Source of the DNA: a virus
Virus record (IMG/VR): IMGVR_UViG_3300031712_000159
Location: 1 to 37,230 of that record
Direction: 5' to 3' (one strand)
DNA length: 37,230 bases
In this document: in pieces, positions 1 through 37,230 of the stretch
How the letters are laid out: every line of letters begins with the position of its first letter
Position numbering within the stretch: position 1 is the stretch's first letter
Position numbers and translations under genes: made by a program
The notes under the pieces: model-generated
Databases searched by the model: none
What the model was told of the DNA's origin: nothing
Seen by the model: only the letters and a program-made list of their open reading frames with translations

Positions 1-1
1 A

Positions 2-268
2 ATAAAAATTGAAAAAGTTCAAAAAGAGAGACCGCAGAAAGAAAAATCAAACAAACTATCGTATAAAGAGCAGAAGGAATTTGATACACTTGAAACCGAA
101 ATCAGCGATCTGGAAAACGAAAAGATAACAATTGAAGCAGCACTCTCAGCGGGCGAAATTGCCACTGAGGAAATAATTGAAAAATCGAACCGCCTTGGTG
201 AAATTATTCCACTGCTCGAAACAAAAACCGAGCGATGGCTTGAACTGAGTATGAAATACGAAGATTGA
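2..268 (+). CDS. ABC-F ATPase, C-terminal end (host gene, 5' truncated by window)
   Basis: An open frame enters from the left edge and stops with TGA at 266-268. The 88 visible residues are highly charged and helical, with the stretch KLSYKEQKEFDTLETEI followed by glutamate/lysine-rich heptads. This matches the C-terminal coiled-coil domain of Uup-like ABC-F proteins (cytoplasmic ATPases acting on ribosomes or branched DNA). The nucleotide-binding domains lie outside the window, so the family call rests on the tail alone. The gene ends about 42 bp before the left prophage terminus and its strand is opposite to the phage genes beside it. It is therefore read as flanking host chromosome. Confidence 0.75.
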   Translation: MKIEKVQKERPQKEKSNKLSYKEQKEFDTLETEISDLENEKITIEAALSAGEIATEEIIEKSNRLGEIIPLLETKTERWLELSMKYED

Positions 269-309
269 TTTCGGAAATTATTTTTTCATTTTTTGCGACT
301 TTGCGTCTT

Positions 310-335
310 AGTATAATCGCCAAAACGATTCGTCC
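310..335 (+). repeat. Left terminal inverted repeat of the prophage (outer transposase site)
   Basis: This 26-bp stretch aligns without gaps to the reverse complement of 37172-37197 at 15 of 26 positions. The matches cluster in blocks GTATA, AAAAC and GTCC. A second inverted pair lies just inside (344-358 with 37079-37093). Paired end-proximal sites in inverse orientation are what MuA-type transposases bind. The exact first base is uncertain: the right terminus reads TG on the outgoing strand, but the left reads AG, and no 5-bp target duplication is visible. Confidence 0.65.
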
Positions 336-343
336 GTAAAATA

Positions 344-358
344 AAAACGAACCGTCCC
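344..358 (+). repeat. Left inner transposase-binding site candidate
   Basis: AAAACGAACCGTCCC matches the reverse complement of GGGACGTTTCGTTTT at 37079-37093 in 14 of 15 positions. It also resembles the outer site at 322-335 (AAAACGATTCGTCC), so the left end carries two direct copies about 22 bp apart. The right inner site lies about 100 bp from its end against about 35 bp on the left. Such an asymmetric arrangement is also known for Mu att ends. Confidence 0.65.
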
Positions 359-386
359 AAAAGTAGGAAAAATCACAATTATATCA

Positions 387-1187
387 TCATTTAATGCCAT
401 TTAAGTGGAAGTTGCCTGTCAATACTTCCACTTTCTTCTTTCCTGGCTTATGGTTGTTATTTGCCACTGATACTGTAAATTCCCTTGTTATTTGGCTCCA
501 TTTATTCTTCTTGGTATAATCCTTCAATATGTCGGAAGGATATGAACTGAGCAGGAATTTGCCCTCAATTTTGCTAAGTTTTATCAGTAAGCTTTCAAAG
601 TCTTCAATACTATATCCATCATAATGGCCACAATCGCTGTTAAAGTATGGTGGATCGCAATAAAAGAACGAATCCTTTGAATCCCGGCTGCCAATGATCC
701 TAAGCGCATCGGTGCATTCGATCTGAACTTCCTGAAGACGAATGGCGAATTCTTCTGTAAATCCCTCGCGTTTGTTATGTATTTTCTTTGATGTTGTATT
801 TTTTGAACGATCATATCCCCAGGAGCCGTCAATAATTGAAGCAAAGGATTGTGAAGAAAGTGTCCACAGCGCCCAGGCTCGTTTCAATTCGCTGAACATA
901 TCAGGATTGTTGTAAATAGTACTGGCCTTCCTGAACAGATCACGAGAATGTAGAGTAATTCTTATCTCCTTTTCAAGACTCACAAAATCGCTCTGTACAA
1001 TCTTATAGAAGTTGATCAGCTCTTTGTTTGTGTCGTTTATAACTTCCACTTTCGATTTATCCTTCGCAAAGAATATTGCTCCGCCTCCAAAGAATGGCTC
1101 GCAGTAAAGCGTGTGTTCTGGTATCAATGGTATAATTGTACTAACCATGTTTTGTTTTCCTCCGTAATAAGTAATGGGTGTTTTCAT
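387..1187 (-). CDS. dam: DNA adenine methyltransferase (Dam/D12 class)
   Basis: This is an N6-adenine methyltransferase that transfers a methyl group from S-adenosylmethionine to adenine in a short DNA target. From the chosen start (residues MKTPITYYGGKQNM) the protein is 266 aa, the usual size for the D12 class. Residues 5-11 give the Y-G-G-K motif, PFFGGG at 31-36 is the AdoMet-binding loop, and DPPY at 178-181 is the catalytic motif. The frame stays open upstream to an ATG at 1280, but that stretch lies inside a large inverted repeat and looks non-coding. It is the last gene of the leftward late arm, next to the terminus. Phage methylases of this kind commonly protect against host restriction or modify regulation; target specificity cannot be read here. 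Confidence 0.93.
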   Translation of the reverse strand: MKTPITYYGGKQNMVSTIIPLIPEHTLYCEPFFGGGAIFFAKDKSKVEVINDTNKELINFYKIVQSDFVSLEKEIRITLHSRDLFRKASTIYNNPDMFSELKRAWALWTLSSQSFASIIDGSWGYDRSKNTTSKKIHNKREGFTEEFAIRLQEVQIECTDALRIIGSRDSKDSFFYCDPPYFNSDCGHYDGYSIEDFESLLIKLSKIEGKFLLSSYPSDILKDYTKKNKWSQITREFTVSVANNNHKPGKKKVEVLTGNFHLNGIK

Positions 1188-1224
1188 ATTATTAATTTTA
1201 TTAGTTTTGTTGTGTACCAATATA

Positions 1225-1284
1225 AAAGGTGAATACCCACCTATGAGAAGAGCTTTGCCCTTGTCGTGGTGGGTATTCACCTTT
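1225..1284 (-). promoter_or_regulatory. Long perfect inverted repeat in the dam leader
   Basis: AAAGGTGAATACCCACC (1225-1241) and its exact reverse complement (1268-1284) form a 17-bp perfect stem with a 26-nt loop. It sits 38 bp upstream of the preferred dam start codon. There is no T-run on the leftward transcript, so it does not look like an intrinsic terminator. It could be an RNA control element, an mRNA-protecting hairpin or a protein site. Just downstream (leftward) is TATATTGG, one base off the Bacteroidota -7 element. Confidence 0.6.
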
Positions 1285-1319
1285 ATTAGATGTTCCGACT
1301 GGTACTCGGACTCTGACGG

Positions 1320-1341
1320 CAGGGGTTTTTTATTTCCCCTG
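1320..1341 (-). other. Short GC stem-loop between tail-fibre gene and dam
   Basis: CAGGGG (1320-1325) and CCCCTG (1336-1341) form a 6-bp stem around an A/T-rich 10-nt loop. It directly follows the stop codon of the gene at 1353-2156. A second small stem with a 7-nt loop (TCCGA 1294-1298, TCGGA 1306-1310) lies between it and the dam leader hairpin. No U-tract follows, so terminator function is doubtful. Confidence 0.4.
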
Positions 1342-1352
1342 GTATAATTATT

Positions 1353-2156
1353 TTAATCTATCTTAAACATCAGTCCTGTTAATGATACTCTTCGATTGTC
1401 GCTGGAATCTGAACTGTTAAGAATTACGAATCCTGCATCTGTAATATGAAGTTCACAGCCTTTTAAAACATAAGCTGCATCCTGAACTAAAATTAAAAAT
1501 CGCTTATAAGTAGCAGGTATATATCCGGCAGGCAAAGTAAATATTCGTACTCCTACAGTACCTGTCTTAACAGTACCCTCAATATGAACCCAGCCATAAG
1601 CATCTTTTTTGAATTTTAAAACCGGATCTGTTGATCCGAAATTTACCCACGAACTTTCAAAGGCCGGTTCTCCGGTTCCTCCAACAATATGCCAATCCTC
1701 CTCAGCAGGTAATACTGTATAGCTTGCAATTATATCCTGTAAATATTTTGCATTATAAGACATGTGAGTTGGAGGAAAGGACATAACTACATCAACTAAT
1801 ACTCCTTTTCTTACTTGATAAGTTTGATGTGTAGCTCCCAAATCATCCAACTTATCACCAGCGGCATCGTAAGTAACAGCAACATCCCATTTTGCACTAT
1901 GGAAAGTACTTACAGTAACTGAATGTGCATCGACCTGTAAAACTTCACCATTCAATACAATCCATCCGGCTGTTGTTGTATATGTATTTGTTGCAACTGT
2001 TACAACACATCCTGAAAGCTTATACGAAAGTGGAGCTGTTGCACCGAATGAAGACATAAATGCGTTCAGTGCCTCAGTAAATCCATCACCAAACCATCGT
2101 ATATCATCAGTACGAAAAGAAAATCCATTATTAAAATTTGTTATTAGTTTTTTCAT
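1353..2156 (-). CDS. Tail fibre / receptor-binding-type protein
   Basis: This 267-aa protein has no enzyme motif. It has an N-terminal phage-structural look (residues 1-120, alternating short beta segments) and a C-terminal part (about 165-267) rich in G, V and Y with SSWVNFG and FTLPAGYIPA. The latter resembles beta-sandwich tips that end many phage fibres and baseplate receptor-binding proteins. It is the distal-most structural gene of the late arm, the place where Mu-like phages keep host-range proteins. The call comes from composition and position rather than a diagnostic motif. There is no DGR variable repeat in it, although the phage carries a DGR. Confidence 0.5.
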   Translation of the reverse strand: MKKLITNFNNGFSFRTDDIRWFGDGFTEALNAFMSSFGATAPLSYKLSGCVVTVATNTYTTTAGWIVLNGEVLQVDAHSVTVSTFHSAKWDVAVTYDAAGDKLDDLGATHQTYQVRKGVLVDVVMSFPPTHMSYNAKYLQDIIASYTVLPAEEDWHIVGGTGEPAFESSWVNFGSTDPVLKFKKDAYGWVHIEGTVKTGTVGVRIFTLPAGYIPATYKRFLILVQDAAYVLKGCELHITDAGFVILNSSDSSDNRRVSLTGLMFKID

Positions 2157-2159
2157 GTG

Positions 2160-2639
2160 TTAGTATGTTTGAATTGAATATTGTTTACCTGCTAATTTGT
2201 ATAAATTGATCAGCGATTTCATTTCATTGCTGTCGAATGTTATTGCAACTGGAACCATTACTATAAAATCATTCCCGATCATGTATTCAGCAGTATTATA
2301 TAAAAATAAGTCCGGCTTTCCTTCTGATGTTTTATAAATAAAAGTGTCGGGCCGTGCCTCTGCTGTATTGTATAAAAACGGAGCATTGTTGTATGATCCA
2401 TCGGCAATATATATTCCGACATTACCATTGTTGAATTTATCATTCAAAAGTTTTTCCAAATAAATAACCTGCCCTGTGATACACAATGAATATAATGTTT
2501 GTGTGCGATACGCATAAAAAATAATGTACAGATCAATTACTGGTTTAACCAAAGCTTTTAGCCATTCAATGTTTTTAGGCTTCCTGAGAAACGGAGGAAG
2601 CATAAGCTGAATGATATTATTGAAATCAATATTAAACAT
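2160..2639 (-). CDS. Tail/baseplate protein in the position of Mu gp48 (P2 gpI-like)
   Basis: This 159-aa protein begins with a segment centred on MLPPFLRKP and an aromatic helix. It contains an internal degenerate repeat (FLYNTAEARPD / FIYKTSEGKPD / FLYNTAEY, residues about 85-120). Its start overlaps the end of the upstream baseplate gene by 8 bp, indicating translational coupling. Position after a gpJ-like gene and before the fibre suggests a tail-tip or baseplate wedge role. Sequence evidence for the family is weak. Confidence 0.5.
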   Translation of the reverse strand: MFNIDFNNIIQLMLPPFLRKPKNIEWLKALVKPVIDLYIIFYAYRTQTLYSLCITGQVIYLEKLLNDKFNNGNVGIYIADGSYNNAPFLYNTAEARPDTFIYKTSEGKPDLFLYNTAEYMIGNDFIVMVPVAITFDSNEMKSLINLYKLAGKQYSIQTY

Positions 2640-3498
2640 TTGCGATATATGTTATTGTTGAACTTAAAGGGAACATAGGATCAATATTCATGTAACCGGC
2701 CACGGATTCATAATTTTGATTTATTATTGCATATGAACCTGCGTATGGCTTTCCTTCAGCTGCTGTAATAATTGGATCAACAACTCCTGAAGCTGCCTGG
2801 ATCGCATCAGTTGATTTTGTAAAATTGAAAATTCCGGCCCATTCAATACCTGATATATAAGCACTGAGTGCATTTTCAACAGGAAATACTGATGGATCGG
2901 AAATCAATGATCCATCGGATGCAAGAACAAGAGGATCGTATTTTACGGAATAAGTTATTTTTAGTAAATCCGGGTCGTAACTTATTATTAAAACATTTGT
3001 TCCGGCAAATTTAATTTGATTGATGTACACCGTAAATGCTGCCAATTCAGTACTATTTAATTTAGTGGGTACACCTCCAACGAGTTTCGCAACTTTTAAT
3101 CTTATCTGGCCCCCGGTTTCAATTACTGCACTAAATTTTATTATCTGCTTTGTTGCATCAATTACCGAATACTGATATTTATTATCAATCCACGATAATG
3201 AATCACCATATTGAAAAAATAGTGCCTGATTTCTTAGCCATCGTGCAGTACCTGGTATTGCATCGGCAACAATGGCATCAACTTCTGATTTAAATAAGTC
3301 CCACAGATTTTCGTGTGTCCATATTGAGACAGCGATAATGTACGCAAACAACCGCCAGATAGCAACTTTGCTGGGGGAGCTTAAATCGCTCAGCAATGTT
3401 TGCTCGCTATCGACTGCTGGCTGCAATGCATTTATTGTTGGCTGATTGTTTTTCTCAGCAACAATTGAAAGATATATTTCGGATATTGTACGGGCCAT
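2632..3498 (-). CDS. Baseplate assembly protein, gpJ/Mu gp47-like
   Basis: This 288-aa protein opens with MARTISEIYLSIVAEK and a helical region. A WRLFAYIIAVSIWTHENLWD segment follows at about 48-68, then beta-rich repeats. This architecture (helical N-terminus, then J-type beta domain) fits the baseplate J family that builds the wedge of contractile tails. It lies downstream of hub, spike and gp25-like genes and is coupled to the next gene by an 8-bp overlap. The family call is moderate because no single invariant motif is present. Confidence 0.6.
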   Translation of the reverse strand: MARTISEIYLSIVAEKNNQPTINALQPAVDSEQTLLSDLSSPSKVAIWRLFAYIIAVSIWTHENLWDLFKSEVDAIVADAIPGTARWLRNQALFFQYGDSLSWIDNKYQYSVIDATKQIIKFSAVIETGGQIRLKVAKLVGGVPTKLNSTELAAFTVYINQIKFAGTNVLIISYDPDLLKITYSVKYDPLVLASDGSLISDPSVFPVENALSAYISGIEWAGIFNFTKSTDAIQAASGVVDPIITAAEGKPYAGSYAIINQNYESVAGYMNIDPMFPLSSTITYIANV

Positions 3499-3499
3499 T

Positions 3500-3548
3500 G
3501 AGTTGGGAGTTATGAGTTGGGAGTTATGAGTGAAAAGTTGAAAGTTAT
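3500..3548. repeat. Heptanucleotide tandem array
   Basis: Seven consecutive 7-mers run GAGTTGG, GAGTTAT, GAGTTGG, GAGTTAT, GAGTGAA, AAGTTGA, AAGTTAT. The array fills the gap before the gpJ-like start and runs into the 3' end of the gene at 3510-3944, so it supplies that protein's last residues (ITPNS and just before). Related 7-mer arrays occur at 11092, 24563, 24796 and 24996. Confidence 0.8.
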
Positions 3549-3944
3549 TTTATCCAGTTCCTCTGTACTGCCTGCTTTATTTATTTGCTCTTCCAGTTTG
3601 TCAACTTCGAATTTTGTTGTCTTAATAGTTTCAATCATTAAATCAACATATTCTTGTTCGTATATTCCAAGTGCCGCAGAACGCTGTTTAAAATCGGGAT
3701 ATACTTTTTCTATCTCAATTTTTGCCTGCATTTTCAGCATAGCAATTTTTGAAGTTTTCAATTCTTCCAGCGATGGTGGAACAGGTGCAACATAAGGAAT
3801 TACTTCGGGTGTGTTTCCTTCTTCTAAGAATAGCAAGTAATCTCCATGATCTTCGCTTACTGGCCTGTTGCGTAGTTTCCTTATCTGAATAATTTTGTAC
3901 TCAGTTTCGGATGTGTACTTCCATTTGTATATGTGATTGCTCAT
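3510..3944 (-). CDS. Putative tail fibre assembly/accessory protein
   Basis: This 144-aa protein has an aromatic N-terminus (residues 1-45), a proline linker VAPVPPSL near 53-60, and a long charged helix or coiled coil (about 60-135). A short domain, P-rich linker and C-terminal helix are typical of small proteins encoded beside phage tail fibres, often fibre chaperones. It lies between the LamG-like fibre and the gpJ-like gene. Its C-terminal codons are made of heptanucleotide repeats, so its natural end may vary. No confident family assignment. Confidence 0.45.
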   Translation of the reverse strand: MSNHIYKWKYTSETEYKIIQIRKLRNRPVSEDHGDYLLFLEEGNTPEVIPYVAPVPPSLEELKTSKIAMLKMQAKIEIEKVYPDFKQRSAALGIYEQEYVDLMIETIKTTKFEVDKLEEQINKAGSTEELDKITFNFSLITPNS

Positions 3945-3986
3945 TTCTTTTTCTCTTTATTGATTGTATTGGCTTGTTATGTAAGT

Positions 3987-5180
3987 TTATGGTATACGTG
4001 AATCAAACTCTAATGTATGTAAAACAAATTGTGATGCGCCACCAGCTGTAACTGTGAATCTATAATATTTATATGTGGTTGTGTTTGCAATAGTATATAA
4101 CTTCATCGAAGTAACATCTTGACCTATCTGTATATCAAGTATTGTTTCTTCTCCCGCAAAGGCACCAGTATTTGATGCTTTAAGAGACCAACCTGTAAGT
4201 TCTTCGGTTGGGACAGCTGCCCCGCCATGTACTCTATATCCTTTTATTACTTCTGTTCCCGAAAATTCATATCCAACCCATTGAGGATAACTTGTATAAT
4301 ACCAGCAACTCGTATATCCAACCCCATCATATTTGCCATCAAATACTCTCCATCCCTCGTATCCTGCATTTTGAGCAGATACGGTAACTACACCTGATGG
4401 GGTTGTGGCATTCGACATTATTGGCACCTCGCTAATATATGGTTTGTATTTATTTTCCAAATAATCTTCAACTAAAATAAAATCACTGGCACTTAATAAT
4501 CCGTCATATACTATTATCTCCGCTAAATCACCATTCATATATCCTCCATATCCTCCGTCATAAGCCACGCCTAAGTTTAAAGTACCAGTTAGTGCATTAC
4601 TGTTTGGTGTGCCAGAACCAACTAAATGTCCATTTTCGTATATCTCAGAACTTGCTCCATTCCAAATTCCTGCTGTTATTAAAGAAATTGGAATTTCTCT
4701 ATAATATTTCACTCCACCTGCCTGTGGGATTAATGATAGCATGCTATTGCTATAATATTGAAGCCACATATTACCACCAAAACTTGTTCCAACTGCAAAC
4801 GGATACTGTTCTAAACGTGAATTTTCAGTCCATACCATAAATAGGGTAATTGGCTGAGAATATGAAGCAGCAATATTTGCAACTAAAAAGTTGTCACTAC
4901 CATTGAAACGGATTACTGGCTTATTGTTTAATCCGATGCCCCCATCCGCCACGTATAAAGGTTGGTTTGATCCTGTTGCTTGTAAAGCATGATTTGTTCC
5001 TACAGAACTTTCATCTGACCATTGACTGACTAAATCCGAACCATCTTTAGTAACAAGTCCATCACCACGAAGCCACAATACGCAACCACCAATATCAGTA
5101 GGAACCCATCCACCACCACTTGCTGCATTTCTTCTACCGTAAGGAATCTGTATCATATCAATAATATTACGGATAAACAA
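3987..5180 (-). CDS. Tail fibre with LamG-like and F5/8-type C-like carbohydrate-binding domains
   Basis: This 397-aa protein has two recognisable modules. Residues about 30-240 resemble a concanavalin A/LamG sandwich (GCVLWLRGDGL, KPVIRFNGSDNF, GDLAEIIVYDG are typical). Residues about 250-397 resemble a discoidin (F5/8 type C) domain (WRVFDGKYDG, WVGYEFSG, YKYYRFTVTAG). Such domains bind glycans, so the protein probably recognises cell-surface polysaccharide. The ATG at 5180 overlaps the upstream fibre gene by 14 bp; an alternative in-frame ATG lies at 5156. Confidence 0.75.
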   Translation of the reverse strand: MFIRNIIDMIQIPYGRRNAASGGGWVPTDIGGCVLWLRGDGLVTKDGSDLVSQWSDESSVGTNHALQATGSNQPLYVADGGIGLNNKPVIRFNGSDNFLVANIAASYSQPITLFMVWTENSRLEQYPFAVGTSFGGNMWLQYYSNSMLSLIPQAGGVKYYREIPISLITAGIWNGASSEIYENGHLVGSGTPNSNALTGTLNLGVAYDGGYGGYMNGDLAEIIVYDGLLSASDFILVEDYLENKYKPYISEVPIMSNATTPSGVVTVSAQNAGYEGWRVFDGKYDGVGYTSCWYYTSYPQWVGYEFSGTEVIKGYRVHGGAAVPTEELTGWSLKASNTGAFAGEETILDIQIGQDVTSMKLYTIANTTTYKYYRFTVTAGGASQFVLHTLEFDSRIP

Positions 5181-6060
5181 CTAAAAACTGAACAGTTAAA
5201 TCGGCAGCATCATCATTGCTGCCTGCACCATCGGTACTAATTTCAATAGCATTTCCAAAAGCAAGTGCGTAATATGTAGAAGAAATATCAATACTTGTTT
5301 CGCCAAAAGTTTCATCAACCGATAATCCGTCGCTACCATTGGACGTGCAAATTTTATTACCAGCATTTACAATGTTTACTTTCGGTTGTGTTGCACCGCT
5401 ATCGTCAGTCGCAACCTTTGTACACATATAAACAATATAGGCGTCAGGTTTATCCCATTTAATGGCTGTTTTCAGAATTTCTGCAACTAAGTTTGTAGAT
5501 GCAGTTGCAAGACAAGCACCGGGAAGAACAATGGCAATCATTTCAGTAGAACCAGGCAATGGGGAATAATATAATTCCTGCAATGCTCCTGAGCCGGTAG
5601 TTAAGGCAACGCCACCAATGGTTAAAAGATTGGAAGTAATATTTTTTACAAATGCGTATTGGTAAGTTCCTGATAATTTAATTTTAAGACCGTACCCTTT
5701 TTTAATAGATGCTGTAAGATCGACAGCCAATGGAATGGTTGAAGTACTGGCTGCGGTAGTTGAAAATTGTGTGGTTGCAGTTAGTTGTTTCCACTTTTCA
5801 GTTTTATTGTTCCAGTTGGTGATATCGCCTGAAGCAATTCCATGCGCTAGTGAAGCAACAAATACTGGATCGCTTTCACTACTTAAATATGAATGCGTAT
5901 GCGATATGGCAGCAAATACAGAAGCAAAAGCTGTTTGCAAATATGTTTTTATTGCCGATAGCGATAACCTGAAATTATTACCACTTCGTGCAATTCGGAT
6001 CAGGTCGCCATCCAATGCCGGTGATCCATCGTTTTCGTCTGATATTTTTTTGTCGGCCAT
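5167..6060 (-). CDS. Tail fibre protein
   Basis: This 297-aa protein starts MADKKISDENDGSPALDGDLIRIAR, an N-terminus common in phage fibres. A HTHSYLSSESDP segment follows at about 54-66; HTH-type linkers are frequent in trimeric fibre shafts. The remainder is beta-rich. It begins 1 bp after the LysM-like gene and overlaps the next fibre gene. The role is attachment or fibre shaft; the receptor is unknown. Confidence 0.65.
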   Translation of the reverse strand: MADKKISDENDGSPALDGDLIRIARSGNNFRLSLSAIKTYLQTAFASVFAAISHTHSYLSSESDPVFVASLAHGIASGDITNWNNKTEKWKQLTATTQFSTTAASTSTIPLAVDLTASIKKGYGLKIKLSGTYQYAFVKNITSNLLTIGGVALTTGSGALQELYYSPLPGSTEMIAIVLPGACLATASTNLVAEILKTAIKWDKPDAYIVYMCTKVATDDSGATQPKVNIVNAGNKICTSNGSDGLSVDETFGETSIDISSTYYALAFGNAIEISTDGAGSNDDAADLTVQFLVVYP

Positions 6061-6061
6061 T

Positions 6062-6601
6062 TTAGTTTTCTAATTTCATTAATCCACCATCTTCGCGTAA
6101 TTCAAAGCTTCCATCTTCGCGGAGCATGTAATTTGCACCGTAATTAATGCGCCCGGTAACAACCTTTGTATTCGTTTTTCCGTAATGCTCCTGAATATGC
6201 TTCTGAATATTAATTGTGTTGGGCAGTTTGTAGCGTTTGTTTGTTGTTAAATTGCTGTCGAGTCCGTTTATACCATTTGCTGCCATTAATTCGAACACGG
6301 CCTCTATTGTGCCATATTCCTGTAATGCAAAATCCCAGATATTTTGATTCTCCAGGGCAACTTGATGAGTCTTGTGCTTTGGAGTAATTTTAATAGAGCT
6401 CTCATCAAAGCTTTCTGGAATTGCTTTATAATTCGTGTCGATGATCACAGGGGAGTTGACAGGAATAACAGTATCTACAGACAAGGATTGATTATCGGCT
6501 AAAACTTTCCATACAGCGGAAATACTACCATACTGCTGAGTGGCAATATCCCAAACGGTTTGGCCTGTGAAGGTGTATATTATTTTAAACCCGTTCTGCA
6601 T
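6062..6601 (-). CDS. LysM-like tail protein with two repeats
   Basis: Two related segments, QTVWDIATQQYGSISAVWKV (residues about 14-33) and QNIWDFALQEYGTIEAVFEL (about 86-105), each resemble a LysM fold, a small module that in tail proteins helps baseplate assembly or binds peptidoglycan. The 179-aa protein ends in a second repeat (MLREDGSFELREDGG). It overlaps the gp25-like gene by 17 bp and sits among baseplate genes, like tail protein X/LysM-type connectors in other contractile phages. Confidence 0.65.
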   Translation of the reverse strand: MQNGFKIIYTFTGQTVWDIATQQYGSISAVWKVLADNQSLSVDTVIPVNSPVIIDTNYKAIPESFDESSIKITPKHKTHQVALENQNIWDFALQEYGTIEAVFELMAANGINGLDSNLTTNKRYKLPNTINIQKHIQEHYGKTNTKVVTGRINYGANYMLREDGSFELREDGGLMKLEN

Positions 6602-6878
6602 CGACTTCTAATTGTCCGTTTACTTCTTTCACCTGGTTAACTTTAAAACCATCGCCTTCCAGCTGCAGGCGCAATTGTTTCCTGAACTCACCGTCGATGG
6701 CTCCGTTTATCTGCATATTGATATTTGCACCTACCAGGGGAAATTGTTTATAGTGGCCCGGAGCTGCAAGCATTATATCGCGCATGTGCTGGTAATCGCT
6801 TTCAGCAACAACAAAATCGCCATTCACAATCTGAATGTCGCCGGTGTCGTCAGTCAATATGTCTTTTACAAGTGTCAT
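6585..6878 (-). CDS. Baseplate wedge protein, gp25/gpW-like (Mu gp46-like)
   Basis: This 97-aa protein carries the pattern DTGDIQIVNGDFVVAES near its N-terminus, typical of gp25-like wedge proteins. A segment HMRDIMLAAPGHYKQFPLVG follows where the family has its helix and proline turn. Family length is usually 95-140 aa. It overlaps both neighbours, and the preceding spike and hub genes give the expected baseplate order. Confidence 0.7.
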   Translation of the reverse strand: MTLVKDILTDDTGDIQIVNGDFVVAESDYQHMRDIMLAAPGHYKQFPLVGANINMQINGAIDGEFRKQLRLQLEGDGFKVNQVKEVNGQLEVDAERV

Positions 6879-7420
6879 TGTTTTACTGCAGTATTTTCAA
6901 TATCTGAAACTGTTGTTGCTGTTAATTGTGAATATGCCCATGTAGTGATTGCTGTTTTTAAAGCTGCTCCGCCATCGTTGGGAACCGGTATCCACGATTG
7001 TAATACTTGTTTCATTGAATTAATGCTATTTTCAAGTGCATTTAATTTTGAAACATTGCTTTGAACTTTCACCAGACCTCCGAGTGATCCGCCATTCATT
7101 TTAATTGTGGATCCATCCATACTAAAACTTGTATTGCCAATAACAACTTCAAAACTGTCGAGCTCGCTGGCCATAATAAGGTAAGCTGCACTTTTATTCA
7201 GGAAACCTACAATTACATTGCTGCCTACTTTTGGCTGCATATAAAAGCCTGTTGTGGCATCGGGATCAGTCTGGAGCCGGACTGCGAAAATATCGGCATC
7301 ACCGTTAAGTGGGCGACAATCGCAAGTCCGTTCCTGGCTGTTTACCTGCAACACGGAACAGGTAATGGCATTCAGCTTTGATCCGCCGACAATTGCTCTT
7401 ATAATTTCTGCTGTTGTCAT
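6875..7420 (-). CDS. Baseplate spike protein (gpV/Mu gp45-like)
   Basis: This 181-aa protein has an N-terminal beta-barrel-like region (VLQVNSQERTCDCRPL, then VIVGFLNKSAAYLIM) typical of the OB fold in gpV-type spikes. A beta-helix-like segment with M-D-G-S-T-I-K-M-N-G follows. The central spike trimer pierces the outer membrane. It overlaps the upstream hub gene and the downstream gp25-like gene by 4 bp each. The short C-terminal helical tail is unusual for a spike tip. Confidence 0.6.
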   Translation of the reverse strand: MTTAEIIRAIVGGSKLNAITCSVLQVNSQERTCDCRPLNGDADIFAVRLQTDPDATTGFYMQPKVGSNVIVGFLNKSAAYLIMASELDSFEVVIGNTSFSMDGSTIKMNGGSLGGLVKVQSNVSKLNALENSINSMKQVLQSWIPVPNDGGAALKTAITTWAYSQLTATTVSDIENTAVKQ

Positions 7421-8424
7421 ACGGCTGCTGTTATTAATGTGTCGGGGGTGATCACCTGACGGTAACCTTTGCTTCCGAAATCAATTTTTACACTTTTTAT
7501 AAGGTAACTTCCATCAGGGTGATATTCGTTGCCGGTTATTTTTGCGACATCGCTTTTCTCAACTGCAGGTTTGCCAAAGGTTGTGAACGTTCCGAAATAT
7601 CCTGTATGCTTCAGGCGCTCCATTTCTTTTTTTGCGTAAATCTCCAGGTCAGCTGCAGTAAGATCGTAAAAATGCAAGGTTCTTACTTCACCATCGTCGT
7701 CTCCGTAAGTCTTTTCAATTTTGGTGTTATTCTTCAGCATTGAAATTGCCGTTACCTTCAGCGAAACATCTTCAGCTATTTTGTACGTAAGATCATCGCT
7801 AATTATATTGTGACCGAAAATAAACGATTGCTCTTTTCTTTTTGCAACCCAATAAGCAAGGCCGGAATATAACACCGGGCGTGTGACTCCGTTTTCGGTA
7901 ATATTACGGAAGTAACTGTAAATGCCATCGCCTTTCAATTCTTCCAGAATTTTTGCAGGAGTCATTTTGGTGTAATTCACTGGCTGCAGGTAAACCATCT
8001 CGGCAACATCAGGAACAACGAATTCAATACCGGCAGGAAGTATATCGGTGAGCAGCTGCTTGAGTGTGTGACGAGCTGCATAACTTTTTGTAATATTTCC
8101 CTTTTTCAAAAGAAACATCGAGTCTTCACATTCTATCTGAACAGGAACTCCAGATTTAATGCTCTTTATATAGCCGATAAAACGTGTTTTTAAAACATCG
8201 TCGTAACCAAGTTCAATAACAACTTTATCGCCACGTTTTAAAATAGGTACTTCGCCAATGGATGAATCGCCCATTGCAATGGCTTTTCCGTTCCACTGCA
8301 ATTTGCGTGGTATTGTAAGCTTGCAGGTATCGGTTAATGTTTCGATGCTTTGATTAATGGACACATCAACCACGTAATCGAAGCTCCATTTGCCAATTGT
8401 AATATGTGAACTTAGTTTCATCAT
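7417..8424 (-). CDS. Baseplate hub protein (Mu gp44 / P2 gpD-like)
   Basis: This 335-aa protein matches the hub family by pattern: an N-terminal beta domain with the D-x-C-K-L-T-I-P-R strand (about 32-42), VIELGYDDVLKTRFIGYIKS (about 69-88) and SDVAKITGNEYHPDGSYLIK near the C-terminus. The hub joins tail tube and spike. Start codons at 8424 and 8421 are adjacent (MMKL). It is coupled to its neighbours by 4-bp overlaps. Confidence 0.75.
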   Translation of the reverse strand: MMKLSSHITIGKWSFDYVVDVSINQSIETLTDTCKLTIPRKLQWNGKAIAMGDSSIGEVPILKRGDKVVIELGYDDVLKTRFIGYIKSIKSGVPVQIECEDSMFLLKKGNITKSYAARHTLKQLLTDILPAGIEFVVPDVAEMVYLQPVNYTKMTPAKILEELKGDGIYSYFRNITENGVTRPVLYSGLAYWVAKRKEQSFIFGHNIISDDLTYKIAEDVSLKVTAISMLKNNTKIEKTYGDDDGEVRTLHFYDLTAADLEIYAKKEMERLKHTGYFGTFTTFGKPAVEKSDVAKITGNEYHPDGSYLIKSVKIDFGSKGYRQVITPDTLITAAV

Positions 8425-9023
8425 TCTTCAACAAGTTCAATTGGTGTATCGCTTAAACAATCCATTGTGAAAACCTGTATGTTCTGGGCTCCTTCGGATG
8501 GTTTGAATTTAGGTGTGCTGATAACAAGTTCATGAATACCGAATAACTGCAGGTATTCGCTTATAACCGGTATTGCTTCTTTTAGTTCGCTCAGATAAAT
8601 AAGCGTGTTCATATCTTCAACAGGGAAACGAGTGGGGTTTTCGTCGAAGATGCCGCCTTCAATGCTTACTTCGTAATCGCTGTTATTTATGAATTCTTTT
8701 ACGGTACCGTCGCGTTTGCTTCCGGTGATAATTGTTTTTACAATATTTTTAGAACGGCTCACAGTGATAAGCGCCCAGGTTAACTGCAATTGTCTTCCAC
8801 CTTCAATATTATCTTTTAAAATAATATCGGCCCATACAGGCTGGCCAAACATGCTCATTACATTGCATCCTTCAGCTGCAGAATTCATACGCACTGATTG
8901 ATCGGGTACAGTTACAGGTTCGTAATCGCTTCCATGAGAATCGAGCGGTTTACCTTTTCTGTAGAATTTGGGCCACAGGTATTCTTTTCCGACTGATGCT
9001 AATATTAATTTAAAGCTGTTCAT
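8421..9023 (-). CDS. Tail protein, DUF6046-like
   Basis: This 200-aa protein lies between tape measure and hub, overlapping each by 4 bp. It resembles a family I know as DUF6046 from Bacteroidota phages, probably a tail-tip connector in the position of Mu gp43. No catalytic motif is visible. The name rests on overall resemblance and gene order. Confidence 0.55.
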   Translation of the reverse strand: MNSFKLILASVGKEYLWPKFYRKGKPLDSHGSDYEPVTVPDQSVRMNSAAEGCNVMSMFGQPVWADIILKDNIEGGRQLQLTWALITVSRSKNIVKTIITGSKRDGTVKEFINNSDYEVSIEGGIFDENPTRFPVEDMNTLIYLSELKEAIPVISEYLQLFGIHELVISTPKFKPSEGAQNIQVFTMDCLSDTPIELVEE

Positions 9024-10558
9024 TCTGCAATTCTGTTTGCATCGTTTAATGCGGTAAGTAAAACTTTATCGAGTGCGGCGCCAATGTCGACTTCGCTTTC
9101 GGTAAGCGTGGTAGTGCTTAATGTTTCCACACCTACCATTTTTGTAACTGTGATGTAAATATTTTTTACTGAAGCATTGCCTGAAACATTGCTGACACCG
9201 GAATTAAGATCGGTAGTGCTAGATGTTGAAGAACTTGCTGGATCCTTCTTGTCTTTTTCTGACCATAATTTAAATGCATCCTGGTATTCTTTTCTGAATT
9301 TCTGTTGAACATCAGCTCCAAACTCTTTACCAAGATAGGTGAGCAATTCTTTTTCACCTTTAATTAAATCAGACCTTGTGGTACCCTCCTTATCGAAGAG
9401 TTCCATGTATTTGTCAATTTTGGTATTGGCGACTTCACCTTCTTTTGCCAAATCCAACGATTTACTCCAGGGATTGCTTTTCCAGAGACCAGTTTTATTA
9501 AGTATAACATCACCTATACCATTACTGATTGTTTCAAAACTACCATAACCAGTTAATGTTTGCACTCCAGGCAAACCTCTCTCAGCTTTATCAATATTTT
9601 TATCTGAAATATCATTAATATAACCAAGCATGGAGGATAACTTATCAATTGTAGTTGAAAGTACTCCATGACTTTTGCCTAGATTTTCTTTAAATTGTGT
9701 CCAGTTATTACTTAACCTGGTGAGACCGCCTCCGAGTTTATCGGCCTGCGCTTCCATTGATCCCATTACACCTTTAGTATCACCAAGACTTACCATATAT
9801 TTTTCAATGGCATCTTCAGTATTTTTTACTTCAGTAGTAATACCTTTGAATGTAAATGCAATCATGTCGCCATCCTGTTTGGCTTTAATACCAAATTGTT
9901 TCAATGGCCTGAACATTCCCATTTGCGCTGAAAAAATTGCTTCAGCATATTCGCTAATAGTTTTACCGGTAGATGCAGAAAGGTCGCCCATCTTTTTCAT
10001 GTCAGTCATTGTGGGTTTGAACCCATGTATTGACAATTGTTCAAAGGCACTTTCTATGTCATCGAGTTTAAATGGAGCAGTGAGACCGAACTTATCAAGA
10101 TCATCCATTGCCTTAGAACCGGCATATTGACTATCAAAAGCTGTTGATAAAACTGCTTGAGTTTTTTCTTTATCAGCAATTAAAGAAGTAACATTTTTTC
10201 CAAATTGATACATTGCATAAGCTCCAATTCCGGCACCAAGCATATCACCAAAACCCGAACCACTATCAGACCTGTTACCTAATAGTTTGTTTTTCTGAAG
10301 TTCTAATTTTGTAATTTCTTTACCAGCCTGCTTTATATATTTTGTATCAATAGAAATGGCCCGGCTCTCTTCCAGCTTCGATATTTGTTCGTCGAGCTGA
10401 CGAATGGAAAAAGCAGCTTGCTTTCCAGTGCCGCTTATTTTATCAACGTCCTTATTTATTTTATTGAAAGTGGCATCACTCTTCGCCTGAAGTTTGCCCA
10501 GCTGGGAGCTGAACATATCCTTTAAAAAAGCTGTGAATGTTACCGTGTTATTTGACAT
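9020..10558 (-). CDS. Tape measure protein
   Basis: This 512-aa protein shows the tape-measure domain pattern. A helical N-terminus (KLQAKSDATFNKINKDVDKI) is followed by a small hydrophobic glycine-rich segment (GFGDMLGAGIGAYAMYQFG, about 102-120). Next come FGLTAPFKLDDIESAFEQLS and LSASTGKTISEYAEAIFSAQ, then ADKLGGGLTRLSNNW. It sets tail length and is short, predicting a short contractile tail if length scales as usual. Its ATG overlaps the end of the frameshifted chaperone frame by 11 bp, as expected for the G/GT-tape measure arrangement. Confidence 0.85.
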   Translation of the reverse strand: MSNNTVTFTAFLKDMFSSQLGKLQAKSDATFNKINKDVDKISGTGKQAAFSIRQLDEQISKLEESRAISIDTKYIKQAGKEITKLELQKNKLLGNRSDSGSGFGDMLGAGIGAYAMYQFGKNVTSLIADKEKTQAVLSTAFDSQYAGSKAMDDLDKFGLTAPFKLDDIESAFEQLSIHGFKPTMTDMKKMGDLSASTGKTISEYAEAIFSAQMGMFRPLKQFGIKAKQDGDMIAFTFKGITTEVKNTEDAIEKYMVSLGDTKGVMGSMEAQADKLGGGLTRLSNNWTQFKENLGKSHGVLSTTIDKLSSMLGYINDISDKNIDKAERGLPGVQTLTGYGSFETISNGIGDVILNKTGLWKSNPWSKSLDLAKEGEVANTKIDKYMELFDKEGTTRSDLIKGEKELLTYLGKEFGADVQQKFRKEYQDAFKLWSEKDKKDPASSSTSSTTDLNSGVSNVSGNASVKNIYITVTKMVGVETLSTTTLTESEVDIGAALDKVLLTALNDANRIAE

Positions 10559-11080
10559 TGACGAACGTAAATTTAGGATGTCCTGTTTTCAATGCCCACT
10601 TTAACTGCGCCCATTTATCAGCCCATTCTTCATCAGTAAGCTGTTCGGGGTTTATGTGAAAATAAATACTAAGCAGGGCATTTATCTTAGGTATTTCATC
10701 TTCAAATTCGCTATCAGATATTAATGCTTCCTCTAATTTTTTTTTAAATCGGCCTGCTTAATTGTTACGAATTCGTCAATTACAGTACAGGCACTCATGA
10801 AAGCATCGTCATCGTCAAGAATTCTTTTGTCGCCTTCAAGATAGCAGGAACGCAACATGGTTTCCTTTGCCCTGAGTGGATTTCTTTTCTCCAGGTTCAT
10901 GGTAAGACCAATCACATTGCGATCCGGTTTTTTGAATATTGCGCTTATTGTTTCATCGCCTTCACCAAAGGGTACAATGATTTCGAATACTTTACTTACT
11001 TTATATTTGGCAGCGATGCAATCAAGCCTGATTTTATCAGCCTTGTTCTTTTCTTCCTGAGTTAATTCTGCTGTTTCCAT
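10548..11080 (-). CDS. Tail assembly chaperone GT-type fusion by programmed -1 frameshift
   Basis: The zero-frame gene ends ADLKKN-stop on a run of nine A (plus-strand T9, 10737-10745). Slipping back one base there reads L-K-K-K-L-E-E-A and continues for about 60 residues without a stop to TAA at 10548-10550. This gives a 177-aa fusion. The extension is acidic and ends GHPKFTFVNVK, with composition of a real protein, and it overlaps the tape-measure start by 11 bp. Tail genes between tube and tape measure in lambda, Mu and many other phages make a G and a G-T product by such slippage, so position and signal agree. Slippage efficiency is unknown. Confidence 0.8.
10733..11080 (-). CDS. Tail assembly chaperone G-type (zero-frame product)
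   Basis: This 115-aa protein (starts METAELTQEEKNKADKIR) lies between tail tube and tape measure. Composition is charged and helical with LTMNLEKRNPLRAKETMLR in the middle, similar in style to tail-assembly chaperones that coat the tape measure before the tube polymerises. It terminates two codons after the A9 slippery run. The gene is preceded by a 7-mer repeat array, in the gap after the tube gene. Confidence 0.75.
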   Translation of the reverse strand: METAELTQEEKNKADKIRLDCIAAKYKVSKVFEIIVPFGEGDETISAIFKKPDRNVIGLTMNLEKRNPLRAKETMLRSCYLEGDKRILDDDDAFMSACTVIDEFVTIKQADLKKN

Positions 11081-11091
11081 TTCCGTGTTGT

Positions 11092-11126
11092 TAGTTGGGA
11101 GTTATGAGTTAGGAGTCAGGAGTTGT
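11092..11126. repeat. Heptanucleotide tandem array
   Basis: Five units run TAGTTGG, GAGTTAT, GAGTTAG, GAGTCAG, GAGTTGT in the gap between the tube gene and the tail chaperone. The unit is the same as in the array at 3500-3548. Confidence 0.75.
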
Positions 11127-11545
11127 TAGGCGTTCCATTCAACATGGCTGATGATCAAAGCACATTCGACAGGTATTTCCATATCGCCTTCTTTAACATC
11201 GCGCATGTTCTTTGTGAACTCAGCATTTTTAAGTTTGTGAGTAACCAGGACTCCTGCATTATTCAGGTAACAAACCACTACATCGAAAGGAGCAATGCTG
11301 CAAATATCTCCGTCGGTTGTTAAAGCTGCAATTGCTTCCACTTCCTGAACATCAAGCGTAATGCTTGCAGTGGCTTCTTTTTTTCCATAAGTCCTGTTTA
11401 CCGGATTGCGGCCTGCTCCCCAGTTGTTTTGTTTTTTCTGCTCGTCATCGTACTTCACAGCTTTGATGCCAGCTACAGGAGTTCCCAATATGTTGCAGAT
11501 AATGTCTGCCCATGCGTAAGATACGCCGTTTATTAAAGGTATCAT
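11126..11545 (-). CDS. Tail tube protein (Mu gpM-like)
   Basis: This 139-aa protein follows the sheath gene by 6 bp. The start MIPLINGVSYAWADIICNI and the beta-rich body (ATASITLDVQEVEAIAAL, KLKNAEFTKNMRDVKEGDMEIPVEC) fit a contractile-tail tube subunit. Length matches gpM/FII-type tubes. The order sheath, tube, chaperone, tape measure is diagnostic for myoviruses. Confidence 0.8.
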   Translation of the reverse strand: MIPLINGVSYAWADIICNILGTPVAGIKAVKYDDEQKKQNNWGAGRNPVNRTYGKKEATASITLDVQEVEAIAALTTDGDICSIAPFDVVVCYLNNAGVLVTHKLKNAEFTKNMRDVKEGDMEIPVECALIISHVEWNA

Positions 11546-11551
11546 AGTTCT

Positions 11552-13048
11552 TTAAATTGAGGTTGCGAATGAAATTTTTACTGCAAAGCTTCTGCTTACG
11601 CCAACAGGTACATTGGCAATACTTACGTTGATTACTGAAGTGCTGAGCACATTCTGATCGGGATCAATTACCACTTTCCAGCCTGAAAGTTCTTTGTTGC
11701 GCTCCATTTGATCAAGGGCTTTTCCGCCTATGCTCTCCAGGTACTTCACATAATCAATGGCAAGCTTTCCAGTTGTTGCATCAATAGATACAGGGCCGTT
11801 TACTTCGGGAAGAAGGTATGCGCGCACTCCGCGTATTGCTTTGTCCATTGTACGATTCGCTTCTATATTGCCATAATCGTTTGTGCGTACAATTGCAGTC
11901 CAGGAATCGTTGAAGAATGTTCCGGCATAGTCGGTACATTTCAGCATGTAGATGTAATTCTTTGCATCAATACCAGCAAGAGCTGTATCAGTTAATGTAT
12001 TAACCAATGTGCCATTTGCAAAGGCAGGAGTTTCCAGCTCTAAAGCAGCCATATTGAACCTGGCTCTCCAGCCAATATTAATGTTAACTGAAGCAAGGCT
12101 TATGGCTCCTATGGTTGCACCAACACAACCAATGCTGTATCCTTTTTCGGTATACAAAGCAGCTCCGTCGGCTCCACCGTCCTGTGCAATTACTGCAGAA
12201 ACTTTTGAAGCTGTGAGCAGGGTAAGATCAGAAAGCGTTGTGAGGTCGGTTACTGCAGCAATATCGGCAGAATAAACCACATCACTAATTGGCTTATGCA
12301 ATGTATCGAGCGTGTTCAGTACAGTTTGTATTGCACTCAGGTGAGCTGTGCTGAAGGCAACTGATTTCAGGAAAATACCTGCGTTCCTGATTTTACCATT
12401 TGCAACATTCTGGGCAGTCTGCAACTCAGTAAAAGTCCATGAACCTGGTACTGCAAATATTCCAACGTATAATTTTATAGCAGGATTAATTCTGAAAGCT
12501 TCAGAGATATGATAATGCATCACATCATAAAAAGCATCAACACCGCCTGAAAACTGTGTAACGGTTGCAGCTCCTGTTCCTGTTGAAGCAAAACTCAGGT
12601 GAGTTCCTGCATTAATGGAGTCGCCTTTACCTATGGGAGGAACCAATGTAACATCGGCACTTGATCCTGCAGATGTATAACCATGTGTTCCTGTTAAAGC
12701 ATTTATTGCAGCGCGTAGACCAGTTGCAACATCGGCATTGGCATCACCGGAGGTGAGTGTATATGCTCCCAGGGTAACTCCATCCATAATAATACTGGCT
12801 GTGGTTCCTGCGGCACCTGGTGTTGTAATAACGGCTTTTCCGCCGGTTGCTTTTACTTCGTCGGCTTTTGTATTCACAATACCGAGCGCTTCAGCAGCTG
12901 CAATATCTGTAATTTCTTTTACCCTGTAGGTTGATGAAAACCCTGAAGGTAAGGTTGCATAGTAAAATGCAAGTAATGAAATATGATCTTCGCCAGGGCC
13001 TACTTTGTTAAGTCCGCCTGATCCTTTAGTGAAAGTTACGTCTCCCAT
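11552..13048 (-). CDS. Tail sheath protein (DUF2586-like, Mu gpL analogue)
   Basis: This 498-aa protein begins MGDVTFTKGSGGLNKVGPGEDHIS, as in sheath proteins of Bacteroidota Mu-like phages. Later motifs include LPEVNGPVSIDATTGKLA (about 402-419) and a closing beta strand RSFAVKISF. An alanine/threonine-rich insertion at about 65-165 (TPGAAGTTASIIMDGVTLGA) forms an extra domain likely displayed outside the sheath. It polymerises around the tube and contracts at infection. Confidence 0.85.
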   Translation of the reverse strand: MGDVTFTKGSGGLNKVGPGEDHISLLAFYYATLPSGFSSTYRVKEITDIAAAEALGIVNTKADEVKATGGKAVITTPGAAGTTASIIMDGVTLGAYTLTSGDANADVATGLRAAINALTGTHGYTSAGSSADVTLVPPIGKGDSINAGTHLSFASTGTGAATVTQFSGGVDAFYDVMHYHISEAFRINPAIKLYVGIFAVPGSWTFTELQTAQNVANGKIRNAGIFLKSVAFSTAHLSAIQTVLNTLDTLHKPISDVVYSADIAAVTDLTTLSDLTLLTASKVSAVIAQDGGADGAALYTEKGYSIGCVGATIGAISLASVNINIGWRARFNMAALELETPAFANGTLVNTLTDTALAGIDAKNYIYMLKCTDYAGTFFNDSWTAIVRTNDYGNIEANRTMDKAIRGVRAYLLPEVNGPVSIDATTGKLAIDYVKYLESIGGKALDQMERNKELSGWKVVIDPDQNVLSTSVINVSIANVPVGVSRSFAVKISFATSI

Positions 13049-13060
13049 TTTAATTTTTAT

Positions 13061-13585
13061 TTAGTTATATGAATTTGTATGTTTTACCCAGCAACGAAAT
13101 ACAAGCCAGCAAACCACTATTAATATTGAAAGTGGCCACAGGATCCACACGATGCCGGGAACATGATTTTTTACTGTAACTATTTGCTTATAATCCTTGT
13201 ATTTTTCATACAGAGTGCGATATACCTCAATCTTCGCATTGCGAATAAGAACTTTAATTGTATCGTTGTTTAAATATGGTTTAACATTGATAACATTATG
13301 ACTTACCCATACATCAACTGAAATATAATCGTAATCGTAAGTTCTTAAAGCAATATCAATCTCTGCTGACTGCTGACCTGGTATTAATATCTTGATGGTA
13401 TCAGCAGGTAATGGAGGAAGCTGAACGGTAAAGATTGAATCGCGGTAAATAATACTATCGTGTTTAATAATAGTAGTATCATGTATTTCAACGACTGGAC
13501 ATTTTGCACACCATTTGTTCAAGCGCTTCTGATAAGAGCAGGAAGCCAGTATAAATAATGATAATATGAAAAGTATTTTCTTCAT
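13061..13585 (-). CDS. Putative unimolecular spanin (lipoprotein with C-terminal transmembrane helix)
   Basis: The 174-aa product starts with a lipoprotein signal: MKKI, a hydrophobic core, and the lipobox LASC with Cys16. The C-terminal end (about 144-166, IVWILWPLSILIVVCWLVF) is one strong transmembrane helix followed by a short positive tail. An outer-membrane lipid anchor plus inner-membrane helix in a single protein is the topology of u-spanins such as T1 gp11, which fuse the two membranes at lysis. It overlaps the amidase gene by one base. A different lipoprotein role cannot be excluded. Confidence 0.65.
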   Translation of the reverse strand: MKKILFILSLFILASCSYQKRLNKWCAKCPVVEIHDTTIIKHDSIIYRDSIFTVQLPPLPADTIKILIPGQQSAEIDIALRTYDYDYISVDVWVSHNVINVKPYLNNDTIKVLIRNAKIEVYRTLYEKYKDYKQIVTVKNHVPGIVWILWPLSILIVVCWLVFRCWVKHTNSYN

Positions 13586-14178
13586 TAAAACGATTTGCTG
13601 ATTAATTCAATACGATTAATAATGGCATTCCTCATGCGTTCACAAATGGATTCATTTTCAATCAAGGCAAGATCTTCTTTGTTGTCCTGGAACAACCATT
13701 CAATTAAAACTGCATTGTAATTGTAACCTAACAGAACCGTGAAGGCTGCTTCAAAATCGGGTTTCTGTAAAGAGTATCTTCTTACAGGTATTTCAGGCAA
13801 TGCCTTCAGCAGATCATTGAAAAACTGCTGGGCATAAACATCGCTGTTCGTGTAACCAGGAGAATCGTAAACGCACCATCCATGAGCATTCATCCACTGA
13901 CCGTTTCCAGCTGCATTGTTATGTAAACTTAACAGTAGGCAATGTTCATACTCACTTGCAATCTTTTCGCATTCACGTACAAAAGCAACACGGCCCTTTA
14001 GATCATCGGAATCAGGTTGAACAATTGCATAATTAATTCCCTTTGCACTCAAAGAGGCTGCAATAAGTTTGCACTGGGCCTTGCTCCATACAGGTTCATG
14101 ATGCAAACCATCAGGCGAACATTTGCCTGCAACATTATCAGCATGTGCAATTCCGAGTATTACAATAAATTTCTTCAC
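13585..14178 (-). CDS. N-acetylmuramoyl-L-alanine amidase (endolysin, Amidase_3-like)
   Basis: This 197-aa zinc amidase cleaves the bond between muramic acid and L-alanine in peptidoglycan. The family's ligands are in place: His12 (GIAHAD), Glu28 (HHEPVWS), His86 (LSLHNNA) and catalytic Glu160 (VLIEWLF). There is no signal peptide beyond a hydrophobic beta strand at the start, so export needs the holin encoded just upstream (overlap 4 bp). No cell-wall-binding domain, as usual in Gram-negative hosts. Confidence 0.88.
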   Translation of the reverse strand: MKKFIVILGIAHADNVAGKCSPDGLHHEPVWSKAQCKLIAASLSAKGINYAIVQPDSDDLKGRVAFVRECEKIASEYEHCLLLSLHNNAAGNGQWMNAHGWCVYDSPGYTNSDVYAQQFFNDLLKALPEIPVRRYSLQKPDFEAAFTVLLGYNYNAVLIEWLFQDNKEDLALIENESICERMRNAIINRIELISKSF

Positions 14179-14573
14179 GCGTCGGTTGATTTATTGATGT
14201 CGCTTGTAGTATTATCTGAAGCTTTAAGGAATGTATCTTTAACTCTTAATAAAACAAGAATAAAAGGCATAAGCAACGCAAATTCACTTCCGGTAAGTTT
14301 ACCTGTATAAAGCATAAACAATGCAACCATAAGAATAATAAGTCCTAAGATGGTTGTTTTTTTACCTTGCTTCCATAATCTTTCCATAATCTCTTTTTTT
14401 GTGAAATAACATCTGCAGTTTTTATCTATCCATCTGGCGGCTCTTCCTCCGAACCAACCTATAACTCCACCAATAAAACTCAGAATTAAAACATCAACTA
14501 ATTTGTCAGTTACTATTGCACTTACGAATCCTGTAAATGAACCTAAGCATACAGATAATATTTTTTCGTACAT
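14175..14573 (-). CDS. Putative holin / membrane lysis protein
   Basis: From the chosen ATG at 14573 the product is 132 aa. It has hydrophobic segments at about 7-20, 25-42 (VLILSFIGGVIGWFGG) and two close together at 72-88 (TTILGLIILMVALFMLY) and about 95-110 (FALLMPFILVLLRV). The open frame extends upstream to 14636, but those residues (GGSNPPPGS) are a translated tRNA-like T-arm and are rejected. Immediate coupling to amidase and spanin makes a lysis cassette and points to a holin. Confidence 0.65.
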   Translation of the reverse strand: MYEKILSVCLGSFTGFVSAIVTDKLVDVLILSFIGGVIGWFGGRAARWIDKNCRCYFTKKEIMERLWKQGKKTTILGLIILMVALFMLYTGKLTGSEFALLMPFILVLLRVKDTFLKASDNTTSDINKSTDA

Positions 14574-14591
14574 TTCCTTCACATTCACTTT

Positions 14592-14651
14592 TGAACCCGG
14601 AGGGGGATTCGAACCCCCCCTGATCGTTAGTTCCATACTCTATCGTCGGGT
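14592..14651 (-). ncRNA. tRNA-like element: T-arm plus partial acceptor stem
   Basis: On the minus strand the sequence contains a perfect T-arm, GGGGG TTCGAAT CCCCC. It is followed by CCGGGT, whose CGGGT can pair with ACCCG at 14647-14651, giving 5 acceptor pairs. The 25 nt between cannot form D and anticodon arms, so it is not a functional canonical tRNA. No encoded CCA is present (ends TCA). It lies between the capsid gene and the holin start. Confidence 0.5.
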
Positions 14652-14665
14652 TTGGTTTTTAATTA

Positions 14666-15727
14666 TTAAGGTTCTTGTACAATCGCTACAACACCCTTTT
14701 CGTCTTGTCTGCGGATACGTCCACCCATTCTCTGCAGTGCGCTGTAAACATCACCGTAGAACTGTGGGTTTTTCAGGTCTTCGAAAAAGTCGGTTGTTCC
14801 CATTGCTTTTTCAAGACTGTTTTTCTGCCAGCAGAGTACACAATCATTATCAGTTGTTGCACCTACAGCATCAGGAAGTTTTACAGCTGGAGTTCCTGCG
14901 TTGGTGTATACTAACACATTTGCTCTTTCCAGGATATTGAAACCATAAAGGCGGTTAACAACTCCTTCAGGTAAGTTCATGTCGCGGATAACATCACGAT
15001 TTGCTGTGAATGTTGAATCGAGAAGCAGCTGAGCATACATATCGGAACTCATTAAACAGTAGCGTTCAGTTTTAGGAACACCATCTTTGTTCATCAATCG
15101 TTGTGCCCTGGCTAAATCAGCAACTAACAGTTTTTTCCTGTTACCGGTTGAAGAAGGTAAATGCGAAGCGGTTGTTACGCCAGTGGTTCTGAGTATTCTC
15201 GTTGCACCTGCAGGAGCCCATTTGTAAAGCATCCAGTTCGCAATGATTTCTTTTAAGTTAGAAATGTCTTCACTGAGAACACTTGCTGTTTTGTCGTATG
15301 ACAGTTCATAAGAGTCAGCGTTAACAATAAGACGGGGATCAGTAGTGAATTCGTCGAGAGCATAAGTTACATCCACATCCTGGCGTTGCGTTATGGTTGC
15401 AGGAAGATTGGTACGGTTTCTTTTAACAGCCGATGGAGCGCCTGCCTGAGGTATGTGAACCAATGTGCCATTAATTACATATTGATCTGCATTGTAAACA
15501 TAGTTAAGGAATTCATTATCCTGGAACAGATTTCCTATAATAACATTTACCCAGATTTCTTTTTGAATTGCCATTCCGGCTGTTCCACTCTGAGTTTGCA
15601 TGAATATGCTAAGGCCCATTGCCCCACTTGTGGTAATAATAGGATCAATTCCTGCGGCTAATCCTAATGATGCGCCTCCTATCATACTGAAGACGAAAGT
15701 GAATAAAAATACGAGAATCTTTTTCAT
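14666..15727 (-). CDS. Major capsid protein
   Basis: This 353-aa protein follows the protease/scaffold and a fibre-like head protein. Its body contains MQTQSGTAGMAIQKEIWVNVIIGN, LVADLARAQRLMNKDGVPKTERYCLMSS and the C-terminal DLKNPQFYGDVYSALQRMGGRI, consistent with an HK97-fold capsid. Unexpectedly it begins MKKILVFLFTFVFSMIGGAS, a Sec-signal-like stretch of about 25 residues, instead of a charged scaffold (delta) domain. The internal scaffold start carries a similar hydrophobic leader, so the segment may be an assembly signal removed by the protease. Confidence 0.8.
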   Translation of the reverse strand: MKKILVFLFTFVFSMIGGASLGLAAGIDPIITTSGAMGLSIFMQTQSGTAGMAIQKEIWVNVIIGNLFQDNEFLNYVYNADQYVINGTLVHIPQAGAPSAVKRNRTNLPATITQRQDVDVTYALDEFTTDPRLIVNADSYELSYDKTASVLSEDISNLKEIIANWMLYKWAPAGATRILRTTGVTTASHLPSSTGNRKKLLVADLARAQRLMNKDGVPKTERYCLMSSDMYAQLLLDSTFTANRDVIRDMNLPEGVVNRLYGFNILERANVLVYTNAGTPAVKLPDAVGATTDNDCVLCWQKNSLEKAMGTTDFFEDLKNPQFYGDVYSALQRMGGRIRRQDEKGVVAIVQEP

Positions 15728-15776
15728 GGTTATTTGTGTGATTTAGTTTTTACTTTTTTTGAATTATTATTTTAAA

Positions 15777-16427
15777 TTACGATATTGCATCGGTTGCCCA
15801 TGCAACTGATCCTGATACCATTTTCAGAACCTGTCCGTCAGTTCCTTTTGCGAGAACAGCCCATGTAGTTCCATTGAAAACCAAAATGTCACCAGCTGCT
15901 GTACCATTGGCAAGTTTGGCAAGCGTAACATTTTTATCAAGAATTTTTGCAGTTGTTACTGCATCATTCTTAATCTTGGCAGTTTCAACTGCATCGGTAG
16001 CAAGTTTTGCAGCTATGATTGCACCATCAAGTACATTGTCAGCAGGAGCAGTCAGCTGGCGGAAGTTGGTACCGTCAAAAGCATAAAGTACATTTATAGT
16101 ACCTGCAGAAGGAATTGTGATTGCTGCGCCAGAGAAACCAGTTCCCGGAGTAACAACGCGATCAGCGCCGGATGCGGTCATCTTAGCAACTATGAGCGCT
16201 CCTTTTGAGAGTTTTGCATTCAGGGTAAGATTAACAGTTGCATTGCCTGTGAGGGCTGCAAAATCAATTACCGTGAACATTCTTGAAATTGTCAATGCAA
16301 TTGTAGCTGCATAATCAGGAGCTTGTGTTTCCGGTGCAGGAAACAACACTTCCTGGGTTTCAGTTAATCCATCAGGACAAACTAAACTTGCTGAAAAAGG
16401 GGAACCCTTAATTGTTACTGTACACAT
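15777..16427 (-). CDS. Head decoration / head-fibre-like protein
   Basis: This 216-aa protein is located between scaffold and capsid, the usual slot for decoration proteins. The N-terminal half is a beta domain (VIDFAALTGNATVNLTLNAK, FDGTNFRQL). The second half contains short repeats of the type DGAIIAAKLATDAVETAKIK and a terminal GQVLKMVSGSVAWA, which are common in phage fibre shafts. It probably decorates the head; an enzyme function is not suggested. Confidence 0.5.
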   Translation of the reverse strand: MCTVTIKGSPFSASLVCPDGLTETQEVLFPAPETQAPDYAATIALTISRMFTVIDFAALTGNATVNLTLNAKLSKGALIVAKMTASGADRVVTPGTGFSGAAITIPSAGTINVLYAFDGTNFRQLTAPADNVLDGAIIAAKLATDAVETAKIKNDAVTTAKILDKNVTLAKLANGTAAGDILVFNGTTWAVLAKGTDGQVLKMVSGSVAWATDAIS

Positions 16428-16475
16428 TTTATTTTTGGTTTTTGGTTTTTACTTTATTTAATTATTACTTTTTAA

Positions 16476-16982
16476 TTAACCTTTATATTCGCTTCCGTAC
16501 TGTGCTTTGAATAAAGCTTTGAATGCATCAATATTTTCGGATTTCATTTTTTCAAGAGCCTTAGGATCCTTCTTCTGATAATCCATGAATGACCAGTTTG
16601 CTTTTTCATCGGCTGCTTTTTGTTCACCTGGTTTCAACTGTCCAATAACAGGAGTATAAACCTTCATTGCATTAATGGCTTTTTCAGCTGCTTCAAAATT
16701 CGAAGTTGCCATTGTTGTGTAAGTCTCTTTCAGATCGGCTGTGATCTTACCGGCATCAATTGCATCCTGAACAAGTTTTGTGATCTTCGCTTCGTTGTCA
16801 AGTTTTGCCTTGTCTTCGAAAGCTTTCAATTTTGCTTCAGCTGCAGTTAATTTTGCAGTAGCATCTTTGTTAAGATCAACAAGACTCTGAAGATTTGTAA
16901 GTAATACTTCTTCCGAAGCATCGGCAGGGATCGACATATTTGCTATGGCAAATAATGCAATAAACTTTGCTAAATTTTTCAT
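16476..16982 (-). CDS. Scaffold protein from internal start (Mu gpZ analogue)
   Basis: An ATG at codon 213 of the protease gene begins MKNLAKFIALFAIANMSIPADAS, then a 168-aa charged helical scaffold. The preceding bases (AAAGAAGAATCA) are purine rich. Nested in-frame scaffold genes are known for lambda C/Nu3 and Mu I/Z. The hydrophobic signal-like start parallels that of the major capsid protein. The protein is inferred; expression from this start is not shown by sequence alone. Confidence 0.55.
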   Translation of the reverse strand: MKNLAKFIALFAIANMSIPADASEEVLLTNLQSLVDLNKDATAKLTAAEAKLKAFEDKAKLDNEAKITKLVQDAIDAGKITADLKETYTTMATSNFEAAEKAINAMKVYTPVIGQLKPGEQKAADEKANWSFMDYQKKDPKALEKMKSENIDAFKALFKAQYGSEYKG

Positions 16983-17618
16983 TGATTCTTCTTTGGTTTG
17001 GTTAATATCAATTTGGTTATAAAAATTCCATAAATCTTTTGCAGTGGCCGTTTTAAGAGCTTCAGCAGAAATAGTAACAACAGGGCCATCATATATTTCG
17101 TCGCACAGTTTTTCATTAAGTGCGTCCTGGGCAGTGTACCATTTATTAATACCTTTCTGCATAAACTTTGCTTTCACTGCATCAACAGTAAGACCGGTGC
17201 GCGTTGCGTAAATTTTCGCAAGATCATCACCAAGTGAATCTATCTGGTCAGCAGCTTCGCGGAGCGTATCGGCATCACCATCGGCAGAACCTGATGGAGG
17301 ATGTGTCATGAGCCTGGCATATTTGCTCATGTATATTTTTTTGCCGCTCATGGCAATTACACTGCCCATGCTTGCAGCAACTCCATCAACATAAGTATTG
17401 ATTTCGCATTTACTTTGTTTGTTGATATTGTAAATGGCAATACCATCAAACACACTTCCACCCGGACAGTTGATGCGAACATTTACTTTATTGTATTGTT
17501 TGGAAATTTCGTTGAGTTGTTCAGCGTACTCCTGGGCTGTGGTACCCATAAAAATAATACCGTACAGGTATATTTCCGCAGTGTTTTCGTCGAGCGCTCT
17601 GAATTTAATTTTAGACAT
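16476..17618 (-). CDS. Head maturation protease fused to scaffold (ClpP-like; Mu gpI analogue)
   Basis: This 380-aa protein has an N-terminal ClpP/SppA-type serine protease: the oxyanion region CPGGSVFDGIAIYN (51-64), nucleophile Ser83 in GVAASMGS and His106 in LMTHPPSG. After about residue 200 comes a scaffold: charged, helical, with AAEAKLKAFEDKAKLDNEAK and a terminal DAFKALFKAQYGSEYKG typical of capsid-binding scaffold tails. The enzyme trims scaffold and head proteins inside the prohead. It is the first gene of the leftward late arm. An in-frame internal start at 16982 probably yields the scaffold alone. Confidence 0.85.
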   Translation of the reverse strand: MSKIKFRALDENTAEIYLYGIIFMGTTAQEYAEQLNEISKQYNKVNVRINCPGGSVFDGIAIYNINKQSKCEINTYVDGVAASMGSVIAMSGKKIYMSKYARLMTHPPSGSADGDADTLREAADQIDSLGDDLAKIYATRTGLTVDAVKAKFMQKGINKWYTAQDALNEKLCDEIYDGPVVTISAEALKTATAKDLWNFYNQIDINQTKEESMKNLAKFIALFAIANMSIPADASEEVLLTNLQSLVDLNKDATAKLTAAEAKLKAFEDKAKLDNEAKITKLVQDAIDAGKITADLKETYTTMATSNFEAAEKAINAMKVYTPVIGQLKPGEQKAADEKANWSFMDYQKKDPKALEKMKSENIDAFKALFKAQYGSEYKG

Positions 17619-17692
17619 TTATTGATTTTGCATTTTAAAATGATGCTGCAAAAATGTAATGAAAAAAACCCTTACGCAAACCTTAGTTTTCC

Positions 17693-17736
17693 TACTGCCG
17701 TAGTTTAGGCAGTAAGTACCTGAATTATTGGCAGTA
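17693..17736. promoter_or_regulatory. Candidate late activator site between divergent late transcripts
   Basis: TACTGCC (17693-17699) and GGCAGTA (17708-17714) form an inverted pair with an 8-bp spacer, and a third GGCAGTA lies at 17730-17736. They sit in the 180-bp gap between the leftward protease gene and the rightward terminase gene. A dyad plus extra half-site here suggests a regulator switching on both late arms, the job of Mor/C in Mu. The cognate protein is not identified. Confidence 0.5.
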
Positions 17737-17772
17737 AAAAAAACAACCCTATTTTTCACCGATAACACATTA

Positions 17773-17780
17773 TAAATTTG
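17773..17780 (+). promoter_or_regulatory. Bacteroidota-type -7 element for the terminase operon
   Basis: TAAATTTG fits the TAnnTTTG -7 consensus and lies 19 bp before the terminase small-subunit ATG. No clear -33 TTTG is at the ideal distance, which would fit an activator-dependent promoter using the upstream dyad. Confidence 0.45.
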
Positions 17781-17798
17781 CCGTAAATCAATAATAAA

Positions 17799-18245
17799 AT
17801 GGGTAAGCAAAAACAGATCGAACGAGACTATGCAAGAATTCTTTTTGTCAATGAATTCATTGATCAAAAGGACATAGCTGTAAGGATCGGAGTTTCTGAA
17901 AAAACAGTTTCTAAATGGGCAATTACTGACAACTGGAAAAAGCTTCGTCAATCCGTTACAATAACTCGTGAAGCACAATTGAGAAACATCTATGAACAGA
18001 TTGATGAACTTAACACAAAGATCAGAACACGTCCGGAAGGAGAGCGTTTCTGTGATAGTAAAGAATCTGATATCCTTTCAAAACTTACAGCATCTGTTCG
18101 CAAACTGGAATCGGAAGCAACCATTAGCGATGTTGTTGAAGTTTCAAAACGAATGCTCAACTGGCTCCTGAAAATAAATCCCGATAAAGCAAAAGAGATT
18201 GGAGCAATCTTCGATGACTACATTAAAGAACAGTTAAGAAAATAA
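17799..18245 (+). CDS. Terminase small subunit (Mu gp27-like)
   Basis: This 148-aa DNA-binding protein has an N-terminal helix-turn-helix at about 20-45 (DQKDIAVRIGVSEKTVSKWA). A helical C-terminal part (about 65-148) includes SKLTASVRKLESEATISDVV and an oligomerisation-like helix. It recognises phage DNA and recruits the large subunit. It ends 1 bp before the large terminase start. Confidence 0.82.
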   Translation: MGKQKQIERDYARILFVNEFIDQKDIAVRIGVSEKTVSKWAITDNWKKLRQSVTITREAQLRNIYEQIDELNTKIRTRPEGERFCDSKESDILSKLTASVRKLESEATISDVVEVSKRMLNWLLKINPDKAKEIGAIFDDYIKEQLRK

Positions 18246-18246
18246 T

Positions 18247-19782
18247 ATGAATTCATCATTACATATTTCCGACAAACAATCTTTGAAAGATTGGAATTCG
18301 TATTATGAATCGTTTATTGCAAAGGTAAGTGCCGATCATAACGAAACAGAGCAGGAAAGAAAAGATCGCATATCCAAACTTGAAAAGGATTTTGAAAAAT
18401 GGAAGTTGTATTATTTTCCTAAATACTGTTTTGCTCCATCAGCATCGTTTCAAAAGAGAGCAGCAAAGCGAGAACTTGAAAACCCTGAATGGTACGAAAC
18501 AAGGATATGGGCCAGGGAGCTTGCAAAGGATGTTGTTGAAATGATGGTTACGCTTTACCAGGCACTAACTGGTATGAAAAGGAATATCCTTTTCATATCA
18601 AACAGTTCTGATAAAGCTTGTGAACTTTTGGAACCATACAGAATAAATCTTGAAAGAAATGATCGAATAATAAACGATTATGGAATTCAGGCAATGCCAG
18701 GTAAATGGGCTTACGGTGATTTTACAACAACAAAAGGAGTTTCATTTTTAGCAGTTGGAGCCGATCAGTCACCGCGTGGATCACGTGATGAAGAAGTGAG
18801 GCCCGATAAAATAATAATAAGTGATATTGATACTGACCAGGATGTGAGGAATTCTGAAATAGTAAAAAACCGTTGGGCATGGTTTGAAAAAGCTGTGTTC
18901 CCAACTCGTTCAGTATCTAAGCCATTTCAGGTTATATTCCTGGGAAACCTTATTGCAAAATATTGTTGTATATCTCTTGCATCTGAGAAGTCAGACGTTG
19001 TTGACAAAATTAATCTTGAAGACAAGAATGGTGAAAGTTCATGGCCTGAAAAGAATAGTCCTGAAAACATTGCACGCATCAAAGCTAAAATAAGCATGTC
19101 GGCTTATCAAACCGAGTACATGAATAATCCCATAACTGAGGGAACAGTATTTAAAAAAATACAATGGGCAAAATGTCCAAGAATTTCAGCTCATAAAATA
19201 ATACTTAATTATGCTGATCCTGCTAATAGTAATAAAGACAAAGGGCCAAATTGTCATAAAGTTATAGTACAACTTGGTTTATTAAATGACATTTTATATA
19301 TATATAATTGTCGTTTAGACAAAACCAAAAACAGCAATTTTGTTCAATGGTTTTATGAACTTGAAACGAATGTGGAAAAGGTTCAGGTTTATAATTACAT
19401 TGAAAATAATTCACTGCAGGATCCTTTCTATGAACAGGTATTTATGCCTTTATTTCAGCAGGCCGCAAAACTAAATAATCATACAATACCAATTACTCCA
19501 GATAGGAGAGTAAAACCTGATAAATATTCCAGGATTGAAGGAAATTTGGAACCACTTAACAGAAACGGAAAACTCATCTTTAATATAGATGAGCAAAATA
19601 ATCCCCACATGCAGCGCCTTGAAGAACAATTCAGGGCAATTGATCCACGGTTGTCGGCGCCATGCGATGGCCCCGACGCAGTGGAAGGGGGATACTTTAT
19701 TTTGAATAATAAAATAAAGGCAACATCGCCAGTTGATATTGGCAAAAGAAATTCAATACAAACAAACAAAAAACGTTTTTAA
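18247..19782 (+). CDS. Terminase large subunit (Mu gp28-like)
   Basis: This 511-aa packaging ATPase/nuclease contains the block ADQSPRGSRDEEVRPDKIII (about 172-191), which is strongly typical. The Walker B-like segment KIIISDIDTD follows at about 188-197. The Walker A-like position reads WARELAKDV at 88-96, where relatives usually have A-R-G-x-A-K-S, so it departs from the usual loop. The nuclease domain starts around HKIILNYADPANSNKDKG with its first acidic residue, and FVQWFYEL and SRIEGNLEPLNRNGKLIF follow. It translocates DNA into proheads. Confidence 0.87.
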   Translation: MNSSLHISDKQSLKDWNSYYESFIAKVSADHNETEQERKDRISKLEKDFEKWKLYYFPKYCFAPSASFQKRAAKRELENPEWYETRIWARELAKDVVEMMVTLYQALTGMKRNILFISNSSDKACELLEPYRINLERNDRIINDYGIQAMPGKWAYGDFTTTKGVSFLAVGADQSPRGSRDEEVRPDKIIISDIDTDQDVRNSEIVKNRWAWFEKAVFPTRSVSKPFQVIFLGNLIAKYCCISLASEKSDVVDKINLEDKNGESSWPEKNSPENIARIKAKISMSAYQTEYMNNPITEGTVFKKIQWAKCPRISAHKIILNYADPANSNKDKGPNCHKVIVQLGLLNDILYIYNCRLDKTKNSNFVQWFYELETNVEKVQVYNYIENNSLQDPFYEQVFMPLFQQAAKLNNHTIPITPDRRVKPDKYSRIEGNLEPLNRNGKLIFNIDEQNNPHMQRLEEQFRAIDPRLSAPCDGPDAVEGGYFILNNKIKATSPVDIGKRNSIQTNKKRF

Positions 19783-19783
19783 T

Positions 19784-20197
19784 ATGTTCATAGAAAGCAC
19801 TGACTATCCAAGCACAATTCATGCTGAAATATTAACGGCCATAACAAGGAGCGATCCAACAGTTATTGCCGATTGTGAAGATAAAGCAATTGACCAGGTG
19901 AAAGGATACCTGAGCGCGCGTTACGATATTGATGCAATATTCAACGCAACCGGAACAAGCAGGAGCAAAACAATATTGCAGTACACGCTCGACATTGCTA
20001 TTTACCGAATGCACATTGCTCACAATCCAGTTAAAATTACTGAAGCAAGAGTTGCATTGTACGAACAGGCGCTGGCTGACCTCAGCAAAATACAGGCAGG
20101 TAAAATAAATCCTCCGGGACTTCCTGTATTAATGCCTCAGGATGTACACGGACAGCTTTTATTTAACAGTAATACAAAACGTAATAATCATTTTTAA
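19784..20197 (+). CDS. Head-tail connector-type protein (Mu gp36-like, DUF1320)
   Basis: From ATG 19784 (MFIESTDYPSTIHAEILTAI) the product is 137 aa. The frame extends upstream inside the terminase gene, but an N-terminus with F-I-x-x-x-D-Y is typical. The pattern CEDKAIDQVKGYLSARYDID and TILQYTLDIAIYRMH matches gp36-like (DUF1320) proteins, small head-completion proteins of Mu-like phages. It starts 1 bp after the terminase stop and is followed by the portal gene. Confidence 0.75.
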   Translation: MFIESTDYPSTIHAEILTAITRSDPTVIADCEDKAIDQVKGYLSARYDIDAIFNATGTSRSKTILQYTLDIAIYRMHIAHNPVKITEARVALYEQALADLSKIQAGKINPPGLPVLMPQDVHGQLLFNSNTKRNNHF

Positions 20198-20207
20198 TCA
20201 ACTATAA

Positions 20208-21512
20208 ATGGCAAAGACTATAACAACAGCAAACCGTAAGGCCGGAAAGGTCGAAAGTGGAAAGATAGTAACTTACCAGTTGGATATCCGGCAGATAATG
20301 CGCACTGTTCAGGACATTCAAACATGGAGACAAGCAATTACATCGGCAGAGAATATTAACTTCCCTAATAAGATAAAACTGTTCGACCTGTATTACGATT
20401 TATTGCTCGATGCTCATCTTACCAGTGTTATTGATGCACGTAAAACATCGGTGTTAAAATCACCCATCACTTTTTCTAAGGAAGGAAAGGAAAATGAAGT
20501 TATTTGTAAGCTAATAAAATCGCCTCAATTTCTTGATATGCTCGATAATATTCTTGATACACGTTATTGGGGCCATACATTGATTGAATTTGAACCAGGG
20601 CAATTATTAAAACCTCATTTAATACCACGCAAACATGTGGTTCCTGAAAAAGGAATTGTTATTATAAATCAAAACGATCAAAATGGTATTGAATATCGGG
20701 AACCGCCCTATTCTAACTTTATGATCGAAATAGGCAAACCCGGTGATCTTGGTTTACTTGTTAAAGCAGCACAGTACGTAATATACAAACGTAACTGTTT
20801 AGGGGATTACAGTCAGTATTCGGAAATATTCGGACAGCCTTTACGCAAAGGAACTTATAATCCTTATGATGAAATATCCAGGACTGAGCTTAAAAAAAGC
20901 ATGGAAGAAATGGGATCAAGCGCATGGGCCATATTCCCTGAAGGAACAAATATTGAATTTATAGAATCGGCCAGCAAAACAGGATCAGCTGAGCTATACA
21001 AAGGATTGATTGAACTTTGCAATAAAGAAATAAGTAAATTAATACTTGGTGAAACATTAACAACCGATCAGGGTAGTTTAGGCACACAGGCACTTGGTAA
21101 TGTTCATGCCGATGTTGCTGAAGAAAAGGAATACGCTGACAAAACTTTCATTATAAATTTCCTTAATAATGAATTTTTTGAATTCCTTAATAACAACGGA
21201 TGGCCTACAGATGGTGAGTTTTCATTTCAGGAAAATGAAATAATATCCCTTAAAGACGATATTCTGATTGATGAAAAATTAAGTGCTATCATTCCTTTGG
21301 ACGATGATTATTTCTATGAACATTATGGAAGGCCAAAGCCTGCCAATTATAATGAGCTTAAAAAGAAAATGGATGAAGATAAAGCAGCTAACAATAATCC
21401 ATTTGGTTTTCCAACGGCAGGAAATCAGGATCCCAAAACAAAACAACAAAATATTACCAACAAACTTAACTTCTGGAATCGCTTCTCTTTTTTTCCAATA
21501 GCCCGTCATTAA
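20208..21512 (+). CDS. Portal protein (Mu gp29-like, DUF935)
   Basis: This 434-aa protein forms the dodecameric vertex ring. Recognisable stretches are DLYYDLLLDAHLTSVIDARK (about 63-82), LDTRYWGHTLIEFEPGQLLKPHLIPRKHVV (about 115-145, typical of DUF935), YSQYSEIFGQPLRKGTY and LILGETLTTDQGSLGTQALGNVHADV. It ends ARH-TAA, eight codons after a T7 run (21488-21494), downstream of which the -1 frame opens into the gpF-like gene. Confidence 0.87.
   Translation: MAKTITTANRKAGKVESGKIVTYQLDIRQIMRTVQDIQTWRQAITSAENINFPNKIKLFDLYYDLLLDAHLTSVIDARKTSVLKSPITFSKEGKENEVICKLIKSPQFLDMLDNILDTRYWGHTLIEFEPGQLLKPHLIPRKHVVPEKGIVIINQNDQNGIEYREPPYSNFMIEIGKPGDLGLLVKAAQYVIYKRNCLGDYSQYSEIFGQPLRKGTYNPYDEISRTELKKSMEEMGSSAWAIFPEGTNIEFIESASKTGSAELYKGLIELCNKEISKLILGETLTTDQGSLGTQALGNVHADVAEEKEYADKTFIINFLNNEFFEFLNNNGWPTDGEFSFQENEIISLKDDILIDEKLSAIIPLDDDYFYEHYGRPKPANYNELKKKMDEDKAANNNPFGFPTAGNQDPKTKQQNITNKLNFWNRFSFFPIARH
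21488..21494 (+). other. T7 slippery run linking portal frame to gpF-like frame
   Basis: The portal frame reads TCT TTT TTT CCA here. A -1 slip on the T run enters the frame that stays open from 21470 into the gpF-like gene and gives sensible sequence (SPYIGACFCPACS) before the first ATG at 21611. No ATG or GTG lies between the upstream TAA (21467-21469) and 21611 in that frame. Confidence 0.4.
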
Positions 21513-21610
21513 CGGGCATTCACTACGAACTTAAATCGCCTTATATCGGTGCGTGTTTTTGTCCGGCATGTTCAGTTGAGAATATAACTGCAGTTGATCC
21601 CGATCCTGCT

Positions 21611-22345
21611 ATGATCAAGGAAGCAAAGCGTATTGCAAAACTTATTTATAACGGTAAGTTAAAGGAGGGCGACATTGATCCGAAGCTTGCAACGCTGGTT
21701 GCAGAAAAGCTAAAGGAAGCAATTATGGAAGGTTTTGGCAAGAACCTTACAGACCTTGATCCAGGCAACCCCGATTATGAAATGCTGAAGAACCTTGAAA
21801 AGAATGTATATGCATTCAGCGCAGCAAAAAACTATCAGCAGCTTAAAGATATGACCAGGGCTTTGTCCGATGAAAGCGGAAACATACGCACCTTTACTGA
21901 ATTCAGGAACATTGTACAGAATATAAATTACCAGTACAACGCAGACTGGTTACAGACTGAATATAACACAGCCATTAACAGTGCCACTACAGCCAGCCGT
22001 TGGGTTGAATTCGAACAGAATAAGGAATCAATGCCATTGCTTGAGTATGTTACTGCAGGCGATGATCGTGTAAGGCCCGAACACCAGGAGCTGAATCATG
22101 TGAAGAAAAATATTGATGATCCTTTCTGGGATATGTATTACCCTCCAAACGGTTTCAATTGCCGATGCACTGTTGATCAGCTTACTTCAGGAGCCGAGAC
22201 TCCTGATCATAAAATTAAATATCCTGAAGTAACTCCCATGTTCCAGGTTAACCTGGCAAAACAAGGACTTGCATTTCCTGCCAATCATCCGTATTTTGAT
22301 GGTGTGCCTGATGAAGTACTGCAATCGCTGAAGCCAAAAAAGTAA
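21611..22345 (+). CDS. Minor head protein, gpF/SPP1 gp7-like (Mu gp30)
   Basis: This 244-aa protein from its first ATG carries the family signature: YVTAGDDRVRPEHQELNHV (about 149-167), then FWDMYYPPNGFNCRCTVDQL (about 174-193). Gp7/gpF-type proteins stabilise the portal or escort DNA. The open frame continues 47 codons upstream to 21470 and encodes GACFCPACSVENITAVDPDP, which looks like genuine N-terminal sequence with paired cysteines. The real product may therefore be longer, started at a rare codon (ATT or CTG) or made by -1 slippage from the portal gene. Confidence 0.85.
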   Translation: MIKEAKRIAKLIYNGKLKEGDIDPKLATLVAEKLKEAIMEGFGKNLTDLDPGNPDYEMLKNLEKNVYAFSAAKNYQQLKDMTRALSDESGNIRTFTEFRNIVQNINYQYNADWLQTEYNTAINSATTASRWVEFEQNKESMPLLEYVTAGDDRVRPEHQELNHVKKNIDDPFWDMYYPPNGFNCRCTVDQLTSGAETPDHKIKYPEVTPMFQVNLAKQGLAFPANHPYFDGVPDEVLQSLKPKK

Positions 22346-22348
22346 ACC

Positions 22349-22915
22349 ATGCCGATGCAGAATAACATAGACTGGAAGTCCATACAGTCGCAGTTCGACA
22401 GGTTAAAGATGCTGATGCCTGCAAAGATGGGAACTACCTGTGTTAAGTTTTTTAAAGATCGTTTCAGCGCACAGGCATGGACTGATGAATCGGCATCGCC
22501 CTGGGCAGCACGAAAACCCGGAAGCAAACGAAACAAGGGAAGGGCAATACTTATCAATTCAGGAAGGTTGCGTAACAGCATTCATATTTTATACACCACA
22601 GCCGACAGCTCCACCGTTGGAACCGAAGTTCCTTATGCTGAAATACACAACGAAGGATTTAATGGAGTGGAACAGGTTTCAGGTTTCACCAGGAAGAAGT
22701 TTAAAAAGAGTACAGTATTCAGTACCGAGGTATTCAATATTAAATCGCGCAAGGGCCGTAAGTCTACAATTAAAAGCGTTTCAGGCGAGACTGAAGTAAA
22801 ACCATTCAGCAGGCAAATGAATATGCCACAGCGCAGATTTATTGGTGAAAGCAAACTGCTTGTTCATAAACTTGAACAAATGATAACCATCGAACTTAAA
22901 AAGATTTTTAAATAA
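22349..22915 (+). CDS. Phage morphogenesis protein (Mu gpG-like)
   Basis: This 188-aa protein has the gpG-like pattern FFKDRFSAQAWTDESASPWAARKPGSKRNKG (about 33-63), then ILINSGRLRNSI, VPYAEIHNEG and the C-terminal MPQRRFIGES. These are hallmarks of virion morphogenesis/tail completion (gpS/gpG) proteins. A basic insertion at about 110-150 (FTRKKFKKSTVFSTEVFNIKSRKGRK) stands out and may touch DNA. It starts 3 bp after the gpF-like stop. Confidence 0.8.
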   Translation: MPMQNNIDWKSIQSQFDRLKMLMPAKMGTTCVKFFKDRFSAQAWTDESASPWAARKPGSKRNKGRAILINSGRLRNSIHILYTTADSSTVGTEVPYAEIHNEGFNGVEQVSGFTRKKFKKSTVFSTEVFNIKSRKGRKSTIKSVSGETEVKPFSRQMNMPQRRFIGESKLLVHKLEQMITIELKKIFK

Positions 22916-22923
22916 GCCATATT

Positions 22924-23451
22924 ATGGATGTACTATATAAATCAATACTAAAGCGCATTGAAGCAGAAATACCCGAAGTGGTTTGCATTGCTGAAGACTG
23001 CGGACAACTTGAATTTCCCGAAAAAGAATACCCGGTTACATTCCCCTGCGTGCTTATAGATATACAATCAATTGACTGGACTACGCTGGGAATGGGAACA
23101 CAAACGGGCAATACACTTGTGCGCCTGCGACTGGCTTTCGATATTTACGAAGACACCCACAAGGATGCTCCCGACATGGATACAGCTTTAACCAGGCTAA
23201 AATTGCTTAACAAACTGCATAAAAATATTCACACATTCGAAGGAATGATACTTCCGGTTCCGGGACATGCCGGGCAGTTTTACGATTCACATTTTAAAAA
23301 GCTTGTTCGAACTAAAACCGTTGCAGAAAAGCGACAGGATGGTTTGCGTGTTTACGCAATTGATTACATGACCAACATGAAGGATGTAAACGCTTACCCC
23401 GATTATGGATCAACAACTGTAACGGATGTTATTGTGCAACCGGTACCATAA
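22924..23451 (+). CDS. Head-tail joining protein, Mu gp37-like (DUF1834-type)
   Basis: This 175-aa protein is the last gene of the rightward late operon. The start MDVLYKSILKRIEAEIPEV and the segment VTFPCVLIDIQSIDW resemble small tail-terminator or joining proteins of Mu-like phages. The dispersed order (gp36, portal, F, G, then this) supports a gp37-type role. Its stop codon is followed at once by a perfect terminator palindrome. Confidence 0.55.
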   Translation: MDVLYKSILKRIEAEIPEVVCIAEDCGQLEFPEKEYPVTFPCVLIDIQSIDWTTLGMGTQTGNTLVRLRLAFDIYEDTHKDAPDMDTALTRLKLLNKLHKNIHTFEGMILPVPGHAGQFYDSHFKKLVRTKTVAEKRQDGLRVYAIDYMTNMKDVNAYPDYGSTTVTDVIVQPVP

Positions 23452-23482
23452 AAAAAGCCTCCGAGATCTCGGAGGCTTTTTT
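23451..23482. terminator. Bidirectional intrinsic terminator
   Basis: A perfect 20-bp palindrome (23457-23476, GCCTCCGAGA and its complement) is flanked by A6 on the left and T6 on the right, so it works on both strands. It separates the rightward late operon (ends 23451) from the converging early operon (ends 23512). Confidence 0.93.
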
Positions 23483-23511
23483 ATTATTCGGTTATTCTTT
23501 CAGAAACTTTA

Positions 23512-23700
23512 TTAGACAATCTTTTGATTTGTTTGCTTTCGTTCTGATGCGATAACAAACAATATTCCGAATAAAGGTGTGTAAATAATAGAAAGTCCCA
23601 AAGCATTCCACGCTCCAAGTTTTCTTCTTGAACCTTCATCCGCAATAATTACTAAAAGAAAAATGTACCAAATGATAGCAAGTACTAAATAAGCATTCAT
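23512..23700 (-). CDS. Small two-helix membrane protein
   Basis: This 62-aa protein has two hydrophobic segments, about 4-20 (YLVLAIIWYIFLLVIIA) and 32-50 (ALGLSIIYTPLFGILFVIA), joined by a charged loop EGSRRKLG, with a basic tail. It is the distal gene of the leftward early/middle transcript. Function unknown; superinfection exclusion or a lysis regulator are possible for such proteins, but nothing specific supports either. Confidence 0.6.
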   Translation of the reverse strand: MNAYLVLAIIWYIFLLVIIADEGSRRKLGAWNALGLSIIYTPLFGILFVIASERKQTNQKIV

Positions 23701-23714
23701 AATAACCTCCGTGT

Positions 23715-24002
23715 TTAAATATTAATAATAGGTTTCATTTCAATAATTATAACTGGAGATATTCTTTTACCACGCTGCTCAATCCATCTTTCAATATTAC
23801 CGAATTCTGCAGTTCCATTAGTAATTAATTTAATACCTCTCCATTTTAATTTGCCTTTAGTCAATTTACCTTTAATTAGTGGAGTTGCATTATTTCTTAA
23901 CGATTTCTCTAAAACTTCATTTATATCATTTGTTTGCTGATCAAGTAATTTTTTAAATGATTTTGATATATCTTCAGAAATAGATTCCAGTGTAATTTCC
24001 AT
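23715..24002 (-). CDS. Hypothetical early/middle protein
   Basis: This 95-aa protein has a helical charged N-terminal half (ISEDISKSFKKLLDQQTNDINEVLEKSL) and a beta-type end (SPVIIIEMKPIINI). It starts 29 bp from its upstream neighbour in a co-directional row. I do not recognise a family. The GKLTKGKLKWRGIK segment is basic. Confidence 0.55.
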   Translation of the reverse strand: MEITLESISEDISKSFKKLLDQQTNDINEVLEKSLRNNATPLIKGKLTKGKLKWRGIKLITNGTAEFGNIERWIEQRGKRISPVIIIEMKPIINI

Positions 24003-24032
24003 AACAAATAAAATTTTATTACTGTAAAAATA

Positions 24033-24386
24033 TTAATTTAATTCTTTTCTCTTCAATTTTCTTTGTTCATAAAATTCCTTTCCGGTAACTTTCATTTTTT
24101 TGTTAATGTTCTGAATGTAGTATTTAAGGCCCTTCAGATCGTATTTATAATATATCCTGCGCAATTCGAACAAATGATCAACTGAGTGGTTGTTATGCAG
24201 CATAGGAGGCATCATTTTAGCCACTATACGAATGTAGTCCATAACAAGAATGTCCTTGCCTTTGTATTCGGTGTATTGATGGCGAAGCAATGCACGGCTC
24301 TTTGTGGTGCGTTCCAGGTACCGGGTTCTCCAGCGCAGTGAAAAAATCTGAAAAAGCTTTGTAATATTCTGTAATTTAATAGTCAT
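24033..24386 (-). CDS. Hypothetical basic protein
   Basis: This 117-aa, strongly basic protein has many R, K and Y (SLRWRTRYLERTTKSRALLR at about 16-35, YYKYDLKGLKYYIQNINKKMK). It sits in the middle region, the place where Mu carries its late-transcription activator, and basic charge would suit a nucleic-acid binder. No helix-turn-helix is evident. Function unassigned. Confidence 0.55.
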   Translation of the reverse strand: MTIKLQNITKLFQIFSLRWRTRYLERTTKSRALLRHQYTEYKGKDILVMDYIRIVAKMMPPMLHNNHSVDHLFELRRIYYKYDLKGLKYYIQNINKKMKVTGKEFYEQRKLKRKELN

Positions 24387-24409
24387 ATAATATATATTTA
24401 ATGATGTTA

Positions 24410-25156
24410 TTATTTGGTTTCAGTTTCTTTTTGTTTATTATTCACTTTTCCGAATGGATTAAGCATTTCATCGTAAGTAATATCCTTGCTTCCCTCCCTG
24501 AAGGAATCATCAATTTTAATAGTTGATTTTTCAACTGTAACTTCCAATACTTTACTTTCTTCTTGTGAGTTATGACTTGGAGGTAGTAATTTAACCTTAC
24601 TCCCTTTCAAACTTTCTTTAATATCATCCAACATGCTTGTAATTTCGGAATCAATAATGTTGGTAAGCGTTCGGGCTTTCTTCATATTAAAGCGCTTATT
24701 ATACAACGCAGTACTTCTTTTTTCAAGATCAGTAATACCCATATAATGCTCAGCATGAAATTCACTAAGCGGAAACTTCGTTTGTTTAACAACATTACTT
24801 GTGACTTGTGACTTGTGACTTGTGACCTGTAACTTCTTATTATATGAAGCAGGCTTGCATTCAATAGAGCAATACATTTCACGGTTATACTTGTAAACAA
24901 ATTCCTTTCCGCATTTCTTGCATGGTTTTGTTTTACCGTTAGGATTATTAAGCACAGGAACAACAGGAACAACCGGCACAATCTTTTTAATTTTTGATTT
25001 ATGACTTATGACTTGTGCATCTACATCAAGTTTCACCAGGCGTTTAAAAGTCTTTTCAATTTCTTCATTCAGTTTTTTGTCATCTATCTTGCCAATAGGA
25101 TTAGCAATGCCATCGGCCATGATGTAAATTTTTTCAATGTGAATGTGAATTTCCAT
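24410..25156 (-). CDS. Zinc-ribbon-like protein with heptanucleotide-derived insertions
   Basis: This 248-aa protein has a treble-clef or ribbon motif CKKCGKEFVYKYNREMYCSIEC (Cys pairs 19 residues apart, about 78-99), preceded by the low-complexity VVPVVPVL. Three parts of the gene consist of the 7-mer family found elsewhere. They give VISHKSK, LQVTSHKSQVTS and PSHNSQ in the protein, which look like insertions in linkers. The start codon is uncertain: the first residues MEIHIHIEKIYI precede a second Met (MADGIANPIG). A DNA-interacting role is plausible but not shown. Confidence 0.6.
   Translation of the reverse strand: MEIHIHIEKIYIMADGIANPIGKIDDKKLNEEIEKTFKRLVKLDVDAQVISHKSKIKKIVPVVPVVPVLNNPNGKTKPCKKCGKEFVYKYNREMYCSIECKPASYNKKLQVTSHKSQVTSNVVKQTKFPLSEFHAEHYMGITDLEKRSTALYNKRFNMKKARTLTNIIDSEITSMLDDIKESLKGSKVKLLPPSHNSQEESKVLEVTVEKSTIKIDDSFREGSKDITYDEMLNPFGKVNNKQKETETK
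24563..24580. repeat. Short heptanucleotide repeat inside coding sequence
   Basis: TTGT followed by GAGTTAT and GACTTGG. It encodes PSHNSQ near the C-terminus of the zinc-ribbon-like protein and belongs to the same 7-mer family as the array at 24796-24837. Confidence 0.5.
24796..24837. repeat. Heptanucleotide tandem array inside coding sequence
   Basis: Six units run TACTTGT, GACTTGT three times, GACCTGT, AACTTCT. Within the zinc-ribbon-like gene they encode LQVTSHKSQVTS. Three 7-mers equal 21 bp, so changes by three units keep the frame and other changes break it. Confidence 0.8.
24996..25016. repeat. Heptanucleotide repeat inside coding sequence
   Basis: GATTTAT, GACTTAT, GACTTGT in register, encoding AQVISHKSK in the N-terminal third of the same gene. 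This is the third in-gene copy of the 7-mer family. Confidence 0.65.
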
Positions 25157-25185
25157 GTTGTTTTTATTAATTGTGAGTAATGGTT

Positions 25186-25605
25186 TTAGTCGAATGAATT
25201 CTCGTATCGCTTTTGATTTAAAAATGTTTCAGGATATAACTTCTCCATGTTGGGCCGTGACGACAGGTAATTGCTGTATTTCTTTATTGCGCCAAATACA
25301 ATTGCCCTGGTGTGATCATCGAGCAGCTCGTACAATCTTTTTGCTCTTTCCTTTTTACCCATCTTATAATTGTAAGCATTCCAGAAAGCATCGAACGACA
25401 GATCCTGCGGCACTTCAATTTTCTGAAAGTTTGCGAATGCTTTATGCTGAAGGCTTTCAATACGCATAGGAAAATTATTGAAAACAAAATCCCACAGATC
25501 ATTGGTAATGGTGCAATCAAATTCGAAGTAAATGCAACGGCCCTCGTTATCATATTTAAATATGATGCTGCCTTCGTATCTGCTGTGTTTAAGTAAGTAT
25601 TTCAT
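25186..25605 (-). CDS. Hypothetical protein with replication-protein-like C-terminus
   Basis: This 139-aa protein has a C-terminal part, FDAFWNAYNYKMGKKERAKR then KLYPETFLNQKRYEN (about 70-135), that follows the pattern of the tail domain in many phage DnaD/replication initiator proteins (FW-Y-K-KK-A, then YP-T-LN-W). There the domain binds DNA or helicase. The N-terminal half is a small beta domain (IIFKYDNEGRCIYFEF). It is a stand-alone version here. Confidence 0.5.
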   Translation of the reverse strand: MKYLLKHSRYEGSIIFKYDNEGRCIYFEFDCTITNDLWDFVFNNFPMRIESLQHKAFANFQKIEVPQDLSFDAFWNAYNYKMGKKERAKRLYELLDDHTRAIVFGAIKKYSNYLSSRPNMEKLYPETFLNQKRYENSFD

Positions 25606-25607
25606 GA

Positions 25608-25904
25608 TTAATTAAACAATGTATGTTGTGTTGCGTTTTTCCTTTCTTTACGGGCCTCCCTGAATAACTTGTTGGCGAATGCATCAATCATGATCATGTC
25701 AAGGTCAATATGCTCCAGCTTCACTTCTGCAAGATCATTCTCGCTGTAAGTTTTTATAATTTTAATTAACCAGGGAACTGAAACGGTAAATTGATAACTC
25801 ATGAATTTTAAGCATTCATCATATTCAATTTTATGCCTGGAGAGTTCTCTGTAATAAATAAGAATTCTCAAATGTTTTTGATCTTTGCCTTCAGGTTGCA
25901 GCAT
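25608..25904 (-). CDS. Hypothetical helical protein
   Basis: This 98-aa, mostly helical protein (starts MLQPEGKDQKHLRILIYYRE) has a charged C-terminus ending AFANKLFREARKERKNATQH. It is separated by 2 bp from the gene downstream. No family recognised. It is about the length of a short Avd, but lacks a clear four-helix Avd pattern. Confidence 0.5.
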   Translation of the reverse strand: MLQPEGKDQKHLRILIYYRELSRHKIEYDECLKFMSYQFTVSVPWLIKIIKTYSENDLAEVKLEHIDLDMIMIDAFANKLFREARKERKNATQHTLFN

Positions 25905-25907
25905 TAA

Positions 25908-26207
25908 TTACAGGGTTTGCTGGTGAATAGTGTTTAACAATTTTGTGATTAATATTTGTTCGTAAATCCTATGCATACTCATTATTTTGCGAAGCTTTGT
26001 TTCTAAAAAATAACTTTCACACATTGTAAAACTCAGTGTTTGCTGTTTCTTTATGTTAAGGATCCTGCGCTGAAGCTTAAACATGAAAGCGGTCAGTACT
26101 TCCTTCTCAGCACGCTTGTAAAGCCCTTCAGGAATTATATTCATGAACTGCATTATCTGAAACAATGCCTTCAGCTCCTGGCTCGATAGTTTTATTTTTA
26201 CTTTCAT
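25908..26207 (-). CDS. Hypothetical basic helical protein
   Basis: This 99-aa protein is predicted all-helical with long basic amphipathic stretches (LKALFQIMQFM, AFMFKLQRRILNIKK, FLETKLRKIMSMHRIYEQIL). It begins inside the preceding gene (80-bp overlap). Being small, basic, helical and close to a DGR, it was considered as an Avd-like RT cofactor; similarity to Avd is not evident, so it is left unassigned. Confidence 0.5.
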   Translation of the reverse strand: MKVKIKLSSQELKALFQIMQFMNIIPEGLYKRAEKEVLTAFMFKLQRRILNIKKQQTLSFTMCESYFLETKLRKIMSMHRIYEQILITKLLNTIHQQTL

Positions 26208-26349
26208 GTTTTTCTTCTTTATTTTTTAGTTGATCTTCGTAAAGTGGTTTCATTGCTTTTATTCTCTTGTAATGCTCTGCTTCATCAATCCACTCTAACA
26301 CTTTTAAATATTCATTAAGCAGATCATCAGGTAAATTCGTATCGTTCAT
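26128..26349 (-). CDS. Hypothetical acidic small protein
   Basis: This 73-aa protein (MNDTNLPDDLLNEYLKVLEW) is acidic at the start, with a basic middle and disordered tail KNKEEKHESKNKTIEPGAEG. Its start codon lies inside the end of the interrupted gene at 26327-26635 in another frame, and its end overlaps the next gene by 80 bp. Function unknown. Confidence 0.45.
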   Translation of the reverse strand: MNDTNLPDDLLNEYLKVLEWIDEAEHYKRIKAMKPLYEDQLKNKEEKHESKNKTIEPGAEGIVSDNAVHEYNS

Positions 26350-26635
26350 TGATCTTTCTAATTGTAGTTGTAAATGGAAATCCTGTTGACCTGGGCACTT
26401 GCTGTATCTGATCCATCAATGTACTTCCTGAAGTAAACAGTACATGCATTTCGTTTTCAAATGACAATTGCAGAGTTAAACATTTACCATTGCCTTTTTA
26501 CTGATAACATTTTGAATCATCTATTTTATAATCATGCACCATTATTGATTTATCAAGTATTTTATGAATTTTAATTTTGTCACCTGTAAATTTGTTAGTC
26601 GTAGGCTTAATACCAAAGTCACTGAAATTCGTCAT
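26327..26635 (-). pseudogene. DGR-operon gene coupled to RT, interrupted by an in-frame TAA
   Basis: The start codon overlaps the RT stop as ATGA (26632-26635). The frame reads MTNFSDFGIKPTTNKFTGDK (1-20) and runs to TAA at codon 46 (26498-26500). After that codon it continues KGNGKCLTLQLSFENE, LFTSGSTLMDQIQQVP and FPFTTTIRKINERYEF to TGA at 26327-26329. The two halves make one coherent domain of 102 codons, similar to small OB-fold-like proteins I know from Bacteroidota mobile elements; a single-stranded nucleic-acid role is inference. Either the gene is broken by a nonsense mutation, or the stop is read through. It occupies the otherwise empty gap between RT and downstream genes. Confidence 0.7.
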
Positions 26636-27597
26636 GCTGCTAATTGATATAAATTAAACTTCTTTAATAAATGAATACTATCACAATGCTTTGCCCATCC
26701 ATAATAAGATGCTATGGATGCTTTATTTTTATTATTTGCAAGCATCCTGGCAAAAGCTTTTTTAATGCTTGGACGTAATAAAACGTGTGTATGATAATGG
26801 ACATAACCTACAAAATCAATTCCCCTGGATTCAACCGGGAATATTTGATAGTTATGTTTAATTGTGAGCTTTAAATTACAGCTAAAATAAAGCCGTATTT
26901 CAGCGAGTAATTGATGCAGGTACTTTTTATCATCAGACAGAATAACAATGTCGTCAGCGTAACGGAAATAATACTGTACGCCTTTTACTTCTTTTATCCA
27001 GTGATCGAAATACGTTAAATAGAAGTTTGCAAAATATTGACTCAGGTAGTTTCCAATGGGGAGTCCGGGTGCGCTGTCAATTATCTCATCAAGTAACCAA
27101 AGAAGATCTTGATCCTTAAATTTTCTACGGAGCAACATCTTGAGCACATCGTGATCCACGCTTGGATAAAACTTTTTAATGTCAAGTTTCAGGCAATAAG
27201 TTGTATCGGCATAATCATTCAATGCTTTGCGTACTGCATTAGAAGCTGCGTGAATGCCACGACCTTTTATACAACTGAAAGTATCTGCTGTAAATGTTGA
27301 AACAAACACCGGCTCAAGGATGTTCATCACAGCGTGATGAACGATCCTGTCCGGGTAATAAGGAAGCCGACTTATGATCCTTTCCTTTGTCTCATTAATC
27401 GTGAATGTAGTGTACTGGCTTGTTTTGTAAGTTCTGTTTTTCAAAGCTTCATGAAGAGCAATAATATTTGCTTCACAGTTCCTGTCGTGCAATTTAATCC
27501 CATACTGATTCCCTTTACCTTTACGTGCAATTGAATCGGCAAGCATTAAATTTTCAATGCTAATTATTTTTTCGTACAGGTTATTCAATCGTTTCAT
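26632..27597 (-). CDS. DGR reverse transcriptase
   Basis: This 321-aa RNA-dependent DNA polymerase shows the canonical order: YCLKLDIKKFYPSVDHD with catalytic Asp139 (motif A), GLPIGNYLSQYFANFYL at about 178-194 and YFRYADDIVIL with YADD at 213-216. A thumb-side GIDFVGYVHYHTHVLLRPS follows. I-G-x-x-x-S-Q in place of the Q-G-x-x-x-S-P of group II intron and retroviral enzymes is the DGR hallmark. There is no maturase or endonuclease domain. It copies the TR transcript lying just upstream (27716-27790) into adenine-mutagenised cDNA that replaces the VRs. It is co-oriented with its targets and the early operon and translationally coupled to the small downstream gene. Confidence 0.95.
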   Translation of the reverse strand: MKRLNNLYEKIISIENLMLADSIARKGKGNQYGIKLHDRNCEANIIALHEALKNRTYKTSQYTTFTINETKERIISRLPYYPDRIVHHAVMNILEPVFVSTFTADTFSCIKGRGIHAASNAVRKALNDYADTTYCLKLDIKKFYPSVDHDVLKMLLRRKFKDQDLLWLLDEIIDSAPGLPIGNYLSQYFANFYLTYFDHWIKEVKGVQYYFRYADDIVILSDDKKYLHQLLAEIRLYFSCNLKLTIKHNYQIFPVESRGIDFVGYVHYHTHVLLRPSIKKAFARMLANNKNKASIASYYGWAKHCDSIHLLKKFNLYQLAA

Positions 27598-27690
27598 TAT
27601 GCTTTGCCTTTGCTTGTTAAAAGAGAACTTTCATTTTCATTACTAATACCCTTTTAGTTATTTGTAATTTTTTGCCATGTTGGCACGGTC

Positions 27691-27806
27691 TGCATTATTC
27701 ATAATTATTTTGCATAGGTGAGAGCTGCAATTCGTATTCGTATTCCAGTTATCGTAATTCGCATTCGACAGACTGAAGCCTGAAGGGCGCAGCTCTGAAT
27801 AATGCA
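27691..27806 (-). ncRNA. Template RNA with two-part terminal stem
   Basis: Outer arms TGCATTATTC (27691-27700) and GAATAATGCA (27797-27806) are exact complements. Inner arms AGAGCTGC (27721-27728) and GCAGCTCT (27789-27796) are exact complements and abut the outer right arm. Together they make an 18-bp stem with a 20-nt bulge on one side, closing a loop that contains the TR core. The region lies between target gene 1 and the RT gene and has no ORF. RNA folding is predicted, not shown. Confidence 0.65.
27716..27790 (-). repeat. DGR template repeat (TR), 75 bp
   Basis: The TR aligns without gaps to 27904-27978 and 28316-28390. On the coding (minus) strand it has 20 adenines. VR1 differs at 15 of these, VR2 at 11, and neither differs at any of the 55 other positions. 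If translated it would read SNANYDNWNTNTNC in the core, showing the AAC/AAT codon enrichment that maximises amino-acid choice under adenine mutagenesis. It is upstream of the RT gene in the same direction. Confidence 0.97.
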
Positions 27807-27812
27807 CCACCT

Positions 27813-28226
27813 TTACTTTTTATACAATATATAATCCTTCCAATGTTTATTGAAATTCTTATTCTCAAAACAATACATTGCAACTTCTTTGTTTATAAAT
27901 TGAAGGCGAGAGCCGCAAGACGTAATCGTAATCCAGCGACCGAAATCCGCAGCCGACAGACCGAAGCCCGAAGGGCGCTTTTTATCTGCTTCAATTCCAA
28001 ATAACAGTTCATATTTCCAATTATTGTCGGTGTAATCAGGAATCCATTCTTTTCCGCCATTGGCTTCTGCATTTAATGCTGCAATGATAATCGGCAGGAT
28101 ATAACATGCATATAAATAATCTCTCATTTCTTCTGGAAATTTTGAGAATTCAGAAATCGTTAGCAGTTCCTTTTTACAGTATTTAAAAGCATCTGCGACT
28201 GTTTTAATTTTAGATTTGTAGTTCAT
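27813..28226 (-). CDS. DGR target protein 1
   Basis: This 137-aa protein has VR1 covering residues 84-108. Before it are WIPDYTDNN (61-69) and KYELLFG; after it QFINKEVAMYCFEN and a terminal YILYKK. The frame RPSGFGLS, variable core, W, CGSRL is a small-protein fold seen in Bacteroidota phage proteins, probably C-type-lectin related (inference from DGR targets generally). Compared with the TR-encoded residues, N92 to Ala, N94 to Asp, Y95 to Phe, D96 to Gly, N97 to Arg, N99 and N101 to Ile and N103 to Ser have changed. There is no signal peptide, membrane segment or tail-attachment domain. The gap to its paralogue upstream is 4 bp. The ligand is unknown. Confidence 0.9.
   Translation of the reverse strand: MNYKSKIKTVADAFKYCKKELLTISEFSKFPEEMRDYLYACYILPIIIAALNAEANGGKEWIPDYTDNNWKYELLFGIEADKKRPSGFGLSAADFGRWITITSCGSRLQFINKEVAMYCFENKNFNKHWKDYILYKK
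27904..27978 (-). repeat. Variable repeat 1 (VR1)
   Basis: 75 bp matching the TR except at 15 of its 20 coding-strand adenines. Changes go to G, C and T. It codes for residues 84-108 of target 1. Its 3' end, GCGGCTCTCGCCT on the coding strand, is the GC-rich initiation-of-homing-like end and differs from the TR end by two adenines. Confidence 0.96.
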
Positions 28227-28230
28227 GGTT

Positions 28231-28710
28231 TTATTTTTTAATGGTTATAAATTCTTTATATTTTTCAGTGAATTGGGCAAAAGCAAAACGCATTCTTTTT
28301 TCATCTTTAAAATAAAGGCGAGAGCCGCAATACGTATGCGCAAACCAGTTATCGTAATACGCATACGACAGACCGAAGCCCGAAGGGCGCATATCAAAGT
28401 AACCATACCACTTCGGTTCATTCGTAGTCCAGTCAGGTACCCATTTTTCATTTATAGCTTTTGTGATTATTACCAACTCCTGGTAACGCATCGTATGGCC
28501 CTCAATACCTGCTTTTACCATCTTGTGATAACATACTACATCTTCGTCTTGATCTCCGCAATATTTAATTGCTAATTCAAGACTGATAATACTTTCATAG
28601 TTGAAGTCAAAAGCATCTTTTCCATAAATATCATGGAGAAGTTCTTTTAATTCATCTGACAAATTCCCATAAAGCTTTTTCGCTTTTTCAATTGATTTTT
28701 GTGTTTCCAT
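28231..28710 (-). CDS. DGR target protein 2
   Basis: This 159-aa paralogue of target 1 has a longer helical N-terminus (KLYGNLSDELKELLHDIYG) and the shared WVPDWTTNEPKWYGYF block (90-105). VR2 is at about 108-132 (RPSGFGLS, YAYYDNWFAHTY, CGSRL), and the C-terminus is YFKDEKRMRFAFAQFTEKY. Variable positions favour aromatic residues (Y, Y, F, H, Y), as in binding surfaces. There is no signal peptide or fibre-attachment region. As first gene of the DGR block it follows an exported DPBB-like protein by 10 bp. Confidence 0.9.
   Translation of the reverse strand: METQKSIEKAKKLYGNLSDELKELLHDIYGKDAFDFNYESIISLELAIKYCGDQDEDVVCYHKMVKAGIEGHTMRYQELVIITKAINEKWVPDWTTNEPKWYGYFDMRPSGFGLSYAYYDNWFAHTYCGSRLYFKDEKRMRFAFAQFTEKYKEFITIKK
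28316..28390 (-). repeat. Variable repeat 2 (VR2)
   Basis: 75 bp matching the TR except at 11 of 20 coding-strand adenines, no other change. Nine TR adenines are unaltered, so VR2 keeps more TR identity than VR1. Four changed positions at the two flanks are A to G in both VRs. Confidence 0.96.
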
Positions 28711-28720
28711 TTTCCGTGTT

Positions 28721-29155
28721 TTAATTATTGTTTTTTATTACTTTGAATTTACATTTATAACAATCGCTCACACTATCGCAAACCGGTCTCCATATATCAA
28801 TAAGCTTTCCCTTGCTTCCGGCTTTATCAGTTACAACATACTTTCCCTTCAGGGAGCCAGTAAGAACCTGAACGGTATCAGTAAAATTTACATAGTAATC
28901 AAGTAGTTTCTGGCTCACAGCGCATATACCCACTTCACCTGGTTTACCTGTAGCGGTTATATTCTTATTCCATCCGCATTCTTTTTGCGTAGGATGGTAT
29001 ATTGTAACCCAACTGGTATGATAAGTCGGTATTGGATTTACAGGCCATTTAATTAAAGCTTTTGCGTTCTTTGGTTTTTCGGTATGCTGCAATGATGCAA
29101 GCGAGCCAATTAATATTACCAAAAGAACTAATGATAATTTTTGTTTGTGTGTCAT
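28721..29155 (-). CDS. Exported 3D/double-psi-barrel-like protein
   Basis: This 144-aa protein has an N-terminal signal-like helix (LSLVLLVILIGSLASLQ, about 7-23). The core WVTIYHPTQKECGWNKNITATGKPG, then ICAVSQKLL, GKYVVTDKAG and LIDIWRPV follow the order of the 3D domain found in cell-wall-acting proteins (surface-exposed T-A-x-G and D-x-x-G turns, I-D-I-W). Four cysteines (CGWN, GICA, VCDS, YKCK) suggest periplasmic disulfides. It would act on or bind peptidoglycan in the periplasm. It is the gene just before the DGR targets, so co-expression is likely. Confidence 0.55.
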   Translation of the reverse strand: MTHKQKLSLVLLVILIGSLASLQHTEKPKNAKALIKWPVNPIPTYHTSWVTIYHPTQKECGWNKNITATGKPGEVGICAVSQKLLDYYVNFTDTVQVLTGSLKGKYVVTDKAGSKGKLIDIWRPVCDSVSDCYKCKFKVIKNNN

Positions 29156-29172
29156 ATTTTTTAATTGTTTGT

Positions 29173-29231
29173 TCCCTGAGCTGGAGTCGAACCAGCTGAT
29201 GATCTCCTTTACATGTTTTTATTTTATCATC
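29173..29231 (-). ncRNA. tRNA-like T-arm with adjacent stem
   Basis: The minus strand has a perfect T-arm, GCTGG TTCGACT CCAGC (29180-29196), followed by TCAGGGA as would-be acceptor 3' strand. Upstream, GATGAT and ATCATC (29226-29231 and 29198-29203) pair over a 22-nt loop. No D-arm or proper anticodon arm can be drawn and no 7-bp acceptor is found. It lies in the gap between the DUF3164-like gene and the exported protein gene. Confidence 0.45.
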
Positions 29232-29289
29232 CCTTTATTCAAACCGTATACAGGAGTGTTGTCTTAATACAACTTACAGGGTTCCCATT

Positions 29290-29901
29290 TTATATTGATG
29301 AAAAATTCAAATCAATTACATTGTATTCACCATTCACATTTCGTTCCCAAATGCGATAGTATGTTTTACTGTCGGGCCTACGTATGCTTTCTTCCAATAG
29401 GTTCAAAGCTTCCTGGAATAAATGGTGTTTTATTTTGCTGCGATATTTTACCAGGCTTAAAACTTTTTTAGAATCAAGCTTTCCCTTTGTTGTACTGAAA
29501 GCATCCATTACAAGGTTTTTCAGGAACTCTTCATTCGATTCAAGTTTGCTGTCCAGGTATTCATCAAGTTTGCTTTTGCATCCTTCAATAAGCAATGCAT
29601 CAAAGTCAATTCTGTCGCTTATGCTTACTTCAATTTTAATGCTACTGTCGAAATTGTAAAAGGTGAAGTTTCCTTTTTGTTTTTCAACTTCCATTTCCTT
29701 CATGGCTTTGTTGTATACTTCGTCGCAAAGCTTTTTCATTTGCTTTTTATATGCTATAAGATCCTCGTTAATCTTTTTTGCATTGTTAAGCAGTGTGGCT
29801 GCACTTCTTTCTTTTAACCTGGCTAATCCTTTTACAAATTTTATTGGGCATAAGGTTCCGGTTTCATCTTTCCAGCTTTCCTGGTTTGTCTTTTGAATCA
29901 T
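29290..29901 (-). CDS. DUF3164-like early protein
   Basis: This 203-aa protein matches the DUF3164 family of Mu-like phages by pattern: W-x-D-x-x-G-x-x-x-P (SWKDETGTLCPIKFVKGL, about 9-26), a helical segment KKLCDEVYNKAMKEMEVEKQ and ISDRIDFDALLIEGCKSKLDE, with the terminal YRIWERNVNGEYNVIDLNF. The family is always near the transposase/GemA genes; its biochemical role is not known. Confidence 0.72.
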   Translation of the reverse strand: MIQKTNQESWKDETGTLCPIKFVKGLARLKERSAATLLNNAKKINEDLIAYKKQMKKLCDEVYNKAMKEMEVEKQKGNFTFYNFDSSIKIEVSISDRIDFDALLIEGCKSKLDEYLDSKLESNEEFLKNLVMDAFSTTKGKLDSKKVLSLVKYRSKIKHHLFQEALNLLEESIRRPDSKTYYRIWERNVNGEYNVIDLNFSSI

Positions 29902-29905
29902 TGTT

Positions 29906-30109
29906 TTAATTTTTAGGATTTATAATTGTTTGTATTTTATCTTTCAGCTCTCTTTGTTCCTGCAGGTATTCCTGTCGTTCGTTATATAGTGCAACAAACT
30001 TCCGGTTCTCTTCCGGGCATCGCTGCATTTGCTGTGTAGTTTCATTTATGTATATTGTAAGTATCTTCAATTCCTTCATCAATGCTGTCAATTCTTTATT
30101 TTGTGTCAT
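29906..30109 (-). CDS. Small coiled-coil protein
   Basis: This 67-aa, almost wholly helical protein with heptads (LMKELKILTIYINETTQQMQ, then YNERQEYLQEQRELKDKIQT) is probably a coiled-coil dimer. It starts 14 bp downstream of the previous small gene. Function unknown. Confidence 0.55.
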   Translation of the reverse strand: MTQNKELTALMKELKILTIYINETTQQMQRCPEENRKFVALYNERQEYLQEQRELKDKIQTIINPKN

Positions 30110-30123
30110 ACTGTTTCCAGCTC

Positions 30124-30303
30124 CTACCTACTTAACTTTATTTTCAACTCTTGCATTTCTTTCTCAATCTCTCTCATATCGTACCTGATCTTACAGGCCA
30201 GTTCCGCCTCAATGCCTCTTAATAAAATGAGTTTCTTTTCAGCAAGCCTGTCGTCAAGTTCCCTGAGCCGTTCCTGGCATTTTATTGTTTCCTGTTCAGT
30301 CAT
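30124..30303 (-). CDS. Small coiled-coil protein
   Basis: From ATG 30303, which overlaps the upstream stop as TAATG, the product is 59 aa: MTEQETIKCQERLRELDDRL and a continuing coiled coil. The frame extends upstream to 30342, but the coupled start is preferred. Function unknown; paired with the next small coiled-coil gene. Confidence 0.55.
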   Translation of the reverse strand: MTEQETIKCQERLRELDDRLAEKKLILLRGIEAELACKIRYDMREIEKEMQELKIKLSR

Positions 30304-30860
30304 TAGCGTTTGCCTATTATAGCGCGCAGTCTTTTTGAACAATCAGTCAACTCGGTTTCGTTCATTTCGTACAACTGCTTTCCCGAAATGCGTGGCTGAA
30401 GCAAGTATTCATTTACCCGGTTCCATCCATCTTCCTTGCTTCCGGTAATGCCGAGTTTGCTGAGCAACGTAAGAACCAGTGAACGGCTCTCCCTCAAATC
30501 ATGACTAACCTGAACAGTCTGCAGGCGATTTATTAATTCGTCAAGCTGATGCTCGTTTAATTCCTTTGTGCTTCTTGCGCTATAGGATGCAAGCAAATCG
30601 GCTTTTAAATCCATTAATCCCTTCTTTGCCAGGATAGCGTGAAACTGTCTTATTTTATCTTTTTTATCCATTTTAAAGTCTATTAATTCAACATTAAAAC
30701 CACTATCGAGCGCTTCGTAAAAAGTTTTATCAGCTTCATCACCGGTCATTTTAAAACTTGGTATCCCGTCAATAAGGCCGTGCAGCTCTTCATTATTAGG
30801 ACTAAAAAGGATCTTAACTCTCTTAGGATCTACTTTTTTGTTGTACATTGATATTTCCAT
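30303..30860 (-). CDS. GemA-like regulatory protein
   Basis: This 185-aa protein has a middle part, KIRQFHAILAKKGLMDLKAD and STKELNEHQLDELINRLQ (about 68-112), that follows the GemA/DUF1018 pattern. The C-terminal part, VLTLLSKLGITGSKEDGWNR and LLQPRISGKQLYEM, is the companion domain in Bacteroidota relatives. An extra N-terminal domain (residues 1-60, YNKKVDPKRVKILFSPNNEE) is not usual. In Mu, GemA modulates host and early gene expression. Confidence 0.65.
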   Translation of the reverse strand: MEISMYNKKVDPKRVKILFSPNNEELHGLIDGIPSFKMTGDEADKTFYEALDSGFNVELIDFKMDKKDKIRQFHAILAKKGLMDLKADLLASYSARSTKELNEHQLDELINRLQTVQVSHDLRESRSLVLTLLSKLGITGSKEDGWNRVNEYLLQPRISGKQLYEMNETELTDCSKRLRAIIGKR

Positions 30861-30885
30861 GATTTCCGTGTTTTTATAATTGTTA

Positions 30886-31383
30886 TTATTCGCCTCTGTA
30901 TAATCTCATTGTTGGCTCTACATAAGGAATCCCAATCAAATCAAACAAATCGCTCTCTTCCCTTATTTCGTGCTTTACTCCAAGTTTGTATAAATATCCG
31001 TGTTCAGCAAAATAACCTGCATAAGTCCATCCAAATCCAAGTACATTATGGCTGTATTCTGCGCTTCCTGTTCTTATGGCATATTGAAAACCGAAGTTCC
31101 CTGGCTCAGCAAAAAATAAATCGAGTTTTATTCCTTCAGGCAGCAAACGCTGTGTATAATAGCATGGCAATTCTCCTTTTACTTTCTGCCATTGGTTTAC
31201 AACCGTTGCAATGCCACTTGCGAATAAACCAATCTCGTAAGGTTTAGGAATGGCAACAAGTTCAATATCCCTGCATTCAACTTTCATTCTGCGAATGCTT
31301 CCGGCAATCTCAATACGTTCGCAATGCGGTGCAAGCATTGCTTTGTACTTTTCTGCCAATTCAAGTGCGTAGTGATATTCCAT
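30886..31383 (-). CDS. PolX-like nucleotidyltransferase
   Basis: From ATG 31383 the product is 165 aa (MEYHYALELAEKYKAML). The catalytic core is complete: G-S-x-R-R (IEIAGSIRRMKVE), D-x-E (CRDIELVAIP) and a third acidic residue in KLDLFFAEP. The finger-like FGFQYAIRTGSAEY follows, as in family X polymerase palm domains. It lacks the fingers/PHP domains of full PolX, so it may be a template-independent or gap-filling transferase. The ATG follows the RecA-like ATPase stop by 1 bp; the longer frame (to 31458) would overlap that gene by 74 bp. Confidence 0.72.
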   Translation of the reverse strand: MEYHYALELAEKYKAMLAPHCERIEIAGSIRRMKVECRDIELVAIPKPYEIGLFASGIATVVNQWQKVKGELPCYYTQRLLPEGIKLDLFFAEPGNFGFQYAIRTGSAEYSHNVLGFGWTYAGYFAEHGYLYKLGVKHEIREESDLFDLIGIPYVEPTMRLYRGE

Positions 31384-31384
31384 T

Positions 31385-32008
31385 TTAATTTGATTTAAAA
31401 TCACCCCAGTATTTTTTTGCTCCTTCGTACCATATTGTGTATTCTCCGGTTTCGCCAATGTACCTGCCTTTGCTTATTGCCTTGTATCCTTCAACCCATA
31501 CCTTCAGCGAAGCATCGTACATTACACTTTTTGCAGCTCTGCCTGCAGGCGATTTACCATCAGCATGAGAAATAAGTATTATCAACTTGTTCCGGTGTTT
31601 CTCCTTCAGCTCGCGGTAACTTTTATAGTTCAATCCTGAGTACTGGAAGCTGTCGATAATAACAACCCCTGGGGAATGTTTTTGGCTCAATCGTTCACTC
31701 AACGCTGCAATTGGCTCATGCACAAATCTTACTCTCGTTGCAACTTCATCCATCTTCACCGCTATCAATGCATTCTGTAATGTGGCCTCAAATTCTTCCT
31801 CCAGGGAGTTGTAAATAACTTTTTCAAACTGACTGATATATTTTGCAAGCTGTAAAATGAATCTCGTTTTTCCAGAGCTGCTATTACCATACACAAACCA
31901 TATTCCGCGCACTTCCGGTGTACCGAAAGCATCCTTCCACTCATTTTCAAATTCAAATACTTTTTTCTTCATGTTCAGCAGTTCTGTAATCGAGTAGGCT
32001 CTATTCAT
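31385..32008 (-). CDS. RecA-like P-loop ATPase
   Basis: This 207-aa protein has Walker A YGNSSSGKTRF (about 40-50) and Walker B GVVIIDSF (about 112-120). The segments between (KVIYNSLEEEFEATLQNAL, RNKLIILISHADGKSPAGRAA) follow the DnaB/RadA-type core. It probably acts on DNA during replication or transposition. It lies 44 bp downstream of the MuB-like gene and is coupled to the PolX-like gene. Confidence 0.72.
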   Translation of the reverse strand: MNRAYSITELLNMKKKVFEFENEWKDAFGTPEVRGIWFVYGNSSSGKTRFILQLAKYISQFEKVIYNSLEEEFEATLQNALIAVKMDEVATRVRFVHEPIAALSERLSQKHSPGVVIIDSFQYSGLNYKSYRELKEKHRNKLIILISHADGKSPAGRAAKSVMYDASLKVWVEGYKAISKGRYIGETGEYTIWYEGAKKYWGDFKSN

Positions 32009-32052
32009 ATTAATGCTTTCTTCCTTTATCTTACACTTGCTAATTACTTTTA

Positions 32053-32928
32053 CTATGCTACTCTTCTGCTCTTTTTAATTTCATCGTATATCCTTCTAAG
32101 GCTGCAATCGGTTGCTACAATCATTTTCCGTACATCTGCTTCAGGAGCATTAGCCTTAATGATCATAGCAGCATGTGCCTGTTTAAAATCAGTACTGTCG
32201 GCAGCTCCATCGGGAGTGGCTCTCTGGTACCTGCTTCCGTAACGACTGAATAATTCAGTATAACCAACCTTCTTATTGTCGATACTGCGCTGTATTTTGG
32301 CTTTCAGTCCGTCGGCTCCCATCATGTACCATCCGCAGGTGCGTTCAAGAGCGTTCCATAAAGCTTTCAGTTCAAGAAAGGCACCGTAATCGAGGTCACC
32401 GGCTTCATCAAGAATAATGAGGGGGGCCGGAAGCGACTTCAGATAAAAGACCAAATCCGCGTACACTTCCGAGTACTTACCTGCATACCCCACCCCAAAT
32501 TCTTTAGCAATGGCCCTTACTAATTTCTGTTTGCTCTTTACCTGGCTGCAATCAATATAAACTGCATCGGTATTGCTGCGTACATACACTTTTGCTGTGT
32601 AGCTTTTGCCAATATCAGCAACATCGCACAGTAAACGGCTTGCAGCATGATCCTGGCAAAACTTCAACTGTCCACTCACAAATTTGAATACAGGAGTATC
32701 AGCGGTGTTCCACTTTGCTTCGTTGGTAACGCTTAACTCAAGTATCCTGGCAAGCGATATCCAGTTTGCATTGCTCAGTATTCTTTCGGTTTTACCGTTC
32801 TTTATCTGCGAGTACTGTGCAGTATTAATGCCCAGCGATAAAGCGAATTTTGCATCGCTTCCGGTAAAGTTTACCCTGCGCTTGCCGAGTTCCTTTACAA
32901 TTGTTTGTTTTAAAGTTTCTGTAATCAT
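32053..32928 (-). CDS. MuB-like transposition ATPase
   Basis: This 291-aa AAA+ protein delivers target DNA to the transposase. It has an N-terminal helix-turn-helix (about 22-65, SLGINTAQYSQIKNGKTERI), Walker A DVADIGKSYTA (102-112) and Walker B LIILDEAGDLDYG (170-182). A C-terminal SLRRIYDEIKKSRR tail follows. The arrangement HTH-AAA matches MuB, as does position after the transposase. Confidence 0.9.
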   Translation of the reverse strand: MITETLKQTIVKELGKRRVNFTGSDAKFALSLGINTAQYSQIKNGKTERILSNANWISLARILELSVTNEAKWNTADTPVFKFVSGQLKFCQDHAASRLLCDVADIGKSYTAKVYVRSNTDAVYIDCSQVKSKQKLVRAIAKEFGVGYAGKYSEVYADLVFYLKSLPAPLIILDEAGDLDYGAFLELKALWNALERTCGWYMMGADGLKAKIQRSIDNKKVGYTELFSRYGSRYQRATPDGAADSTDFKQAHAAMIIKANAPEADVRKMIVATDCSLRRIYDEIKKSRRVA

Positions 32929-32958
32929 GGTCTTTTGGTCTTTTAGGTTTATATTGGA

Positions 32959-33255
32959 TTAAGTAGTTTTAACTGATTTTACTTTATATTTAAGAAATCC
33001 AAAATTTATGTAAGGAGGTTTATGAATAGGTAATACCTTCCCAACTTTTACAGATGTTAAAGGGATATATGCACCCTTCCATATTTCGGTTTGATATGGT
33101 ATTGCTTTTAAAATAATACCATCTTTATCTACCTGGAATTCTAAAAAATCTTGTCCTTTGTCTTCCAGTTCAATAATTAGTGCAGCATTAACATCAATTG
33201 ATATCTGCGGCTTTTCTAATTCTAATTTTTCAATGCTTACTTTGGTCTTTTTCAT
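32959..33255 (-). CDS. Hypothetical protein between MuA- and MuB-like genes
   Basis: This 98-aa beta-rich protein (VSIEKLELEKPQISIDVNAA, FLEFQVDKDGIILKAIP) has no motif I recognise. It starts 9 bp after the transposase stop, so it is in the same transcript. A transposition accessory is only suggested by location. Confidence 0.5.
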   Translation of the reverse strand: MKKTKVSIEKLELEKPQISIDVNAALIIELEDKGQDFLEFQVDKDGIILKAIPYQTEIWKGAYIPLTSVKVGKVLPIHKPPYINFGFLKYKVKSVKTT

Positions 33256-33264
33256 ATTTTAGTT

Positions 33265-35295
33265 TTATATTGATTCAATTCCGCGTTCTGTATAAAAGTC
33301 ACCACTGTATTTTTCAATAAGCGCATCATAATTGGCTTCGCTTTTTTCCTGCATACTGTCGCTGTTTACTGCTGCTATTTCTACAGGAGTATTCACAGCC
33401 TTTTCAAAACTATCGTTGCGTATTATTTCAACCCTTGTGGTCTTCTCAGCCTTATTATCCTTAATCATTTTATCGTAGCTGCTTATATACTTCGCCTGAT
33501 CCTGCCTTGTGGTTTCATCGGCATCGGTACGCTCGGCCATTGCCTCATTGTAGCGTGTAATAAGCGAGCAGGTGTCAATAAAACAATCGTTCTGGTATAT
33601 GTACACTTCTTTTATCTCGTCGTTGCTGTCTGGCAACCAGTAAGCCTGTACGCTGTAATTGTTCGGGAGCAGTCTGCCAATTATCGAAGGATGGCTCAGC
33701 TGGTATTCCTGGTATTGAACTTTTACTGCCTGGTTCCTCGTAACTGAGGTCGTTGTTAAATGTCCAATAGCACGCATCAGAACCGGACGGTTTATTTTCG
33801 GGGCATCAGGGTTCATGTTATGCTTCAGCACACCCATTCTGGTCATTCCCGGATACATTTTCTGATTACTGTGTAAAGCATTGTTGTATTGGTTTACATC
33901 GTTCATGTCGTCGGCAACAAGTTCATTGTAATCGAAAGTCTTTTCCTTGTATTCATCATTGCTTTCGGTATTGCTTTTAGGCTGATCAATCCTGTAAGCT
34001 TCACTTTTTGCCCACCAACGGCCTATTCCACCGTGATTACTTTTTTCAACACTGTATTTCTTTATCTTGTTGAAATGCTCGGCTCGTTTCTCCTGGCTGT
34101 TACTTGGAGCGCAGAAGCGAACAAACGTGAACATTTTAGCAAGTTCAGCAGCAAATTCATTCATTAAATGGTGTTCAACTTCCACTTCCATTGGCATTCC
34201 GAAGCCGTTATCATCAATAAACCGGAACATATCCCTGAAGCATTCAAATACCAGGCTCATATCCTTCTTCTGACTGTACGATTTTCCAATAACACAACCG
34301 CTGGCAACATCATAAGCGTAATAAGCCTTAACACGAATACCATTGTGCATTTTGCGCGGCAAATCCCTGTCGTCCATTGAAATCTTACTGAATGCGAAGA
34401 AAGGAGAGTGCCTTCTGAAATGCGGACGATACACGTTATTGTACTGAAGCGTACCTGATCGGTATTTTGCAACCACAGCAGCGTTATTTGGTTTGTTCAG
34501 ATAATTCCATATAGTTGCTTCGCTAAGTACTATTGGCTTTCCGTCTTCTTTAATAAAATCCTTGCGGTCAATTATCTCACCGGTCATTAAGTCCACCACT
34601 TCAATGGCTCCTCCTAAAAACTGTAAATACAAATCGTGAACATCGTTGCTGAAAGGTTTATTTTTCATGCAATACAGTGAAAGGATCAGGCGTTCAATGG
34701 TAGCAGTAACCTTTCGAGTATTTTGATTGCAGAACTTACCCGATATAAGGCTTTCGTATCCACTCTTCAGGTAATCCTTCAATTTCATTTTCAAACGCTT
34801 TTCGCTGGCAGGAAGAGTGTGGGGATATTCATCATTTTGTACGAGCATTACAGCCTCCGTCATATTTCCCCACATCTTACTGCATGATCCTTGTTTGCTT
34901 TTACGAATGGCCTTCGTTTCATTCAACACAATATGCATTGCATTCAATACCGATGCATTTGCAACATATTCGCGCTGGTAATCTTCCGGCAGCATCCTTC
35001 CATCGTACAACTTGTACATGGAATAAAACTCCACGGCTTTAGGATCCTTCTCCAGGCATCCTGCAAGTCCGCTTTTTTTGGCTGATTCTTTAGGATCACC
35101 GTATTTAATAATGATCTGTTCTTTCACCCCCGATGGGAGGCTATCGAACTTAACCAGGGCCGGAGTACCGTAACATCCCCTGCGGATAACCTCCAACTTA
35201 CCTCTTTGAGTGTAGTGGCGGTAATTGGCTATTGATATAATATCGGGAACCAATTCTCCGTGTTGTATAGCAAGTGTGTTATTATAATATTCCAT
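33265..35295 (-). CDS. MuA-like transposase
   Basis: This 676-aa protein has an N-terminal DNA-binding region (RRGCYGTPALVKFDSLPSGV). The catalytic core has FSKISMDDRDLP (Asp308/309), the strand EVEVEHHL at about 370-377 where the second catalytic acid falls, and PSNSQEKRAEHFNKIKKY with Glu402/406. Then come LHSNQKMYPGMTRMGVL and a beta-barrel domain (KVQYQEYQLSHPSIIGRLLP). It cuts and joins phage ends during replicative transposition. The second catalytic position reads Glu rather than Asp. An intrinsic terminator lies just upstream of the gene. Confidence 0.9.
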   Translation of the reverse strand: MEYYNNTLAIQHGELVPDIISIANYRHYTQRGKLEVIRRGCYGTPALVKFDSLPSGVKEQIIIKYGDPKESAKKSGLAGCLEKDPKAVEFYSMYKLYDGRMLPEDYQREYVANASVLNAMHIVLNETKAIRKSKQGSCSKMWGNMTEAVMLVQNDEYPHTLPASEKRLKMKLKDYLKSGYESLISGKFCNQNTRKVTATIERLILSLYCMKNKPFSNDVHDLYLQFLGGAIEVVDLMTGEIIDRKDFIKEDGKPIVLSEATIWNYLNKPNNAAVVAKYRSGTLQYNNVYRPHFRRHSPFFAFSKISMDDRDLPRKMHNGIRVKAYYAYDVASGCVIGKSYSQKKDMSLVFECFRDMFRFIDDNGFGMPMEVEVEHHLMNEFAAELAKMFTFVRFCAPSNSQEKRAEHFNKIKKYSVEKSNHGGIGRWWAKSEAYRIDQPKSNTESNDEYKEKTFDYNELVADDMNDVNQYNNALHSNQKMYPGMTRMGVLKHNMNPDAPKINRPVLMRAIGHLTTTSVTRNQAVKVQYQEYQLSHPSIIGRLLPNNYSVQAYWLPDSNDEIKEVYIYQNDCFIDTCSLITRYNEAMAERTDADETTRQDQAKYISSYDKMIKDNKAEKTTRVEIIRNDSFEKAVNTPVEIAAVNSDSMQEKSEANYDALIEKYSGDFYTERGIESI

Positions 35296-35306
35296 AGTGC
35301 TTGGAT

Positions 35307-35343
35307 AAAAAAACAGTGCCTCACCCCGAAGGGATCGGCACTG
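35307..35343 (-). terminator. Intrinsic terminator/attenuator upstream of the transposase
   Basis: On the minus strand the hairpin is CAGTGCC - 16 nt - GGCACTG with an inner CCC/GGG pairing, followed directly by T7 (plus-strand A7, 35307-35313). It sits 7 bp after the 77-aa gene and 12 bp before the transposase ATG, so it would cut early transcription before MuA unless read through. Confidence 0.8.
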
Positions 35344-35350
35344 AGCTTCT

Positions 35351-35584
35351 TTAAATTTTACTTGTGAATTTTCTTAATTGTCTTACATTACCTAAAGCAA
35401 CACCATTACATTCCTGGTATTTACTTTCTAAATTGACGGATATGGTATCACTTGATCCGTGAATTTCAGTTTTCATCAATAATTTCAGAACAATTGTGTT
35501 TCCAAGAGAAGAATCCTTTTCTTTTACTTGTTGTGCTGATCTTAGTATATCTTCAAGATCACGAATGTTAATTGATATTTCCAT
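35351..35584 (-). CDS. Hypothetical early protein
   Basis: This 77-aa protein (MEISINIRDLEDILRSAQQV; later TISVNLESKYQECNGVALGN) starts 18 bp after the Ner-like gene. I see no motif. It is placed before the attenuator, so it and the Ner-like gene would be expressed even when transcription stops there. Confidence 0.55.
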   Translation of the reverse strand: MEISINIRDLEDILRSAQQVKEKDSSLGNTIVLKLLMKTEIHGSSDTISVNLESKYQECNGVALGNVRQLRKFTSKI

Positions 35585-35602
35585 ATTGCTCAGATTTTGG
35601 AA

Positions 35603-35788
35603 TTATTTACTTTTTAATAATATTTTGCGACTTTCAATTATCTTTTCAGCAGCATTTCTCACTTTATCGGTCAATGTTCGTTTACCGTTTATTTGTTGCC
35701 ATGCTGTACTCAAGGCATATCCTGTCATTTCGCTGATTAGTTGGTAATCGCCCTTCCTTAATTTTGCCTTTAAATTTGCTTTTGCCAT
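35603..35788 (-). CDS. Ner/Cro-like small DNA-binding regulator
   Basis: This 61-aa basic protein has a single helix-turn-helix-like segment ISEMTGYALSTAWQQINGKR (about 18-37). It is the first gene of the leftward early operon, divergent from the repressor, with its promoter between them. That is the location and size of Ner in Mu, which shuts down early and repressor transcription. Confidence 0.65.
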   Translation of the reverse strand: MAKANLKAKLRKGDYQLISEMTGYALSTAWQQINGKRTLTDKVRNAAEKIIESRKILLKSK

Positions 35789-35822
35789 TATTTTATACTT
35801 ACATTTGTGTCGGATAACTTTG

Positions 35823-35830
35823 CAAATATA
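35823..35830 (-). promoter_or_regulatory. Early promoter -7 element (leftward)
   Basis: TATATTTG on the minus strand fits the TAnnTTTG consensus exactly. A partial -33 match (CTTG) lies 21 bp upstream. Transcription would begin about 25-30 bp before the Ner-like gene. On the plus strand TAACTTTG at 35815-35822 also fits and could serve the repressor. Confidence 0.6.
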
Positions 35831-35843
35831 CTGTGATAATTTC

Positions 35844-35915
35844 TAACAATGCAAGTTTTCTGTTAAAATAATTCACTATTTTTTGTTATAATTATTAACA
35901 ATGAAATGTTAATAT
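35844..35915. promoter_or_regulatory. Operator region between repressor and early operon
   Basis: Three copies of TGTTAnnAT occur at 35861, 35884 and 35907, and TAACAAT occurs twice (35844 and 35896). The region is very AT-rich and contains TATAAT before the repressor. Repeated half-sites in the divergent gap are expected for the CI-like and Ner-like proteins; which protein binds which is not known. Confidence 0.45.
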
Positions 35916-36613
35916 CCGATAAGATTAAGACCGTCAGAACGTTATTAGGGCTTTCACAGGATAAATTCGGTGAAGGTATTGGCCTAACACGTTCAAGTAT
36001 GGCTCAAATTGAAACCGGAAAACAGAAAGCTCCGGTAGAGTCAATACTGGAGATTGTGAAAATTTATAACATTCCTTACGCTTATTTTTTTGAAGATGAT
36101 CTGGCTCTGATCAGTGAGGTAAATGATAAGCTCAAGAATAAATCGCTTACTAAAAATAGGAAGTACCATGAATCAACCAGGGAATCTTCCATTGTAGATG
36201 ATACCAATTTTCACTATATACCTCTAATACCAGTGGAAGCAATTGCAGGATTAAGCAAAGGCGATGTTCAGGTTATGGAATATGATGTTACCAGCCATTA
36301 TAAAATACCTGAATTTAATGGGAAAGCAGACTTTCTTATACGCGTATGTGGCACATCTATGGCACCTAAATACTACAACGGAGATATTCTTGCTTGTAAA
36401 CGTATCGAAGAACTAACTTTTATTCAGTGGGGGAAGGTTTATGTTATGGATACCATTCAGGGGCCGTTAGTTAAGCGTTTATATTCTTGTCCCGGTAAGG
36501 ATGACTGTATTATATGTCATTCTGATAACATGGATATGTATCCACGCTTCCAGATTACAAAAAATGATATTCGTTCCATTTCAATAGTCATAGGAACCAT
36601 CCGACTGGAATAA
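35906..36613 (+). CDS. CI/LexA-type phage repressor (XRE HTH + S24 peptidase)
   Basis: This 235-aa protein has an XRE helix-turn-helix at residues 5-60 (LSQDKFGEGIGLTRSSMAQIETGK). The linker carries a LexA-like cleavage bond Ala114-Gly115 (VEAIAGLSKG). The S24 peptidase has nucleophile Ser151 in CGTSMAP and Lys190 in GPLVKRLYS. It maintains lysogeny by blocking the leftward early promoter. The intact cleavage site and dyad predict RecA-dependent self-cleavage and SOS induction, unlike the non-cleavable c repressor of Mu. Confidence 0.92.
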   Translation: MLISDKIKTVRTLLGLSQDKFGEGIGLTRSSMAQIETGKQKAPVESILEIVKIYNIPYAYFFEDDLALISEVNDKLKNKSLTKNRKYHESTRESSIVDDTNFHYIPLIPVEAIAGLSKGDVQVMEYDVTSHYKIPEFNGKADFLIRVCGTSMAPKYYNGDILACKRIEELTFIQWGKVYVMDTIQGPLVKRLYSCPGKDDCIICHSDNMDMYPRFQITKNDIRSISIVIGTIRLE

Positions 36614-36680
36614 AACCACTTGTTCCACACGCACACGCTTTTTTACATTCATTAAAATGGGTTACACTTCATAATACATT

Positions 36681-36728
36681 GATATTTAATGTATTTTATT
36701 AAATATCTGCCATCAATATGACATATTG
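36681..36728. promoter_or_regulatory. Two adjacent palindromes
   Basis: GATATTTAAT (36681-36690) and ATTAAATATC (36698-36707) form a perfect 10-bp dyad with a 7-bp spacer. CAATATG-A-CATATTG (36714-36728) forms a second dyad with a 1-bp centre. Possible binding sites for a phage regulator or the transposase enhancer. Confidence 0.45.
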
Positions 36729-36827
36729 GCGGTGTATTTTCACCCCCCTATGAGGCTAAAAAACCTCGTTTTTATGCACTAAAAGTGTATTTTGTACCCC
36801 TTATCTCGTCCGTTTTTCCACGTTTTT

Positions 36828-36850
36828 GGGTAACCAACTGGGTAACCAAC
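36828..36850 (+). repeat. Tandem 12-bp repeat
   Basis: GGGTAACCAACT is followed by GGGTAACCAAC with no gap. The spacing is close to one helical turn plus two bases. Role unknown. Confidence 0.6.
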
Positions 36851-37078
36851 ATGACACCCATCACATTTTTTACATGATTTTAAGGTCAAAAAACACTTAT
36901 TAAATGAGGTTATAATGTTGGGGCCATAAACAGGCAATAAAGTTTTGCTATATTCCCTTTTTTCCTTAGTTTTGTGGCTGTTTTAAGGGTATTGTAATGG
37001 TAGTATTAACCTGTAAGGGATCACGGCCAGTAAAACGGCTCGTATTATTAACCATCAATTTACCTAAATAGTAGAAAT

Positions 37079-37093
37079 GGGACGTTTCGTTTT
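37079..37093 (+). repeat. Right inner transposase-binding site candidate
   Basis: GGGACGTTTCGTTTT is the inverted partner of 344-358, 14 of 15 positions matching. Confidence 0.65.
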
Positions 37094-37171
37094 GGGGTGC
37101 CCATCGGGCAAAAAATAGTATAACTCGTTAATTATTAGAATTTTTCAGGCAAAAAATAATAATACTTTCTT

Positions 37172-37197
37172 GGACAGTTGGTTTTATGCCCTATACA
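37172..37197 (+). repeat. Right terminal inverted repeat of the prophage
   Basis: The 26 bp begin GGACAGTTGGTTTTATG and end TATACA. The terminal CA agrees with the TG...CA ends of Mu-type elements. The partner is 310-335, where the matching terminal base differs. The remaining 33 bp (37198-37230) are probably host DNA. Confidence 0.65.
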
Positions 37198-37230
37198 TTT
37201 GTTGAATTTGAGAATGCAATAAAAAATATT

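Follow-up and report, generated by a model that had tools for sequence, protein, structure and literature searches.

A DGR with one template and two paralogous target genes in a predicted Mu-like temperate phage, and its relatives in phages of Bacteroidota

The window (the whole stretch of DNA that was analysed, a linear IMG/VR virus contig of 37230 bases with no host flank visible) was found to carry a diversity-generating retroelement (DGR) in which one template repeat (TR) serves two adjacent target genes, T1 and T2, each containing a variable repeat (VR1 and VR2, respectively), upstream of a reverse transcriptase (RT) gene. The explanation which best accounts for the data, to which we assign a probability of roughly 0.78, is that this is the DGR of a temperate Mu-like phage of Bacteroidota, with a structured TR RNA and two paralogous targets which we infer to be non-structural.

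The entire cassette lies on the minus strand, where the transcript runs T2, T1, TR, RT and then a small frame coupled to the RT, in the order given by the first-pass annotation (made from the sequence alone). T2 (28231-28710) encodes a protein of 159 amino acids which matched the phrog_11581 family (E 2.7e-14) and contains VR2 (28316-28390), while T1 (27813-28226; 137 amino acids) contains VR1 (27904-27978) and is a paralogue of T2, the profiles of the two proteins aligning over 123 columns (E 3.9e-53). The TR (27716-27790) holds 20 adenines and has a mutagenised core at about 27727-27773; all three repeats are 75 nt in length, and with VR1 in T1 and VR2 in T2 the earlier claim of one template and two target genes was borne out. 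The RT gene (26632-27597) encodes 321 amino acids with matches to RVT_1 (E 2e-17) and phrog_1423 (E 7.6e-124). Both motifs of DGR-type RTs, (I/V/L)GxxxSQ and YxDD, were present (as LPIGNYLSQ and YADD), and IGNYLSQ and YADD were invariant across 18 aligned RTs; the RT, the TR and the two VRs had all been placed correctly beforehand.

Elsewhere in the window, genes were identified for an S24 repressor, terminase, portal, head, sheath and baseplate proteins, a MuA-like transposase (33265-35295, minus strand; phrog_310, E 2e-53), a MuB-like transposition ATPase (32053-32928, minus strand; phrog_296, E 9e-37) and a DUF3164 early gene which is the upstream neighbour of the cassette (29290-29901, minus strand; E 2.3e-32). 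A tyrosine integrase was sought in the record and none was found. The record is, on this gene content, predicted to be a Mu-like temperate phage. It had been described as a Mu-like prophage, of which the first half stands on phrog_310, phrog_296 and DUF3164 and the second does not, as the integration state of the phage is not visible in a record with no visible host flank. Terminase, portal and head morphogenesis genes were located on the plus strand (18247-23451), with the other head and tail genes on the minus strand, and a DNA methyltransferase gene (387-1280; phrog_56, E 3e-63) was located at the far end of the structural block.

Differences between the TR and the VRs were confined to TR adenines. 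VR1 was mismatched at 15 of the 20 adenines and VR2 at 11 of the 20, with none of the 55 other bases mismatched in either, exactly as first counted; the chance of adenine-only mismatches under random placement is 7e-12 for VR1 and 3e-8 for VR2. In the 47-nt core alone, 11/16 (VR1) and 7/16 (VR2) adenines were changed (3e-7 and 2e-4, respectively). Across the family, sampled through 112 loci with 228 distinct TR/VR pairs, adenines of the core became A, G, T or C and the other TR bases almost never differed; one count gave 68 mismatches at 13131 non-A positions.

The first-pass annotation had taken all of these differences as diversification, a view which holds for the core; four in each VR are instead edge marks which are fixed across the family and are not fresh mutations. 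They are located in the window at 27781, 27774, 27726 and 27719, with a further mark at 27715 just outside the 75 nt, and VR1 and VR2 carry an identical base at each. Positions were numbered from a 3' motif anchor in the same 228 pairs, such that the core extends from -47 to -1. The edge adenines are found at -55 (mostly G; mismatched in 101/101 pairs), -48 (G; 146/148), 0 (G; 208/208), +7 (G; 219/220) and +11 (T; 163/163). Fixed TR/VR differences at the 3' end, the IMH/IMH* criterion, were thus present, at 0 and +7 (G) and at +11 (A to T). Because the changes at -55 (TCA/TCG, Ser) and +11 (CTA/CTT, Leu) leave the amino acid unaltered in the reading frame of the window, the edge marks are not accounted for by selection on the protein alone. 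On the simplest reading, they would fall outside the tract that is replaced and would serve to distinguish VR from TR, resembling IMH/IMH* but at both ends.

Activity was evident in close relatives. Five contigs from different metagenomes (L034, L037, L038, L039 and L042) have an identical TR and only 0-4 differences from one another across about 1800-2555 nt of sequence beyond the repeats, yet in each of T1 of L042, T2 of L037 and T3 of L038 the VR departs from its counterparts at 11-13 sites. These substitutions were at TR adenines in 34 of 36 cases, and each VR was altered as a block, independently of the other VRs. Elizabethkingia-type loci (L006, L009 and L012; host genus judged from matching genome loci) likewise showed VR changes with an identical TR. 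As near-identical contigs differ in VR blocks while the TR is unchanged, such cassettes are active in nature. Population variation of the VRs with a constant TR, the kind of test that had been proposed beforehand, is therefore seen in close relatives, where the independent diversification claimed for the two VRs, supported in the window by the VR core, is observed directly. Exact-match searches for near-identical records of the window phage found none.

The TR is contained within a predicted non-coding RNA of the DGR (27598-27811, minus strand), identified by covariation and folding. An outer stem (27797-27811 with 27687-27700) encloses the TR, its 5' arm following the T1 stop codon and its 3' arm preceding a small hairpin (27673-27685). 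Among 69 distinct arm pairs, 7.81 of 8 positions pair, compared to 6.23 when arms are swapped among loci. In an alignment of 38 sequences the three helices contained 95.8% standard pairs (36-45% in slid controls) and 110 doubly changed cells (30.6 in shuffles), while folding of the window RNA gave a z of -2.9. The Rfam family RT-17 (RF03020) matched the TR-RT spacer of the Elizabethkingia-type relative L006 at 43.5 bits (threshold 40.4) and the window spacer (27604-27690) at 31.2 bits, below threshold; the match spans the 3' spacer only, whereas the covarying TR-enclosing stem lies outside the matched stretch. A DNA hairpin just downstream of the VR is usual in DGRs, though not defining, and perfect stems of at least 7 bp, of the type known from the Bordetella phage BPP-1, were found in 17 of 251 cases compared to 5 in shuffles, which is not convincing as a signal.

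RT relatives numbered 415 in IMG/VR and 232 in genome contigs, and the best 80 of each were examined with a layout scan for repeats differing only at template adenines. The loci were reached through the RT because the target family is too divergent for a T2 query: no matches were obtained with T2 as a single-protein query against IMG/VR and named phages. The T2-T1-TR-RT layout was present in nearly all examined relatives of at least about 64% RT identity, with the VRs about 190 and about 570-650 nt upstream of the TR, the TR ~100 nt before the RT and, in some loci, a third VR. Named hosts were almost all Bacteroidota (Flavobacterium, Elizabethkingia, Chryseobacterium, Pedobacter, Niastella, Dyadobacter and others). 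Of 51 viral records, a MuA-like transposase was identified in 20 and a match to tyrosine integrase in 22, and no record was seen with both; the cassette therefore occurs in tyrosine-integrase phages as well and is not confined to those of Mu-like type. A single clade (support 100/98) united all two-target loci in an RT tree, nested among lineages with a tail-protein target and a single VR of about 112-117 nt, the rooting being rough as the root, BPP-1, sits on a long branch.

Further VRs were noted 4-9 kb from the template in the Dyadobacter loci L132 (5895-5969 and 18771-18845) and L139 (5020-5092 and 17083-17160), and on this evidence target genes at dispersed sites are probably also acted on by these DGRs. 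Other loci, namely L130 (6452), L137 (1398 and 1779), L159 (5011), L032 (371) and L071 (606), likewise have additional VR copies at a distance of several kb from the TR, and the Emticicia genome BO119 contains two cassettes of the two-target clade on different contigs (L127 and L143).

A partner gene of ~100 amino acids begins at the RT stop codon, with a match in 155 of 161 loci, and was full-length without a stop in 134. The family is the uncharacterised phrog_19665; no Pfam or NCBIfam match and no PDB relative of the partner were found. Avd is a common, though not defining, DGR accessory protein, and identity of the partner with Avd was rejected as Avd models do not find it; bAvd (PF22296) was present at the cassette in none of 33 records, the window included. 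The one bAvd gene found (4962-5276; E 1.6e-28) lies about 30 kb from the cassette in the record containing L058, perhaps belonging to a second DGR in the same phage. A different small gene, phrog_11557, lies directly after the RT in L142, L136, L162 and their relatives (with hankyphage-type and crAss-like RTs), and in hankyphage-type loci a partial phrog_19665-type match lies beyond it. In the window, an ORF at 26128-26349 was dropped as the coupled gene, having no relative in 80 loci, in preference for a phrog_19665-type frame at 26327-26635 (minus strand), which begins inside the final codons of the RT gene.

This frame is interrupted by an in-frame TAA at 26498-26500. The small coupled gene of the first-pass annotation is therefore present but broken, and its description of a complete DGR is safe as regards the DGR and not as regards completeness. 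An internal stop is absent from 153 of the 155 matched loci (partial ones included) and outside the window occurs in L150 alone, near the end of the gene, so the nonsense codon suggests that the window copy may have lost activity recently; either the cassette was disabled only recently or the assembly is in error at this point. It is possible, though less likely than not, that the window's DGR is a decaying, inactive copy in which RT and repeats are intact and the partner protein has been lost, but a single assembly error would look identical, and with an intact RT and no non-adenine VR mismatches any loss would have to be recent. The proposal that the three repeats are ordinary duplications, with an adenine bias due to chance or base composition, has nothing in its favour except the repeats themselves, and is already refuted by the placement statistics given above and by the identical pattern in 112 loci.

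T1 and T2 have median lengths of about 136 and 154 amino acids across the family, and all 65 aligned T1 proteins matched phrog_11581, which is without annotation or Pfam domain; neither target had a Pfam match or a PDB sequence match. Predicted models (pLDDT 85 and 80 outside the VR) show helices, with the VR located in a short beta segment and a further helix at the C-terminus, and Foldseek and VIA found no solved structure matching them, the VR part of the models being of low confidence. Matches in BFVD were to uncharacterised Caudovirales, crAss-like and other phage proteins. A C-type lectin fold around the VR is usual in DGRs, though not defining. In 28 whole genomes carrying the RT, phrog_11581 members were mostly two in number and near the RT locus as far as listed. 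The conserved neighbours upstream of the cassette were genes for transposition, an ATPase and DUF3164, and those downstream were packaging genes; by coordinate distance the tail tape-measure gene was ~15-28 kb away in 10 of the 11 records with a match above the cut-off; in one Mu-like record it was only ~7 kb away. With early and packaging genes as neighbours, a mostly distant tape-measure gene and a family lacking annotation or Pfam domain that mostly occurs as two members near the RT, a non-structural role is somewhat favoured for T1 and T2, the main rival being a role in the tail. The first-pass annotation had made no mention of the paralogy or small size of the targets, or of their placement away from the tail genes. 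Under the rival, T1 and T2 would be minor virion proteins (tail tip or fibre accessories), and the DGR would alter host range, as it does in BPP-1 and hankyphage. In clades 1, 4 and 6 the targets of phage DGRs are for the most part tail proteins (PMC8144416), and the VR ends with GSRLCF as in the hankyphage-type tail target, with whose C-terminal end the last 27 VR residues alone align (E 5e-7). The targets are, however, small and single-module with no tail family match, they lie in the early region or beside packaging genes, and the VR is not C-terminal, being followed by about 25 residues; we consider a tail role unlikely. Receptor-binding proteins can nonetheless be encoded anywhere in a genome, and the ~7 kb distance, the 27-residue likeness and the interrupted partner gene were all counted against the preferred explanation as a whole.

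Among the described systems close to that of the window is the hankyphage DGR of Bacteroides (PMC6199706, PMC12135933), likewise found in a transposable Bacteroidota phage, with adenine-specific TR/VR differences and a small gene beside a related RT (hankyphage-type RTs are about 60-65% identical). That DGR has a single ~117-nt VR in one long tail protein (phrog_5302 in relatives), whereas in the window there are two VRs, each of 75 nt and in a small paralogue at a distance from the tail module, so that the mark of the hankyphage type, one long VR placed C-terminally in a tail protein, is absent. BPP-1 shares the RT, TR/VR, adenine mutagenesis, fixed 3'-end IMH/IMH* differences and a structured spacer RNA, which is known to recruit the RT complex (PMC12875486), but encodes Avd between target and TR and has a C-type lectin tail tip as target; the window has no Avd, a different RT-coupled gene and fixed marks at both repeat ends. 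The Quimbyvirus DGR (PMC8008677), a precedent for a phage target outside the structural module, also has two targets, one of them outside that module; both are C-type lectin proteins, encoded apart from each other and with one of them structural, in contrast to the adjacent paralogues of another family in the window. Tentaclin DGRs nd4 and nd12 (PMC10743442) are phage DGRs which also combine one TR with two target genes, but these encode two unlike C-type lectin receptor-binding proteins, with one VR near the 5' end of its gene, rather than paralogues. Two-target cassettes are already known to make up about 13% of DGRs (cited in PMC10743442), and the targets of the present clade may lie in an unnamed cluster of the survey of over 30,000 DGRs by Roux et al. 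(PMC8144416). No description of this clade and its paired small targets, of the RT partner, of the TR-enclosing stem or of double edge marks was found in the literature searched.

The mechanism would be the known one of DGR retrohoming. The transcript is expected to fold into a structured RNA which presents the TR to the neighbouring RT, and this would copy it while misreading adenines; the core of the resulting cDNA (about 47 nt) would then replace the matching core of T1 or T2. The flanking marks at both ends would stay fixed and keep TR and VR distinct. In the proteins, the variable segment encoded by the VR is predicted to separate a helical N-terminal part from the conserved C-terminal helix. 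The targets may be binding proteins, produced together with the early genes or during lysogeny, whose partner is fast-changing and located in or on the host cell, conceivably a component of host defence or a competing phage.

Phage DGRs are mostly explained as host-range switches on tail proteins. Here a single RT clade, found in numerous Bacteroidota phages with one or other of two modes of integration, goes together with small paralogous targets without a known fold, and since these usually lie far from tail genes and the arrangement belongs to one widespread phage branch, this suggests that two-target DGRs vary something other than tail fibres. The partner gene is an RT-coupled candidate for the place of Avd, and the family offers natural data on a large scale as to which positions of the template are rewritten and which are spared. 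Cultivable lysogens (e.g. Flavobacterium, Pedobacter and Niastella) offer a defined set for the study of non-tail targeted hypermutation. A bolder reading, which we hold to be less likely than not, would be that one branch of phage DGRs has left the tail, its mutator now varying the binding surface of paired small intracellular proteins to match changing host defences or rival phages, as a weapon of the early genes or of the lysogen.

Follow-up and report, generated by a model that had tools for sequence, protein, structure and literature searches.

The locus and its inverted repeat

Diversity-generating retroelements (DGRs) rewrite chosen genes, and both the recognition of template and target and the RNA around the template are questions that are open or have recently been addressed for a single phage. 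We took up these questions in one DGR of the virus record IMGVR_UViG_3300031712_000159 (the window, meaning the whole stretch of 37,230 bases that was analyzed), where the template repeat (TR) is enclosed by an inverted repeat. What does this repeat do, and is it how the reverse transcriptase (RT) tells template from target, as a preliminary description of the sequence had proposed? The window also contains transposable-phage genes, including a transposase (phrog_310), a transposition protein (phrog_296), and a tail sheath. The DGR lies on the minus strand in the order VR2 gene, VR1 gene, TR, spacer, RT:

28231–28710, minus strand: VR2-bearing target gene, 159 aa, phrog_11581 (unknown function)
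28314–28391, minus strand: VR2, aligned to the TR, 12 of 12 mismatches at TR adenines
27813–28226, minus strand: VR1-bearing target gene, 137 aa, phrog_11581 (unknown function)
27904–27978, minus strand: VR1, aligned to the TR, 15 mismatches, 15 at TR adenines
27714–27791, minus strand: TR, aligned to VR2, all 12 mismatches at TR adenines
27691–27700 and 27797–27806: outer arms of the repeat, 10 bp, perfect (TGCATTATTC and GAATAATGCA)
27721–27728 and 27789–27796: inner arms of the repeat, 8 bp, perfect (AGAGCTGC and GCAGCTCT)
26632–27597, minus strand: DGR RT, 321 aa, matching RVT_1, phrog_1423, and BPP-1 RT structures

The RT is of the DGR type by its matches to RVT_1, phrog_1423, and the BPP-1 RT structures (8ub7 and others), with an E value of 1.6e-42 against the BPP-1 RT sequence of nine PDB entries, and both TR/VR pairs differ at TR adenines (12/12 for VR2, 15/15 for VR1). 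No Avd family member appeared among the window proteins scanned (8 and 10 in two scans, a subset of the ORFs). The two small tandem VR genes are the DGR targets in the window. Nearly all of the relatives described below have two VRs, about 190 and 550–660 nt upstream of the TR, and a third VR was seen in L036, L037, L038, and L064.

The position of the repeat, its perfect 10-bp and 8-bp arms, and its abutting right arms can be read directly from the sequence, as first described, and both VRs, which read AGAGCCGC, have no such outer arms. The description of an 18-bp repeat in two parts needs one correction: the outer helix gains three pairs, GGU with ACC (27809–27811 with 27687–27689), across a small internal loop. 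We refer to this longer outer helix as P1. In the minus-strand RNA it consists of GGU, a 2-nt loop, and UGCAUUAUUC, pairing with GAAUAAUGCA, G, and ACC:

27797–27811, minus strand: P1 5′ arm, just upstream of the TR (GGU at 27809–27811, loop GG at 27807–27808, UGCAUUAUUC at 27797–27806)
27687–27700, minus strand: P1 3′ arm (GAAUAAUGCA at 27691–27700, G at 27690, ACC at 27687–27689)

Of 20,000 dinucleotide shuffles, 191 (about 1%) produced an exact inverted repeat of at least 10 bp between the flanks, and 1 produced the abutting 8 + 10 arrangement, a pattern defined post hoc. The arm sequence by itself is not rare within the window. Folding of the minus strand from 27685 to 27812 gave −39.8 kcal/mol (z = −3.64 versus shuffles).

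Conservation of P1 in viral relatives

We fetched viral relatives by their RT and kept the best 80 of 415. A TR was detectable in 77 of the resulting 81 records (80 plus the window), giving 69 distinct regions, window included; in the records where none was detectable (L002, L023, L035, and L061) there is little sequence upstream of the RT. P1 was found in all 69 distinct loci, with 685 of 690 cells (ten pairs) forming standard pairs, and left position 9 alone showed all six types (CG, GC, UA, AU, UG, and GU). Stem scores averaged 22.1 for the TR flanks of the 69 loci versus 16.1 for 133 VR flanks. Positions 13 and 14, the next inside P1, pair in 25 and 26 of the 69 loci, which is at chance level, so the 10-bp arm of the window is longer than usual.

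Among the cells that are not Watson-Crick pairs, G-U outnumbered A-C by 34 to 2, with 3 others unpaired. Such a bias is what pairing in a transcript running the same way as the RT gene would give, and is not expected of DNA or the opposite strand. It thereby bears on the idea that the arms act in DNA, forming a hairpin or cruciform of the kind found downstream of the BPP-1 VR that would mark cDNA integration or nicking. The passages of PMC3240598 on target structure do report that BPP-1 requires a DNA hairpin/cruciform adjoining its VR. The helix studied here, however, surrounds the TR and not the VRs, its arms are about 100 nt apart, and DNA pairing gives no cause for the excess of G-U; we set this possibility aside as hardly credible.

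To quantify covariation, we used a MAFFT alignment of 33 of the 69 regions (the L074 row is partial). The scored pair set, which we named ourselves, comprised P1 and two elements of the spacer:

27673–27685, minus strand: P3, hairpin UGCC-AACAU-GGCA
27619–27655, minus strand: P4, helix (27645–27655 with 27619–27629) with an AGUA / GAA internal loop

Across P1, P3, and P4 together, 93.9% of cells were paired and 15 pairs had changed on both sides, a count that ignores kinship. The covariation score, which likewise ignores kinship, was 0.521, as against 0.223 for shuffled alignments (0 of 500 reached the observed value) and 0.07–0.15 with slid partners. P1 alone had 98.3% of its cells paired, and RNAalifold recovered it unaided. 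The covariation check proposed in the preliminary description thus came out in favor of the arms as an RNA structure enclosing the TR: the outer helix is kept in relatives, its pairing maintained through compensatory changes. In P4, the pairs flanking the AGUA / GAA internal loop covary, and we take this loop to resemble the bulged-G (loop E) motif.

Known Rfam families touch the same spacer:

27604–27690, minus strand: spacer stretch resembling the Rfam RT-17 RNA, 31.2 bits

The window lies below the gathering score of RT-17 (RF03020; 31.2 versus 40.4 bits), RT-17 or RT-18 is above gathering in 2 of the 14 window-family loci given (L054 and L073), and Phage_DGR (RF03022) is above gathering in BPP-1. 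The matches to RT-17, RT-18, and Phage_DGR at L054:3913-4001, L073:3918-3999, and L081:2750-2882 lie in DGR spacers 3′ of a TR, and from this location RT-17 and RT-18 probably represent parts of DGR RNAs. More generally, the RT-17, RT-18, RT-14, and Phage_DGR RNAs cover the spacer of these DGR loci; none of their matches starts before the TR 3′ end, which leaves the P1 5′ arm, beyond the TR, outside them.

The closing helix beyond the window family

We scanned bacterial genomes and obtained 80 loci, mostly from Bacteroidota, of which 74 had a TR and 73 were distinct. The P1 pattern with at least 9 of 10 pairs was found in 68 of the 73 (10/10 in 60 and 9/10 in 8); the remaining five failed the pattern, yet had stems in another register with scores of 19–32. 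The preliminary description had named same-RT relatives without complementary arms as the finding that would speak against it, and our search for them instead returned the outer helix in 69/69 viral and 68/73 bacterial-genome loci. The anchored P1 search keeps the best of several anchors and so favors matches. An arm-swap test, which is free of this bias, gave a genome-set stem score of 22.4 versus 19.2 (sd 0.35) with arms swapped between loci. The genome set partly overlaps the viral set, some of its loci being identical prophages, and 53 distinct arm pairs are new to the latter. Two DGR loci with a stem around the TR (L234 and L238) came from a Termititenax aidoneus assembly, far from Bacteroidota.

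For the BPP-1 clade we fetched 67 loci and used the 40 distinct ones with the spacer GTGGTCA, dropping the rest. Here an upstream arm beginning AGGG pairs with the bases directly after GTGGTCA, and the stem score over the 40 loci was 22.55 versus 18.88 (sd 0.47, maximum 20.3 of 300) with arms swapped; when tested without the arm swap, individual records of this clade mostly had weak stems. In BPP-1 itself avd lies upstream of the TR, and the avd 3′ end, AGGGCAGG, has Sp63-70 as its predicted candidate P1 partner.

We searched for remote DGRs with two RTs, from archaeal virus ANMV-1 and Butyrivibrio phage Arawn, and obtained 120 loci, of which 26 had no detectable TR and 67 were distinct and testable. 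Their stem score averaged 28.2 versus 20.4, and 37 of the 67 were individually at p ≤ 0.05 (99 shuffles each). Remote arms often have AGGG or GGGG at the start and CCU or CCC at the end, the bases in between differing. Tested as single phages, crAssphage LMMB, Psychrobacillus phage Perkons, ANMV-1, and Bacteroides phage Versailles passed (p 0.016–0.033) and BalMu-1, Arawn, phiARM81mr, and cr115_1 failed; the single records L150, L154, L155, and L156 were non-significant, and a scan with a crAss-like RT found no relatives.

Compensatory pairing across relatives was thus present in the viral, genome, BPP-1-clade, and remote sets, and by this comparison P1 is deeply conserved by pairing, not by sequence. 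Because the same stem occurs with different sequences in many distant DGRs, P1 is probably a working part of the DGR machinery rather than a quirk of one phage. The same evidence weighs on another explanation, in which the helix is an ordinary terminator or attenuator tuning RT expression from the upstream operon. The helix is indeed stable and is flanked by the VR1 and RT genes; but no U-run follows P1, a conserved hairpin and an A-run taking its place in all relatives, and pairing around the TR is kept across remote DGRs. We consider a terminator very improbable and have set it aside.

The inner helix and the TR-specific adenine

The inner arms form a second helix, P2, that would extend P1 into the TR:

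27789–27796, minus strand: P2 5′ arm, AGAGCUGC
27721–27728, minus strand: P2 3′ arm, GCAGCUCU, within the TR 3′ end, including the TR-specific A at 27726 (G in the VRs)

P2 has a conserved core (GCUG:CAGC/U), and its run length is 4 bp in 30 of 69 loci and 9–10 bp in four, window included. Its mean duplex energy was −7.69 kcal/mol versus −6.99 (sd 0.17) for swapped arms and −4.6 after shuffling of the left arm; at −15.2 kcal/mol the window has the second strongest P2 of the 69. Since its energy exceeds that of both controls, P2 is probably real, with modest covariation, and probably a weaker extension of P1.

We then determined which TR/VR differences are fixed, using 135 TR-VR comparisons in the viral set:

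27715–27726, minus strand: IMH*-like stretch with fixed differences at 27726 (A>G), 27719 (A>G), and 27715 (A>T)

TR position 4 (27726) was A>G in 129 of the 135 and G>G in 6; position 11 (27719) was A>G in 124, G>G in 10, and A>A in 1; at position 15 (27715) the VR had T in 132 and the TR had T in only 10. Interior TR adenines, for contrast, corresponded to A 791, G 778, T 367, and C 184 times. By these alignments the window family has fixed differences at its 3′ end, at 27726, 27719, and 27715, that are IMH/IMH*-like.

The preliminary description held that the inner pair containing the TR-specific A is itself the IMH* mark read by the RT. Part of its argument stands: wherever the TR has A at this site the VR has G (129/129 comparisons), and A pairs best there, the mean duplex energy over 66 loci being −7.6 kcal/mol for A, −7.0 for G, −4.5 for C, and −4.8 for U. 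G was weaker than A by at least 0.5 kcal/mol in 59 of the 66, and one relative (L016) has G facing C instead. A therefore completes the inner pairing best, by about 0.6 kcal/mol over G on average, but a VR-type G still leaves a G-U wobble. Moreover, 3 of 69 TRs are without the A, and in L017, L018, L044, and L059 the A faces G. A structural reason for keeping the adenine is thus obtained in part, and for one of the three fixed positions; the inverted repeat does not include 27719 and 27715. As P2 is weak in most relatives, G wobbles, and two fixed differences fall outside the repeat, the inner pair leaves the discrimination between template and target unexplained, and we judge it improbable as the mark.

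Complementarity between the spacer and the VR

Another element of the spacer fits the other two fixed differences more closely:

27606–27615, minus strand: AAGCAAAGGC, a candidate primer / target-matching element immediately preceding the RT start

The complement of AAGCAAAGGC is GCCTTTGCTT, the usual VR 3′ end, where the TR reads ACCTATGC. The longest exact spacer complement was longer for the VR than for the TR in 68 of 69 viral loci and tied in one. At position 15 the spacer matched the VR in 69/69 loci and the TR in 4/69, and at position 11 it matched the VR in 49 and the TR in 4. Within the genome set the VR complement was longer in 62, tied in 8, and shorter in 3 of 73 loci. We also applied a stricter test, in which the spacer segment was picked solely from sites where TR and VR are identical and the differing positions were then scored. 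Agreement with VR versus TR was 202:53 in the viral set, 191:105 in genomes, and 93:59 in the BPP-1 clade, compared with 125:115, 127:136, and 45:50 in the respective same-strand controls. The match in the window itself is among the weakest of the 69, at 6 nt for VR2 (28314–28319) and 5 nt for VR1 (27903–27907), which could reflect drift or low activity of this DGR.

This complementarity might be a by-product, with the VR fixed by its protein and the spacer element by RT translation or RNA folding. In most loci the element does immediately precede the RT start, and the VR 3′ end encodes a conserved protein stretch that could by itself fix G at two positions. The excess toward the VR was, in addition, absent in the 67 remote DGRs (27 favored the VR and 25 the TR, with 15 ties), where matches exceeded those of swapped pairs for both repeats (VR 6.25 versus 5.83, sd 0.11; TR 6.36 versus 5.66, sd 0.12). 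A universal spacer-VR rule is accordingly rejected. In a broad listing of BPP-1 relatives and named phages, the VR was better in 31 and the TR in 16 of 62. Against a by-product, however, the spacer tracks the VR in the eleven loci with unusual VR ends (window included), where the summed match was 84 versus 73.8 for random spacers (sd 2.6, maximum 81, 300 random pairings). In 125 of 135 comparisons the TR base at 27715-type sites is not the complementary one, and the element lies well upstream of the start codon in L006 and L080. We regard a by-product as unlikely, though deserving serious consideration. Positions 27719 and 27715 coincide with VR-spacer complementarity that is mismatched to the TR, so this element fits them better than the inverted repeat does; as far as sequence comparison can tell, it is the simpler basis for the IMH/IMH*-like distinction in the clade of the window.

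A comparable segment exists in BPP-1, where spacer positions 47–56 (Sp47-56), TAGGTGGTCA, complement the VR sequence TGACCACCTG at the IMH mismatches, at which the VR departs from the TR. We take the published primer site to be Sp56 (A56), the end of this VR-matching segment, and copying to start at TR G117; if so, primer plus cDNA would equal the VR bottom strand. The sections of PMC12875486 on priming place the priming nucleotide at an adenine in the spacer, and those of PMC3240598 on directionality assign it to a 21-bp stretch with five TR/VR mismatches. The two arrangements differ in topology: in BPP-1 the primer segment sits within the loop of P1 and runs up to its right arm, and in the window family the element is outside P1, about 70 nt beyond it at the RT start.

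A model for the template RNA

Our preferred reading, to which we give a probability of roughly 0.75, is that in the DGR template RNA the inverted repeat serves as the closing helix and that template and target are distinguished mainly by the spacer element AAGCAAAGGC in this clade. P1 would join the stretch immediately 5′ to the TR to the beginning of the spacer by base pairing and fold the TR into a loop, bringing both of its ends together beside the structured spacer (P3 and P4), and P2 would lengthen this helix into the TR 3′ end to a variable extent. P1 may hold the TR within the RT complex, may bring the TR 3′ end to the start of cDNA synthesis, and may end the cDNA at the TR 5′ end by blocking the RT there. 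Passages of PMC12875486 describe an RT stop within the BPP-1 upstream RNA, and P1 might be that stop. While comparison among relatives establishes the existence of P1 and its bias toward pairs of the minus-strand RNA, its conservation alone points to none of scaffold, primer positioning, or RT stop specifically.

The distinction between template and target would come from complementarity of the element to the VR 3′ end and its mismatch to the TR at the fixed positions. The element is probably also the cDNA primer, in which case primer and cDNA would be collinear with the VR and not the TR, and the GGC of GCAAAGGC would be the predicted RNA-cDNA junction. A wider version, which we put forward tentatively and at somewhat less than even odds, is that in the clades of the window and BPP-1 the RNA primer rather than the template carries the target address, sparing the TR, and that a closing helix is general in DGR RNAs, holding template and primer.

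The nearest known system is the DGR of Bordetella phage BPP-1 (avd-TR-spacer-brt), which shares the adenine-directed TR/VR differences, fixed IMH/IMH* mismatches, and a structured spacer; its clade also shares the TR-closing helix. Retron msr-msd RNAs have a long-range a1/a2 closing stem that joins both ends of the RT template. The likeness is one of layout only, a long-range stem joining the template ends: the window DGR is without msr/msd, and its product goes to a VR by mutagenic homing. The abstract of Handa 2025 reportedly has upstream and downstream RNA surrounding the template and a homoduplex that primes, and P1 may already be drawn for BPP-1 there. Among the titles and abstract openings covered by our literature searches, we found no description of a TR-closing helix or a spacer-VR match. 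What we claim, from comparative evidence, is the breadth and covariation of P1.

For DGRs at large, a closing helix backed by covariation is a structural anchor for finding, comparing, and engineering these elements and shows which flanks a DGR construct must keep, and complementarity between primer and target is a directly testable rule for their directionality.

Follow-up and report, generated by a model that had tools for sequence, protein, structure and literature searches.

A Clade of Phage Diversity-Generating Retroelements Whose Targets Are Twin Small Proteins of the Early Gene Region

Introduction

Phage diversity-generating retroelements (DGRs) are commonly read as host-range devices, and the DGR targets with a proven role bind, to our knowledge, extracellular ligands. 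The IMG/VR virus record IMGVR_UViG_3300031712_000159 (37,230 bases, analyzed over its entire length and hereafter called the window) carries a DGR whose two target genes are small and lie among transposition and replication genes. This arrangement raises the question of what such a DGR diversifies its targets for, if they are not parts of the tail. An initial annotation, made from the same sequence, had proposed that both proteins look soluble and may act in the cytoplasm or serve as shared subunits.

Results

Location of the DGR in a Mu-Like Phage Genome

The window carries a Mu-like gene set that includes genes for a CI-like repressor, MuA, MuB, an ATPase, terminase, and portal, and its tail is of the contractile type with sheath and hub. 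All of the Mu-like features sought are present, namely a MuA-type transposase, a MuB-type ATPase, a portal, and Mu-like head morphogenesis genes, with PHROG matches to phrog_310 (2e-53), phrog_296 (9e-37), phrog_113 (portal), and phrog_220 (minor head). The virus is a phage of Bacteroidota-type bacteria.

Head and packaging genes occupy the plus strand at 17.8-23.5 kb, and the genes with a tail annotation (sheath, tape measure, hub, and fiber-like) are found at 1.3-13 kb in a run separate from that of the DGR. A single minus-strand run with mostly small gaps begins with the genes that precede MuA, ends with a small gene at 23.5 kb, and additionally includes HTH, ATPase, and HNH genes. The cassette is flanked in this run by MuA, MuB, and DUF3164 on one side and by a replication-like gene on the other (Table 1). 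Within the DGR (26632-28710), the minus-strand order is target B, target A, template repeat (TR), and reverse transcriptase (RT). Only 10 nt separate the upstream gene from target B and 4 nt separate B from A, and the RT gene overlaps the next gene. Because this gene order is Mu-like, we infer that the run is expressed early. No site fitting the Bacteroidota promoter pattern was found before the cassette. Thus, of the initial proposal that the targets belong to an early or middle transcript far from the tail genes, the distance and the early-cluster location hold, and the transcript itself is deduced from gene order.

Two further genes of this run deserve mention. The one directly upstream of the targets (28721-29155, minus strand) encodes a 144-aa protein with a hydrophobic N-terminus that is possibly exported, and no convincing match to it was found in Pfam, PHROG, or NCBIfam. 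Another (30886-31458, minus strand) encodes a nucleotidyltransferase-like protein with a weak polymerase-beta thumb match that falls below the Pfam cut-off.

Table 1. Positions of the DGR and of the gene runs that surround it in the window
Feature	Positions	Strand	Evidence or remark
Late head/tail run	387-17618	-	Protease, major head protein, sheath, tape measure, hub, fiber-like genes; without any variable repeat (VR)
Early gene cluster enclosing the DGR	23512-35788	-	Gene calls and family matches; gaps computed
Replication-like gene	25186-25605	-	Inside early cluster
Conserved ~100-aa gene after RT	26327-26635	-	Profile matches 2.5e-20 and 4.3e-18 on two halves; read-through translation
DGR reverse transcriptase, 321 aa	26632-27597	-	RVT_1 2.1e-17; phrog_1423 7.6e-124; up to 76% identity to relatives
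TR	27714-27791	-	IMH*-like 3′ end TTGCAGCTCTCACCT at 27716-27730
Target A, 137 aa, paralogue of B	27813-28226	-	ORF; phrog_11581 1.6e-7; AlphaFold2 pLDDT 78.8, pTM 0.75
VR-A	27904-27978	-	15 mismatches to TR, all on TR adenines, P 7e-12
Putative IMH-like 3′ end of VR-A	27904-27918	-	15-mer shared with VR-B
Target B, 159 aa	28231-28710	-	ORF; phrog_11581 2.7e-14; AlphaFold2 pLDDT 85.8, pTM 0.73
VR-B	28314-28391	-	12 mismatches to TR, all on TR adenines, P 7e-9
Putative IMH-like 3′ end of VR-B	28316-28330	-	TTGCGGCTCTCGCCT, identical in both VRs
DUF3164	29290-29901	-	Inside early cluster
MuB	32053-32928	-	Inside early cluster
MuA	33265-35295	-	Inside early cluster

Template and Variable Repeats

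The hallmark of DGRs, mismatches between TR and VR that are confined to TR adenines, is present in both targets (12/12 and 15/15). Adenines account for 21 of the 78 TR bases aligned to VR-B and for 20 of the 75 bases (TR 27716-27790) aligned to VR-A. The repeats end differently, with CGGCTCTCGCC in VR-A and VR-B and CAGCTCTCACC in the TR, such that within the 15-mer the TR bears A instead of G at two positions. These ends are therefore termed IMH-like and IMH*-like here, although their function as sites is predicted from the sequence.

More than 90% of VRs carry the invariant Gly and Arg of a GSRL motif opposite the A-bearing TR codons AGY and CAC, and similar A-for-G differences occur on the 5′ side. 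The TRs of the window and of L004-L083 retain adenines at the codons for SGFGF ... GSRL, where the VRs almost always have G. Because the GSRL Gly and Arg are the most conserved residues of the target family, these differences probably mark the borders of the transferred DNA (IMH versus IMH*) and not codons that are diversified.

When the TR was scanned against the entire window, no third VR emerged, and therefore none of the fiber-like genes at 1.3-6.1 kb is a target of this DGR.

The RT and a Conserved Companion Gene

The RT translation shows the DGR motifs IGNYLSQ (IGxxxSQ) and YADD (YxDD). No match to the Avd family was found among the scanned neighbors of the RT. A conserved ~100-aa gene (phrog_19665 in relatives) is instead located directly 3′ of the RT in 114 of 116 cassettes with small targets (see below), and its product could stand in for Avd in these RTs, whose group lacks avd. 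In the window, the gene is broken by one in-frame stop (26498-26500), and therefore this particular DGR may be impaired. We dropped the idea that the gene is specific to small-target cassettes. That impression came from a short search range, and a wider search showed divergent copies slightly downstream in loci with tail-type targets.

Sequence and Predicted Structure of the Targets

The sole family match of A and B is phrog_11581, annotated as "unknown function," and neither protein matches Pfam, NCBIfam, PADLOC, or tail PHROGs, in agreement with the initial view that fiber-attachment domains are lacking. Strongly hydrophobic segments are likewise not apparent, as the most hydrophobic 19-residue windows average 0.56 (B) and 1.49 (A), and this value exceeds 1.6 in only 2 of 139 homologues.

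Target B consists, in order, of an N-terminal helical module, a TFEDA-like helical core, the VR, and a C-terminal helix. The VR is thus internal, as the initial annotation had noted in counting about 28 residues between it and the C-terminus. There are 27 residues after the GSRL motif in B and 29 in A, and this tail carries a Phe that is nearly invariant across homologues (alignments of 57 rows for B and 63 rows for A). Homologues of B have one of two alternative N-terminal modules, helical or strand-like, before the same core, which suggests, from sequence, module swapping with a shared partner.

Structure prediction had been put forward as a check on the proteins, and for each target alone it yielded a mostly helical AlphaFold2 model (built from the same two alignments) with no recognizable fiber fold. 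The VR itself is a low-confidence segment in these models (pLDDT about 42-65), and the way in which it would be displayed is only predicted. No lectin was found among the fold matches of either model, in which the VR segment is the part modeled at low confidence. Specifically, a profile search of PDB sequences with A and B gave no credible match, Foldseek returned no PDB match for the target B model at E <= 0.001, and its BFVD matches for B at that threshold include only uncharacterized phage proteins. With VIA-align, the chains listed for B reach at most Z 2.9, and A has no listed chain.

At the randomized codons, Pro, Val, and Cys are below and Leu, Thr, Tyr, and Gly are above position-specific base expectation. 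Because base biases are not fully controlled in this comparison, we do not use residue composition as evidence of antibody-like selection.

Related Cassettes and Their Neighborhoods

Searches with the window's own targets (tblastn and pattern scans) found nothing in phages or IMG/VR, and relatives were reached instead through the RT and through more typical target homologues. The RT search yielded 80 IMG/VR loci of 68-77% identity and 80 loci in genomes, mostly of Bacteroidota (Elizabethkingia, Flavobacterium, Pedobacter, Chryseobacterium, Niastella, and others), with no hits in plasmids. Cassettes were then identified by a script that seeks TR/VR pairs with adenine-only differences, and identical RTs were removed.

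Among the resulting 132 non-redundant cassettes, 116 have exclusively small targets (hereafter mini-targets; one to four per cassette, median 150 aa), and the other 16 each carry one large target of tail type (median 474 aa). Two mini-targets are present in 92 of the 116, three in 17, four in 1, and one in 6. The recurrent layout places VRs ~190 and ~610 nt ahead of the TR, within ORFs of ~135 and ~155 aa. Cassettes with three or four targets include L135 (Dyadobacter sp. CY261), L133, L109, L114, and L118, and some of their targets are several kb from the RT, such as those of L135 (-4981 and +7082 relative to the RT) and of L133 (about -8.6 and -8.2 kb, with a further target of 313 aa located at the RT).

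The surroundings of the two types differ. Where enough flank was available, a gene of more than 900 aa, the size of a tape-measure gene, occurs within 8 kb upstream in 7 of 82 mini-target cassettes versus 9 of 12 tail-type cassettes. Mu-like relatives share the order MuA, MuB, ATPase, DUF3164, targets, RT, and replication-like gene, and their head genes are encoded on the other strand. In other mini-target phages, the neighbors include DNA methyltransferases, primases, regulators, integrases, a head protease, and terminase. Tail families are absent from the 25 commonest neighbor matches of mini-target cassettes. When a profile of the family was run over the whole records of 36 relatives, at least 34 had the family at the cassette only (plus an echo of the TR), and extra copies were found in two (G006, far from the cassette, and G017, ~5 kb from it).

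Evidence for Activity in Nature

Five near-identical viral contigs of the clade (L036, L039, L040, L041, and L044) differ by 0-1 change in the 942-nt RT gene and by 0-1 base change in the non-VR part of the target. A VR, however, has 11-13 changes, of which 9-13 are at TR adenines. This concentration of change at VR adenines shows that, in these relatives of the window, the DGR acts on both paralogues in nature.

Phages That Diversify a Tail-Side Protein and a Mini-Target

In four named phages, one TR serves both a tail or tail-side gene by the RT and a distant early mini-target. TR mismatches at adenines and at other bases number 13 and 1 in the tail gene and 19 and 0 in the small early protein of LoVEphage, and 12 and 1 versus 15 and 1 in the corresponding genes of Versailles. 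For BT-TP2, the values are 15 and 0 in a large gene just upstream of the RT and 14 and 0 in the early protein, and the crAss-like phage cr52_1 has 24 and 0 and 14 and 0. All four small targets match the family profile of the window (E 5e-22 to 2e-11). Those of LoVEphage and Versailles lie far from the RT among recombination, methyltransferase, and replication genes. This coexistence with a separate tail-side target, together with the early or replication-region location of the family in 116 cassettes, bears out the proposal that the proteins are not tail fibers.

The two kinds of target can also change separately. The early VRs of two LoVEphage genomes show 20 differences, all within nt 411-486 of the 585-nt gene, and the rest of the early gene can be identical while its VR changes. 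Conversely, two LoVEphage genomes have identical early genes and different tail VRs. Variation in the early VR is thus not coupled to that in the tail VR, and the early protein is a separate target that does not follow the tail.

The early mini-target of the Bacteroides phage Versailles (L087 10181-10762), which sits between NinB and a replisome organizer, is annotated as a "tail protein." This label was probably carried over from VR similarity, and it illustrates how annotation of that kind can mislabel mini-targets.

Evolution of the RTs and of the Paralogue Pair

In a tree of the RTs, 113 mini-target cassettes, that of the window among them, group as a single clade (support 0.86) that is nested among tail-type DGRs, with three changes between mini and tail labels overall. 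A shift from tail to early target is the simplest history on this tree, which is midpoint-rooted and has several weak forks.

On their own tree, the A and B proteins separate into two groups (5 label changes versus 43 in shuffles; the window's copies are long branches of unsure placement), and therefore the pair is old. Co-selection of their variable residues was also looked for and not found, as these residues are uncorrelated within a phage (0.103 versus 0.097 permuted). Given two old paralogous groups whose variable residues are not co-selected, the notion of shared subunits is not borne out.

Discussion

The non-tail, early-region location of the targets is well supported. From this location, the lack of export features, and the company of genes in which they are found, A and B likely act inside the cell, and we infer that they bind partners and have a role in conflict. 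Overall, we consider it fairly probable that A and B are early-made, probably intracellular, hypervariable binders that participate in phage-host or phage-phage conflict.

On this reading, a DGR of active type has moved off the tail. Its single TR sends adenine-specific mutations into two small paralogous early proteins, each of which would display a hypervariable segment of ~17-20 codons, flanked by a conserved helical core on one side and by a conserved C-terminal helix on the other. The two proteins would be made together with the transposition and replication genes after infection or induction and would most likely remain in the cell, where they could serve as adaptable binders against varying partners such as host defense proteins, host factors, or rival-phage proteins. 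Because more than 100 related cassettes target small early proteins, DGRs probably also serve a contest inside the infected cell. A bolder version, which we regard as possible but rather doubtful, is that this clade of temperate Bacteroidota phages turned a tail-diversifying retroelement to intracellular recognition, with twin early proteins neutralizing changing host-defense or rival-phage proteins in the manner of an antibody repertoire.

A gene of the early region may nevertheless encode a protein of the virion or one released at lysis, and other roles must be weighed. The mini-targets might be receptor-binding tips of the virion that are produced early and kept in store until they join the tail by way of the conserved helical core. 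Known phage DGR targets whose role has been tested bind receptors, the mini RT clade is nested among tail-type DGRs, and without another VR gene in this clade adsorption would otherwise gain nothing from the DGR. However, every mapped Mu-like relative has the targets in the early region, a mini-target exists alongside a tail or tail-side target in each of the four named phages, the mini-targets have no fiber or attachment domain, and the window has fiber-like genes of its own. We therefore judge this role unlikely. Still less likely, in our estimation, is that A and B leave the cell by some unknown route or at lysis and act as surface or post-lysis superinfection-exclusion factors or decoys that bind the receptors of competitors. 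Variable binding segments would suit such a task, and the gene with the hydrophobic N-terminus is directly upstream in the same run, but nearly all homologues lack a strongly hydrophobic segment, and the LoVEphage genomes with identical early VRs and different tail VRs indicate that the two need not track one ligand.

It might also be argued that the variation has no function, and that small genes acquired VRs passively by recombination with a tail gene. One TR can indeed serve several VRs, and extra copies exist in that 18 of the 116 cassettes have three or four targets. This explanation is nevertheless very improbable given that 113 mini-target cassettes form one RT clade without a tail target, and hence without a tail source, and that the scaffold of the family, the twin layout (92/116), and the flanking ~100-aa gene (114/116) are all conserved. 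Intracellular binders used in conflict thus remain our preferred explanation. The mini clade applies its DGR only to early, non-tail proteins, and in other phages a tail-side gene shares its TR with a protein of this kind, so that a role of targeted hypermutation in conflict inside the cell becomes directly testable.

Comparison with Known Systems

The DGR of the window resembles that of BPP-1 in its RT, its adenine-specific transfer from TR to VR, and the difference between IMH and IMH*. In BPP-1, however, the target Mtd is a tail protein of the C-type-lectin kind whose VR is C-terminal, whereas the window targets are proteins of 137 and 159 aa with internal VRs that are encoded in the early run, far from the tail module. 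The Hankyphage (Bacteroides p00) is likewise a transposable Bacteroidota phage with a DGR, and its MuA-like transposase is distantly similar (about 33% over 31% of the query). Its DGR has avd and is reported to diversify a tail fiber gene (PMC6199706, PMC12135933), and the Hankyphage was not matched by the mini-target searches. The RTs of crAss-like phage DGRs (crAssphage LMMB, PMC7290462; cr52_1; and others) are about 50-59% identical to that of the window, and an early mini-target that differs only at adenines is present in cr52_1 as well. Unlike in the window, the RT of these phages lies within the structural gene block beside a tail protein.

The closest parallels are phages with a second target. 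The Quimbyviridae DGR has a second, probably non-structural target among defense genes (Benler et al. 2021, PMC8008677). Quimbyvirus (compared by description only) and LoVEphage-type phages resemble the window in that a target is encoded away from the structural module, on the opposite strand, in the company of methyltransferases and other defense or counter-defense genes. For LoVEphage, the early target is homologous to the window family (profile E 5e-22; tblastn 2e-11 with a relative of a window target). These phages differ from the window in that the same TR also diversifies a tail-side protein and that there is one distant mini-target, rather than two tandem mini-targets adjoining the RT and no tail target. 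Four induced prophage species have also been described to carry second VRs distal from the RT, near counter-defense genes (PMC12629997). In the part of that report considered here, these VRs appear as additions to tail-targeting DGRs, and a clade with mini-targets only is not mentioned.

Thus, it had been proposed before that phage DGRs can have non-structural targets, for the Quimbyviridae (PMC8008677), and second VRs near counter-defense genes were also on record (PMC12629997). What is added here is a naturally active clade, spread over Bacteroidota phages, in which twin early proteins are the only targets, together with its conserved ~100-aa companion gene and the homology that links these proteins to the second targets of tail-diversifying phages.
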